Positions 1-57,819 of a stretch of DNA of 57,819 nt are shown here, one piece after another. Where the stretch lies: NCBI GenBank assembly GCA_022984795.1, contig JALIHJ010000079.1, positions 1-57,819 on the forward strand, read 5' to 3'. The number at the start of each line of letters is the position of its first letter. Positions within the stretch are counted from its first letter, which is position 1. The translations under genes and the position numbers were made by a program. The stretch comes from Fabrea salina. Lineage: Eukaryota > Ciliophora > Heterotrichea > Heterotrichida > Fabreidae. The notes under the pieces are model-generated. The model did not search any database. It saw only the letters and a list, made by a program, of their open reading frames with translations, and was not told the DNA's origin.

Positions 1-877
1 AACACCCTAACACCCTAACACCCTAACACCCTAACACCTAACACCCTAACACCCTAACACCCTAACACCCTAACACCCTAACACCCTAACACCCTAACAC
101 CCTAACACCCTAACACCCTAACACCCTAACACCCTAGCACCCTAACACCCTAACACCCTATCAACACCCTAACACCCTAACACCCTAACACACCCTCTAA
201 CACCCTAACACCCTAACACCCTAACACCCTAACACCCTAACACCCTAACACCCTAACACCCTAACACCCTAACACCCAACACCCTAACACCCTAACACCC
301 TAACACCCTAACACCCTAACACCCTAACACCCCTAACACCCTAACACCCCTAACACCCTAACACCCTAACACCTAACACCCTAACACCCTAACACCCTAA
401 CACCCTAACACCCTAACACCCTAACACCCTAACACCCTAACACCCTAACACCCTAACACCCTAACACCCTAACACCCCTAACACCCTAACACCCTAACAC
501 CCTAACACCCTAACACCCTAACACCCTAACACCCTAACACCCTAACACCCTAACACCCTAACACCCTAACACCCTAACACCCTAACACCCTAACACCCTA
601 ACACCCTAACACCCTAACACCTCTAACACCCTAACACCCTAACACCCTAACACCCTAACACCCTAACACCCTAACACCCTAACACCCTAACACCCTAACA
701 CCCTAACACCCTAACACCCTAACACCCTAACACCCTAACACCCAACACCCTAACACCCTAACACCCTAACACCCTAACACCCTAACACCCTAACACCCTA
801 ACACCCTAACACCCTAACACCCTAACACCCTAACACCCTAACACCCTAACACCCAACACCTAACACCCTAACACCCT
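1..877. repeat. Left telomere, about 110 copies of AACACCCT
   Basis: Unbroken array of the 8-mer CCCTAACA in C-rich 5' orientation, as expected at the left end of a linear chromosome. This unit is known from heterotrich ciliates such as Stentor and Blepharisma. Scattered units have one base missing or added (for example near 35, 160, 188, 330 and 850), which may be real variants or long-read noise. The array runs directly into protein-coding sequence with no subtelomeric spacer. Confidence 0.98.
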
Positions 878-3800
878 TTTCTGAGACGTACTCTAAAATC
901 TATGTTACATTTGATGAGGAAGCTGTTACTAACTCTTGGCTCTGTGGAACTTTCTTTGAGTCAGAAACTTCAGAGAAACTTGGAATCAAGCCTTTTTGTT
1001 CGTGGAAAAACAGCACTGTTTTGGTGGTTAGCTTGGGGTCTAACTTCACTATCCGCAACGAAGCCCGAAACTGAATGCCTTCAACATCCTTAAAAGCAGG
1101 GAGTGTTCTTTCGACTACTCTGACTTAGAACTAGTGGCTGAGTACAAGTACCCACTGCCTATTCCTTCAGTAAAACTCTCAGCTCCTTACTCCTACAGCA
1201 TTCTGTGCCAGCAGGCCATTAGAAGTATCACAAAGGTCAGTTGAAGAGCAGGTGGGTCTCTAGTTACGAGTGGAGCCAGTTGAGTGGTCCTTCCAACATC
1301 GACTTGTCTTCTCAGACTGAGAGTGTTCTTAGCATTCCTAAAACTCAGCTTCAGGAGGAGACTACACTTTCAGAGTTCTTATGCAAATGCTTTAATATCC
1401 CAGACTCAGCAGAGATTTCAGTGAAGGTTGAAGAAGCAGAGGGCCTTGTCAGTGCAGATTGATGCTGGCAACCAGATCTCAATCAAGAGTGGAGACTCCC
1501 TTAAAATCAAAGCCTTTGTTGAGAGTTTCTGTGGAAAGAGTTCTTCAGTGCAGTATGCTTGGAACTATGAAGGACTCAGCAGTGAAGGAGAAGCACCTGA
1601 AACCCTAGTGCAGTCATTGGCAACTCTAAGCAGTCACATGTTCTCAGAATCAAAGAAGGCGGATCTCCAAGCAGGCTATACTTATGTGTTCAAAGCCACT
1701 GCTCAGAAGGAGAGAGTTACGGAGAAGCCTTTTGTACGTGACTGTTGAAAGCTCTCCTCTAGTAGCCATACTAACAAAGCTGACGGACAGATCTCCAACG
1801 GAAAAGACCTGAGACTGATGCCAAGTGAGTCCTACGGCCCAGACAACTGCAAGGTTCACTGGAGTTTGGAGTGGACTTGCAGTAATTGAACCTGGCAAAG
1901 ACTATTGTGAAAGCACTTCTGGAGAGCAGCTACTAGACACCCAACAAACTGGGTCTATACTGCAAATTGAGTCTGAGGAACTAAGACTATTTCTACTACT
2001 TCTGCGCGAAGGTTTCCAAAGACACCAGAGAAGCTGAGAAGTGTGTGGAACTAGAAGTAGTCGAAAGGGGCAACAAGGAGATTAGTCATACCTAAACCCC
2101 TTTTTCAAGATCAATTACTTGTGGGAACTCTTGGTTCTACTTTCAGTCCAAGGCTCCTTTGAAGACAGTGTGCAGTGGACTCCAAGTGCTAGGAACCTCT
2201 CTTACTTCTACAACACCTCCTCTAAACAAACCCTACATCTACTTCCCTTCTGGAGTCAATGACTCCAGGTTCTTACTACTCCTGGCAAGCAACCCTTTCT
2301 AGTTCAACAGGCTCACTTACCATCACTATTCCCTGGAACACCAACGTAGGAGCCTACTGTTTAGAGACTTGGGGCAAGTCCTTCTACAGGTTCTGCCCTT
2401 TCCACTGAGTTTGAGTTAAGCATTGAGGACTGCTTTGATGGTGACGAAGACTACCCCTTATTCTACTCCTTGGACTCATTCGCAATGGCTACCACATTCC
2501 CTTAGCTCCTCCCAGACTCCTCCAACAAGGTAACTACTAAGTTACTGTCTGGCACCAACACTCTCTTTGCCATGGTGTGTGACTCAATGTGGAATTGTGA
2601 GTACTACAGGCAGTCCTTCAGTGTGAGTTCAGTTTCTAGAAGACTGCAAGAGAAGTCTGTCTCAGAAGCCTTCCTGGAAGACGTCAAGGACCCCGAACTG
2701 ATTCCTGGCACTGTGCTTATGTACTGTGAGAGTCTTGAACTGGAACAAGCAGCTATTACAACTATGCTGTCTAAACTCAAAGAGTTCTCTCAGGACCTAG
2801 AAGACATTGATGAAGCTACTTACAGAAACGTAGTAGGAGCCATTTCAGTTATGATGGCAGAAGAAAACACCAACGAGTCTCAAACTCTGGAACTAGTAGA
2901 CCTGGCCCTGTCCATGCTGGACTTTGAACTAGAAATACTCCAAGAAGACACTGAACTACTCATGGACAGTGCAAAAAGCCTGACTGAAAAGTTCAACTTA
3001 AACAACAAAGTACTTAAGAAGAGCCAAGAACTCATCAGCAAAGTGTTCAACAAGTACTTCAAACAGTCACCTCCTGAAAACCAACCCAAAACCATCCAAA
3101 TAGAAGGCATCACTACCTACAGAATGACTGAAACACCCCTAAGTTCAAGGAACTCTCTGCACAGGTTTCAGACTCCAATGTAACTCTTCCAGGGTCACGA
3201 CCTTGTAATGGTGACGTTGTGGACATGGAAGTAACTACCTACAGCCAAGCAGGCAACTACTCAGACATTGTTGACTTGAGTTTCTTCGAAGCAGGCAGGT
3301 TCTCTGGATTTGACCTCAGTCTCAGAACTCGGTCTATTTACTCCCTCAGCAACTTAACTGAACCCATTGCTATTGAGATTCCTTTCCATACTAACATTGG
3401 AAACTGGAGTTGTGGCTACCTGAAAGAAGAAGAGTGGGTGGAAGAAGGCTGTGAAGTAGTAGAAGTCAGAAGCAACTCAGTGGTTGTTAACACAACTCAC
3501 ACTTCAATGTTCAGTTTGCAACCTAAAAAAGCAGAATCAGTAGTTGTTACAACAGAAGAAAATCAAGGATTCGGGATTTTGACAACGAGTGCTCTCAAAG
3601 CTACATTCCTGTTTACTTGATGTCAGGAATACTGGCACTTGGAGTTTGCTTAGCAGCTATTTGGGCTATACTGGGCAGAAAACTCCAAAAACTACTCCAG
3701 TCAAGTACATCTTGAAACTCAAGGAGTGGAGACGGAAGGAAATGCCAATCAGAAACCAGATTATACAAACACGATCATGGAAACTTCTCGCCTTCCAAGT

Positions 3801-4267
3801 ATCACAACAGAAGCCTCTGAGTCACAAGAACCCAAAAGTTCCTGGAGAACCACTTAACTTTGAGTCTGTTCTTTGGCCGAGAAAGCATTTTCATCAATTT
3901 ACTTAACATCAGAGTACATGATTCTGGGAGGACTTATTGGAGTGCTTACGTGGATTACAAGAGACACCGACTCAGGGAACAAGACAGTGAAGAGTTTGAA
4001 ACGCAAGAACTCCTTGTGATTCTACTAGCCTCAGGCATCACCTCGTTTGCTATTGGCATTGCTGAAGTACTCACTAAAGCTTTGGAAGGATGTTCAAGGC
4101 CCCAGTTATAGTAGTTACAGCTGCACTTGGCATACTTTAGTTTCTTACTGAGTGTATATTTATGCTCAGAGTTCTGTGAAGTGTGGAGTATCCTTTGGAC
4201 TTATTCACTCTTAGCGGGCATTCTGGAGGTACTACTTTCTCAACCTCTGAGAGCCCTGATTATATGA
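878..4267 (+). pseudogene. REJ/GPS polycystin-1-like membrane protein, 5'-truncated by the telomere and frame-broken
   Basis: Host gene fragment of about 1,100 codons scattered over all three frames. An extracellular part comes first; 1430-1750 has the feel of an REJ/PKD-type domain (IKSGDSLKIKAFV, then YAWNYEG and YTYVFKATAQ). A long helical stretch follows at 2690-3060, then a GPS-like autoproteolysis segment at 3400-3520 (CGYLKEEEWVEEGC and a later HTSMFSL), and a transmembrane helix at about 3620-3670. Further hydrophobic helices span 3990-4265. This order (REJ, GAIN/GPS, membrane helices) is that of polycystin-1/REJ proteins; no PLAT domain is visible. The first coding frame is open into the telomere with no start codon, so the N-terminus is missing. 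At least ten frame changes occur, several beside homopolymers. The end is taken at the TGA at 4265-4267; reading on would give a TAG at 4289-4291, overlapping the convergent gene. It may be a decayed gene or a good gene in badly polished sequence. Confidence 0.65.
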
Positions 4268-4283
4268 TTACTGAGTTCAGAAA

Positions 4284-7200
4284 TTAATTAGTACTAGTAA
4301 ATTCTTTAAGTGCAGTAGAGTTAGGAGCAGTTAGTTTCTTACTAGCAGGAATTAACATCCCTACTTTCTGTAAGTTAAGTAATTTATTGCCTTCTTCCAG
4401 CAAAAAAGTACGGAAGCTAAAAACATACAGTAGCAGTGTTACTACAGAGTAGATTCCAGCACAAGTTACAAGCAGTGCCATTTGGTAGTCAATCATTTCT
4501 GAAATATCAGTTTCTACTAATTCAACAACTTCAGTGCCTGTATGCTTGATTTCTTGGTAGACCCTTTCAAAGTAACTCCACAGCTCCAAAAAGTATTTGG
4601 AGTCTAAATAGCTAGTTTCGTGCAAGTAACCCAGTAAGCCATTGAAGTACCCATACTTCAACAAAGAGACTTCAGACTCTTTTTTATCCAACAGTAGTTC
4701 TTTTGTGGTCTCAGAAAACTTTAAAGTGAGTTCTTTTTGCTTGAGTTCATTTAAGTCTAAAGCAACTAGTTCAGCTACTCGGGCATACTCAATTTCAGCA
4801 GTCAGGAATAAATCTGTTTTAGAAAGCAAATCGCTAATCTTTAGCCCTTGGAAAGTCTTTACTAGTCTTTCATGAGTCCAAAAGTCCAGCAAAGAAAGTT
4901 CTCCTTGCAGTCTTTGGTAAGCTGAAATATACTCAGGCTTTTCCATAAGGAGATTTCCTGACCTTTTGTAAAACACCAAAAACATCAACCCATAGTACAA
5001 ACACGAAATCCCCACAAAAGCTAAAATGCGCTTGATGAACTTAAAACTACTTCTGAAGTTTACTTCTTGGAACCCTCTTAAACAAGGCTGGTAGTCATCA
5101 TAAAAGTCTTCGTGGATGCTGTACAGTCGGTTGGTAACGCTTTGCTTAAGCTGTGTATAGCTCTCCAATACGTGGAACCTTACAAAGTTCCACATAACGT
5201 GAAGCTGGTAGTTAATGATCTTAGAACTCCAACCTAACACAAAGAAGCATACAAGCAGAACTCCTACAGCTAAGAACACTAAAAAGTTAGCAACTCTATC
5301 AAGGTTTTTCACCTTTTCCTTTTCACAGTCAACGAATTCTTGAACTGCATCTTGGAGGTACTTGTCGATACCCTTAAATGAGTTTGCAACGATGTAAAAC
5401 AAACTGTTTTTAGCCTGGACTTGGCTAATCACGTTTTTGGAATGTCTTGAAAACTCATCAAGAACATTAAGTAGGTTTTTGTATTTCAGAGTAGGGTTTT
5501 GGTAGTTTTCCCATACTGGAATTTCTTTAGTGAACTGAGCTGAGCTTTCACATTCAATCCAGTGAGCACTAAAGTCAATTTGTTCTAAGGTGTTCTCTAG
5601 TTGTTGCAAGTGAGTTAGGGTGCTTTCTGTGTGTAAAGTATAGTTTAAGCCTAAGAGTTGAAAGTTGTAAGTCTTCACAGAGTTCTTGGCTATTTCATTG
5701 ATGTTCAGTCTGAGCTGAGAAAACTCTCCTAAGTAGTCTGGGTTTTTGGAGGTTTCTATTTTCTTAGCTATGTAAAAGATTATTCCAGAGTTGGTCAGGA
5801 GAACTACCAGAATAGAACCAAGCAGAATCCAGTTATAGAACCTTATAGCTTTTTGGCCCCTTTGAATGATTTCTTTTCCTCTTTGACTTTGACTGAAGCA
5901 CTTAGTTGAAACTGAGCTAGAGTCAACATTGGTTTGTTTAAGGATTTTGGAGTTTCTAATGGGTTCTTTTTGACCATTAACTAAATCGCACTTTTCGTAG
6001 TCAAAAAAAGAAGTGTGGCTTAGATTCTGTCTGAAACAACCTTTTTCTTGGGAGTACTTTAAGATCTGAGCGTCTTCTTTAAACAGCAAAACAATAAAGA
6101 TACTAGAAGTGTTGACTGGAATTAAACTAGGCAGAATAAGCAAGTCCCTTGACTTAAAAGGCTTTAGGGCTCTAAGTTTATCTGGGGTTAGTTCTGGCAA
6201 GTGGGTTTGGATGTTGGTATTTATAACTTGGGTGTCAGCTAGCATTCTGTTGAAGTTTTGAGTGTGGGAGTAGATAAACCCTTCTTGGGAAACAATGGCC
6301 AATTCTGAAATGGTATTGCAAGGCTTAAAGCAAACTAAGAAGTAGGGACACAACCCGTAAGTAAGTACCTTTACTTTGATTTTAACTTGAACTAGTTCTT
6401 GAGGAGTCCTCATTAGAAAAAGCTTTTTAGGCAACTCTAACTCAGCATTTGTTGTGTGAACCAAGTAGTTTCTAAGGGTTTTTAAATGGTTGTTGTAAGG
6501 TGGAGGTACTAGTTCATCAATGTCAGATCCTAGCAAGGTTAAAACTGGAAGGTTCAGGATTTCTGCTGCCCTTTCATTAGCATAAACAATTTGACCTAAG
6601 TCTTTAGAGTTACCTGAAACCAAAATGATTCCGTTTTCTAAACTATTCACAATAATTTTGTCTCCGTTAAACCTTTCAGTCTGATTAAGACTTCTGTTAC
6701 ACTTAAGAATTAAGTTGTTCTGGAGTTTTTGGTCAAGTATAAATTCCTCAACAAAACTTAAGTGGTTTCTGATAGCGTCTTTGTTTTCAGGGTAAGTTTC
6801 AAGTACTTTAGCATTTAAGTCAATAAGCACATCAAGGTTCATAAATAGGTAATTAGTGAGCTTTTCTAGTTTTTCTAATGAAGGATTTGGGACAGAAAAC
6901 TCTCTCCAGTACTCTAAAAGCTTACTACAGAGTTCTTTGTCCTTTTCCATGATTTCTTCAGAAAGCAATAAACTCTTGATTAGTTTGATTTCGTTGCTTC
7001 TTTGGTAACTAGTGCCTTTAAAGAGCTTTTGGCACTTAAACTCTTGGTAGTCGTCTGGAAAGTTAGATTCACATTTAAGGCAATGAGACAGCTTTAGTTT
7101 TGCTAGCTTTAAGTTGCCTGTCACGTAGAAGCAGTAATGAGTAGTCCAAATAGGCAGCATTTTTTGGTTCTGGAACTTACTAGAAACATAGCAGTTTGAA

Positions 7201-8330
7201 AGAGCTTTAATGACTGAGTTGGAGTTGAGTGAAGCTTCTGTCATGTAGGGTCTCAACTGAAGCTCTAAGTCTAAAACAGAGTTTAACTCAGCGAAATTTT
7301 CCAAAGGAACTTTTTGAATCACTAAAAGTCTTTTTTCAACAGCTTTTACAGCTAAAAAGCCCACTAAAGGAGTTACTATTAGTGTTAGGAAAACACCTGG
7401 AATAGCTTTGTCTGTGGTTTTGGAAACTAGGAACACACTGCAGTAGTAATTAAATAAAGAATAGCTAGCAACAAACACTTTGCTACTAAAACCCTCGAAA
7501 AAAGGCACGAAGTAAACTAACTGCAGAGTCGCAACTCCAAATGTGCACAAAATAAGTGGGTAAAAGCTTTGAATATCATACAGAAACAAAAGCATCAAAG
7601 TGACTTCACATAAGTGAACCTTGTGGAAATAGTTAGCACTGGAAACTGAGTTAAGGTTAGTTTTTGAGGTAAAGTGGTTTTTGTCACAGTTAGTGAGTAT
7701 CCAGAAGTACTTAAATATAGCTGCCAAAACTACTAAAACCCCAGATGCAACTCCCTTAGCAATACTAGGACTAAGTGCTTCAAAGGGTACAGAAAAGTAC
7801 TCCTTGATGGTGTAAGAGTGCCAAGTGCTGTACTTAAGAGTCACTAAAAAGTTAACTACTAAAGGCACATAAGCCACTTCAAAAGTAAAGCCAAACAAGG
7901 TCTTGAAAAAGGACCTAAACCAGGAAAAAGCTTTTCCACCAAAAGGCTTTGCAACCAGAATCCAAAAACCTAAAAAGTTAAGCCACAACAAGCAACTAAG
8001 CACCTCAAAACTCCAACTGAGTAATCCTAACTTATAAAACAAAAGGTCAATCCTTACAAAGCTTAAAAAACTCCAAAACGACCTAACAGAGTCCCAACCA
8101 GTAACTTCCATTTCCCAGTACCACAGCAAACTTACATACTGAAGCACTTTTACTGCTGAAACTAAACACAACCTCCATCGGAAATATCGGAATTTTCTAG
8201 TAGTTTTGGTAGAAGTCTCTAAACGGTACAAGGCTTCAAAGAAAGCATCCTTGAGCCAGTGGTTCTTCTTAAGCGACTTTAAAGTCGAAAGAATACTATT
8301 TTCTGAGAAGGCAGTTAATTTTTCCGACAT
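4284..8330 (-). CDS. Giant multi-pass membrane protein with TPR-like region and PAS domain (TmcB-like family), paralog 1
   Basis: 1,348 residues, one uninterrupted frame. Residues about 50-335 hold roughly eight membrane helices. Residues about 350-530 are a soluble helical region like the TmcB/TmcC TPR-like domain of ciliate and Dictyostelium proteins (GNLKLAKLKLS), with a CxxC at 417-420 and Cys433. A PAS domain lies at about 565-620 (IVYANERAAEILNLP, then DELVPPPYN). A second PAS-like segment follows at about 675-790. Four more helices lie near 835, 1035, 1110 and 1300, separating probable extracellular loops. PAS plus membrane segments suggests a sensory role, but the ligand is unknown. 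It lies 5 bp downstream of its paralog on the same strand and is closest in wording to the copy at 15044. The TAA stop nearly touches the end of the left REJ gene. I am sure of the gene and architecture, not of the function. Confidence 0.93.
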   Translation of the reverse strand: MSEKLTAFSENSILSTLKSLKKNHWLKDAFFEALYRLETSTKTTRKFRYFRWRLCLVSAVKVLQYVSLLWYWEMEVTGWDSVRSFWSFLSFVRIDLLFYKLGLLSWSFEVLSCLLWLNFLGFWILVAKPFGGKAFSWFRSFFKTLFGFTFEVAYVPLVVNFLVTLKYSTWHSYTIKEYFSVPFEALSPSIAKGVASGVLVVLAAIFKYFWILTNCDKNHFTSKTNLNSVSSANYFHKVHLCEVTLMLLFLYDIQSFYPLILCTFGVATLQLVYFVPFFEGFSSKVFVASYSLFNYYCSVFLVSKTTDKAIPGVFLTLIVTPLVGFLAVKAVEKRLLVIQKVPLENFAELNSVLDLELQLRPYMTEASLNSNSVIKALSNCYVSSKFQNQKMLPIWTTHYCFYVTGNLKLAKLKLSHCLKCESNFPDDYQEFKCQKLFKGTSYQRSNEIKLIKSLLLSEEIMEKDKELCSKLLEYWREFSVPNPSLEKLEKLTNYLFMNLDVLIDLNAKVLETYPENKDAIRNHLSFVEEFILDQKLQNNLILKCNRSLNQTERFNGDKIIVNSLENGIILVSGNSKDLGQIVYANERAAEILNLPVLTLLGSDIDELVPPPYNNHLKTLRNYLVHTTNAELELPKKLFLMRTPQELVQVKIKVKVLTYGLCPYFLVCFKPCNTISELAIVSQEGFIYSHTQNFNRMLADTQVINTNIQTHLPELTPDKLRALKPFKSRDLLILPSLIPVNTSSIFIVLLFKEDAQILKYSQEKGCFRQNLSHTSFFDYEKCDLVNGQKEPIRNSKILKQTNVDSSSVSTKCFSQSQRGKEIIQRGQKAIRFYNWILLGSILVVLLTNSGIIFYIAKKIETSKNPDYLGEFSQLRLNINEIAKNSVKTYNFQLLGLNYTLHTESTLTHLQQLENTLEQIDFSAHWIECESSAQFTKEIPVWENYQNPTLKYKNLLNVLDEFSRHSKNVISQVQAKNSLFYIVANSFKGIDKYLQDAVQEFVDCEKEKVKNLDRVANFLVFLAVGVLLVCFFVLGWSSKIINYQLHVMWNFVRFHVLESYTQLKQSVTNRLYSIHEDFYDDYQPCLRGFQEVNFRSSFKFIKRILAFVGISCLYYGLMFLVFYKRSGNLLMEKPEYISAYQRLQGELSLLDFWTHERLVKTFQGLKISDLLSKTDLFLTAEIEYARVAELVALDLNELKQKELTLKFSETTKELLLDKKESEVSLLKYGYFNGLLGYLHETSYLDSKYFLELWSYFERVYQEIKHTGTEVVELVETDISEMIDYQMALLVTCAGIYSVVTLLLYVFSFRTFLLEEGNKLLNLQKVGMLIPASKKLTAPNSTALKEFTSTN

Positions 8331-8335
8331 TTATG

Positions 8336-11300
8336 TTAATTATTGATATTGGTACTAAGAGCCTTTCCACTTGAAGTTCGGGACTTTGAGTATTTTCTTT
8401 CAGCAGGAATAAGTATTCCCATATAAGACAAGTCTTCAAGTTTTTGGGTCTCCTGAAGCAAAAACGGCCTAAAGTTGAGGTAGTACATTAAAACTGAACA
8501 AGCAGTGTACCCAGCAGCTAAGAGTATAAGGATATTCAGTTGGAAACTCACCTGAGATGAAAAGTCCTCATCAACCATGCTAATGATTTCAAAGCCTTGT
8601 GTAAATAAAGCTTTATGCAGTTCTTCTACCTCAACCATATAGTCAAGTATATTTTCTTCGTTTACTGACAAAACAAAACTTGACTCTAAAAGGTAAAGAG
8701 TACACCCGTTAACAAACCCATTAGTCAAGCCTACAACTTCAGAGTCAGTGCTTTCTAGCAAAGCTTTTTTGGTACCTGAAGACAACATGGCTGTTTCTTT
8801 GCTTTCTTTTATAAACTTAAGTTCTTCAGTTATCTTGTCAGAGAAGTACTGGTACTCTTCTTCTGGTGACTCAAAAATATAAGACTTAGAAAGCAACTCA
8901 ACTAGCTTGTAACCTTCGTAAGGACTCACTACTTTTTCTCTAGTCCAAAAATCAGCTAAGCTTAAGTCAGCTTGGATATCATGCAGCATCGAAGTGTAGT
9001 CTGGTTTGATCAGCAAAAGGTTCACACACTGCCTGTAAACCACTAAAAACATCAACAAGTAGTACAAACATGAAAACCCTAAAAACACCGAGATCCTCAT
9101 GATGTACCTAAAACTTCTCCTAAAGTTGACTTCTTTTTTCTTGTTAAGCGAAGAAACTGGCTGGTCTTCAAGTATCTCTCCGTATAAACTTGACAGTCTA
9201 TCTAAGCAACTGTTTTTAAGTTCAAAGTAGCTCTGAGCTATGTTGGACCGCAAAAAGTTCCAAACTTGGTGGGAGTTGTAGTTTATGATATTTGAACTCC
9301 AACTCAATGCTCCGAAACAAACCAGCAGAACCACAACTGCAACTGAAAGTAAAAGGTAAACAGTGGCGTCTAAATCATAAACTTTTTCCTTTTCGCACTC
9401 TTTAAGGTCTTTCAGTGCTAGTTCTAAGTTGTCACATATACTTCCTATGCCGTTTATAACTATGTAGTACTGGGAGTCTTTTCCAGCTTGACTTTCGTAA
9501 TCAACCTCTAGGAACTTGGCTGTTTGGCTTGAGAACTCGTTTACGATGTTCAAAAGGTTTTCGTAAGAGTCTTTGCCTGATTGCTCCCAAAAGTGAATGT
9601 CCATTGTGTGGCTTTTTGAGTCAGGGCATTTCAACCAGTTAGACTCAAATTCTATTTGGCTCATCAGAACGTCTAGTTCACTTAAGCAGTTCTTAATGTT
9701 GTCTTTGCTAGCCTGCTCGTAGTTGGAGTCTCCTAGTTTGTAGGCGTGGTACGCCCTTCTTGCGTTAGTTGCCACACAGCTTACTCGCAGCCTAAGCAAA
9801 TCAAAGTTGTGCAGGTAGTCAATGCTTCCTGAGTCTGAAATTCTGTTTTGAATATAAAATATGATGGCTGAGTTAGTAACCAGCACCGTTAGTATAGAAA
9901 TGATGACAGTCCACCTGTAGAAGTTTATGCTTTTAAACCCTTTTTGTATGATTTTTTTGCCTTCTTTGCTTTGACTTAAGCACTGCGAAGAAGCAGAACT
10001 TGACTCGGGCACTGAAGGTTCTATAAAGTTTGTGCGGGGCTCAGTTTCATAATGTTCACTTGAAAGCTTTTGAGTGTGTGTTTTTTCGAGTTCTTCGTAA
10101 GAAATCGACCCTGCAAACTCACTGAAAGTTACGCTGTTTTTATGGTCATTCTGGCCAGGAGACAACTTAAAGTGGTTGCTTAGGTACCCTTTGCTGGGAG
10201 AGTGTTCGCCGATTTCTTCAGTCTTCCAATTTTTCATTTCTTCTTGGTCGTCCACTAGCAACAAAGCTTTAAGAATAGAGTTTTGGACTTTAATGTCCAA
10301 AGGAACTATTAACAAGTCTAAGTACTCAGGGTGGAAAGGAACGAACGGCTCAATAGTAGATAAGTCCAAGTCAGGTATGTAGTCGTTAATGTGGGTGCCA
10401 ATTACTTCCATTCCAATAGGGGTAAGTTTAGAGCCGAAGTTCAGCGAGTGGCAGGTAATCACTCCAGTGTCTGAGATGATTGCTATTTCAGACTTAGTTT
10501 CGTCTTTTTTAAAACTGACTAAAAAGAAAGGGTGCGAGTGGAAAGCCAAAAGCTTGATTTTAACTTTGACTTGCATGATTTCAGTTGGCTTGAGCATGAA
10601 AATAAAGTTTTCTGGGACACTGAACTTGCCGTCTAAAGTCTTTTTGAGGAAAAGGTTCATTTTCTTAGAGTGGCCAATGTTAAACGGCGGAGGGATGAAG
10701 TTGTCTATGTTGGTTCCTATTAAGTTAGAAATAGGTTGTTTTAGGAATTCTGAAGCAACTTGGTTGGCGTAGGTAATTTCTCCGGTGCTAGAAGGTTCTC
10801 CAGATAGTAAAAGTATTGCGTTAGTAGGTGAGTTCAGTTTAAAGTTTTCGTAAGCTTTTTCAGTGAAGTTTCTGGTTAGTTGGCACCTACTGAGTATGTT
10901 GGACTGTTGTTTGGGCTCGAAAATAAAGTAACCAGCAAACTCTTCAAAGTGCCTTACAGAGCTTGAGTTTTCAGGGTGTCTGCTAATCATTTCGTAGTTC
11001 ATCTTAAGAAGTTTTTTAAGGTTTTGGGACAACTTTTTAGTCATTTTTTCGAGTTTTTGAAGTGTAGGCTTGGAAGCCATAAACTCCCTCCAGTAAGAAA
11101 CTAGCATCAAACAGAACTTTTTGTCCTTCTTCAAGATTTTTTCACTCAGAATGAAGCTTTTGACTAACTTGTAGCCTTTTGACTCTTGGTAGTTAGAACC
11201 TTTAAATAACTTTTTGCACTTGAACTCTTCGAAGTCGTCAGAAAAATTCGAGTGGCACCCAAGACACTGAGTGAGCTTTAGCTTAGCTAGCTTTAGGTTC

Positions 11301-12526
11301 TCAGCTGAGTAGTATATGTAGTAAGTACTCCACAGTGGAAGCATCTTTTGCTTCCTCAAAGAGCTGTGCATGAGGCAGTTCGAAAGCACCCTTACGACTT
11401 CTTTAGAGTCTTGAGTTAGTTCTTTCTTCATGTAAGGTCTTAGTTGGAGTTCGAACTTAAGTAAGTTATTTTGACTTACTAGTTGCCCTAAAGGCTCAAA
11501 GTAAAACTGCTGGTACCTTTTTTCCACTACTGAGTTTTGCATGTAGAACACTAAAGGCGTGATAACAATCGCTATAAGAATAACTGAGTAGGAGTTGTCA
11601 CTAAGAGTTGCTGTCAAGAATATAAAGCTCAGGAATCCTACATAAAGGTACACTGCTGACACTAGTTTGGCAGTTAGTTTTTGGTAAAAAGGAGTATAAA
11701 CAATAAACTGAAGCCAAGCCAGCAAACTAACACACACAAACACAATGTAGTAAACCAGCCCTGGAGAGCTAAAAGCGTAAAAAGCCACAAACACTACTTT
11801 GAGGAGTTCAGTTCTTTCAAAAAAAGCAGTGCTTGAAATGCAGTAAGGGTTGTCTTCTTTAAAATGGTTCTTTTCAGTAGTGCATACTGTATAAACGTAC
11901 TTAAAAGCTAGCAGCACAGCTAAGTTAAGCACTATCAAAGGCAGCTTGTAAATGCCAGTTTCTGGAGTTTGGTCAAAGTACTGAGTCAGAGTTCCGCCAG
12001 AAAGAAAGTACCTAAGCATAATTGCTAAATAGGCGCCAAAAGGCAAGTAAGCTACTTCGTAAGTAAAGATGACTAGTGCGCTTACTAAGTATTTGAACCC
12101 TTTGGATTCAGTTTTTTTCCTGGTAGCAAAAAACCCTAACAGAACCAAAAAACCGGGAGTCAACCATATGAAGCCAGTAGCTACATAAAGAATAAGGTTT
12201 GTTGCCCCCATCTCTGCTAAGAACAGGTCGAACCTTGGGTAGCCCAGAACCTTCCAGAATATTCTCAAATCTTCCCAGTCTGAAATGTCCATGCTCCAGT
12301 GCCACAAAAAACTCACTAGTTGAAGGGCTTTAAGAACAGCACTTATGGTTAGCTTGGTGCGGATCCTTCGGTTTTGGTTGGATTCTTGGGATTTACAGGC
12401 TAGTCTTGCAAAGGCTTCGAAAATCAAGAGCTTAAAGTAGCTAAGCCCTTTATACTCTTCTTTGCCAGTAGTTTTCCTAACACTGTTGTAGTCTTCTTCT
12501 CCTGTAACTAGAAGTTCAGAAATCAT
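8336..12526 (-). CDS. Giant multi-pass membrane protein with TPR-like region and PAS domain (TmcB-like family), paralog 2
   Basis: 1,396 residues in one frame. It has the same plan as its neighbour: about eight N-terminal helices (60-345), a TPR-like helical region (355-540) with CLGCHSNF at about 421-428 and another conserved Cys about 11 residues later, and a PAS domain at about 566-620 (ITYANQVASEFL, then DNFIPPPFN). A second PAS-like stretch and a longer acidic/serine-rich linker (about 775-880) follow, then four further helices. The linker is longer than in the other two copies and could be a regulatory segment. ATG at 12524-12526 follows an A/T-rich leader and faces the KH gene across 134 bp. 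Its stop is 5 bp before the start of paralog 1, so paralog 1 must draw its promoter from inside this coding sequence or share its transcript. It is the most diverged of the three. Confidence 0.93.
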   Translation of the reverse strand: MISELLVTGEEDYNSVRKTTGKEEYKGLSYFKLLIFEAFARLACKSQESNQNRRIRTKLTISAVLKALQLVSFLWHWSMDISDWEDLRIFWKVLGYPRFDLFLAEMGATNLILYVATGFIWLTPGFLVLLGFFATRKKTESKGFKYLVSALVIFTYEVAYLPFGAYLAIMLRYFLSGGTLTQYFDQTPETGIYKLPLIVLNLAVLLAFKYVYTVCTTEKNHFKEDNPYCISSTAFFERTELLKVVFVAFYAFSSPGLVYYIVFVCVSLLAWLQFIVYTPFYQKLTAKLVSAVYLYVGFLSFIFLTATLSDNSYSVILIAIVITPLVFYMQNSVVEKRYQQFYFEPLGQLVSQNNLLKFELQLRPYMKKELTQDSKEVVRVLSNCLMHSSLRKQKMLPLWSTYYIYYSAENLKLAKLKLTQCLGCHSNFSDDFEEFKCKKLFKGSNYQESKGYKLVKSFILSEKILKKDKKFCLMLVSYWREFMASKPTLQKLEKMTKKLSQNLKKLLKMNYEMISRHPENSSSVRHFEEFAGYFIFEPKQQSNILSRCQLTRNFTEKAYENFKLNSPTNAILLLSGEPSSTGEITYANQVASEFLKQPISNLIGTNIDNFIPPPFNIGHSKKMNLFLKKTLDGKFSVPENFIFMLKPTEIMQVKVKIKLLAFHSHPFFLVSFKKDETKSEIAIISDTGVITCHSLNFGSKLTPIGMEVIGTHINDYIPDLDLSTIEPFVPFHPEYLDLLIVPLDIKVQNSILKALLLVDDQEEMKNWKTEEIGEHSPSKGYLSNHFKLSPGQNDHKNSVTFSEFAGSISYEELEKTHTQKLSSEHYETEPRTNFIEPSVPESSSASSQCLSQSKEGKKIIQKGFKSINFYRWTVIISILTVLVTNSAIIFYIQNRISDSGSIDYLHNFDLLRLRVSCVATNARRAYHAYKLGDSNYEQASKDNIKNCLSELDVLMSQIEFESNWLKCPDSKSHTMDIHFWEQSGKDSYENLLNIVNEFSSQTAKFLEVDYESQAGKDSQYYIVINGIGSICDNLELALKDLKECEKEKVYDLDATVYLLLSVAVVVLLVCFGALSWSSNIINYNSHQVWNFLRSNIAQSYFELKNSCLDRLSSLYGEILEDQPVSSLNKKKEVNFRRSFRYIMRISVFLGFSCLYYLLMFLVVYRQCVNLLLIKPDYTSMLHDIQADLSLADFWTREKVVSPYEGYKLVELLSKSYIFESPEEEYQYFSDKITEELKFIKESKETAMLSSGTKKALLESTDSEVVGLTNGFVNGCTLYLLESSFVLSVNEENILDYMVEVEELHKALFTQGFEIISMVDEDFSSQVSFQLNILILLAAGYTACSVLMYYLNFRPFLLQETQKLEDLSYMGILIPAERKYSKSRTSSGKALSTNINN

Positions 12527-12660
12527 TTTTAACTTACTAACTACTCAAACTCAAGGCATAATAACCACTAGCACCTTTATTTAAACTTTACAGCAACACC
12601 TACTTAAATTCCATCTTAATATTTAAGTGGGGACTTAACTTTCATACGGTAAATTTAAAA
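12527..12660. promoter_or_regulatory. 134-bp divergent promoter region
   Basis: Noncoding A/T-rich gap between the start codons of the PAS-receptor paralog 2 (minus) and the KH gene (plus). It ends in CATACGGTAAATTTAAAA directly before the KH start. ATACGGT recurs in TATATACGGTCAGT before the reductase start at 14572, and its complement ACCGTATATAA sits before the UBE2D start at 29491. No ORF or RNA gene is seen. Confidence 0.5.
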
Positions 12661-13494
12661 ATGTTAAACGTCGACACTTCAAACAAAGAGGTTCTTCAAA
12701 CTCTTCTATCAGAAGAAAACATGCAAGAACAAGTACTCGCAGAACTTGAATCCCAAGGCATTCCTGCCATTCCTTCCCTCAAGCTCACTATTCAATCCTC
12801 CAGTCCCCTCACATTCTCCTTTCATGACATTAAGCATGTCTTTGAAATGTACGGCAAAGTTGACAAACTTGAAGTCAACGGAAACATCGTAAACGTGGTG
12901 TTCCAAAACATTGCAGCAGCCTACTTCGCAAAGCGAACTCTGCACGGAAAACTCATTGAAAGTTTAAATGCCAAACTCCAGGTAGAGTGGGACCACGGAG
13001 TACCTAGTTCTATGCAACTGGGCAAAATCAGCACTTACGAAAGTTCTTCTAAGTTCACTTGTCGCTACGAAATCCAAATAGCTAACGACAGAGAATTCCA
13101 AGTGGCCAGAAGACTAATTGGAGCCAAAGGCTGCAATATGAAACGCATTGTTGAAATGTGTACCTCAGGGATGAACGGCAGTGCACACGACATCGTAAAG
13201 CTAAGACTCAGAGGAGTGGGATCTGGCTTCAAAGAAGGACCCTGTCAAGAAGAAAGCAATGAACCCTTACACATGTGTGTTTCTTCTAAGTACTACGACA
13301 AGTTCTTGGTTGCTTCTAATGAGGTCGAGAAACTCCTTGTCCAAATCTATAAAGACTACCAAATCTACTTGCTCCAAAAAGGCATCAGAGCACCTTTGCT
13401 AAGGATCAAAAAGTGCGATAACTTGGGTTTAAGAGAAAGGAGTGTCAATATTCCTGACTCTGAAAACAGAGCTCTGAAGCCCAGAAAACTATAA
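12661..13494 (+). CDS. KH-domain RNA-binding protein (KHDC4-like KH)
   Basis: 277 residues. Residues about 40-110 form a degenerate RRM-like fold (FSFHDIKHVFEMYGKV, then VNVVFQNIAAAYFAKRTL). Residues about 135-235 form a KH domain of the KHDC4/BLOM7 kind: RRLIGAKGCNMKRI carries the GxxG loop, followed by KLRLRGVGSGFKEGP and ESNEPLHMCV, both typical of that subgroup, where the usual wording is RGRGSG. Proteins of this group bind RNA and have been linked to splicing; that role here is inference. The C-terminus is basic (ALKPRKL). The start is preceded by AAATTTAAAA and lies 134 bp from a divergent gene. Confidence 0.85.
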   Translation: MLNVDTSNKEVLQTLLSEENMQEQVLAELESQGIPAIPSLKLTIQSSSPLTFSFHDIKHVFEMYGKVDKLEVNGNIVNVVFQNIAAAYFAKRTLHGKLIESLNAKLQVEWDHGVPSSMQLGKISTYESSSKFTCRYEIQIANDREFQVARRLIGAKGCNMKRIVEMCTSGMNGSAHDIVKLRLRGVGSGFKEGPCQEESNEPLHMCVSSKYYDKFLVASNEVEKLLVQIYKDYQIYLLQKGIRAPLLRIKKCDNLGLRERSVNIPDSENRALKPRKL

Positions 13495-13512
13495 TCTAAT
13501 ATTGAATATTAA

Positions 13513-13671
13513 ATGGACACTTCTTTTCTGGGTTCTATACTTACAGAAGCCATTCAAGTAGGCGACAGGGCTACAGCAGAGCTTGCTTTAACCATAATTG
13601 TTGAACTAGAAGCTGAATTCAAAGTCAACTCCGGACAAGCACCCAGTGACTTAACTAGACCTACCTTATGA
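13513..13671 (+). CDS. Putative 52-residue protein overlapping the end of the reductase gene
   Basis: ATG at 13513 lies 18 bp after the KH stop, inside the A/T-only context typical of starts here (ATTGAATATTAAATGG). The frame gives 52 residues: MDTSFLGSILTEAI, an amphipathic alanine/leucine-rich helix, then a polar tail. It ends TGA-TTT-TAA. TGA is not used as a stop by any intact larger gene in this window, so the real stop could be the TAA two codons on. Its 3' end overlaps the last 9-17 bases of the convergent reductase gene. I recognise no family. Context and composition favour a real gene, but it is short. Confidence 0.45.
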   Translation: MDTSFLGSILTEAIQVGDRATAELALTIIVELEAEFKVNSGQAPSDLTRPTL

Positions 13672-14572
13672 TTTTAAGTTTAATCAGAACAGGAATCATA
13701 AGTTGCAATATTGGAGAGTAAATTTGGTAAGGCACAGATGAAGCCAGGGTAGCACTCAGGTAGTGGGACCAGTGGCCGTAGTTGACTCCTGTGTGCATGT
13801 TCTTCATAAAGTTGTTGACCCATTTGTCACAGTCCACAGCAATTGGACTTATGCCTGAACCGAACTTCCTTGCCATGTTAGTCATCACGGGGCCAGGCTT
13901 CACAGTCACTACGTCTATAGCGTGGGAGTACTCGTAGCGCAGTGCTTCGCTGAGGAACGAGTTGTAGCGTTTAGTTGCTGAGTAGACTCCAGTAGTGGGC
14001 ATGATGGCTGCTTCGGCTATAGAGCTGAAGTTGATTAAGAGTGACCTTTGTTTGTTGCTTTCAAAGCGCTCTAAAAACTTAGGAATGAAGAAGTAAGACA
14101 TTAAGGTTTGGGGGTAGATGTTTACTCCAAGCATTTCTTCCATGTCTTCGGGCTTCTGCTCACTGATCCAGCCGAGGTTAGCCACTCCTACGTTGTTGAT
14201 TAAAACTGAAATATTGTACTCAGAGAGCCTTTGAGTTAAGTCGTTGTAAAAGTTTTCTGGATCTCGGTGAGAGTACTTAAAGTCTGCAACTACGAACTGC
14301 ACATTTTCGTTTTGGGTTACTTGTTTGATTTCAGCTACTACTTGTTTAAGCTTGTCTTCGTTCCTGGAACACAAAAGCACTTTAAAGTTGTTTCTGGCAA
14401 ACGACAAAGCGACTTTTTTCCCGATTCCGTCAGTAGCCCCAGTGACTAAGACCCAGCCGTACTTGTATTTTTCTAGGTCTACTTTGCAGAAGAACTTTTC
14501 GTAGCCAAAGTAACCCACTACGTAAAGCAGCCTTGCTGCTCCTATCCAAACTATAATGTTCCAGAGTGCCAT
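13661..14572 (-). CDS. Very-long-chain 3-ketoacyl-CoA reductase / 17-beta-HSD12-like SDR
   Basis: 303 residues. A short N-terminal membrane helix (about 5-25) precedes a Rossmann fold with the TGATDGIG nucleotide motif at 44-51, SR at 69-70, NNVG at 126-129, catalytic Ser near 183-184 and the YSATK motif at 197-201 (Tyr197, Lys201). This is the KCR1/LET-767/HSD17B12 family, which reduces 3-ketoacyl-CoA with NADPH in fatty-acid elongation on the endoplasmic reticulum; some members act on steroids. The hydrophobic C-terminal stretch ends in KLKIIR, so a classic dilysine signal is not obvious. It ends in TAG, overlapping the tiny ORF from the other strand. A TATATA element lies about 10-15 bp before the start. 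Confidence 0.93.
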   Translation of the reverse strand: MALWNIIVWIGAARLLYVVGYFGYEKFFCKVDLEKYKYGWVLVTGATDGIGKKVALSFARNNFKVLLCSRNEDKLKQVVAEIKQVTQNENVQFVVADFKYSHRDPENFYNDLTQRLSEYNISVLINNVGVANLGWISEQKPEDMEEMLGVNIYPQTLMSYFFIPKFLERFESNKQRSLLINFSSIAEAAIMPTTGVYSATKRYNSFLSEALRYEYSHAIDVVTVKPGPVMTNMARKFGSGISPIAVDCDKWVNNFMKNMHTGVNYGHWSHYLSATLASSVPYQIYSPILQLMIPVLIKLKIIR

Positions 14573-15043
14573 ACTGACCGTATATAACTCAGAAAAGGTT
14601 AAAGTTAAATTAGTTAAGAACTTTGAAGTTATGTTAGTATGGCTCCAATCTTAAGTAGTTTGATTGAAGCCAGCCACTAAGTGTTTATTCACTTCTTAGG
14701 CCTTCTAAGTAGTTGCTTTGTGTTTGGAGGTCTAGCTCTCCAAGACCTGAAAAGCAGGTACTCACTAATTGTTGTTAAGCACATAGAGATGAGAGGAAGA
14801 AGCCAGTGTTCTAGCAACCCATAGATCTCCATGCTTCCTTCTAGAACTAGAAGGAGTCTTAAGTGCTTCATTAACTGGTGAATGCACTGAGTTTTTGAAT
14901 TCAAACCATTTTGATTATAAGTTCAGTAAGTTTTAGCGGTATTTAAGTTCACTTGAACTACTCGAATTTAGATATGTTTATCAAAAGTCTAGTTCTGATT
15001 AATAACTTATTAAGAACTTTGAATTGATAATTCTGGAATATAT
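14573..15043. other. 471-bp gap, the longest without a clear gene
   Basis: It separates the reductase start (minus) from the third PAS-receptor start (plus). The minus strand has an open frame at about 14689-14871 (60 residues from the first ATG, one hydrophobic helix, ends in TGA). A second minus frame reads for about 48 codons without an ATG. Neither is convincing. Inverted repeats are present: CCTTCTAG-AA-CTAGAAGG at 14837-14854 and AGTTCA-CT-TGAACT near 14950. The last 60 bp before 15044 is A/T-rich promoter-like sequence ending GGAATATAT. A noncoding RNA or a small unknown gene could be here. Confidence 0.4.
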
Positions 15044-18000
15044 ATGGAAGCGTTTGGGATTTACGAAGAAGACAATAACTTCTGGGACCAAGTTTCTTCG
15101 TCCCCCAGCGATGAACTCAAAACTGCTAGCGGAATAAGGTTTTTAAAGCTCCTGCTCTTTGAGACCCTAGACGTTTTAAAACCGATTCGCTCAAGCAGAC
15201 AAAAAGACCTTAAAATCAAATCAGGCATCTTCTGGACTCTACAGCTTATGCAGTACACAAGCCTTCTGTGGTACTGGGAAATGGAAATTCCAGGCTGGAG
15301 TTCTATAAGGTCCTTTTGGAAAGTTATTGGCTTTGCAAGATTTGACCTGGTTTTTTATGAACTAGGACTGATCAGCCACACCTTCTATTTCTTTGGGGGG
15401 CTGCTACTCCTGAACTTGGCTGTTTTTGCCTTTGCAGTAGTTAAGGTCTACCGCCAAAAACAAATAGGCAGGTTCTTAACGAAGAGAGTGTTAGGTTTTA
15501 CCTTAGGATTAGCTTATTTACCCATACTGACTCATTTCGCAGTAGTAACTAAGTGTGGTTTTTACGAGTGCGAAGAACTTTACGAGTACTTTGGAGAGCC
15601 AACAAGCACTATAGCTCCTAACTTGGTTAAGGGGTGCCTTTCTGTTGTGGGTATTCTAATTCTGACTTTACTTAAGTGCTTCTACTTAGTTCTTAACTTG
15701 AACCAAAACCCTTTTGTGGACAACTTGAACTCAGTTTCTTGTCTAAGCTTTTTGAGAGCAATGGAGCTGTGTGACAGTCTTTTTGTGATTTTGTTTGTGC
15801 TAGGAACTCCTTTTACACTTTACTACCTTTGCTTGTTTGGGATTTGCTGTGCTGCTTTACTGAGGACTCTTTACTACTTGCCTTTCTTCCAGGAATTTCC
15901 TAACAAAGGAGTTTCAGCTAAGTACTGTGTGTTTGGGTACCTGAGTTTAACCTTTTTAGTGTCAGACCACATAAACAGCTCTTCGTTAGTTATACTTTCA
16001 GTGCTGTTTGTAGTGCCTTTGTTGGTGTTTTTAAGCAAAATTGCGGTTGAAAAGCGCTTAGGTTTAACAAAAAAAGTTCCTTTGAGCAACTTGTGGAAGC
16101 TAGGTTCCTTTTTAGAGTTTGAGTTCCAAGTAAGGCCTTACATGCCACTAAATGCTCTTTATGACACCCAAACAGTACTAAAAGCACTATTTGGCTGCTG
16201 CACAAAAAGTAGCTTCAACAAAGAAAAAATGCTTCATATCTGGACCACTTACTACTGTTTTTACTTAGTAGGCAACTTAAAACTAGCTAAGTTAAAGCTG
16301 TCACAGTGCACAAACTGCAAGTCTAACTTCACAGACGACTACCAAGAATTCAAGTGCCACAAACTCTTTAAAGGCACTCGCTACAAAAAGTCAGAAGAAA
16401 TGAAAATGGTTAAAAGCATAATGCTTTCACAAAAGATTATCGGAAAAAACGAAGATTTCTGCAGTAAACTTCTAGAGTACTGGGCAGAGTTTTTGGTACC
16501 TAAGCCGTCCTTAAATAGACTTGAAAAACTTAATGCTTACTTAGTTGAAGAACTCAATAAACTCCTTTCAATGAACGAAAAAATCTTAGAAAAGTACCCT
16601 GAAAAAGTTAACACAATAAAGAACTTCATTGAGTTCGTAGATGACTTTATAATGGACGTTGACCTTAAAAACTACTACGTTAAAAAGTCAAATTTGAACT
16701 TAGAATTTGCTGATGACCTAAAAAACAAAGGCTTTTCTTTCAGGTCACCTGAAAATGGAATTATCGTAGTGGCTGGGGATGACTTAAACGTCAGCAAAAT
16801 AGTTTACGCTAACTACAATGCTTCTGAACTAATTGGACTGCCAGTGTCTGAACTCCTAGGACGCAGTATAGACGAGTTCGTGCCTCCTCCTTACAATTAC
16901 AACCACTTTGCTAAGCTGACTAACTTCCTCAGAAACACCCTAACTGCAAAAATAAACCTCCCTCAGAAATTCTTTTTAATGAAAAGCAGACAAGAGCTTT
17001 TGCAAGTGTCTCTGGCAATAAAAATTGTAGCTTTAAGCTCACACCCCTTTTTCGTGATTAGCTTTAAAAACTACGAAACTAACTCTGAAGTAGCTTTGGT
17101 TTCTGACTCTGGGTTGGTGCTGTGTCACTCTAAGTTTTTTAGAGAAAAACTGAATTTAAGGGAAACTGAGATAGTTGACTCATTTATTCAAAGTCACATT
17201 CCTAGCCTTGACTTAGAAAGGGTGTTTAGGCCTGTTGTTCACGATGACTTGCTAGTTATTCCACTCAAAGTTAGTGTTCAAAACAGAACTCTTTTAGGAG
17301 TCTTGTTGGTAGAAGACGAGGATGAAAAACTTGAATGGCTAAACAAAGATGAACAACACGAACTCGAAATGTCCTACTTGAAAAAGAAATCTTTAAACAC
17401 AGGCAGTTTCCAAGGAAAACTAAGCTACAGGGCTTTGAACGAGTCAGTTTCTAAAGTTCTAACTCACGATGAAATTGAACACGGCTCTTTGCCAGAAGAA
17501 CCTAAAGAAGAATCCAGTTCGACCAGTGCTCTTTGCTTCAGTCAAAACCACAGAGTGAAGCGGATCATTAAAAGAGGACTAGCTGCTATTAAGTTGTATA
17601 ACTGGAGCTTGTTTGTGTGCATCACAGTGGTTTTGCTGACCAACTGCGCTATAATTTTTTACATTTCTGATAAAGTAGCTGTTTCTGAAGAACTAGGTTA
17701 CTTAGAAGACTTTAGTTTACTCAGAGTAAACGTTATAGAAATAGCTGACAAAGTTAGAAAGGTCTACCAGTACCAGTTCTTGGGTTTAAGTGACCAGGAA
17801 AACCTAGCTAAGTTAGGCATCATAAGTAACTTTGAACAACTTGATGCGATCTTTAGTAAAATTGACCTTGAAGCTCAGTGGATACAGTGTGAGGAATCAG
17901 CAGAGTTCACTAAAAGGGTGCCTATTCATAGGAACTACCTTAACCCTGAGTTTATTTACGACAACCTTTTAAACTCCCTAAATACTTACTCAATGCACAC

Positions 18001-19135
18001 CAAAGCAATTCTAGAGTCTACTCAAAGCACCCAAGCGCTAACAGAGAGTTACTTCTACGTTGTGGTAAATGGAATGCAAACCATGAGTAGCTACCTTACA
18101 AATAGTTTACAGGTGTTTGTTGAGTGTGAGCAACAAAAAGTAGAAAGTCTTGATGAATACGTAACCTGGTTGTTAGTTTTGGCAATAGTAGTGCTTTTGG
18201 TGTGCTTTGGAATGCTAGTGTGGAACTCTACTGTGATTAACAACAAAATGCACGAACTATGGAACCTTTTAAGGTTTCAGGTTTTTGAAAACTACAGCTT
18301 TCTAAGACTAGCTGCTTCTAAAAGGGTTCCAGACTTCAATGAAGGCCCTAGGCCTAAGCAAATACAAAAACTCAACTTCAAAAAGAGTTTGCCTTTTACA
18401 AAGCGTATACTGCTTTTCATTGGAGTTTCTTCTGCTTACTACTTGGTGGTTTATTTTGTGATTTACAAGAATTCTTACAAGTTGCTTTTAGAGAAGCCTG
18501 AGTATCTTAATGACTACCAAAAGCTCCAAGGAGAAATAGCTACAGTAGGCTTTTGGAGCAGAGAGAACTTGTTCAGTTACCAAAAGAACTTAACACTCAG
18601 CAGTTTATTTAGAAACGCTGACTTCTTTAAAGACCCTGAAATAGAATATACTGCTATTGCTGAGCTAGTTAGGTCTGAAGTTAAAACTATCAGAGAAAAC
18701 AGTTTTACCTCAGAAGTGTCTGAGCAAACCAAACAACTACTTTTTGAGAAAACAAGCTCAAGTAACTACGGCTACCTAAACAGTGTACTGCTTTACCTCT
18801 ACGAAACTAGTTACTTCACTCAAGGAACTCACAACCTGCAGACTTTCTACTACTTAGAAACTATGTATGAAAACATCAAGTCAAACACTGCTTACGTCAA
18901 AGAACTCATAAACCAAGACATTTCAAACATGATTGGTTACCAAATGACTTGGCTTATAGTCTGTGCAGTATTGTACTCAGTTTGCATAATCCTGATGTAT
19001 GTCTTGGTTTTCAGACCTTTTTTAAAACAAGAAACCAAAAAACTACTGAAGCTCCAAGAAATAGGCGTCTTAGTTCCTTCAGGCAAGAAGCCCCAAACCA
19101 CCCAAAGATCTGACATAGAAACCGTTTTAGGTTAA
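15044..19135 (+). CDS. Giant multi-pass membrane protein with TPR-like region and PAS domain (TmcB-like family), paralog 3
   Basis: 1,363 residues, in the opposite orientation to the other two copies. It has the same order: about eight N-terminal helices, a TPR-like helical region with CTNCKSNFTDDYQEF, and a PAS domain around 565-620 (IVYANYNASELIGLP, then DEFVPPPYN). A second PAS-like segment, a serine-rich linker and four C-terminal membrane helices follow. It resembles paralog 1 more than paralog 2 (WYWEME, NYLNP and EKPEYL are shared or nearly so), so paralogs 1 and 3 probably split last. The start lies in GGAATATATATGG. The stop is 19 bp from the convergent HEATR6-like stop. A sensory role is inferred from PAS plus membrane topology. 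Confidence 0.93.
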   Translation: MEAFGIYEEDNNFWDQVSSSPSDELKTASGIRFLKLLLFETLDVLKPIRSSRQKDLKIKSGIFWTLQLMQYTSLLWYWEMEIPGWSSIRSFWKVIGFARFDLVFYELGLISHTFYFFGGLLLLNLAVFAFAVVKVYRQKQIGRFLTKRVLGFTLGLAYLPILTHFAVVTKCGFYECEELYEYFGEPTSTIAPNLVKGCLSVVGILILTLLKCFYLVLNLNQNPFVDNLNSVSCLSFLRAMELCDSLFVILFVLGTPFTLYYLCLFGICCAALLRTLYYLPFFQEFPNKGVSAKYCVFGYLSLTFLVSDHINSSSLVILSVLFVVPLLVFLSKIAVEKRLGLTKKVPLSNLWKLGSFLEFEFQVRPYMPLNALYDTQTVLKALFGCCTKSSFNKEKMLHIWTTYYCFYLVGNLKLAKLKLSQCTNCKSNFTDDYQEFKCHKLFKGTRYKKSEEMKMVKSIMLSQKIIGKNEDFCSKLLEYWAEFLVPKPSLNRLEKLNAYLVEELNKLLSMNEKILEKYPEKVNTIKNFIEFVDDFIMDVDLKNYYVKKSNLNLEFADDLKNKGFSFRSPENGIIVVAGDDLNVSKIVYANYNASELIGLPVSELLGRSIDEFVPPPYNYNHFAKLTNFLRNTLTAKINLPQKFFLMKSRQELLQVSLAIKIVALSSHPFFVISFKNYETNSEVALVSDSGLVLCHSKFFREKLNLRETEIVDSFIQSHIPSLDLERVFRPVVHDDLLVIPLKVSVQNRTLLGVLLVEDEDEKLEWLNKDEQHELEMSYLKKKSLNTGSFQGKLSYRALNESVSKVLTHDEIEHGSLPEEPKEESSSTSALCFSQNHRVKRIIKRGLAAIKLYNWSLFVCITVVLLTNCAIIFYISDKVAVSEELGYLEDFSLLRVNVIEIADKVRKVYQYQFLGLSDQENLAKLGIISNFEQLDAIFSKIDLEAQWIQCEESAEFTKRVPIHRNYLNPEFIYDNLLNSLNTYSMHTKAILESTQSTQALTESYFYVVVNGMQTMSSYLTNSLQVFVECEQQKVESLDEYVTWLLVLAIVVLLVCFGMLVWNSTVINNKMHELWNLLRFQVFENYSFLRLAASKRVPDFNEGPRPKQIQKLNFKKSLPFTKRILLFIGVSSAYYLVVYFVIYKNSYKLLLEKPEYLNDYQKLQGEIATVGFWSRENLFSYQKNLTLSSLFRNADFFKDPEIEYTAIAELVRSEVKTIRENSFTSEVSEQTKQLLFEKTSSSNYGYLNSVLLYLYETSYFTQGTHNLQTFYYLETMYENIKSNTAYVKELINQDISNMIGYQMTWLIVCAVLYSVCIILMYVLVFRPFLKQETKKLLKLQEIGVLVPSGKKPQTTQRSDIETVLG

Positions 19136-19154
19136 TCAATATTAAGTTAAGCAA

Positions 19155-21845
19155 TTAATTATAAACACTTGCAACTGTGGAATACTGATCACTCAGTGAT
19201 TTAAGGTCTTCAAAGAGGCCAAAAGAAACAGTAATGTCGTCATACTTCTCAATCCAAACAACAAGTTTTTGTACACTCCTGGCCACCCAGTTGTACTCCA
19301 CTTCGCCCAAGTTCAAAGTTTCAAGCCATTCATAAATACAGACCAAATAAAAGCTCAGGCTTTTCATCATAGCGGGACAAAGAGACTGAATGTAGTTAAT
19401 CAAGTGCAAAATAGTTAAGAGGCACTCTTGACGGAACAATTGTTGGTATTTGAGCACAGTTCCGTCAGCCATAAGGGGTTCTACGTTGTTTTCAGCAGCA
19501 AGCACTTCAGCTAGGACTTGGAAGATCCTTATGCTGTAGTTTGCAAGTTCGCTTTTATAGTTCCTCAGAAGTTGGCAAGCAGAAATCCGGGTTTTGAAGT
19601 TAGGCTGGCCTCCAATAGTGTCGAGAAGCACAGGAATCAGCTCACTGGAGACCTGGGAGTTCTTGATAGTGGAGTTGCCAAACATCTTTACAAGGGCTGC
19701 GCAAGCGTCCCAGCCAACTTTGGCGTTTTTATGGGGAAGACCCTTTATGCAGATCTCCAAAAGTTTAGGAAACTGGCTAGCGTAGACTTGGTAATCGAAA
19801 GTCTGGAACAAATTGCCAGCGGCAATTATAGCGTTGGAAACTACCTTTTCTTTGCGGTTCAGGCTGTTTTCCTCGATTATACTGATGATTTCGTCTATAT
19901 ACTCCTGGGCACAGGGGTGTAAGCAGAAGTAACTAACTGCAAGTGACGAGTTGATGGCCACGTTGAGGTTGGTAACTTTGCGGTGGGAATTTACAATAGA
20001 TAGGGCTGTTTTGAAGAACTCGTGCGGAATTACTTGAGCTTTGGCAAGTGCTCCAACTACCTTCAGAACTGCACACCGCAGAGGCGGGTAAGCTGAAGGG
20101 TCGTTTTCGAACTGCTGCAAAAATTGCAGCAAAGTCGAGAGTGACTGGGTTTTTATTCCTGAAAAGTTACTGAAGAGTGACAAAGTGTTCAAGGCCGGCA
20201 CTAACGACTCGGTCTTTACGTGTTTGATGAAAACCAGTACTTTTTCAAGCACCATAGGCATTACAGGGCAGTCTGGCTTAGCTCTTATGTACTCGTCAAT
20301 GACTTCAAAAGCTTTAGCCTGAAGTTTGGGCTCTGAGTACATGATGTACCGCTCAAGTTTGCTTTCGATTGTTTTATGGAAGGTTTCCATAGTGAAGGGG
20401 TAACCTTTGATCATCTTAGACAAAAGGGCTAGTCGGTCATGCACCATTTCGTCGCTTTCTAAGATCCAGGAGACTAGTTTAGGGCTTATGAAGTCTTTGA
20501 GTTCTGGGTTTCCCGACTTAAAAGCCAGCGTCAAGGTACTGAAGACTGCCCCACGTACTTGGTCACCTAAGTTCCACAGCTCCATTACAGCATTGCATAA
20601 TTTTCTGAGCAGTTGCGAGTCGAAGTGATTGTAAGGAGTGTTGTCAATTAGGCTTCCTGCAGCTTTAAGCAGCGCTGCTAAAAACTGAGGGTGGACTTCT
20701 GTCTGAAGCAAGTACGCAAGGCCGTTGTGCAGGTTTTCAATGAGTTTAGGAATTTCCTGTGCAAGTTGAATTTGCCCAAGGCTAGCTTCGGTTTGGGCGC
20801 CCTGCCACTTGCTCAGAGGGGAAAACTCAACGACCACTGCAAGAGTTGTAGCGACTGTATGGCGAGTTTTGAAGGATTTTTCATGGAATAGTAAATGCAG
20901 TAAAGATGGCTCGTCCACGAACTGGTGCTCCAAACTCCCTTTAAACATCAGCTCCCAGCATCCAAAAACTGCTTTTGGGTACTTTTTGAACAGGGACTGT
21001 ATTGACATTAACCCGTAGAACTTGATCTTGCCGTAGTACACATCATCGAATGTGCCAGAGTCGTTGTCAGAGTTATCTGAGCTGATGGGAGAGTTAACGT
21101 TAGAGTCAGATCCTGGGAAGAAAGGCGTTCCAAGGCACACGAGGGAGTAAATGTTGCTTAGAAGGCTTTGAATGGCAATGGGGTCTTCGAGAGTTACGTT
21201 AGGAAGCATGTAGTGGATAGCTCTAAGGAGAGTTGCGCACACCTTCAAGTCTTGAAGGTCTATACAAGAAGGGTCAAGTTCCTCCAGCAACTTGATTAGA
21301 GCTTTGCTTACGTCCACAGCTATTCTAGACGACTTCATAAGCATGTTAGCAGCGCAGTTGAGTGCAAACCTTGCCAAGTTCCTGTCGGCCGAAGGGGCTA
21401 AGAAGGGCAAGATAGCGTTTAAGATGTAGTGGTCGGAGTTGTAACTTGGGAAGTGGAGCGAGTAGCAGAAGGTGCCCAAAGTTCTGAGCAGAATGTGGGG
21501 GTTAGAGCTAGCCCTCATGGCTTTGGTGATTTCGAAGATGACGTTGGTGCCCATGTGGATATAAACTCTGTAGATAAGGTCTTTTAAGACGTGCTGTGAG
21601 TTGATTAACTCGCACAGGTGGGCTATGTCGATTGAGAGGTTCTTACCCATCTTAAAAAATTGCGACAGGCGACTAGCTCTTTCTTCGTCGGGAAAGCGTT
21701 CTGGCAAGATGTAGTCACGGGCCACTCGGGCTAAGGCAGAGATGGTGTTCGGTGCCCATTTGGAGGCTTGGAGTTCTTGGTAGAAGCTTGTTTGCTCAGC
21801 CTTTGACTTCCTCGATATGAAGTGGTAATCTCCTCTCTGATCCAT
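19155..21845 (-). CDS. HEAT-repeat protein, HEATR6-like
   Basis: 896 residues from the ATG at 21843-21845, which follows ATTAATAATTTA; reading further upstream would need a GTG start. The protein is all helical with HEAT-type repeats throughout. The N-terminal third matches the feel of the DUF4042 region of HEATR6 (FYGLMSIQSLFKKYPKAVFG). The C-terminal part has the HEATR6-like pair KVGWDACAALVKMFGN and NFKTRISACQLLRN. An acidic/serine insert sits at about 260-285. HEATR6 is a scaffold of poorly known function in animals. It is flanked by a convergent gene 19 bp away and an unusually long 359-bp upstream gap. Confidence 0.8.
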   Translation of the reverse strand: MDQRGDYHFISRKSKAEQTSFYQELQASKWAPNTISALARVARDYILPERFPDEERASRLSQFFKMGKNLSIDIAHLCELINSQHVLKDLIYRVYIHMGTNVIFEITKAMRASSNPHILLRTLGTFCYSLHFPSYNSDHYILNAILPFLAPSADRNLARFALNCAANMLMKSSRIAVDVSKALIKLLEELDPSCIDLQDLKVCATLLRAIHYMLPNVTLEDPIAIQSLLSNIYSLVCLGTPFFPGSDSNVNSPISSDNSDNDSGTFDDVYYGKIKFYGLMSIQSLFKKYPKAVFGCWELMFKGSLEHQFVDEPSLLHLLFHEKSFKTRHTVATTLAVVVEFSPLSKWQGAQTEASLGQIQLAQEIPKLIENLHNGLAYLLQTEVHPQFLAALLKAAGSLIDNTPYNHFDSQLLRKLCNAVMELWNLGDQVRGAVFSTLTLAFKSGNPELKDFISPKLVSWILESDEMVHDRLALLSKMIKGYPFTMETFHKTIESKLERYIMYSEPKLQAKAFEVIDEYIRAKPDCPVMPMVLEKVLVFIKHVKTESLVPALNTLSLFSNFSGIKTQSLSTLLQFLQQFENDPSAYPPLRCAVLKVVGALAKAQVIPHEFFKTALSIVNSHRKVTNLNVAINSSLAVSYFCLHPCAQEYIDEIISIIEENSLNRKEKVVSNAIIAAGNLFQTFDYQVYASQFPKLLEICIKGLPHKNAKVGWDACAALVKMFGNSTIKNSQVSSELIPVLLDTIGGQPNFKTRISACQLLRNYKSELANYSIRIFQVLAEVLAAENNVEPLMADGTVLKYQQLFRQECLLTILHLINYIQSLCPAMMKSLSFYLVCIYEWLETLNLGEVEYNWVARSVQKLVVWIEKYDDITVSFGLFEDLKSLSDQYSTVASVYN

Positions 21846-22204
21846 TAAATTATTAATATGGACAGCCACTGAAACAAGTATGTTAATTTAGGTGTTTATT
21901 AATCAACCAAAAGCAGAAGACTTAATTCAACCAGCAACACTTGTGGCGGGCATTGATTTAAAGTAACTTTTGCGTGTAATTTATGCAAAAGTTACTTACA
22001 GCTATGTAGCTTTGGTTTGAAGGAACTTTTTTGGCGGGGAACCTGTGCTGCCCGGTTTCCTGGCGAGCACCAGAAAAATATGGTATGATGTCGGTAGATT
22101 AGTAATTCGCTCCAACCTTGAGGTTTTGGTTTCTAGAAATGCTTATCTTACTATAAAGAAATAAACTCCTAGATTTTATAATTAAAGAATTGATAATAGT
22201 CAAT
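21846..22204. other. 359-bp gap with a 13-bp perfect hairpin and GC-rich patch: candidate noncoding RNA
   Basis: Much longer than other same-strand gaps, which are 5-23 bp. At 21961-21997 a perfect inverted repeat, AAGTAACTTTTGC / GCAAAAGTTACTT, encloses an 11-nt loop. At about 22033-22076 a GC-rich patch stands out from A/T-rich flanks and can pair with itself (GGGAACC with GGTTTCC; GTGCT with AGCAC). No ORF of note is present. I see no recognisable tRNA, 5S, U1, U2, U4, U5, U6 or SRP consensus. Strand and boundaries are unknown. Confidence 0.4.
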
Positions 22205-23722
22205 CTAAAGGAATAAACATTCCGAAACGACTCTAAGGATTGTTTCTTGTTTTACAGTTGTGGATTCCTTTTCTAGGAATTCCTGGATTTTTTCGTCGGT
22301 AAAGTTACTTTCTAGGGCTCTAGAAACTGCTTTACAGAAGTTCCAGGCGCTTTCGTAAGGGTAATGCCTTTTTCTGAGTATTTTTTGGAGCGCCCCTACT
22401 AGTTCTGTGAGGGCTGTGGAGCTGCAAGTTAACTTTGAATATGGTTCACTTAAATAGTGGAAAGCCAGGTTTAAAATGCTCTGGACTTTAATGGGATCTA
22501 AACTTCTAGAGTCAGGAACTTTGGGCTCTGTTGAAGAGGAGCACTCTAAAGACTCCTGAGGAGAGTCCTGGGAAACACTAGGAAGCACAGGTGTAGGAAC
22601 ATGCTTGTGTAACTTAATTTCTGACTCTTCGTGGTTAAGTTCTTTTATTTCTAAAGTTGCGTTTTGGTACTGTTTTAAGCTTTTCCTTTGCTTAGGAACT
22701 CCAAAGTGGAAAAAAGTTTGGGGAGTCTGCTTGGTAAACTTAAAATTAACTTTTTCAGAAGCAACTTCGTCTTTAAACAGCTTGAAAGAACTCCACTCTT
22801 CAGTATTAGCTTGAAAAATTGCGCAGTAGGGGTAACTAGTGAATAAAATAGTTCCTGGAAACCTCAATGGCGGGTAGTTGTGCACTAGTTCGCACTTAGG
22901 CGAGTTGAGTGTTTTGTAGCGAATAGTTTCGCCGAAAGTCAGCAGGACTGTTAGATAAGACTGAGTTCCGGTTTTAGGGTCGAAGCCGCCAGTGATAACT
23001 GCTTTGGAGTCACTAGTTCCACAACTAGGTTTTATGATCCGGAAAGGAATTTTGACTTCAGCTACTTTGAGACTAGGGCACTTTTCAGAGAAGTCAACAA
23101 AAAACACAGAGTCTATTGGCTTTAAGTTCTTAGAAGAGTTCACGTACATTCCTCCTACTATGTAAACAATACTGCCTCTCATGAAGGCCCCTGCATACAG
23201 AATCTGGGAAACCTTAGGACCTGGGTGTTTGGTGTCCGGACTTCTAAGGTACTCTTTGGGCTTCAAAAAACCCTCAGCTTCTTTAAGGATTTCCCAAAAG
23301 TCGTTCTGAAGGTGGTACCTCATAATAGGGCAGCCCTGTTCGAACTTTTTGCCAGTGATTCCTCCAACATAGTAAACCCATTCTTTGTACTGGAACAAGT
23401 ACCCTTCTCTAGACTTGATTGGAAGCGGACTGAGACTCCAACTCTGGACAGAAAAAGGGTCTATTTTAGAGACTTTGTCGGCAAAAGAGAAATGACTGTT
23501 AGACCCGCCTGCCACTATGAACAGCTTGTCTGAAAGCACGCCTACAGCTGAGTTGGGCAAAATATTAGGGTTTTCAACAAGGTGCTTGCGCAGTTTCTGA
23601 GGCGACTTGGCTTTAAAGTGGAGCAAGCACCTTTTCTGGGTGTGTAAGTAATAAAAGTCGGGAATGGAAAAAGGGTGCTTTGAACTGACAGGTGTTGTGG
23701 TTTTTTTGGTGCAATTGCCCAT
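22205..23722 (-). CDS. Kelch-repeat protein with predicted N-myristoyl start
   Basis: 505 residues. It begins MGNCTKK: Gly2 for myristoylation and Cys4 for palmitoylation, so membrane attachment is likely. Residues about 55-310 hold kelch-type beta-propeller repeats with the usual double glycine: FIVAGGSNSHFS, VYYVGGITGK, VYIVGGMYVN, KAVITGGFDPKTG. A low-complexity serine/proline linker (about 355-410) precedes a C-terminal helical region of unknown type. Kelch propellers are mostly protein-binding scaffolds, and ciliates have many. It stops in TAG. The start is 23 bp downstream of the preceding same-strand stop, after CAGTAACAATAA. Confidence 0.85.
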   Translation of the reverse strand: MGNCTKKTTTPVSSKHPFSIPDFYYLHTQKRCLLHFKAKSPQKLRKHLVENPNILPNSAVGVLSDKLFIVAGGSNSHFSFADKVSKIDPFSVQSWSLSPLPIKSREGYLFQYKEWVYYVGGITGKKFEQGCPIMRYHLQNDFWEILKEAEGFLKPKEYLRSPDTKHPGPKVSQILYAGAFMRGSIVYIVGGMYVNSSKNLKPIDSVFFVDFSEKCPSLKVAEVKIPFRIIKPSCGTSDSKAVITGGFDPKTGTQSYLTVLLTFGETIRYKTLNSPKCELVHNYPPLRFPGTILFTSYPYCAIFQANTEEWSSFKLFKDEVASEKVNFKFTKQTPQTFFHFGVPKQRKSLKQYQNATLEIKELNHEESEIKLHKHVPTPVLPSVSQDSPQESLECSSSTEPKVPDSRSLDPIKVQSILNLAFHYLSEPYSKLTCSSTALTELVGALQKILRKRHYPYESAWNFCKAVSRALESNFTDEKIQEFLEKESTTVKQETILRVVSECLFL

Positions 23723-23745
23723 TTATTGTTACTGATAAACATTCT

Positions 23746-24153
23746 TTAGGTTAAAATTTTTTCTCTATTGGAATTGGTTGTTTCTTTGATTTCTTGTAGA
23801 GGAGAAGATTCTAAGTTGTTTCTGTATTTTTGCATAATAGACTTTAGTTGCTCTGCAGAAATGGGTTCAAGTTTTTTTCCAGCAATCTTGTTTCTGGACA
23901 AGTTGGAACTTTCAAGGTCTTTTTTGGCTTCTAAGTATGTTTTGGAGCGAGCTGTGAAAGGCATGCTCTTTCCGCGTTTAGGTTTGTCTTTAGACATCAA
24001 GCCTTGCTGCTTCAGTATTTTGCGTCGGCGCTTAGATGAAAAGTAGTGTTCTAAGCTTTTATCTCGAAGACTGTTGTACTGAGGGAGTTTGCTGTCTGGA
24101 GTGCCACAGTCGAGTACAAAAGATTTTTCTTTACTGCGGTTTTTCGAGTTCAT
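23746..24153 (-). CDS. Unknown basic 135-residue protein
   Basis: Start chosen at the ATG at 24151-24153 (MNSKNRSKEKSF); a longer frame would run into the divergent prefoldin gene and begin with a non-ATG codon. It is highly charged, with a basic cluster SSKRRRKILKQQG near residues 40-55 and KPKRGKSMPF further on, and a helical segment (AEQLKSIMQKYRNNL). No membrane segment or known domain. The basic patches could be nuclear-localisation or nucleic-acid/tubulin contacts; that is a guess. Its start codon is only 10 bp from that of prefoldin subunit 4 on the other strand. Confidence 0.75.
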   Translation of the reverse strand: MNSKNRSKEKSFVLDCGTPDSKLPQYNSLRDKSLEHYFSSKRRRKILKQQGLMSKDKPKRGKSMPFTARSKTYLEAKKDLESSNLSRNKIAGKKLEPISAEQLKSIMQKYRNNLESSPLQEIKETTNSNREKILT

Positions 24154-24163
24154 TAAGCTATAA
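24154..24163. promoter_or_regulatory. 10-bp divergent start-to-start gap
   Basis: The whole space between two divergent start codons is TAAGCTATAA. It reads as a TATA-like motif next to the ATG on the plus strand (CTATAAATG) and as TTATAGCTTAATG on the minus strand. Promoter elements for both genes must overlap this gap and the opposing coding sequences. Confidence 0.6.
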
Positions 24164-24532
24164 ATGGCGAGAGTGAACACAGACGTCGTTTGGGAAGACC
24201 AGCAGAAAATCAACAGATTTAGTTACTTGAATATGAGTTCCCAAGAACTAGAAAGAGAAGTTAAGGCTAAAGAAGACAAGATGAATTCTTATCAAGACGC
24301 TTTGGACGAACTCGAAATATCTATGGAGCCCTCTGTAAGACTCATGATCGGCGAAAGCATGGTGGAGCTTTCTGAAGAAGACGCCCTTCAAAGGGTCGAA
24401 GCACTCAAAGAACAACTCCAAAGAGAGATAGACGAAGAAAAGTCACAAGTCGCTGAGATGAAGTCAGAAATGGACTCTTTGAAGAGTTACTTGTATGCCA
24501 GGTTTGGAACTAACATTAATTTGGATGAATAG
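24164..24532 (+). CDS. PFDN4: Prefoldin subunit 4
   Basis: 122 residues, normal for the family. It opens with the signature VVWEDQQKINRFSYL (compare VTVEDQQKINKFA in animals). Two coiled-coil helices flank a beta-hairpin region with IGESMV, and the end is LYARFGTNINLDE (compare LYAKFGSNINLE). Prefoldin is the cytosolic hexameric co-chaperone that passes unfolded actin and tubulin to the CCT chaperonin; subunit 4 is a beta-type subunit. It is 11 bp upstream of the nucleotidase gene on the same strand, and divergent by 10 bp from the basic-protein gene. Confidence 0.95.
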   Translation: MARVNTDVVWEDQQKINRFSYLNMSSQELEREVKAKEDKMNSYQDALDELEISMEPSVRLMIGESMVELSEEDALQRVEALKEQLQREIDEEKSQVAEMKSEMDSLKSYLYARFGTNINLDE

Positions 24533-24543
24533 TTCTTAATAAA

Positions 24544-25500
24544 ATGGGAGAAGAACAACACAGACCCAGAAGGCACTCTTCGTTCACGAGGAGTTTGATA
24601 GCTCCACTTAACAGTGAAGAAGAAATACTGATTCCTAACCCTGAACAGTTCCAAGCTAAACTAGAAGCCCTAGCTTTAGCTGGCACTGAAAACATTGAGT
24701 TAGTCTCGGATTTCGACTTCACTCTGTCACGTTACAGAGTTGACGGAGTAAGAGGGGCCTCTACTTACCAGATTTTACAAAACGGAGTTTTGGACGAAGA
24801 GAAAAGGAAGATAGTAACTGACCTGTACCACTACTACCACCCAATAGAAGTAGACTCTGAAATTTCTCTGGAAGAAAAAACTAAGCTACTTAACGACTGG
24901 TGGTTGAAAGGCAACGAAATCATTATTTCGGCAGAAGTCTACAAAGACATGATGCCTGACTTGCTAAGTCACTCTCCGCTGTACTTGCGGAACGCTATCG
25001 ACAGAGTGGTTTGGCTCTGCCAGAAACACAGTATTCCTTTTACAGTGGTTTCAGCAGGAGTTGGTGACATAATCGACACTGCTTTGAAAGGCTTCTCCCA
25101 CTACGAAGGTTTAAGGATGTTTTCTAACTTTATGCTTTGGGACGACGAAGGCAAACTGCATGCTTTCAGCGAGCCTCCTCTGAGAACCACGAACAAAAAC
25201 ATTATACTGGCTGAAAACACTCCTAAGTCCCACATAATTCTGTTGGGAGACATCCCTGCAGACACAAAGATGATTGAACACGCCAATCACCAAGCTGACT
25301 TGAAAATAGGCTTTTTGAACAACTTAGAGATTTACGACTTAGAAGACTACAAAAAGCACTATGACATGCTTATACTGCACGACGGAAACTTAGTTGCTGT
25401 AGAAGCTATTTTAAGTGCTATTTGTAAAGAAGAGTACAACTTTGACCACTTTCCTAGCTTAGAGCCTCTTAAAGAACACCTAAGTAAGTACTTTTCTTAA
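24544..25500 (+). CDS. Cytosolic pyrimidine 5'-nucleotidase III-like (UMPH-1 family)
   Basis: 318 residues. HAD-superfamily hydrolase: motif I SDFDFTLSRY at 55-64, with nucleophile Asp56 and Asp58. Motif II is in TVVSAGVGDII. Motif IV is around HIILLGDIPADTKM. The EGLRMFSNFM stretch and overall length fit NT5C3 (UMPH-1), which dephosphorylates pyrimidine monophosphates such as UMP and CMP in the cytosol. The N-terminal 35 residues are an arginine/serine extension without a clear presequence. Flanking same-strand gaps are 11 bp and 5 bp; the start lies in TTAATAAAATGG. Confidence 0.92.
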   Translation: MGEEQHRPRRHSSFTRSLIAPLNSEEEILIPNPEQFQAKLEALALAGTENIELVSDFDFTLSRYRVDGVRGASTYQILQNGVLDEEKRKIVTDLYHYYHPIEVDSEISLEEKTKLLNDWWLKGNEIIISAEVYKDMMPDLLSHSPLYLRNAIDRVVWLCQKHSIPFTVVSAGVGDIIDTALKGFSHYEGLRMFSNFMLWDDEGKLHAFSEPPLRTTNKNIILAENTPKSHIILLGDIPADTKMIEHANHQADLKIGFLNNLEIYDLEDYKKHYDMLILHDGNLVAVEAILSAICKEEYNFDHFPSLEPLKEHLSKYFS

Positions 25501-25505
25501 TAAAT

Positions 25506-26822
25506 ATGTTAAGGTCACTGCGCAGGTTGTTTTCTCACAAAGAAGAGGTCAGCAATGTACTGTCCAAGCTCCAACTAAAAGACTCTTTAAACAAACTAGA
25601 AGTAGAAGACGGTCTTGTTTCAATCCAACTCAAACTTAACGAAGACTACCGAAGAAACCGAGCAGCAATAATGAACAACGTAAAAGCACTTTCTTGGGTT
25701 AAAGAATGCAAGGTCTCAGTGGCTCCCGCAGAAAAGCAAACTAAACCTCAAGGCCACTTGTCCAAAATTAAAAACATCATTGCCGTGGCTAGTTGCAAAG
25801 GAGGTGTGGGGAAGTCCACTATAGCTGTTAACTTAGGCTTTGGAATTTCTAAGTTAGGGTACTCTGTTGGAATCTTTGACGCAGACATTTACGGACCCAG
25901 TTTACCCACTTTACTTAAAACTGAACAAACTTACTTAGAGAGTCCCCAAGAAGACCCTAAGTCAATCATTCCAATAGAGTACCAAGGAGTGAAGTGCATG
26001 TCTTACGGGTGGGCCAGTCAAAACACAAAAGCTATTTTTAGAGGACCTATTGTTTCTAGTCTCACACAACAGTTGCTGCTAAACACTATGTGGGGGGAAC
26101 TCGACTACTTGATTCTAGACACCCCTCCTGGCACAGGTGACATACAACTGACTCTTTGCCAAGAACTGCCTATTTCCTCTGCTGTAATCGTTACTACGCC
26201 TCAAAAGCTTAGTTTTGTGGACGTAGTAAAAGGCATTGAAATGTTTGACCAGCTAAAAGTTCCTACAGTAGCTGTGGTGGAAAACATGGGTTACTTCGAG
26301 TGCTCCAACTGCAGCGAAAAACACAAACCTTTTGGAATAGGCTACTTAGACATGCTTAAAAAGCAGTTTGGAATAAAGCACTCTTATGAGCTCCCAATAA
26401 ATCCAGACTTAGCTAAGTACAGTGACTTGGGAGCTCCAGTTGTACTAGTGCACCCTGAAAACTCCCAGTTAGTTCAGAAGTTCTCTAAGCTCTCTGAAGC
26501 AGTTGTCCAGGAAACCCAAGCTGCCAAAAGCAAAAAACACCCTGAAGTCTCCTACGCTCCTAAAGAAGCCAAAGTAGTAATTGAAACCGAAGAAAAAACC
26601 CTCAGCATCTCGCCTTACGACTTAAGAGTCAGTTGTCAGTGCGCAGCTTGTGTGGAAGAGTTCTCCGGAAAAAAGATTCTAAATGAAAAGGAGGTTCCTG
26701 GAGATGTTTATCCTTTAAGAATTGAACCCAAAGGCAACTATGCCGTTGCAATAGTCTGGTCTGATGGGCACAGGTCTTCCATTTACCCTTACCAACAGAT
26801 TTTAAATTTAGTTAAGAATTAA
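25506..26822 (+). CDS. HCF101-like Fe-S cluster carrier ATPase (Mrp/NBP35 family), probably mitochondrial
   Basis: 438 residues. Domain order is MIP18/DUF59 (about 15-75), Mrp-type P-loop ATPase (about 88-345) and DUF971 (about 370-430). The deviant Walker motif is CKGGVGKST (97-105), followed by DADIYGPSLP and LDTPPGTGD. A C-x2-C pair (CSNC) near 263 is where Mrp/NBP35 dimers hold a 4Fe-4S cluster. DUF971 contributes PYDLRVSCQCAAC and WSDGHRSSIYP. DUF59-ATPase-DUF971 is the HCF101 architecture, first known from plastids. The arginine-rich start MLRSLRRLFSH looks like a mitochondrial presequence, sensible for a ciliate without plastids. Role: transfer of Fe-S clusters to apoproteins. It starts 5 bp after the nucleotidase stop. 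Confidence 0.93.
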   Translation: MLRSLRRLFSHKEEVSNVLSKLQLKDSLNKLEVEDGLVSIQLKLNEDYRRNRAAIMNNVKALSWVKECKVSVAPAEKQTKPQGHLSKIKNIIAVASCKGGVGKSTIAVNLGFGISKLGYSVGIFDADIYGPSLPTLLKTEQTYLESPQEDPKSIIPIEYQGVKCMSYGWASQNTKAIFRGPIVSSLTQQLLLNTMWGELDYLILDTPPGTGDIQLTLCQELPISSAVIVTTPQKLSFVDVVKGIEMFDQLKVPTVAVVENMGYFECSNCSEKHKPFGIGYLDMLKKQFGIKHSYELPINPDLAKYSDLGAPVVLVHPENSQLVQKFSKLSEAVVQETQAAKSKKHPEVSYAPKEAKVVIETEEKTLSISPYDLRVSCQCAACVEEFSGKKILNEKEVPGDVYPLRIEPKGNYAVAIVWSDGHRSSIYPYQQILNLVKN

Positions 26823-26928
26823 TGATAATATCTATTATTTCTTGACTCTTCTATTTGGGGGGGTCGCTCGTTTAGTTGGCAAAAACAAAGATTTATGCTT
26901 CAGTAAACTCTAAATGTAAGATTAGTTA

Positions 26929-27486
26929 TTAAAAAGCCCAAATTTTTGGGCAATCTGTGTGGTCAGTGTGCATCATCATGTCTCTGGGAATTCCAGTACG
27001 AGCTTCAAGTTTCTGGATGAGAATATCAGGGTCTACAGAGTCAATTTCCCTTTCAAGAACCCAAGCGTAGTGCCAGTGGAACAAACCCATGCTACTGCAA
27101 GTGTACATCACAGCATACTTGTCGTAGTCAGTTTCTAAGATTTGGTACTGACTTTTAGGCCAATAGTTCGAAAAAGACACGTGGCAGGTTGCTTCGCCCT
27201 TGTCGCAGTACCCATTGCCGTGGATTGAGTGCCATTCACCGTCCCTCACTTCGATGATTCCCATTTCAAAGACGTTGTCTTGTTTGCGGGTGAACTGGAA
27301 CTGGTCACACTTGCCTTCTTGAGCATATACAGATTTAGGCCTGGCAGCTTCGTACCAGAGTCCCATGAACTTGTCGAAGTTAAAAGAAGTCTCCACTAAA
27401 GGAGCAGGACAAGTTCCCCAAGAAAAGATTGCAAAAGAACCTTGACTCAAGCAGCCTAGGAGTATACACAAATGTATCAGCTTCAT
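26929..27486 (-). CDS. Secreted lipocalin (apolipoprotein D / bacterial Blc type)
   Basis: 185 residues. A signal peptide (about 1-19, MKLIHLCILLGCLSQGSFA) is followed by a lipocalin barrel. The first conserved region is FDKFMGLWYEAARP (GxW at 42-44); later strands include QYQILETDYDKYAVMY and WVLERE. Six or more cysteines suggest disulfides in a secreted or lumenal protein. Lipocalins carry small hydrophobic ligands; the ligand here is unknown. The start faces the NDR kinase gene across 165 bp. Confidence 0.9.
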   Translation of the reverse strand: MKLIHLCILLGCLSQGSFAIFSWGTCPAPLVETSFNFDKFMGLWYEAARPKSVYAQEGKCDQFQFTRKQDNVFEMGIIEVRDGEWHSIHGNGYCDKGEATCHVSFSNYWPKSQYQILETDYDKYAVMYTCSSMGLFHWHYAWVLEREIDSVDPDILIQKLEARTGIPRDMMMHTDHTDCPKIWAF

Positions 27487-27651
27487 TTATATGCAGCGGT
27501 GCTTTCTTTCATTCGGGTTTGTAAGTGTAGGAGTAATTATGGAAAGCAATCTTCCTCTTTCTTATTATCACTATAATGCCTCAAAGTACTTTTAAACTCT
27601 TTCAACAAACTAAAGTTCAAATGCACAAGAATTTAAATCCTATAAATTTAA
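27487..27651. promoter_or_regulatory. 165-bp divergent promoter region
   Basis: Noncoding, between the lipocalin (minus) and NDR kinase (plus) starts. On the plus side it ends CCTATAAATTTAA directly before the ATG, a TATA-like box about 5 nt from the start codon. No RNA gene is evident. Confidence 0.5.
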
Positions 27652-29118
27652 ATGGCAAGTCCAAGACCTACAACAGCACAGCGACGAGCCCAGCCAAAAG
27701 AACAAGTTTCCTCTAACACCCGTGACAAAGCCCAAGCCGCTAAAGAGTTCATTGAAAAAAAGTACTCGAAACTCAAAACAAGCGAATCTTCTCGCAAAGA
27801 AGAATGGGACGAACTCTCTCGTAAGATGACAGAACTCAATCTTTCTTCAACTGAGCAAAACTTAATCAAGCAAGAGATCCTCCACCGAGAAGCTGAACAA
27901 ATGCGTCAAAAACGCAAGAAAGTCACTATATACGACTTCGAACCAATTAAGATAATAGGCAGGGGAGCGTTTGGCGAAGTCAGGGTAGTGCGCAGCAAGT
28001 CCACAGGAGAAGTGCTAGCTATGAAGAAAATGAACAAAACTGAAATGATTTACAAGAACCAAGTAGCCCACGTCAAAGCAGAAAGGAACGTGCTGGCCTC
28101 AGGAAACAACCCTTGGTTGGTCTGTTTGAAGTTTTCGTTCCAAGACGACAAGTTTTTGTATTTGGTTATGGAGTACTTGGCGGGAGGTGACTTGATGACT
28201 CTTTTAATTAGAAGAAACACCCTTACTGAAGAAGAAGCTAGGTTTTACATCGCTGAGTTAGTTTTAGCTGTGGAATCTGTTCACAAAATGAACTATATTC
28301 ATAGAGACCTCAAACCTGATAATATTTTACTAGATAACCAAGGACATCTTAAGTTATCTGATTTTGGTCTATCTAAAAACGCCGAAATTAATGCAAAGAA
28401 CTACAAAGAACCTCTCAGAAAGCTAGAAGAAGACGCCAGGCACAAGCACTACCTTGAAAAACGCTCTGAGTTCCGCAAAAACCGAAAACTAGCGTTTTCA
28501 ACCGTAGGAACTCCAGACTACATAGCTCCTGAAGTTTTCAGCAAACAAGGCTACAGTGAAACTGTGGACTGGTGGTCTATAGGCGTGATTTTGTTCGAAA
28601 TGCTAGTAGGCTACCCTCCCTTTTACGCAGAAGCTCCCAGAGAAGTCTGCCAGAAAATCCTTTCTTGGAGGGAACACTTCAGAATCCCCAGAGACGCCCG
28701 ACTAAGCCACTCAGCTTCTGACTTAATCAGACGTCTTGTGACAGACCCTCACAAGCGGCTAGGAAATAACGGTGTGGAAGAAATCAAAGCCCACCCCTTT
28801 TTCGCAGGAGTTAACTGGGACGAAATAAGGAACAGGCCCTCGCCCTTCGTCCCGGAAATCAAGTCCGAAATAGACACCAGCAACTTCGACCAGTTCGACG
28901 AAAGCGAACCCTTCTACCCTCCTCCTCAACCCCGCAACAAAAGAACCCGCAAAGACCCCAACTTCATAGGGTACACCTACAAACAAGAGGTTGAAAACCA
29001 AAGGACCGGGCTCGCCACTGCACTCGAAGAACTTGAAAACATAAGGAAGTCTTCAACTAGGGCCGGGAGCACTCCTGGAAAGTACATCCCTACCTCAGAA
29101 GAACTATACAGTGGGTAA
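27652..29118 (+). CDS. NDR/LATS-family AGC protein kinase
   Basis: 488 residues. An N-terminal helical Mob-binding-type region (about 20-90) leads into the kinase domain (about 97-386). Gly loop GRGAFGEV at 103-110, Lys125, HRDLKPDN from 217 and DFG at 237-239. The long basic auto-inhibitory insert between DFG and the activation loop (HKHYLEKRSEFRKNRK) defines the NDR group. The activation-loop serine is Ser283 in AFSTVGTPDYIAPE. The C-terminal hydrophobic motif is NFIGYTYK, with Thr442 the expected site of an upstream Ste20-type kinase. NDR kinases act with Mob1 in morphogenesis, cell polarity and division (STK38, Cbk1, Sid2). In ciliates a role in cortical patterning is plausible but inferred. 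Complete, with all catalytic residues. Confidence 0.97.
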   Translation: MASPRPTTAQRRAQPKEQVSSNTRDKAQAAKEFIEKKYSKLKTSESSRKEEWDELSRKMTELNLSSTEQNLIKQEILHREAEQMRQKRKKVTIYDFEPIKIIGRGAFGEVRVVRSKSTGEVLAMKKMNKTEMIYKNQVAHVKAERNVLASGNNPWLVCLKFSFQDDKFLYLVMEYLAGGDLMTLLIRRNTLTEEEARFYIAELVLAVESVHKMNYIHRDLKPDNILLDNQGHLKLSDFGLSKNAEINAKNYKEPLRKLEEDARHKHYLEKRSEFRKNRKLAFSTVGTPDYIAPEVFSKQGYSETVDWWSIGVILFEMLVGYPPFYAEAPREVCQKILSWREHFRIPRDARLSHSASDLIRRLVTDPHKRLGNNGVEEIKAHPFFAGVNWDEIRNRPSPFVPEIKSEIDTSNFDQFDESEPFYPPPQPRNKRTRKDPNFIGYTYKQEVENQRTGLATALEELENIRKSSTRAGSTPGKYIPTSEELYSG

Positions 29119-29140
29119 TAAGTTGGTAGTAATAAGTTAG

Positions 29141-29395
29141 TTACTGAAAGGACATGCCAGACTTTTCTTGTTCTTTTTGAGCTAGTCCTTGAAGGCGCTC
29201 GATAATGAAGTTCTGGGTGTCTTTGTACCTGTCCACACAGTTAGTTAGACAAGCATCTTCTGTGGAGGAGAGCTGCCTCGAAGGCTTGGCTAAACATTTC
29301 ATGAAGCACTTGTGGGAGAGCTTTGCAAAGGTTTGCATGATTATTTGTTGTTGGTTCAGTGCCTGCATTGTTCTTGCGTGGTCCTGGTCCTCCAT
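29141..29395 (-). CDS. Small TIM chaperone, Tim8-like
   Basis: 84 residues with the twin CX3C signature: CFMKC and CLTNC, separated by about 15 residues, followed by VDRYKDTQNFI (compare VERFIDTS in Tim8). Small TIMs form hexamers in the mitochondrial intermembrane space and escort hydrophobic inner-membrane precursors. Tim8 is favoured over Tim13, Tim9 or Tim10 by SSTEDACLTNCVDRY, though the assignment within the family is less sure. The TAA stop is 22 bp from the convergent kinase stop. Confidence 0.9.
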   Translation of the reverse strand: MEDQDHARTMQALNQQQIIMQTFAKLSHKCFMKCLAKPSRQLSSTEDACLTNCVDRYKDTQNFIIERLQGLAQKEQEKSGMSFQ

Positions 29396-29937
<542 letters not shown>

Positions 29938-29972
29938 TAATCTAATTCCAGTCTACTATGTTTGGTTTATTC

Positions 29973-30073
29973 TTAAACTACTTTTAAGATGAAATATCCC
30001 AAAAGCAATCCAAAGATGCCTAAGTTAAAGCCCAGTTGGTTGTTTGTAAAGTAAGAGGCTGAAAATGTTCCAT
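29973..30073 (-). CDS. Putative 33-residue membrane microprotein with one apparent missing base
   Basis: The minus-strand frame at 29973-30070 ends in a clear membrane helix (LGFNLGIFGLLLGYFIL, then KVV and TAA). The only nearby ATG (30071-30073, in TATTATGG) is one base out of frame with it. A single extra G in the GG run would give 33 residues starting MGTFSAS. It sits neatly between the UBE2D stop (35 bp away) and the uL6 start (14 bp away), as a real small gene would here. Subunits such as Ost4 or small TOM proteins are this size, but I see no firm match. Confidence 0.35.
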
Positions 30074-30087
30074 AATAATTGGCAGGT

Positions 30088-30660
30088 ATGAAGCAAATCC
30101 TAAAGACGATGAAGTTCGACGTTCCCGAAGGAGTGGAAGTGAGCTCGAAGTCACGTGTAGTCACAGTCACAGGGTCGCTCGGAACTCTACACAGAAACTT
30201 CAAACACCTGTCAGTAGACATTCAAGTCATTGAAGATGGACGCGTGGTGAAAATTGACTGCTGGTTTGCAGATCGCAAGCTCTCAGCTTGTGTGAGAAGT
30301 GTCTCAGCTGCTATCAAGAACATGATCAAAGGAGTCACAGTAGGGTTCGAGTACCACATGCGATTGGTGTACGCTCACTTCCCAATTAACGTCCACATTC
30401 CCAACGACAAGTTAAGCATTGAAGTAAGGAACTACATTGGACAGAAAGAGATCAGAAGGATCAAGATGCTGCCTGGATGCACAATTGAAAAGGGCGAGTC
30501 ATCTGTGAAGGACGAACTGATCATCAAAGGAATTGACCTTGAACTGGTGAGTTTGAGTGCTGCTCTGATTCAACAAAGCTGTGCTGTCAAGAACAAGGAC
30601 ATCAGAAAGTTCTTGGATGGCATCTATGTCAGCGAAAGAACTACCATGGTTAAGGAATAA
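30088..30660 (+). CDS. RPL9: Ribosomal protein uL6 (RPL9), large subunit
   Basis: 190 residues from the ATG at 30088 (MKQILKTMKFDVPEGVEV); an earlier TTG in frame is not needed. Two uL6 repeats are present: the first contains VTVTGSLGTLHRNF, the second VEVRNYIGQKEIRRIK-like wording. MIKGVTVGFEYHMR, YAHFPINV and VKNKDIRKFLDGIYVSE are hallmark eukaryotic L9 stretches. It is a component of the cytosolic 60S subunit near the GTPase-associated centre. Followed after 18 bp by the aldo-keto reductase on the same strand. Confidence 0.97.
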   Translation: MKQILKTMKFDVPEGVEVSSKSRVVTVTGSLGTLHRNFKHLSVDIQVIEDGRVVKIDCWFADRKLSACVRSVSAAIKNMIKGVTVGFEYHMRLVYAHFPINVHIPNDKLSIEVRNYIGQKEIRRIKMLPGCTIEKGESSVKDELIIKGIDLELVSLSAALIQQSCAVKNKDIRKFLDGIYVSERTTMVKE

Positions 30661-30678
30661 TCCCTTTTAACTTATAAT

Positions 30679-31605
30679 ATGAAAAAGGTCCTCAGGAGTG
30701 GCCAAGAAATTCCTTTGGTGGCCTACGGCACTTTTAAAGTACTAGGCGAGCAAGTAGCTCCTTGCTTAGAAGAAGCCCTTAAAGTGGGTTACCGACACAT
30801 AGACACTGCCTCTATGTATCATAACGAAAAAGAAATCGGCGACTACCTGCAACAAAAGCTCACTAAGGGCGAAATAACTAGAGAAGAACTGTTCATCACT
30901 AGCAAGGTCTGGCCTAGCCAGTACCGAGACATAAAACAAGCTTGTTTGAATTCTTTAAGTCGTTTGCAACTTGACTCTTTGGACCTTTACTTGCTGCACT
31001 GGCCCATAGCTTTTAAGCCCAACCAAGACCCCCCTGTTTACGAACCCAGTCCAGAAAACGCCCAAAACATTGACAGGATTCCTCTGCATGCTGTTTGGAA
31101 GCAAATGGAGGAACTTGTGTCTTTGGGGCTGGTTAAAAACATAGGAGTTTCTAACTGGACCATAGCTCAGCTCCACGACATGCTGAGCTTTGCAGAGATT
31201 CCTCCAGCTTGTAACCAGTTCGAGACGCATCCTTACTTCAAACGAAAAGAACTTGTAGACTACTGCAATTCCAACCACATCGTTCCTTTTGGCTACAGAG
31301 TGATTTTCAAGCCTCCTGACGAGCCCAGGTACACCTTCAAAGACTCTGCAATGGACGACCAAATGATTTCAGAAATAGCTGAAAGGCACGGAAAAACTCC
31401 AGCTCAGGTAGTTATTAACTGGAACTTACTTAGGAACTGTGGGTGTGTGCTTAAGTCAGTGACTCCAGCTAGAATTAAAGAGAACTTTGACTCACAGAGC
31501 TTCCAGTTAACTCAAGAAGACACCCAACAAATAGACAACATCCAAAAAGAAGGAAGTTTTATGAACATTTACAACATGTTTGGCATTGACCTTTTTAAGG
31601 TTTAA
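30679..31605 (+). CDS. Aldo-keto reductase
   Basis: 308 residues, a (beta/alpha)8 barrel NADPH-dependent oxidoreductase. The catalytic tetrad is visible: Asp42, Tyr47 (RHIDTASMYHNE), Lys76 (ITSKVWP) and His107 (LLHWP). LVKNIGVSNW and LKSVTPARIKENF are family signatures. The stretch after strand 7, normally AYSPLG, reads PFGYRVIFKPPD here, so cofactor or substrate contacts on that loop may differ. The substrate cannot be predicted. The start is directly preceded by ACTTATAAT. Its TAA stop shares bases with the convergent transporter stop (31602-31605 is TTAA). Confidence 0.93.
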   Translation: MKKVLRSGQEIPLVAYGTFKVLGEQVAPCLEEALKVGYRHIDTASMYHNEKEIGDYLQQKLTKGEITREELFITSKVWPSQYRDIKQACLNSLSRLQLDSLDLYLLHWPIAFKPNQDPPVYEPSPENAQNIDRIPLHAVWKQMEELVSLGLVKNIGVSNWTIAQLHDMLSFAEIPPACNQFETHPYFKRKELVDYCNSNHIVPFGYRVIFKPPDEPRYTFKDSAMDDQMISEIAERHGKTPAQVVINWNLLRNCGCVLKSVTPARIKENFDSQSFQLTQEDTQQIDNIQKEGSFMNIYNMFGIDLFKV

Positions 31606-33377
31606 TAATTATGGTTCAGGAAAAGGTCTGCTTCTTTGTTGTGGGGTTTTTTCTTTTCAGGAACAAACAAAAACACAAGGTAGCCTAGTATTATCACTGA
31701 AAAAGCAACTAAGGCCATGTAAAACCCTAAAAGGTGAGCTATGGCCCCCCCTAAGAGCGGTCCTAGTATGTTGCCTAGTGCGTAACTCGAGTTAAAAATA
31801 GCGTAGATTTCGTCATAAGTTGCACTTTCAACCTTCTTCACAGAGTCAGCTAGCTCAGGCAAAGTAGGCACCATCACTAAAGCCGAAGCCGCGCCTACAC
31901 ATACCAAGCACACTGTTTCTAAAAATAAAGACTCAGGCACAAACACCATAGGCAACAACAAACACATACCTACTAGTCCTAAAGTAATCACAGGGCGCCT
32001 TCCAGCTTTATCAGAGACCTTCCCAGCTACTGGAGAAACCACGCCAAAAGCAACCACCACCAAAGCAAACACCAGTCCCATTCCTAAAGGACTCAAAGAA
32101 TGCTTGTTCTGAAGTATCAAAGGAACAATGGGCTCTAGCATAGTTAAACTTGCAGACCCAATAACTATCACTCCAGTAATCTGAATGAACTCCAGTCTAA
32201 TTAAACTTGCGTCCTGGCTGAAACTGGCTTTTTTGTGTTTGGACTCTTCTAATAAAAAGTACACTAAAGCTGCTTGTAGAAAACAAAAAACACTTCCTAC
32301 TATAAACGGAAAGGAGTAACCAACCCAAGAATATAAAACCCCTCCCAAAGGCGGACCTAAAAGCATCCCCAAACCACTCCACCCCGTAACCTCGCCTAAA
32401 ACTTCCCCAAGAGTAGACTCCGGAGTTAAGTCACTTAACAAAGCTAAAGCTGGAGTGAAGTTAGCTGAAGCTGCTAGTCCTTGCAAAAGCCTTGAAAATA
32501 CCAAACCTTCAACACTAGACGCCCCAGCAAACATCAGAGTTGAAGTTCCCAGCATTAAGCTTCCACCAAGCATCACCTTGACCCTTCCAAAGGTTTCCTA
32601 AGTAAAGCTTACTGAGAGTCTAGCAAACAAAGAAGAAGAAACCAGTATGGCAAAAGCATACGAAGAAAATATAACCCCCAAAGAAAAAGAAGAAGCTTGG
32701 AGTTCAGAAGCATAGGAAGGCAAAATAAGCACTGCTAGTCCGTAAACTACTTGACCGTTAGTCATCAGAACAGTTACAACTGTTTTAGAAACAGTTCCGA
32801 GTTCTTTAGGTTTTTTGGTCTCAGCAGTTAAAGTAGGCACTACCAACCAAAAAACCAAAGATATCAAAGTAAACTCTAGTAAGTGCAGTGCCAAAATAGG
32901 CTCTACTTCTCCTAAGCTGTAACAGATTGCTAAGCGAGTCACTGCTTTGATAGTTGAGGACAAAAAACTAAAACCCCAAAAAAAGTAAAGCTGCCAACTG
33001 CGTGAAAGGAACCTAGTTTCTTCTACGTAAAGCAAACCACTGCTTAAGAACCAAGCTAAAGCTTGAGTCAAGGCGTAGTATAAAGTCACAGGCTTAACAG
33101 CCAAAAGCAACAACTGCAGCAAAGGAAGCACTCCTACCAACCCACACACTGCAATTAAAGACTTGGTTTTTTTGGACAAGCTGTGGTTGTCTTTGAATTG
33201 AACCAAAGCAGGACAAAGCCTTGAAAGCGAAGTAAATATAAAAATAGTAGAGGGCACAGAAGTCATGAACAGATCTTCCAAACACATAGTGTACACAAAA
33301 GTTTTGTCCTCAAACAGCCCAGCAACTTCGGGTTCTATGGGCGAGATTCTGCACAAAGCAAATATATTCTTTTCCAT
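31602..33377 (-). CDS. TMD0-like domain fused to a major facilitator superfamily transporter; one 15-nt intron
   Basis: 586 residues after removing a 15-nt intron (32598-32612). Start chosen at 33375-33377; the frame runs further but into the divergent gene. Residues about 1-183 carry about five membrane helices with wording like the TMD0 of ABCC transporters (SVPSTIFIF, then LLYVEETRFLSRSW, LYFFWGF). A short charged linker TAETKKPKELG (184-194) follows. Residues about 196-586 are a twelve-helix MFS fold. It contains motif A (ARLS joined to ETFGRVKV across the intron), FSRLLQGLAAS, the LLGPPLGGVL glycine/proline motif and a second motif A-like VSDKAGRRPVI. The MFS half resembles drug/proton antiporters and vesicular amine transporters. 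The fusion is unusual. Stop TAA overlaps the aldo-keto reductase stop. Confidence 0.88.
32598..32612 (-). other. 15-nt spliceosomal intron
   Basis: On the minus strand the sequence is GTAAGCTTTACTTAG, exactly 15 nt, with GTAAG at the 5' end and TAG at the 3' end. Without splicing, its last codon is an in-frame TAG that cuts the transporter in two within motif A; with splicing the frame is restored as ARLS-ETFGR. Fifteen-nt introns are known from heterotrich ciliates. It is the only one in the window I can prove, since 15 nt is a whole number of codons and others could hide in frame. Confidence 0.95.
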
Positions 33378-33396
33378 TCTTAAGTTTATGGTAAAT
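33378..33396. promoter_or_regulatory. 19-bp divergent start-to-start gap
   Basis: TCTTAAGTTTATGGTAAAT separates the divergent ATGs of the TMD0-MFS gene and the tail-anchored protein gene. Any bidirectional core promoter must fit here or lie within the coding sequences. Confidence 0.55.
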
Positions 33397-33828
33397 ATGA
33401 ACAACCAAAGAACTACTCCTAAAAGGTCTTCTTTCTTACAAAAAGTCAGGGCTTCCAGAAGTCCTAATCTTTCTTTTGAGTCTTCTCTAGACAAAATGCC
33501 CTCTGAAAACCTAGTTAAGTCTGAAGTCCAACCAGAACACTCCAAAGAAACTGAGTCTGAGCCTTCAATTCACTCTTTGCTTCAACAAGCTACAGAAGAA
33601 ACTGAAGAGCAAACTCAAACTACTCTTGAAAACGAGACCACACTCAACCATGACAACTCTAAAGAAAAAACACTGCACATAGAAATCCCTACCCAAGAAC
33701 CTGATCAAAACGAAGAAGCTCAAAAGTCCAGCAGGGAGAAGTTAAAAGCATTTGCAATTACTCTCCCGATTTTAACTGGGATTAGTTTAGGCGCGTTTTA
33801 CCTCTTAAAAAAGTCAGGGAAAATTTAG
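33397..33828 (+). CDS. Unknown tail-anchored membrane protein
   Basis: 143 residues from the ATG at 33397 (in GGTAAATATGAAC); an upstream ATG at 33265 would overlap the divergent transporter start. The N-terminus is basic (MNNQRTTPKRSSF), then a long acidic, Glu/Thr/Gln-rich disordered region. One C-terminal membrane helix (FAITLPILTGISLGAFYLL) is followed by KKSGKI. A single terminal helix with a short basic tail suggests insertion into the mitochondrial outer membrane or ER. No family recognised. Stop TAG. Confidence 0.75.
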   Translation: MNNQRTTPKRSSFLQKVRASRSPNLSFESSLDKMPSENLVKSEVQPEHSKETESEPSIHSLLQQATEETEEQTQTTLENETTLNHDNSKEKTLHIEIPTQEPDQNEEAQKSSREKLKAFAITLPILTGISLGAFYLLKKSGKI

Positions 33829-33949
33829 AATGCACTAGAATAAGTAAATGTCTCCTTGACCAGTAACTAAACTGCATAAAATGCTTAACACTTAAATATT
33901 GTTTCAGTAACTAATTTTGCAAAGAGCTTTTAATACTGTGCTTTAATAA
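33829..33949. promoter_or_regulatory. 121-bp promoter-like gap
   Basis: A/T-rich noncoding sequence between two plus-strand genes, ending CTGTGCTTTAATAA directly before the kinase ATG. Contains nothing recognisable as an RNA gene. Confidence 0.35.
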
Positions 33950-36061
33950 ATGGAAATAGGACGAAATGGAAAAGTCAGAAGTTTTACTCTGAAAGATATG
34001 ACTCCCCTTGCTTTACTGTTTGGAGTGCAGCTCATCATAAGCAGCAAGGGAACTACCAACACAGTTATGTTCGAATCCTTTTTGATTTGTTCGATAGTGT
34101 GTGCTCCACTTCTTGTATTTTTTATCAACTTCACATTAATCTCGAAGAAGAATCTAAGAACTATCTATTTGGAATGCATTAATACTTTGTTCAGCTTCTA
34201 CTTTGCTTACTTTTACAAGAGTTTCAAAAGTTTGTACATTTTACTGTCTTCAGCAGTAGTTTATAAGCTTGAAATGGACACAGTGAGCAAAGACTCGCTT
34301 AGGAGCTTCTTAGTTTTGAAGCACTTGGCTGTCTGGTGTTTCTTAGATGTGCTATCGAGCACTCAAAGCATCTACACCACTTTGTTATTGCTTAACGGGG
34401 CTTGGCTCATAGTGCTGCTGATAGGGGACAAGAATTCTGATAGCAAAGCTATGCGAAAAAAGCTCATGAAGAAGGCCAAGCAATTTGCCAAAACTCTGAA
34501 CTCAATACCTGACTCCTTGTCTGTGGTGAGCAAAGAAGGAAAAATACTGTGCTGTAACGAGGAACTACTGGGAGCTCTAGGAATCACCAATACTGACTAC
34601 AACTATGAAGATAAGGTACTAACTGAACTACAAAACATCCAGTACATCGAGTCTAAGAACCTCTACTACGAGTACTCAAGCAACTTATACGAAGACGTAC
34701 TGCACTTCATCAAGGAGTCTGAGGAAGAATTCGCTATGTTCGGCCAGTCCAAAATAGGCGAGAAAACCTACGAGTGGAAAGGTAAAAAGATTGAGTGGCA
34801 TAATGAACTGGCAGTGTTAGTTGTGGCAACAGACATAGGTCAGTTACTACTTTTGGAAAAGTCACTAAAAGAAAATGAGTATAAGTCACACATACTTAGA
34901 ACAGTTTCACACGAACTTAGAAGTCCCACTAACGGAATCCTAGGTAACTGCCAGCTACTCAAAATGACCTGTGAAAAAAAACTTAACGACAAGTGCAAGA
35001 AGTGGTTGAACAGTGCCATCATATCTTGCAAGCACTTACTTGTACTCATCAATGACTTAGTAGACTACTCCCAAATGGTGGCAGGTACCCTAAGGTTGTC
35101 TTTCAGACCAATAAGTTTCGACGAAATAGCCAACGAAACCCTGAGTATGATAGACTCAGTCATACACGGAAAAAACATAGAACTTAAGTACGTCAAAAAA
35201 ACACCTATACCGCCTGTTGTGAAATCTGAGCCCGACAGACTCAAGCAAGTCCTTATGAACCTACTCAACAACGCTTCTAAGTTCACAGTAAGTGGGTTCA
35301 TACACTTAGTTGTTAAAGAAGAACACGGAAAGCTCAAGATCAGTGTAAAAGACTCAGGAATAGGCATCCCTGAAGAAAAACAGACCCAACTCTTCACACT
35401 ATTTGGGCGGGTTGATGACTACTCAGAGTTGAACCCTCAAGGGTGTGGGTTGGGACTTTACATATCGAACAAACTAGTTCAGCTCTTAGGAGGGAACGGA
35501 ATAGGCGTTAAGTCTGTTCCTGGAAAAGGCTCTTGCTTTACGTTCAGCTTGCCAATTAAGTCTTCTTCTGACTCTCCGCTTTTAGAAGAAATCTGCGAAA
35601 AGTTCATTTCAGACTCAGAGCTAAGCTTGCCCCAAATAACGACAAAGTCTTTTCCAGACCTAAGAAACCTTACTGTGAAAAAAGAAGTTTTGGTAGTGGA
35701 TGACTCTTCTTTTAACAGAGACGTTTTGGTAGAACAACTGAACTACTTGAAAATAGAAGCTGATACTGCTAGCTCAGGAACTGAGTCTATTTCAAAAGTC
35801 TCACAGAAAGACTACGACTTGATACTTATGGACTGCGAAATGCCTGACTTAAGTGGGTGGGAAGCCACAAGCCAAATAAGAGAACTTTTTTTAACAAAAA
35901 GAATTCCCAAAATGCCTGACATAATAGCATGCACGGGCTTCAACGCTTCTGACTGTGAACAAAAATGTTTGGATTGTGGAATGAAAGGAATCATAGTGAA
36001 ACCAGTAGCTATAGAAGACCTTAAAGAAATCTTGGAGAGATCGTTCAACGCCCAGTTCTAA
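33950..36061 (+). CDS. Membrane-bound hybrid histidine kinase
   Basis: 703 residues. About five to six membrane helices (20-160), a PAS-like segment (about 180-300), then the HisKA dimerisation domain with the H box TVSHELRSPTNGI (His321). HATPase_c follows, with N box LMNLLNNASKF (436-446), G1 DSGIGIP (468-474) and G2 GCGLGLYI (498-505). A C-terminal receiver domain starts near 578: acidic pair at Asp584-585, phospho-acceptor Asp628 in LILMDCEMPDLSG, Thr662 and Lys684. All catalytic residues are present, so it should autophosphorylate and pass phosphate to its own receiver. Eukaryotic phosphorelays normally continue through an HPt protein and a response regulator, neither seen in this window. 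Such kinases are common in ciliates; the signal is unknown. Confidence 0.95.
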   Translation: MEIGRNGKVRSFTLKDMTPLALLFGVQLIISSKGTTNTVMFESFLICSIVCAPLLVFFINFTLISKKNLRTIYLECINTLFSFYFAYFYKSFKSLYILLSSAVVYKLEMDTVSKDSLRSFLVLKHLAVWCFLDVLSSTQSIYTTLLLLNGAWLIVLLIGDKNSDSKAMRKKLMKKAKQFAKTLNSIPDSLSVVSKEGKILCCNEELLGALGITNTDYNYEDKVLTELQNIQYIESKNLYYEYSSNLYEDVLHFIKESEEEFAMFGQSKIGEKTYEWKGKKIEWHNELAVLVVATDIGQLLLLEKSLKENEYKSHILRTVSHELRSPTNGILGNCQLLKMTCEKKLNDKCKKWLNSAIISCKHLLVLINDLVDYSQMVAGTLRLSFRPISFDEIANETLSMIDSVIHGKNIELKYVKKTPIPPVVKSEPDRLKQVLMNLLNNASKFTVSGFIHLVVKEEHGKLKISVKDSGIGIPEEKQTQLFTLFGRVDDYSELNPQGCGLGLYISNKLVQLLGGNGIGVKSVPGKGSCFTFSLPIKSSSDSPLLEEICEKFISDSELSLPQITTKSFPDLRNLTVKKEVLVVDDSSFNRDVLVEQLNYLKIEADTASSGTESISKVSQKDYDLILMDCEMPDLSGWEATSQIRELFLTKRIPKMPDIIACTGFNASDCEQKCLDCGMKGIIVKPVAIEDLKEILERSFNAQF

Positions 36062-36081
36062 GTAAGATGATTAATTTAAAC

Positions 36082-36948
36082 CTAGATAAGGCTTTGGACC
36101 TTAGTTACTAGTTTCCAGTACTGAAAGGAAAGGTTTAATGCAAACCTATTTGAAACTTTTCTTTTTTGGAGTTTGTAAATGTGCTTGCGAGCTAAACTCC
36201 CAATGCCTCTGACTTTCGAGATTTTTTGGTTGTTTTTGGAAAACTTTTGGAAAAGCTCAGTGATCTGTTTGAGGTTAGTAGTCGAGTTTTTGACTGTAGG
36301 TAGGTTCTGTGAAGGCGAAGCTGGAGATGGAGTTTTAAGTTTAGGTTTAAATTTTTCCCTTAAATTTGCTTTGAAAGAACCGTTCTTAGGTCCTAGGATT
36401 TGAGTGAGTTGTCTCATTTTGTAATTAAGAGTTTTGGAGTTGTGCCCAAAGGACCTGTGGGATACACTGCTTTTGAGGGTTTTGGAAGAAGAGTTGCTGA
36501 AGTTCTGTTTAGGACTTCTCAGCTTAGCTTTTTTAGTTTTGATTTCAACTAAGCTGTCTTCTCTGAGTTCTTGACTGTGAAGTGCAGGCATTGTTTTGAC
36601 CTTTACTTGGTACAAAGTTTTGCAGTAGTCTTTTATGTGGATAAGAAGTAGCTTGAGTTTGTCTGTAGATGTTCCGTGTGAGAAGCAGTTATTAGCTACT
36701 GCGAGTAGTAACTTCTCGAACTGGAACTGGTTGAGTTGGACTTTCTTCTCGGGCTGAGTGTTGCTTAGGGTTGAACTCATCACAAGTCTTTTGAACTCGA
36801 AACCAGACAAAAGTTCAGGAACTAGGTGAACATTTTGGGAGAACTTAAGTAATTCGTTGAGTGAAAGAGTTTTTTCGGGGCTGGTGTGCGCAGTGAATAT
36901 CTTCTTTAGTGCAGTTCGGTTAGTGTCTAGCAAGTACTCGGTTTTCAT
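36082..36948 (-). CDS. Unknown basic protein with EF-hand-like N-terminal region
   Basis: 288 residues. The first about 115 residues are helical, with a pattern common in ciliate proteins that look like degenerate EF-hand/calponin-like folds: LKKIFTAHTSPEKTLSLNEL, then VPELLSGFEFKRLV and LNQFQFEKLLLAVA. No intact calcium loop is visible. Residues about 130-230 are very basic and serine-rich (SNSSSKTLKSSV and neighbours) and probably disordered; the C-terminus is basic-helical. A cytoskeletal or basal-body role would fit such composition but is a guess. Stops in TAG, 20 bp from the convergent kinase stop. Confidence 0.7.
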   Translation of the reverse strand: MKTEYLLDTNRTALKKIFTAHTSPEKTLSLNELLKFSQNVHLVPELLSGFEFKRLVMSSTLSNTQPEKKVQLNQFQFEKLLLAVANNCFSHGTSTDKLKLLLIHIKDYCKTLYQVKVKTMPALHSQELREDSLVEIKTKKAKLRSPKQNFSNSSSKTLKSSVSHRSFGHNSKTLNYKMRQLTQILGPKNGSFKANLREKFKPKLKTPSPASPSQNLPTVKNSTTNLKQITELFQKFSKNNQKISKVRGIGSLARKHIYKLQKRKVSNRFALNLSFQYWKLVTKVQSLI

Positions 36949-36962
36949 ATTAAGTTAGATTA

Positions 36963-37469
36963 TTAAGACTGGATTTCTAAGTAAAGCAAAGTGCATACTA
37001 TCAAAAGCACCACAGAACTGTATGTTAAGTACGTGGAAAAAGCATTAGAACTTTGGGCTTTCAAAGCTTGCTTTAACTTGGTTTTTTGGAGTTCGAGTTC
37101 TTCTATTTCTTGCTTGTTTTGGTCTATTTCAACTTTGAGTTTTTGAGTTTTAGAATGCAAAAGGGCTTCTTTTTGGAGAGTTTCTTCCCGATAGTCAAAC
37201 AAGAACTGCTTTTTGTTCCAAAAAAACTCTTCAATTTCATAGATGTTTTGGTGGCTTTGTTTACTTAGTTGGTCGTTTTCTTGTTGTAGCACAGGTAAGT
37301 TTAGCTTGTGGTTTTCAATTTTTTCTTTAAGTTCTGTGTTTTTCTTGTCTAGTTTTTTTAGTTCGTCTAAAAGTTGGTACTTATTGGGTAATTTTTCGTA
37401 GTATTTCTTTTTTTGCTTTATTTCAGAAAGCTCTTTCCTCAATAACTCAATTAAACTTTGACTATCCAT
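36963..37469 (-). CDS. Coiled-coil tail-anchored membrane protein
   Basis: 168 residues. Long coiled coil from about 5 to 140 (Lys/Glu/Leu/Gln-rich heptads, for example ELKKLDKKNTELKEKIE) followed by one C-terminal membrane helix (YSSVVLLIVCTLLYLEI). This is the layout of vesicle tethers and SNARE-like or golgin-like proteins; no specific family recognised. It is 14 bp downstream of the basic-protein gene's start side neighbour and 23 bp from the giant surface-protein stop on the same strand. Confidence 0.75.
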   Translation of the reverse strand: MDSQSLIELLRKELSEIKQKKKYYEKLPNKYQLLDELKKLDKKNTELKEKIENHKLNLPVLQQENDQLSKQSHQNIYEIEEFFWNKKQFLFDYREETLQKEALLHSKTQKLKVEIDQNKQEIEELELQKTKLKQALKAQSSNAFSTYLTYSSVVLLIVCTLLYLEIQS

Positions 37470-37492
37470 ATTTAATGTCTCTAAATAGTTAC

Positions 37493-40400
37493 TTAGAAAA
37501 GTATGAAGAATAAGAGTGCTTGCACCAGAATGCTAGCGAGTGAACTGTCTTCTTCTTCTTTCAAGTTGTAGAAGTCTGCGTTGTATATCTTCTGCACGCA
37601 CTCGTCGTTGTCGATGAAGCGAGGGTACTCTGTGTAGTTCAGAGCTATCAAAGCGTACTTGTACTTGTCTTCGCCAGAGTCACTTGCTAAGTCAATGTAA
37701 CATTGCTGGGAGAACCTTCGGTAGGTCTGGCACACTGTTTGGTTCTTGTTGTAAATACTAGTAGCTAACTCAATGAACTGCTGCCCTGGCTCGTCTCCAG
37801 GCATAGGTTTGCAGTAAGCAGCTCCTTTGTTGTTGTAGCCACACACACACTCTCCAGGGAAGGATTCTCCTTTAGAGTTAGTTCCAATGCAGTCATCTGA
37901 GGTGCCGCACTCTTTGGGTAAGTAGTCTAGTTTAGGGGCCTCTGTGCACCTACCTTCCCCATTGTTGTTGTAACAAGCTCCTGATTTACAGAACATCGAG
38001 AATCCTGACACAGGGCATGATACCATGTCTCCATCTTCGAGTGAGAAGTAGTGTGTGCACACATAGTTTCCTTGACTCTGCATGTTGCATCCCATGTAAC
38101 TTTGACACTCGTAGTCATTAGTGCATGTGCTTCCTTCTTCTTTTAGTTCAGTGCATTTTTTGTTGAGGCAGTAAAGTCCAGGCCCACACTGGCTTTCAAC
38201 ACAGAGTTCGTCCTTTCCAGCGCCTTGGCATTTGTCGTTAGAGCACTTTCCGTAGAAGCAATCTCCGTCTTCTTTGCAGGGTTCTCCTGGGTAGTTCTTA
38301 ACTGCAGCTGGTTCTTTGCATTCAACATTGGGCTTGCCTTTTACGGCTTCAGTGGGGTCGCAGTACTTGTTATTTGAGCATGCTTGTAAGTCAAACATGT
38401 AGTTGCTTCCGTCGTATTTAATGCACACGTTTTCCTGGGAGATGTTGTCAGAGCATCCGTACTTAGGACAGTCGAACATCTGGGGTTCTACTAAGAAGTA
38501 GTCAGGGTTAAGGATCTCTTGTGTGCAAACTGAGTTGTCTATAAATCTTGGGTTATCCAAAGACTTAAGGTGGTTCTTTACGAAGTCATATATTTCTGAA
38601 GGTTCAGAAGTATGCTCGAAGCACCACTCACTGTACCTTGCTTCAGTGTGGCATTTGAAAATACCTTTGCTTGTAACGTGTTTTTGAAGTATGCTTTTGT
38701 AGTTTATGAATGGAGCGTCTCCAGACCAAGCGTGGCAGTAAGAGTCTCCGTTAGGGTTCATTCCGCAGGCACAAGGACCTTTCATTTCTCCATTTGTGTT
38801 GTTAGCAACGCAGTCTGAGTTGTCTCTGCAAGGTTGTTCAAGAAGATTGCGGCTCTTAAAAGCGTCTTGGCATCTTCCTATGTTAGAGCTGCCAGGTGCG
38901 ATTCTGCAACTCTGCGTTTCACAGAGTTCAGAAATGCCTTCTGGGTTGTGGTTGTTGCTTACTGCGTAGCTACAGTCGTGGACAGTCTTTCCTGATTCAA
39001 CAGAGAATAGTCGGGTGCATCTTCCGGGGTATTTCTTATCTCCGTTACACTTAAGGTTGTTCTGGCACATGTGAGTGTCAGTGCATTGGCCTCCTTCACC
39101 TACTTGAAGAGTGCAGATTCCGTTGCAGTACATTCCTACGTCACAGTCAGTGTTTTTGGAGCATGTCTCTCCTAGTTGGTTTGCAGAACACCTTCCAAGC
39201 ATGCATTTATTTGACATGCACTGAGAATCAGCAAGGCATGGCTCTCCTGGGTATTTTTCTTTTGGACTGAGAGGGGGCTCAGCTACGCATGTTGCTGTTT
39301 GATTGACTTCCTTAAAGTCGCAGTAGGGTTGTGAATCCAAGGTACAAGCTTGAAGTAAGTAGTTGTTGTCTTTTTTCTCGTAGCAAATGTCATTATCTAG
39401 GTCTGAGCAAGTGTAGGTTGGGCATTGGGGTTCTGGTTCTGGTAAGTTGTTCCAGTACTCTGAAGTGAAAGTAGTCTTCACGCATTTATCGTTGTCGATG
39501 ATCAGTGGATGCATGAAGAACTTCAGGTAAGAGTGGTAGTAGTAGTTGGGGTCTTTATCTAAACCTTCAGCTACCATCTGCATGCAATTTTTAGAGTACC
39601 TTCTAGTAGTCTGGCACCTAGCTATCAGGTCGCTCTCATAAAGCTGAGTGGCATTTTGTAACCACTCTTGTCCAGAAGAGTCTCCTACAAAGGCACTGCA
39701 GTAAGATTTGCCCTCAGGGTTGTAACCACAAGTACACTCTCCTACAAAATTGTAGGTTTGGCTGTTCTCTACAATGCAGTCATTGGAAGTAACACATTCC
39801 TTTTGCTCGCTGGAAGACTGAGGAGCATCAGTACAGAAACCCACAGCTCCCTGACTGTAACAGGCACCTGACTTGCACATGGTGTTGTAACCAGAGACTG
39901 GACAGACTACTTGTTGTCCGTTGTTGACTGAAAAGTACTCCACACAAGTTCCTTCAGAAGAAGAAGTAGCACTGCAGGTGGCTTTTGTAACACACTCAAA
40001 CTCACTCGTGCAGGATTCATTTATTTGCTTTAGAGGTTGGCATGTTTGAGACGAATCGCAGTAAAGTCCAGGATTACATTCGCCCATTTCTGAACAAGAT
40101 TGTCCTTGAGTCTTTCCACTGCATGTATTACCCAAACAATTTCCATATTTGCAATCAAAGCTACTATCACACATTTCACCAGGATAAGCTAAGTCAAGAG
40201 GAGGTGCTCCTCCACAAGACTCTTGAATGTACTCGTTTGCTACTGCTTTGGTCCAGTCACAGTATTGTCCACCTGAGCACTGTGAGATGTTGAACAGGTT
40301 CTGGGCAGAGTTGAAGGAGATGCAGGTAGAGCTAGACTGGCCTGAACAGGTGTAAGCTTTGCACTCATAAAGGGAAGGTTTTTGTTCGTAGTAGTGCGAA

Positions 40401-43400
40401 TTGAAGATCTCTTGGGTGCAGATAGCATTGTTTTGGTAACGAGCTGAGTGCTGAGACTCAATGCTGAGTTTAGTGTAGTTGCTAACTTCACTAGGCTTTA
40501 AGTTCTGTTGAAGGCAGAAGCTTGAGAACCTTCTGTGAGTGTGGCAGAGAACAGTGGCATCAGTTGCTAAGTGGGTCTTCAAAAGACTTCTAGCTTGGAC
40601 GTAGGGAGGATCGCCTGAGAAGGCATCACAGTATTTGAAGCCGTCAGTTCCTAGTGAGCACTCACAGGAGCCTTCCTTTGAGTTACCGCCGCCTGTTCCA
40701 ATACAGCTAGAGTCGTCAATACAAGTTTTGGGGTAGGTGCTCAACTTCAAGTTCTCTTGGCACATTCCAGTTTTGGGGTTGCAGCTTCCTGAAGCGCAGA
40801 GGTCTGAGTGTCCTTCGTTGTTGAAGTTTGCTTGACATACTCCAACTAATTGGCCGTTTTCTATGGAGTAGTAAGGAATGCAAGTACCAGGTTCAGTGGA
40901 TGTTTTGTTGCAGCCCAAGTGGTTTTCACAGTCGTACTCAGAAGTACACATTTCTCCTTCTTGTTTCTGAGCTGCACAAACAATTCCGTCACAGTAAAGT
41001 CCTACGTCACAGTCTGAGTCGTGGTCACAAGAACTTGCAATGGGCTGGCCTTGGCATTTCTGAAGCACACAGACTCCAGACAAGCAATCTAGGTCAGATA
41101 AACAAGGCTCTCCGGGGTAGTTTTGGGGAGAAGCAGGGTGGGGTTCAGGTGCACAAGTAGAGTTGCTAGAAGCAGGAGGACAGTAAGGAGCAGAGGGGTC
41201 ACTGCAGGGGTCTAGGATGTAATTTCCGTTGTTTGTCTGTTCAATGCACTGATCTCCTAAAGAGTCTGAGCAAGTGTAGGTTGGGCATTCAGGCTGAGGC
41301 TTAGGTTTATTATTCCAGTACTCTGAGGTGAAAGTAGTCTTCACACAGTCGTCATTGCCGATGATTAGAGGGTGCATGAAGAACCTTAGGTAAGTGCCAT
41401 AGTAGTAATTAGGATCTTTGCTTGAAAGTTTAGCTACCATTTGCATGCAGTTTTTAGAGTATCTTCTACTAGTTTGGCATTTTTCAATAGAGTTGCTGGC
41501 ATAAAGTTCATCTGCATTTTGTAACCACTCTTGTCCAGAAGAGTCTCCTACAAAGGCACTGCAGTAAGATTTGCCGTCAGAATTGTAACCACAAGTACAC
41601 TCTCCTACAAACTCTTGGTTGTTGTTAGTCACAATGCAGTCATTGGAAGTAACACATTCCTTTTGTTCACTGGAAGACTGAGGAGCATCAGTACAGAAAC
41701 CCACAGCTCCCTGACTGTAACAGGCACCTGACTTGCACATGGTGTTGTAGCCAGAGACTGGACAGACTACTTGTTGTCCGTTGTTGACTGAAAAGTATTC
41801 CACACAGGTTCCTTGGTAAGGGTCAGTTGTAGCGTTGCAGGTGGCATGGGTAGAGCATTCAAACTCACTTAGACAGAAGTCTCCAGGTTGTTTGAGAGGC
41901 ACGCACTCTTTGACTCCGTCAGCACAGTAAAGTCCAGGATTACACTCTCCCATTTCTGAACAAGATTGTCCTTGAGTCTTGCCTTGGCAGATACCTGACT
42001 CGCAGTTTCCATATTTGCAGTCAGAGCTACTATCACACATTTCACCAGGATAAGCTAAGTCAAGAGGAGGTGCTCCTCCACAAGACTCTTGAATGTACTC
42101 GTTTGCTACTGCCTTAGTCCAGTCACAGTATTCTCCACCTGAGCACTGTGAGATGTTGAACAGGTTCTGGGCAGAGTTGAAGGAGATGCAGGTAGAGCTA
42201 GACTGGCCTGAACAGGTGTAAGCTTTGCACTCATAAAGGGAAGGTTTTTGTTCGAAATAGTCGTTGTTAATAATTTCCCGAGTACACTTAGCATTGTTTT
42301 GGTAACGAGCTGAGTGCTGAGACTCAATGCTGGATTGAGCATAAAGAACCATTTCTTGAGAGTCTAAGTTCTGTTGGAGACACAGAGTTGAGAACCTTCT
42401 GTGAGTGTGGCAAAGAACAGTGGCATCGGTTTTCAAGTGAGTCTTCAAAAGACTTCTGACATTAACATAGGGAGGATCGCCTGAAAAAGCATTGCAGTAC
42501 TTGAATCCATCCATTCCTGCTCCACAAAGACAGCTTCCTTCTTCTATGTCATTGAGGCTATTAGAGCCTAGACAATTATAATCATAGTTGCAAGTTTTGG
42601 GGTAAGTGTTTGACTTCAAGTTCTCTTGGCACATTCCAGTTTTAGGGTTGCAGCTTCCTGAAGCGCACAGGTCTGAGTGTCCTTCATTGTTGAAATTAAC
42701 CACACAGATTCCCACTGGTTGACCATCGGAGATGGTGTAGTAAGGAATGCAAGTACCAGGTTCAGTGGATGTTTTGTTACAACCCAAGTGGTTTTCACAG
42801 TCGTACTCAGAAGTACACATTTCTCCTTCTTGTTTCTGAGCTGCACAAACAATTCCGTCACAGTAAAGTCCTACGTCACAGTCTGAGTCGTGGTCACAAG
42901 AACTTGCAATGGGCTGGCCTTGGCATTTCTGAAGTGTACAGACTCCAGACAAGCAGTCGAAATGGGATAAACAAGGCTCTCCGGGGTAGTTTTGGGGAGA
43001 AGCAGGATGGGGTTCGGGCTCGCAAGTAGAGTTGGCTTTAGAAGGACAGTAAGGAGCAGATGGGTCAGTGCAGGGGTCTAAAAAGTAATTTCCTTTGAAC
43101 TGCTCATAACATTCATCTCCTATTTTATCTGAGCAAGTGTAGGTTGGGCACTGAGCAATAGGCTCAGGCTCTATGAAGTTGTCCCAGTACTCTGAGGTGA
43201 AAGTCTGTTTCACGCAGTCGTCGTTGTCGATGATTAGAGGGTGCATGAAGAATTTCAAATAAGAACGGTAATAGTACTTAGGGTCTTTGCCTGAGAAAGT
43301 TGATACAATTTCCATGCAGTTTTTAGAGTACCTTCTAGTAGTCTGACACCTAGCTATCAGGTCGCTCTCATAAAGCTGAGTGGCATTTTGTAACCACTCT

Positions 43401-46400
43401 TGTCCAGAAGAGTCTCCTACAAAGGCACTGCAGTAAGATTTGCCCTCAGGGTTGTAACCACAAGTACACTCTCCTACAAACTCTTGGTTGTTGTTAGTCA
43501 CAATGCAGTCATTGGAAGTAACACATTCCTTTTGTTCACTGGAAGACTGAGGAGCATCAGTACAGACACCCACAGTTCCTTGACTGTAACAGACACCTGA
43601 CTTGCACATGGTGTTGTAACCAGAGACTGGACAGACTACTTGTTGTCCGTTGTTGACTGAAAAGTACTCCACACAAGTTCCTTCAGAAGAAGAAGTAGCA
43701 TTGCAGGTGGCTTTTGTAACACACTCAAATTCACTCATGCAGCGTCCACCTATGTCCATTAATCGCTGGCATTTCTGGATTCTATTCGGACAGTAAAGTC
43801 CAGGATTACAATCTCCCATTTCTATGCAAGATTCTCCTTCTTTTTTGCCTTCACAAATCCCTTCTACGCAGTTATCGTGTTTACAATCAGAATCGGTGTT
43901 ACAAAGTTCACCAGGATAAGCTAAGTCAAGAGGAGGTGCTCCTCCACAAGACTCTTGAATGTACTCGTTTGCTACTGCTTTGGTCCAGTCGCAGTATTGT
44001 CCACCTGAGCACTGTGAAATGTTGAACAGGTTCTGGGCAGAGTTGAAGGAGATGCAGGTAGAGCTAGACTGGCCTGAACAGGTGTAAGCCTTACACTCAT
44101 AAAGGGAAGGTTTTTGTTCGTAGTAGTTGCTGTTAAGGATCTCTTGAGTACACTTGGCATTGTTCTGATAACGAGGTGAGTGTTGAGATTCCATACTAGA
44201 TTTGGTGTAGTTAACGATCTGCTGAGGAGTTAAGTTCTGTTGAAGACACAGAGTTGAGAACCTTCTGTGAGTGTGGCAAAGAACAGTGGCATCGGTTTTC
44301 AAGTGAGTTTTGAATAAATCCTTGGCATTTAAGGAAGGAGGATCGCCTGAGAAGGCATTGCAATACTTGAAACCATCAGTTCCAAATCCACAATCACAAG
44401 AGCCTTCTTTCAGCAAATCATCGCTGTTCTTAGCTAAGCAGTCAGAGTCTTGGTTGCATGTTGTGGGGTATTTTATAGATTCAAATGAAGGCTGGCATAC
44501 TCCACCTTTAGGCCACCAAGTTGAGTCGGGTTTGCAGCTTCCTGAAGTGCAGAGGTCTGAGTGTCCTTCGTTGTTCTGTGTGGCTGTGCAAATTCCCACT
44601 GATTGACCGTTTTCTATGGAGTAGTAAGGAATGCAAGTACCAGGTTCTGTGGATGTTTTGTTACAGCCCAAATGGTTTTCACAGTCGTACTCAGAGGTAC
44701 AAGTTTCCCCTTCTTGTTTCTGGGCTGCACAAAGAACTCCGTCACAGTAAAGTCCTACGTCACAGTCTGAGTCATGGTCACATGGGTTTGCAATAGCTTT
44801 GCCTTGACATTTCTGAAGCACACAAACTTGAGACAAACAGTCGAAATTGGATAAACAAGGCTCTCCAGGGTAGTTTTGTGGGAAAGGCGGTTGAGGCTCG
44901 GCCTCACAACTAAAGTTTCCAAGATGAGGGGGGCAGTAAGGTGTAGAAGAACCGCTGCAGGGGTCTAAGATGTAGTTGCCGTTGTTTGTCTCTTCAATGC
45001 ACTGATCTCCTAAAGAGTCTGAGCAAGTGTAGGTTGGGCACTGATCAATAGGTGCAGGTCCGACAACATTATTCCAGTACTCTGAGGTGAAAGTAGTCTT
45101 CACACAGTCGTCATTGCCGATGATTAGAGGGTGCATGAAGAACCTTAGGTAAGTGCCATAGTAGTAACCAAGTTCTTTTCCTGAAAGAGCTGCCATAAGT
45201 TGCATGCAGTTTTTAGAGTATCTTCTAGTAGTCTGACACCTAGCTATCAGGTCGCTCTCATAAAGCTGAGTGGCATTTTGTAACCACTCTTGTCCAGAAG
45301 AGTCTCCTACAAAGGCACTGCAGTAAGATTTGCCCTCAGAGTTGTAACCACAAGTACACTCTCCTACAAACTCTTGGTTGTTGTTAGTCACAATGCAGTC
45401 ATTGGAAGTAACACATTCCTTTTGTTCACTGGAAGACTGAGGAGCATCAGTACAGACACCCACAGTTCCTTGACTGTAACAGGCACCTGACTTGCACATG
45501 GTGTTGTAACCAGAGACTGGGCAGACTACTTGTTGTCCGTTGTTGACTGAAAAGTACTCCACACAGGTTCCTTGGTAAGGGTCAGTTGTAGCGTTGCAGG
45601 TGGCATGGGTAGAGCATTCAAACTCACTTAGACAGAAGTCTCCAGGTTGTTTGAGAGGCACGCACTCTTTGACTCCGTCAGCACAGTAAAATCCAGGATT
45701 GCACTCTCCCATTTCTGTGCAAGATTGTCCTTGAGTCTTGCCTTCACAAATTCCATCAGTACATTTACCGTGTTTACAATCAGAATCGGTGTTACAAAGT
45801 TCACCAGGATAAGCTAAGTCAAGAGGAGGTGCTCCTCCACAAGACTCTTGAATGTACTCGTTTGCTACTGCTTTGGTCCAGTCACAGTATTCTCCACCTG
45901 AGCACTGTGAGATGTTGAACAGGTTCTGGGCAGAGTTGAAGGAGATGCAGGTAGAGCTAGACTGGCCTGAACAGGTGTAAGCTTTGCACTCATAAAGGGA
46001 AGGTTTTTGTTCGTAGTAGTGCGAATTGAAGATCTCTTGGGTGCAGATAGCATTGTTTTGGTAACGAGCTGAGTGCTGAGACTCAATGCTGAGTTTAGTG
46101 TAGTTGCTAACTTCACTAGGCTTTAAGTTCTGTTGAAGGCAGAAGCTTGAGAACCTTCTGTGAGTGTGGCAGAGAACAGTGGCATCAGTTGCTAAGTGAA
46201 TTTTGAGTAAAGCTTTGGCATTGATATAGGGGGGATCGCCTGAGAAGGCATTGCAGTACTTGAAGCCGTCAGTTCCTAGCCCACATTGGCAGGTTCCTTC
46301 TCTGAACGAAACATCATTGCTGCCTAGACAATCAGAGTCTTCATTACAAACTTTGGGGTATTCACTGTTTTGCACACTTTGTTCACATATCCCTGGACCA

Positions 46401-49400
46401 GAGCTAAGCGGTGTTAGGGGGTTGCAGCTTCCTGAAGCGCACAGGTCTGAGTGTCCTTCATTGTTGAAAATGGAAATGCATAACCCAATAGGTTTACCGT
46501 TTTCTATGGAGTAGTAAGGAATGCAAGTACCAGGTTCAGTGGATGTTTTGTTGCAGCCCAAGTGGTTTTCACAGTCGTACTCAGAAGTACACATTTCTCC
46601 TTCTTGTTTCTGAGCTGCACAAACAATTCCGTCACAGTAAAGTCCTACGTCACAGTCTGAGTCGTGGTCACAAGAACTCGCAATGGGCTGGCCTTGACAT
46701 TTCTGAAGTGTACAGACTCCAGACAAGCAATCTAGGTCAGATAGACAAGGCTCTCCAGGGTAGTTTTGGGGAGAAGCAGGGTGGGGTTCAGGTGCGCAAG
46801 TAGAGTTGGTAGAAGCAGGAGGACAGTAAGGAGCAGAGGGGTCACTGCAGGGGTCTAGGATGTAATTGTTGGCACTGGTTTTTTCGATGCACTGATCTCC
46901 TAAAGAGTCTGAGCAAGTGTAGGTTGGGCACTGAGGTTCAGGTGTGGGGTTAGGAATAGTGTTCCAGTACTCTGAAGTGAAGGTTTCTTTGGTGCAGTCA
47001 TCATTGCCGATGTATAGTGGGTAGGAAGTAAAGTTCAAGAAAGCATTGTAGTAAGTAAAGTGCTCTTTTCCAGAAAGAACAGCAACGACAACTAAGCAGT
47101 TTTTAGAGTACCTCCTAGTTGTTTGGCAAGTTTTAATGTGATCTCCAGTCATGAATTGCTTAGCGTAGTCTAGGTACTTGACTCCAGGCTCGTCAGCTGC
47201 ATGAGCTGCACAGTAAGACTGACCCTCACTGTTGAAGCCACACATGCACTCCCCAGGGAAGTTTTCTCCGTCCTCGTTAGAAGCTGAGCAATCGTCTGAG
47301 ATCAGACATTCTTTGGCGAAGGACTTTGAAGTTGGTGCCTTAGCGCAGTAACCAGTAGTTGAGTTTCCAGGGTTGAAACAAGTTCCAGTTTCGCAGTAAT
47401 AAGAAAACCCAGACTTAGGACAAGGCACTTCTTGGTTGAGTTTCATTGAGAAGTAAGGCTTACAGGTTCCACTTCCACTGTTGAGTAAGCAGAAAGTGTT
47501 AGGAACGCAATCGTAGTCATTAGAACAAGTTTCGTCAGCTCTTCTGAGGGAGTTGCAGATTCCTTGTCTGCAGTAAAGTCCTACATTGCACTCCTCAGAT
47601 TTAGAGCACTTGTCAAACTTAGCTTTGCCTTCGCACTTTCCTAAAACACAGTTTCCATAAACACACTCGGAGTCACTAGTGCAGATTTCTCCAGGGTATG
47701 CTTGGTTCTTTGGTTCTTGAGAACTGCACTCTACCTTCAAGTAGGGGTTGTCTGTTGCGTACTCATAGTCACAGTACTCGTTTTGGCCACATTGACCAAT
47801 CTCAAACATGTTGCCAGTAGAATTGAACCCAATGCACACTCCTGAATCAACTTGGCCACAACCGTACTTTTTGCATCTGAACTTTTCAAGTGTCAGAGAG
47901 GAATAGTCGTAGTTGATGATTTGGGCAGTGCATTTTTCGTTGTCGCGGTACCTAGGAGTGTCTATCTTGAGATACTCGTTTCTGAAGTAATCATAGGCAT
48001 AGTTGAAGCGAATGTTCTGGCTCATGCACCACTCACTGAGTCTTTGGGTGGTGTGACAGTTGTCAATTCCACTGTTTCCAAAGTGGAGTTTGAGTTGGGA
48101 CCTTGTGACTTGGGAAGGTTCATCTCCAGAGAAGGTGTTACAGAAACTAAACCCATCTTTGTTCATTCCGCACTCGCACGAGCCCATTAAAGTTTTGTTC
48201 TCGGAGTCAGTGGCTATGCAGTCTTCGTTTCTGTCACAGGTGTGAGGATAAGGGCCGTCTAGTTCGTACTGAAGAGTACATATGCCGATAGTAGAAGGTC
48301 CTGGAATCTTTTTGCAACTTCCAGTTTCACAAAGGTTGGAGAACCCTTCTGGAGTTTTGAAACCCATGCAGTCGTTTACAGTTTCGCCTACTTCGAAGCT
48401 GAAGTACTTAACGCACATTCCAGACTGTCTTGAAGTAGCATTGCAGGCGTACATGTTTTGGCACTCAAAGTCATCTTTACAGGTTTCGCCCTCTGCAAGT
48501 TGTTGTTGGCATTTTCCTAAACTGTTGCAGAATAAACCTACGTCGCAGTGGGAGTTCTCTGAACAAGAAAAGCCTTGAAGACTTCCTTTGCACTTCCCTG
48601 ACAAGCAAACTCCTGAGATGCAGTTAGAGTCTCCGTAACAAGGGTCTCCAGGGTACTTGGTGTTGTTGGCTGGCCAAGGCCACTCCATGCAGTAAGCACT
48701 TTGGTTCAGAGCTTTATAGTCACAGTAAGGCTTGTCGGCACTGCAGATTTCTAGTTCGTAGTTTTCGTCGTGAGGAGAGAAACAAAGGTCTCCAAACAGG
48801 GGCTCGCAAGTGTAGGTTTTACACTCAGGTGCAGGATTAGGGTCGTGTTTGTTTTCCCAGTACTCCAAAGTAAAGGTGTCCTTCACACAGTCTTCGTTGT
48901 CTTGAATCAGGGGGAAGAAGTGGTAGCCGAGGTAAGCTCCGTAGTAGTAAGTAGCGTTTTCTCCTTGAGTAGCAGCAACAATCCTCATGCAGTTCTTGGA
49001 GTGTCTGCGAGTGGTTTGGCAAATTTTCATTTCTTTGCTTTGGTAGAGTTCTTTGGCCCTAGTGACCCACTCCAAACCTGGACTGTCTGCTGGGAAAACA
49101 CTGCAGTAAGACTGCCCTGTAGGGTTATAGCCACATGTGCATTCTCCGTAAAACAGTTCTCCTTTTGAGTTAGTTCCTGAGCAGTCGTTTGAGGTTTCGC
49201 AAGCAAACGGAGTAGTTCCGTTTGTGACTGGGGACTTTGTGCAGTAACCTATTTCTCCATTGCCGTTGTTGTAACAAGTAGCTGACTCACACATGTCGTT
49301 ATAGCCTGACTTAGGACAAGGCACAGAGTCTCCTTCTTTGACTGAGAAGTAACTGATGCAAGTGCCCTGGTAAGGGTTGGTAGTTACGTTGCAGGTTGCT

Positions 49401-52400
49401 TGTTGGACACACTCAAACTCGCTAAGGCAGAATTCTCCTACTTCTTTAAGAGGTACGCATTGTTTGGTTCCGTCAGAACAATAAAGTCCAGGGTTACATT
49501 CTGCGCTGACTTGACAAGTATCTCCAGAACCTTTGGCTCTGCAGTGTCCATAGTTACATTCTCCATACTTGCAGTCGGTGGTGAAGTCACAGAGTTCTCC
49601 TGGGTAAGCAAGGTAAGTGGGAGCAGAACCTCCACATTCAACATCAAGGTACTTGTCAGGAACTGCTTGACTCCAGTCACAGTACTCTCCTCCGTTACAA
49701 ATAGACACGTTAAAGGTGTTGGTCATTTCGTCAAAGGCAATGCAAGTGGTGTCTGACTTGGCGCCGCATGTGTAAGCTTTGCACTCGTACTTTTGCTGAG
49801 TTAAAGAGAAAAAGTCTTTGTTGATGGTTTCTTTGGTGCACTGAGCGTTATCTTGGTAACGAGGGGTATGAATGGTTTCAACATTGGCTTTGGTGTAGTT
49901 AAACATCTGCTGGGGAGTCAAGTTCTGTTCTAGGCAGAAAGTAGAGAACCTTCGGTCAGTGTGGCACAAGTCAATTGCTCTGGTTTGAAGGTGGGTTTTA
50001 AGGAGTCTAGTAGACTCTACGAAAGGAGGATCTCCTGTAAAGGCATTGCAGTACTTGTACCCGTTTTGACTCAGTCCGCAAGAACACTGTCCGTCTAGTA
50101 TGGCGTTTTGGTTAGTGGCTACACACTCATCGTCAGATTCGCACTTTTTAGGGTACTCATTGTTCACAATGTGGATGGCATCGTGACACCTACCCACGCT
50201 TGCGTTTGAGTTAACAAGTACACAGGCTCCGCTTTGACACAGTGAAGAGTGGCCTTCGTGGTTGAACTTAGTGCAGGTTCCTACGAGTTCTCCTGAAGAC
50301 AAAGAGTAGTAAGGAATGCAAGCTCCACTGGATGTTGAAGTTTTGTTACAGCCAAGTTGGTTTTCGCAGTCGTAGTCAGAATCACAGACTTCTCCTTCAG
50401 TCTTTAAAGCAAAGCATACCTTGTTATCACAGAAAAGTCCGACTCCACAGTCTCGGTTTGAGTCACAGCTTCCACCTAGTCCATTGCCAACGCACTTTCT
50501 GAGCATACAAACTCCAGTGGTGCATTCTTCGTCAAACAAGCAAGGTTCGCCTGGATAGATGGTTTGGTTTTGAGGCCTTGGTTCGGGTTTGCAGTTTCCT
50601 GGAGGACTGCTGCTTGGAGAGTAGTCGCAATAAGGCATGTTTTCAGGGCATGCTTCAACAGTGTAGTTGCCTTCGGTTTCTTCGACACACACATTATCGG
50701 AGTTGTTTCCACAGGTGTAAGTGGGGCATTCTTCAGCAGGAACTGGAGGCAAAAATGTTACTCCAGAACTCGTTAGTGAAAGTAGACTTTACGCACTCGT
50801 CGTTTCCTTGCAAAAGAGGGAACATGGTGAAGTTCAGGTAAGACACTACGTAAGTGTTCATATCTAAGTTGTCGTAGACTGCCACCAGTTTCAGGCAGTT
50901 CTCAGAGTACCTTCTAGCTGTTTGGCACTTAGTAATGTGGTCTCCAAGTCTAAACTGTTTTTCGTAGTTTATGTATTTTTGTCCGAGTTCGTCCCCTACC
51001 AGTAAGCTGCAGTAAGAAGTTGCTTTTTCGTTGTAGCCACAGACACACTCTGATGAAAACTTTGGCGGCCAACGTTACTTGCAAAGCACTCCTCTGAAGT
51101 CGTGCATATGCGTGCTGTTCCTATAGCTGGAGCTGAGGAGCATTTCCCCATTTCACTAGATCCGTCATTAAAACAGTTTCCAGACTCACACATGTTGTTG
51201 TAGCCTGACTTGGGACAAGGTACAGGGTCTCCGTTTGGAATGGAGAAGTACTTGATGCATTTGCCTTGATTAGTGGTGGTTACGTTACAGGTGCTTTGGA
51301 GCATGCATTCGTACTCACTTGAACATGGTTCTTCTAGGAGTTTAAGGTTCTCACACTTGCCTGAATCGTTGCAGAAAAGTCCAGGGTTACATTCGTCAAT
51401 GCTGGTGCAGTTTTCGTTGTGTGCTTTGCCAATGCAGAATCCGTAAGAGCAGTCTCCATAAACACAGTCGGAGTTAACTTTGCACTGTTCTCCAGGGTAA
51501 GCTTTCTGTTGAGGTTTGTTTCCGCTACAAGCCACGTCTAAGTACTTATCAGGTGTGGCTTTAGAAATGTCGCAGTACTCTCCGTTGGGGCAAGTGGACA
51601 CATTGAATTGGTTATTGGTTTCGTCAAAGGCAACACAGATGTCTTGCATGGAGCTACTGCATGAGTAAGCTTTGCACTCGTACATTGCTTTGTCTTGATT
51701 GAAGTAGTGAGGGTTGATGGCTTGCTGGGTGCATTTAGCGTTGTCTTCGTACCTTGCAGTGTGTATAGACTTCATGCTGTTCTTGGTGTAGTTAGCTATT
51801 TGTTCAGGTGTAAGGGTGTTTTTGAAGCAGGAGTTAGAGAGTCTGTCCAGAGTGTGGCACAGGTCCAAGTCCTTTCCTTCAAAGTGCACTTTAAGCAATT
51901 CTCTAGCATTTGTTGCATCTTGGTCTCCGCTGAAAGACTGACAGTACTTGTAGCCTTCTTGTCCTACTCCACATCTACAACTCCCTGTTAAGTACTGGAG
52001 TCCGTTGAAGCCTACACAGTCTTCGTCTTTGTTACACTTAGGGTTCTCGAGTTTCATGTTTTCTTGGCAGATGCCTGGTCCTGTTTGGGTATCGTCTAGT
52101 TTGAAGCAACTGCCTGTTTCGCAAAGAGAGGAGTGTCCTTCTCTGTTTAAGAAAGGAACACATCTTCCTACAGTTGAGTTAACTGGAATGGAGTAGAAAG
52201 GAATGCAAGTTCCTGACTCTGAGTCTGTTTTGTTGCAAGCAAGGTTGTTTTGGCAATCGTAGTCAGAAGTGCACTGTTCGTTTAGGGGTTTTTGGAAGGT
52301 GCAGGTTGAGTTTCCACAGAAAAGACCAACGTCACAGTCAGAGTTCCCTTCACAAGGCTGAGCTAAGGACTTGCCTAAGCACTTTTGAGCCCTGCACATT

Positions 52401-54510
52401 CCAGAGGCACATTCTTCGTCAGCAAGACAAGCACTGCCTGGGTTAAGAACTTTGGGATAGTTAGTTGGTTCTGCAATGCAGCTTAAGTTTTGGTCAACAG
52501 GGAAGGAAACGTCACAGAAAGGGGTTGCAGTGTCTGAACAGGGATTAACTAAGTAGGTCTCGTTGTCTACCCTGTCTACAAACCTTGCTAAGTGAGCCTA
52601 AGCAGTTAAATGTTGGGCATTCAGGCTCAGGAGAAGGATTGGGCAAGCTGTTCCAAAACTCAGAGGTAAAGGTTTCTTTTACGCACTCGTCGTTGTTGAT
52701 AAGCATTGGGTGCATAGTGTAGTTAAGCATAGTGTTGTAGTAGTAATTGATCTGCTTGTTGTTTTCGAGTGCTGCAAGTTTCAAACAGTTTTCAGAGAAC
52801 CGCCTTGTAGTTTGACAGTTAGCGTTGTACTTGTTGCTGATGATATTCTTAAGGGCTTCTATGTAGCTAACAGCAGAAGGGTCTCCAAGGGCTGCGGTGC
52901 AGTAAGACTGAGCTTCAGTGTTATATCCACAAATACATTGTCCGTAGAATTCAGTGTTGTTGCTGTTTGTGGAAACACAGTCAGAAGCGGTTGTGCAAAC
53001 TTGGTTGGTATTGTTTGAAGTAGGAGCTTCAGTGCATAGTCCGGTTGAGTTAGAGTTTACGTAACAAGTTCCTGAAGCGCAAAGAGGGTTGAACCCTGCA
53101 GAACTGCATTCTACTTCTTCGTCATTTCCTATGCTGAAGTAAGCTGTGCATTTTCCTGAGTGACATCCAAGGTTTGTCTGGCATTCTAAGTCTGTAGAGC
53201 AAGTTTCATCCTGTCCTTTAAGGCTCTGACAAGTTCCATTACAATAGAGTCCTGGATCACAGTCTGAGTTTTCGGTGCATGAATCTGAGTTTTTGGCTCC
53301 TTGGCACCTTCCCATGAAGCAGTCGTTAGTTGTGCATTCTGAGTTTTTGTTGCAGAATTCTCCTGGGTAGGCTAATTGAGTGGGTTTCTGAGTTGAGCAT
53401 TTAACGTCTAGGTACTTGTTGGGGTAAGCTTCTGAGGTGTCACAGAACTCGTTTTGGCCGCATTGTTGTATTTCGAACATGTTGTTTGTTTCGTTGAAAG
53501 CAACACAGACGTTGTTGGAGTTGGTCCCGCATCCATAAGCTTTGCAGCTGTACTTTTCTTCACTGATGCTCGAGTAATCTCTGTTGAAGATCTCCTTAAC
53601 GCATTTTGGATTATTTTTGTACCTTGGTCCGTTTTCGTAACGGAACTTATTGTCGTAGTAAGTGAATAACTGAGTTGCACTTAGAGTTTGAGAGAGACAC
53701 CACTCAGAAGTTCTTGCTTCAGTATGGCAAACATGAATTGCAGATGAGTTAAAGTGCTTTTCTAGGATTTGCTTCGAGAAAGTTCCGGAAGGGTCTCCAG
53801 CAAAGGCATGGCAGTATGCTTGACCTTCAGTGTTCATTCCGCAGTCACAAGTTCCTTCGAGGGTGCCATTTCCATCTGATGCAGTGCAATCAGTGCTATT
53901 GACGCAGAGTTTAGGATAGGAAGGCGTTGATAGAGAATAGGCTGCCTGGCAAGTGTTAGTTTCGTTGTTGCAACTCCAGGACTCACAGAATAAAGAATTC
54001 TTTTTCAACAAAGTCTCCAGTGCATTTAGTAGCATCTCCTTCTTTCAAGCTGAAGTAAGCAGTGCACTTTCCTAGGTTGCAGCCTAAGTTGTTTTTGCAA
54101 TCATTGTCAAAGGAGCAGACATCGCCTTCACTCTTCTGGTAAGCACAAGTGGTTTCGTTGCAGAAAAGGCCGACATCGCAGTCCAAATTATTACTGCATG
54201 ATTGACCAATCTTATTAGCTTTGCAAAAGCCTCCTTGGCACATACCGCCTTTGCAGTCTTCGGAGGATTTACAAGGCTCTCCTGGGTAGACTTGTTGTTT
54301 TGGTGGCTTTGGCCAAGCCTCGCAACTCGCGTTCCCTGCCACAAAGTCATTGATATTGCAGTAAGGAGTTTGGGAATCGCAGACGTGCAGTTCGTAGTTG
54401 GTGTTATTCATAACGCAAACTTTTCCAAATGCAGAGCTATCTGGTTCGCAGGTGTACGTAGGGCAATCTTGGGCCCAGGCACCGAGCATAAAAATCACTA
54501 GCTGCCACAT
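37493..54510 (-). CDS. Giant GPI-anchored cysteine-rich surface protein, nine repeats of about 630 residues
   Basis: About 5,670 residues. Start at the ATG 54508-54510: MWQLVIFMLGAWAQ is a signal peptide. The end, SSLASILVQALLFFILF, is a hydrophobic tail without cytoplasmic residues, typical of a GPI-attachment signal. The body is nine tandem repeats (about 1.85-1.9 kb of DNA each), every one made of two related halves. Half A begins near CPTYTCSD and has RRFSxxC; half B begins near ECKAYTCS and has CQTTRRYSKNC. Both contain YPGEPC, SDCDVGLYC-like and CNKTS-like cysteine modules with many N-glycosylation sites. Residues from 50752 down are one clean 4,419-codon frame. In the first 3.8 kb four single-base frame changes occur (near 54025, 52570, 51065 and 50755), each in or beside a homopolymer and each correctable against the repeat pattern. 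Role unknown; a surface coat or adhesion protein is likely. Confidence 0.85.
39230..46950 (-). repeat. Four highly similar tandem copies of the 1.9-kb repeat inside the giant gene
   Basis: The phrase read on the plus strand as ACAAGGCTCTCC recurs near 41102, 42968, 44859 and 46747, with a diverged form near 39236. Spacings are about 1.87-1.89 kb. Long stretches between these copies look almost identical at the DNA level (for example the blocks around 39840-39960, 41700-41815, 43560-43680 and 45440-45560). Copies before and after (near 48643, 50541, 52424 and 54270) are much more diverged. Recent duplication or gene conversion in the middle of the array is the simplest reading. Confidence 0.85.
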
Positions 54511-54657
54511 TTTAATTATTTCAACAACTTTTTCCAAAATGTCAAATGTTAGTGTGAACAGCCCTAACTAATAAGTGTAACTCTAAGTCAGGGTAACGAG
54601 ATATTTAAAGTAACTGAACTCATTTAGTTAAATTGCATTAAATTATAAAAGTCTGTC
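54511..54657. promoter_or_regulatory. 147-bp divergent promoter region
   Basis: Between the giant surface-protein start (minus) and the unknown gene at 54658 (plus). It carries AAATTATAAAAGTCTGTC before the plus-strand ATG, a TATA-like box 6-13 nt from the start codon. AATTATTTCAAC lies just beyond the minus-strand start. The CCCTAACT at about 54562 is a single telomere-like octamer, not a repeat. Confidence 0.5.
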
Positions 54658-55027
54658 ATGAAAAAGAAGAATTTGCTCATTCCCAAAACCCAGAAACCAT
54701 ACCTACCGCTCATAAAGTCGCCTAATCGGGAACAGCAAGTGCGCAGCAAGCTCCTACTAAAACCTTATCATCAACTGCTGAAGACTATCGGTGAAGAGTC
54801 TAAACTAAACGAAGCCAAAAAGTACTCACCAACTCCTTACCATAGAATGACGACAGGTGCATAAAGAACATCAAGCGGAGAGAACCAGATTACTCAGAGC
54901 TTAAAACTACCCTAAAACTTCTTCAAGTCCTATTGTCAGGAAAGGCAGGTACTACCAAGTGTTCAGTTCCCTCAATTCTAGACTTTGGCTCCGCAAAAAA
55001 GTCAAGTCAACAAAGCTATTTGAATAA
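54658..55027 (+). CDS. Unknown basic protein of about 120 residues, frame-broken
   Basis: ATG at 54658 opens a Lys/Leu-rich frame (MKKKNLLIPKTQKPY) that stops early at 54864. The third frame then continues sensibly from about 54858 (KNIKRREPDYSELKTTLKLL), and a second change in the A6 run near 54996 would end it at TAA 55025-55027, 9 bp before the next gene. That spacing fits the other gene joints. The product would be a small basic soluble protein without a recognised domain. The breaks are probably sequence errors, but decay cannot be excluded. Confidence 0.5.
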
Positions 55028-55036
55028 TTTACATAA

Positions 55037-56728
55037 ATGGAAGAACTCCAGTTTGTTGAGTTTCCAGAAGTAGAATGCTTGGACGAAATAGAGTAGGCAG
55101 AAACGAGCTGGTTTTACGCTGTGTAGACGGCAAGTATAAAGGAAGGTTTTTTTATGTCTCAACTAACGTAAAAAGTATAGTTAGGGAGAGACTTTAGGCA
55201 GTGGGGATCCAGAGATATACGAAGCCAACTCAGTATACATAGAAAACGCAGGTTTAGAAAAACCCACGCAGAGATTAGCTTGAAAGGGAGTCAGGCACTT
55301 ACTTCTTAAAAGATTTAAACACTCAAAGTGGAACTTGGGTGAAGGTTAAGGAAACTCTTTTGCCAGGAGAGCCAATAACACCTGGGTGCGTTTTTAAGAT
55401 AGGGTCTCAAGAGTTCGCTGTAAGAGAAGGTGACTTAGTCACACTCGACTCTTTGTTGGAGGGATATTTCTTGGACTTCCGACAGCACTGCTCTCCAGTC
55501 AGATGTTAGTTTGGACGAGTTTTTAGAGTTGAAGTTTGACACTTCTTTGATTCCAGAGGTACTTAAAGTGAGCTTTTTCCAAAACTTACACATTTAAAGC
55601 ACCTTCCGCGCAAGATCAAGAAACTCAAGTTCATAAGTGAAGAAGTTTGCTTTGAAGTAGGGTACAAAGAACTTACAATTGGGTCTGACCAGTGCGATAT
55701 CAACTTAAGAAACGTAGCTGGAGTAATATGCAAAGTAATTTACACAAACGGGTGGCACTTTTTAGTTAACTTAGACGAAGTGGGCTTTTGGGTGTACAGA
55801 AAATCTAGAGGAAGCAGAAGAATGTCCACTGCTGCCTGGAATAAGCTTCCGGGTAGGTTCACTAGAGTTCGAAGCTACTAGGTTCAACGTTGGAAGACTA
55901 GGCCCAAGGTCAGCGTTCCCAGATGGAAGACGCAGACCTAGTGATTCACAACTTGTTTTTATTCGAAGAACTGGCTGTGAGTTTCTTTGGAGTGTTTGAC
56001 GGGCACGGCGGACAGGACTGTGCTGACTTTTTGAAAAAGAACTTAAGTGAGTGCTTTAGAAAAAAGTTTTGGAAAAAAGACACAGAACCCAAGACGTGTT
56101 TGGAACTATAAAAGAAAGCATAGCTGAGACCTACCAAGAAATAGACATGGCTTTTTACAACGAGTTTCCTACCAAGGCTGGAAGTGTAGGGTCTGCCGCC
56201 TTGGTTTGCTTGGTAGTTGGTGACAGAATATTAACTGTGAATTTAGGCGATTCAAGGGCGGTGCTTTCGAGACAAGGCACAGCTATAGAGTTAAGTGTGG
56301 ATCATAAACCTAACTTTTCTAAAGAAAGAGACAGAATCCTTAAACATGGAGGACACGTTTACATGGGTCGTTTGCAAGGAGTGTTGTCGGTCTCACGTGC
56401 CTTTGGAGACTTTGACTTTAAACTAGTCAACCCTGAACTAACCAACTTCAAAGGCTCACTGGTTTCTTCAGAACCTGAAGTAACTCAAATCTTCATGGAC
56501 CCCCAAAAGACGAGTTTTTGCTGATAGCTTGTGACGGCTTGTACGAAGCTTACTCTAGCCAACAAGTAGTGGACACTATCCGGGGCAGGAAGCTCATGGC
56601 AATGCCTCCGGACGAACAAGACCCCAACAGAGTGATCAGAGAAGTTATAAACGAAGCTATTTTTCAAGAAAACTACAGACAACGTGACAGCTATTTTAGT
56701 AATACTCAAGTGTGGAATTGAGAATTAG
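55037..56728 (+). CDS. FHA-FHA-PP2C protein phosphatase, frame-broken
   Basis: Start at ATG 55037 (MEELQFVEFPEVECL), 9 bp after the preceding stop. First FHA domain at about 55090-55440: VGRNELVLRC, then HAEISLKG and YFLKDLNTQSGTWVKV. A second FHA-like domain at about 55640-55900: LTIGSDQCDINLRN, GWHFLVNLDEVGFWVY, then FRVGSLEFEATRF. The PP2C catalytic domain at about 55923-56725 has MEDADLV, FFGVFDGHGG, NLGDSRAVLSRQG, LSVDHKP, LSVSRAFGDFDFK, LLIACDGLYEAYS and, in a shifted frame, TTDNVTAILV, then TAG at 56726-56728. All metal-binding aspartates are visible. FHA domains read phosphothreonine, so the phosphatase is probably recruited to phosphorylated partners, as in plant KAPP. I count about eight single-base frame changes, several at homopolymers; motif conservation in every piece argues for sequence errors. 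Confidence 0.8.
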
Positions 56729-56740
56729 TTTATTAATATA

Positions 56741-57113
56741 ATGGAAGAAGATAGTTTTGTTTCAAAAGTGCCTTTTATAAGCGGACTAGGAATGAAGAAG
56801 TGCAGGTACATGGTTTGTGGTTCTATTCCCTTTGCAATGCTGTTTTCAACTCCTTTTGTGCTTTTGTTTTCTTACTACAACACACAGAACCAAGCTCCTT
56901 TCAAAAAGTGGAACGTAAAGCTGCTCTTCAAAGACTTCATGCTGGGGTGGGTGCTTTTGTGTCCTACGCAACTCTTAGAACTCTGTACTCGACCCTTATT
57001 GCGACCCTAAGTCGGTGCACTACAACCCTAATGCAAATGCTTTTGAGCGAAAAAACAGAGCTCTCCAAGAAATGCAAGACATACTTGAAAAGGAAGGCAA
57101 AGTTACTAAGTAA
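56741..57113 (+). CDS. Small membrane protein of unknown function, one frame change
   Basis: ATG at 56741 follows TTTATTAATATA, 12 bp after the phosphatase stop. About 123 residues. Helices lie at about 25-47 (YMVCGSIPFAMLFSTPFVLLF) and 67-80 (FMLGWVLLCPTQLL). A polar C-terminus, DPYCDPKSVHYNPNANAFER then LQEMQDILEKEGKVTK, reads in a frame reached by one base change near 56990. The TAA at 57111-57113 lies 5 bp from the convergent stop. The strongly patterned tail shows it is a real coding sequence. No family recognised. Confidence 0.65.
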
Positions 57114-57118
57114 TTACA

Positions 57119-57353
57119 TTAGTTATCTTTATGCTTTTTGTAACTGGGTTGGTGCTCGTACTCATTTGCGTCAGAATCGCTTGAACAAGAAGAGTCTTCT
57201 AGCGTCTTTTCGGTAGATACAACGACTGGAGGGACTTCTTTTCCCCATGTCTTCGTTGTCCACAGTTTCTTCGGTAAAGTGGACTTTCTTTTGGGAGGCT
57301 TTAGTTTTAGCGTGTAACTTGATTCTATTTTCAGTACGGGTTCTATTTTCCAT
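57119..57353 (-). CDS. Protein phosphatase 1 inhibitor-3 (PPP1R11/Ypi1 family), one frame change
   Basis: 77 residues allowing one extra base in the A4 run near 57217. The core KKVHFTEETVDNEDMGKRS then RCIYRK is the Ypi1/PPP1R11 signature (compare VDNEHMGRRSSK and CCIYEK). KKVHF is the RVxF-type docking motif for the PP1 catalytic subunit. The cysteine cluster normally CCC is reduced to a single Cys here. After the frame change the tail is acidic and Ser-rich then His/Lys-rich (LEDSSCSSDSDANEYEHQ), like the family. It regulates PP1, mostly in the nucleus. The start codon (57351-57353) is only about 30 bp from the right telomere. Confidence 0.8.
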
Positions 57354-57383
57354 TTATTAATTAGAACTTGGAATGAAAACTAG
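57354..57383. promoter_or_regulatory. 30-bp gap between the last gene and the telomere
   Basis: Read on the minus strand, about 30 bp ending in CTAATTAATAA directly before the inhibitor ATG. It is the only unique sequence available upstream of that gene, so its core promoter must lie here, in the telomere array or in the gene itself. Confidence 0.5.
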
Positions 57384-57819
57384 GTGTTAGGGTGTTAGGG
57401 TGTTAGGGTGTTAGGGTGTTAGGGTGTTAGGGTGTTAGGGTGTTAGGGTGTTAGGGTGTTAGGGTGTTAGGGGTGTTAGGGGTGTTAGGGTGTTAGGGTG
57501 TTAGGGTGTTGGGGTGTTAGGGGTGTTAGGGGTGTTAGGGTGTTAGTGTTAGGGTGTTAGGGTGTTAGGGTGTTAGGTGTTAGGGTGTTAGGGTGTTAGG
57601 GTGTGTTAGGGTGTTAGGGTGTTAGTGTTAGGGTGTTAGTGTTAGGGTGTTAGGGTGTTAGGGTGTTAGGGTGTTAGGGGTGTTAGTGTTAGGGGTGTTA
57701 GGGTGTTAGGGTGTTAGGGTGTTAGGGTGTTAGGGTGTTAGGGTGTTAGGGTGTTAGGGTGTTAGGGTGTTAGGGTGTTAGGGGTGTTAGTGTTAGGGTA
57801 TTAGGTGTTAGGTGTTAGG
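57384..57819. repeat. Right telomere, about 54 copies of TGTTAGGG
   Basis: G-rich 8-mer array, the reverse complement of the left end, so the window is closed by telomeres on both sides. Unit variants with an extra G or missing bases are frequent (around 57470, 57510, 57548 and 57675), as on the left. Confidence 0.98.

Follow-up and report, generated by a model that had tools for sequence, protein, structure and literature searches.

An SLC18-like MFS transporter with a TMD0-like N-terminal domain encoded by a single gene of the ciliate Fabrea salina

TMD0 is known as an accessory N-terminal domain of ABCC transporters, and we know of no studies of its function other than inside ABC transporters. 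A gene of the heterotrich ciliate Fabrea salina raises the question of whether such a domain can also stand ahead of a carrier from a different superfamily. The gene lies in a window of 57,819 nucleotides (the whole stretch of DNA analysed here, contig JALIHJ010000079.1 of assembly GCA_022984795.1), and an earlier note made from these letters had read it as a five-helix, TMD0-like domain followed by a complete MFS transporter. Here we ask whether the two parts belong to one product, what kind of carrier forms the second part, and how far the first part can be traced to TMD0. The features of the gene are collected in Table 1.

Table 1. Features of the fusion gene, with window coordinates and the evidence for each
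Feature	Coordinates	Strand	Basis
Whole gene, two exons, 586 aa	31602..33377	-	Translation, codon usage, Met positions
TMD0-like domain, residues 1-183, five predicted spans	32829..33377	-	PF24357 TMD0_ABC 22.3 bits; YCF1 similarity
Cys9 codon, close to where TMD0s have their N-terminal Cys (Cys6 to Cys13)	33351..33353	-	Cys positions
Cys32 codon, at the invariant Cys starting TMD0 helix 1	33282..33284	-	Five-sequence alignment
Trp134 codon, at the invariant Trp of TMD0 helix 4	32976..32978	-	Five-sequence alignment
Short basic linker, residues 184-198	32784..32828	-	4 K/R in residues 181-200
Exon-1 part of MFS transporter, from about residue 196	32613..32792	-	MFS_1 and SLC18B1 matches
15-nt intron with in-frame TAG	32598..32612	-	Stop position, long flanks, gapless VMAT2 alignment across the junction
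Exon-2 part of MFS transporter, SLC18-like	31605..32597	-	MFS_1 2.3e-50; VMAT2 1.8e-25, exon 2 alone

The gene runs on the minus strand from an ATG at 33377 to a TAA that ends at 31602, with 255 residues encoded by exon 1 (33377-32613) and 331 by exon 2 (32597-31602). The frame stays open where the N-terminal domain passes into the MFS part, with no intron at the domain join, and the gene is a single-frame fusion of the two parts. The proposal of one continuous frame, interrupted solely by the intron at 32598-32612, was thus borne out, and the domain limits given with it were right. No other ATG precedes the start codon within the ORF. Met codons then follow at residues 31, 38 and 205, with none between 38 and 205. 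Met205 sits within the predicted first MFS span; an MFS-only product started there would miss the beginning of that span and is therefore less likely. On a codon usage scale built on ten other window genes, which themselves score 0.049-0.185, the N-terminal part scores 0.162 and the MFS part 0.113, both fitting the window's other genes; in the remaining five frames the N-terminal part gives 0.003-0.063. Read with the standard code, the long ORFs of the window stay open for up to 4431 codons, and the stops of 14 window ORFs checked were 12 TAA, 2 TAG and no TGA.

The intron reads GTAAGCTTTACTTAG (32598-32612) and contains an in-frame TAG. No other 15-nt GT..AG stretch of the window encloses an in-frame stop and is flanked on either side by 60 open codons or more; the actual flanks here are 319 and 331 open codons. 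This count alone is no evidence for an intron, since GT..AG gave one case and each of seven decoy end pairs between 0 and 4. The place of the stop tells more: when 15-nt removals were surveyed for all 256 pairs of end dinucleotides across the whole window, this TAG was the unique site at which a removal drops an in-frame stop between flanks of at least 200 open codons each. Of the 15 removal positions possible there, one is GT..AG. The intron-free protein aligns with VMAT2 without a gap across the exon junction. In Blepharisma stoltei, introns are reportedly 15 and 16 bp for the most part (PMC9942806). We regard the 15-nt intron in the MFS half as well supported by its place and its long flanks and as short of proven, a word used in the earlier note that is too strong for a call made from the genomic sequence.

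Around the fusion gene, the window holds a varied set of neighbors. An aldo/keto reductase gene lies tail to tail with it, the two having four bases in common (31602-31605). At the other end, a small ORF on the opposite strand, 33202-33828 (+), overlaps the beginning of the fusion gene; if it started at its Met at 33496, the two would be 118 bases apart. The gene at 33950-36061 (+), which is divergent from the fusion gene, encodes a hybrid histidine kinase with a receiver domain and a hydrophobic region before it (HATPase_c 1.1e-23, Response_reg 7.4e-23, HisKA 2.6e-11). One ORF of 4431 residues, with many Cys near its beginning, occupies 37496-50788 (-). At E up to 0.01 it has three matches in Pfam, none of them convincing; the best, DIP2311-like_C, is above the cut-off with no single stretch passing. 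Upstream of it, at 50999-54567, are ORFs in shifting frames, one of which shares the CPTYTC motif. Three ORFs of 1348-1402 residues at 4287-12544 (-) and 15023-19132 (+) may be paralogues; two of them weakly match TmcB-type TPR and two weakly match PAS. In addition, 26932-27486 (-) encodes a lipocalin with a signal-like start (Lipocalin 2.2e-8). A Pfam scan that covered 20 other window ORFs, all but some small ones, found no ABC gene near the fusion gene.

The second part of the protein is an MFS transporter, as had been proposed, and can be named more precisely as an SLC18-like carrier. The full-length protein matches MFS_1 with 185.9 bits (E = 1.3e-54, in two stretches), above the cut-off of 33.4. 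The best MFS_1 stretch begins at residue 212 and the SLC18B1 match at residue 209, and the start at residue 196 was set by eye. In Pfam, the transporter core matches MFS_1 and no ABC family, and no ABC core or nucleotide-binding domain was found. A search of solved structures placed VMAT1/2, SLC18B1 or VAChT in the best 17 of the 33 matched sequences, with VMAT2 at 1.4e-30 and SLC18B1 at 7.4e-23, followed by NorA at 4.6e-9. In the VMAT2 alignment, the carrier keeps R189 and E312 of VMAT2, as Arg291 and Glu410. Unlike in VMAT2, K138, D399 and D426 are replaced by Tyr240, Met497 and Asn524, and D33 falls on Gly208 in an alignment made by hand. D33, D399 and D426 are the amine-site acids of VMAT. 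Since these acids are missing, the reading of VMAT-like amine transport was dropped, and the substrate is probably not a VMAT-type monoamine. The protein also differs from VMAT in having no large luminal loop after MFS helix 1, and from SLC18 proteins, which are not known to carry one, in its extra N-terminal domain.

The evidence on the N-terminal domain begins with Pfam. Residues 1-183 match PF24357 (TMD0_ABC) with 22.3 bits (E = 1.6e-4), residues 1-194 with 21.0 bits (E = 4e-4) and residues 21-183 with 20.1 bits (E = 7.7e-4), the match running from residue 23 to 147 on model positions 14-144 of 159. No other Pfam family was reported when residues 1-194 were searched at E up to 1, nor for residues 1-183 or 21-183 with the limit raised to 10. 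Longer queries score lower: exon 1 gives 16.9 bits (E = 0.007) and the full-length protein 16.8 (E = 0.008). Even the best score stays below the curated cut-off of 27 bits, and because that cut-off was tested and not reached, we do not grant the domain membership in PF24357. The TMD0s of MRP1, YCF1, MRP2 and SUR1, each confirmed against a PDB chain, gave 39.6, 167.7, 67.7 and 14.2 bits on the same model; the genuine SUR1 domain is thus likewise under the cut-off, and 20-22 bits fall within the range of genuine TMD0s. At E up to 10, TMD0_ABC was matched by none of ten composition- and topology-keeping shuffles and by none of 13 membrane proteins from E. coli; one soluble protein was also negative. 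One of the ten shuffles matched PMP22_Claudin at E = 3.3e-4, so with any family allowed, an E-value near 3e-4 is not unusual for a sequence of this composition. The TMD0_ABC value has force only because the family in question, TMD0, had been named before any search. The TMD0-like identity proposed earlier therefore stands insofar as TMD0_ABC is the only family matched, and falls short in that the score is under the curated threshold.

Pairwise alignments point to one TMD0 in particular. Against YCF1, the nearest of the four tested, the domain gave Z = 4.9 in a global alignment with BLOSUM50, with 5 of 20,000 topology-keeping shuffles as good (8, 4 and 2 in the other three settings). For MRP2, 660 of 20,000 shuffles were as good, and for MRP1 (5317 of 20,000) and SUR1 (2462 of 20,000) the pairing was not significant. 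The best of the four TMD0s tried was equaled by 14 of 20,000 shuffles (26, 10 and 4 in other settings) and the scores summed over all four by 2 (2, 11 and 0). We also compared the domain with 154 control segments, six from the protein's own MFS half and the rest from 28 E. coli proteins put through a hydrophobicity filter. No segment equaled the domain against YCF1, in raw score or in Z. Against MRP2, five reached the Z and none the raw score; for MRP1 the raw score was reached by 8 and the Z by 36, and for SUR1 by 23 and 24. As a yardstick, YCF1 aligned in both directions gives Z values of 2.3-2.6 with MRP1, 2.8-3.0 with MRP2 and 1.7-1.9 with SUR1, so the domain is nearer to YCF1 than these three accepted TMD0s are; MRP1 and MRP2 reach 12-13 with each other. 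Support for TMD0 rests mostly on YCF1, and since the PF24357 model also favors YCF1, the Pfam and pairwise results are not independent of each other.

Small profiles did not separate the domain from shuffles. On an HMM of the four TMD0s the domain scored 3.0 bits, a value reached by 177 of the 2989 shuffles reported (3000 were made), and its reversed sequence scored 3.7 bits. With hhalign, the domain gave 2.2%, in a further run 3.7% with all four TMD0s, and 43%, 1.4%, 0.9% and 4.3% when MRP1, YCF1, SUR1 or MRP2 was left out. Genuine TMD0s left out in turn gave 45.3 bits (MRP1), 31.7 (MRP2), 11.3 (YCF1) and -0.5 (SUR1) on the HMM and 95.8%, 92.1%, 4.6% and 1.5% with hhalign; because genuine YCF1 and SUR1 also come out low, these profiles are not sensitive enough for TMD0s at the distance of these two. 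Structure prediction was equally uninformative. AlphaFold run without an alignment gave helices in a low-confidence model of the N-terminal domain (pLDDT 51), and Foldseek returned 71 matches for this model, none at E<=0.001 and no ABC transporter among the best 50 of the 71. For the full protein (pLDDT 41), the MFS half was not folded either, and since that half is certain, the lack of a TMD0 fold match says nothing. A search of solved structures by sequence with exon 1 gave no match at E up to 10. Scans of viral and genome contigs, which reach close relatives only and in sets not meant for eukaryotes, gave no relative of either exon, and blastp against window ORFs of at least 100 residues found no paralogue of either (best other E 0.37).

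Individual residues, and perhaps the charges, are consistent with a TMD0. Six residues are invariant among the domain, YCF1, MRP1, MRP2 and SUR1: Cys32, Trp134, Met1, Asp24, Leu84 and Leu178. Cys9 has counterparts in Cys6 of SUR1 and MRP2, Cys7 of MRP1 and Cys10/13 of YCF1, so the domain carries the Cys/Cys/Trp pattern common to these four, with a Cys near residue 9, a Cys at the start of helix 1 and a Trp in helix 4. The two cysteines may be disulfide-linked in some ABCC proteins. The charge bias would also fit the N-out/C-in orientation of an ABCC TMD0: with limits set by hand, presumed inner stretches hold ten K+R (loop 1 four, loop 3 two, linker four) and presumed outer stretches four (N-terminus three, loop 2 one, loop 4 none). 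The topology we infer from this bias, N-out and C-in, would place the MFS N-terminus in the cytosol, as MFS proteins need. At a hydropathy threshold of 1.2, spans 2 and 5 are clear, spans 1 and 3 are weak with few residues, and span 4 stays below.

About 15 residues separate the last TMD0-like span from MFS span 1. In ABCC proteins TMD0 is accompanied by L0, which is longer than this linker; judged by that expected length, there is no room here for an L0 or lasso. A TMD0 acting in this protein would thus act without L0. In position the domain resembles an ABCC TMD0, being N-terminal, ahead of a transporter core and of five predicted spans; it differs in that the core is MFS instead of ABC TMD/NBD, in the missing L0 space and in its score under the cut-off. 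A second system with a five-span N-terminal unit on a transporter, there serving in targeting, is the TMD0 of ABCB6 and HMT-1 (PF16185, MTABC_N; PMC4410673, PMC6077975). Unlike these, the domain has no PF16185 match at E up to 1 or 10. The YCF1 and SUR1 TMD0s do cross-match PF16185 below its cut-off, SUR1 scoring better there than on PF24357.

How else could the N-terminal domain have come about? The five spans could be an unrelated, lineage-specific extension that is TMD0-like in topology and composition, in which case the fusion would be real and the ABCC link would not. The subthreshold TMD0_ABC score, the shuffle that reached a similar E-value with another family, the MRP1 and SUR1 pairings and the failure of the four-sequence HMM all fit this explanation. 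We nevertheless consider it unlikely: a single family, named beforehand, was at stake and neither the shuffles nor the real membrane proteins matched it, the similarity to YCF1 was rarely equaled by shuffles and never by control segments, and the Cys-Cys-Trp pattern is present. The extra spans could also stem from MFS helices of the same protein through partial duplication, in keeping with the frequent duplication or gain of spans in MFS proteins. The domain aligns with its own MFS half at a Z of only 1.1, with 276 of 2000 shuffles as good, and an MFS repeat of five spans would be odd; this origin is weakly refuted, and we give it very little credence.

It is also highly improbable that the locus makes two products, a small TMD0-like protein and an MFS protein started internally, or that the fusion is an artifact of an assembly join. 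Met205 could in principle start an MFS product, and the evidence is the sequence of one genome. Against this stand the open, intron-free frame across the join, the gap in Met codons ahead of Met205, the damage that a start there would do to MFS span 1, and codon usage that is consistent in both halves.

Thus, the N-terminal domain is probably a divergent homologue of TMD0, common descent being what we infer from the similarity to YCF1, the family match and the shared residues. The joint reading, in which a relative of the YCF1/MRP-type TMD0 and an SLC18-like MFS carrier form one protein and the module targets or docks the carrier, is the one toward which we lean, with reasonable but far from full confidence. 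MFS transporters usually have 12 spans, and the gene would give a protein of probably 17, five TMD0-like and 12 MFS. The TMD0-like module would start with a luminal or outer N-terminus, cross the membrane five times and end in the cytosol, where the basic linker of about 15 residues would join it to the MFS part. The module may steer the carrier to an endolysosomal or granule membrane or dock it to a partner, and the MFS half would carry out proton-coupled transport of a substrate that is probably no VMAT-type amine. Such a role is suggested by analogy with the extensions of Ycf1, MRP2 and ABCB6. The TMD0 of ABCB6 folds on its own, is not needed for catalysis and is crucial in lysosomal targeting (PMC4410673). 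In Ycf1p and MRP2, the N-terminal extensions play an important part in trafficking (PMC6077975).

A wider reading can be offered more tentatively, with slightly less than even confidence: that a YCF1-like TMD0 was transferred to a ciliate proton-coupled MFS carrier, where it would be a portable targeting or docking module without L0, and that TMD0 is not confined to ABC proteins. None of the papers listed in searches of the open literature describes a TMD0-MFS fusion in its title or abstract opening. If true, a natural fusion of this kind would present the module separated from ATP hydrolysis and from L0, and would allow a direct test of whether TMD0 by itself serves in targeting or partner binding. 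It would also suggest that the module may move between transporter families.
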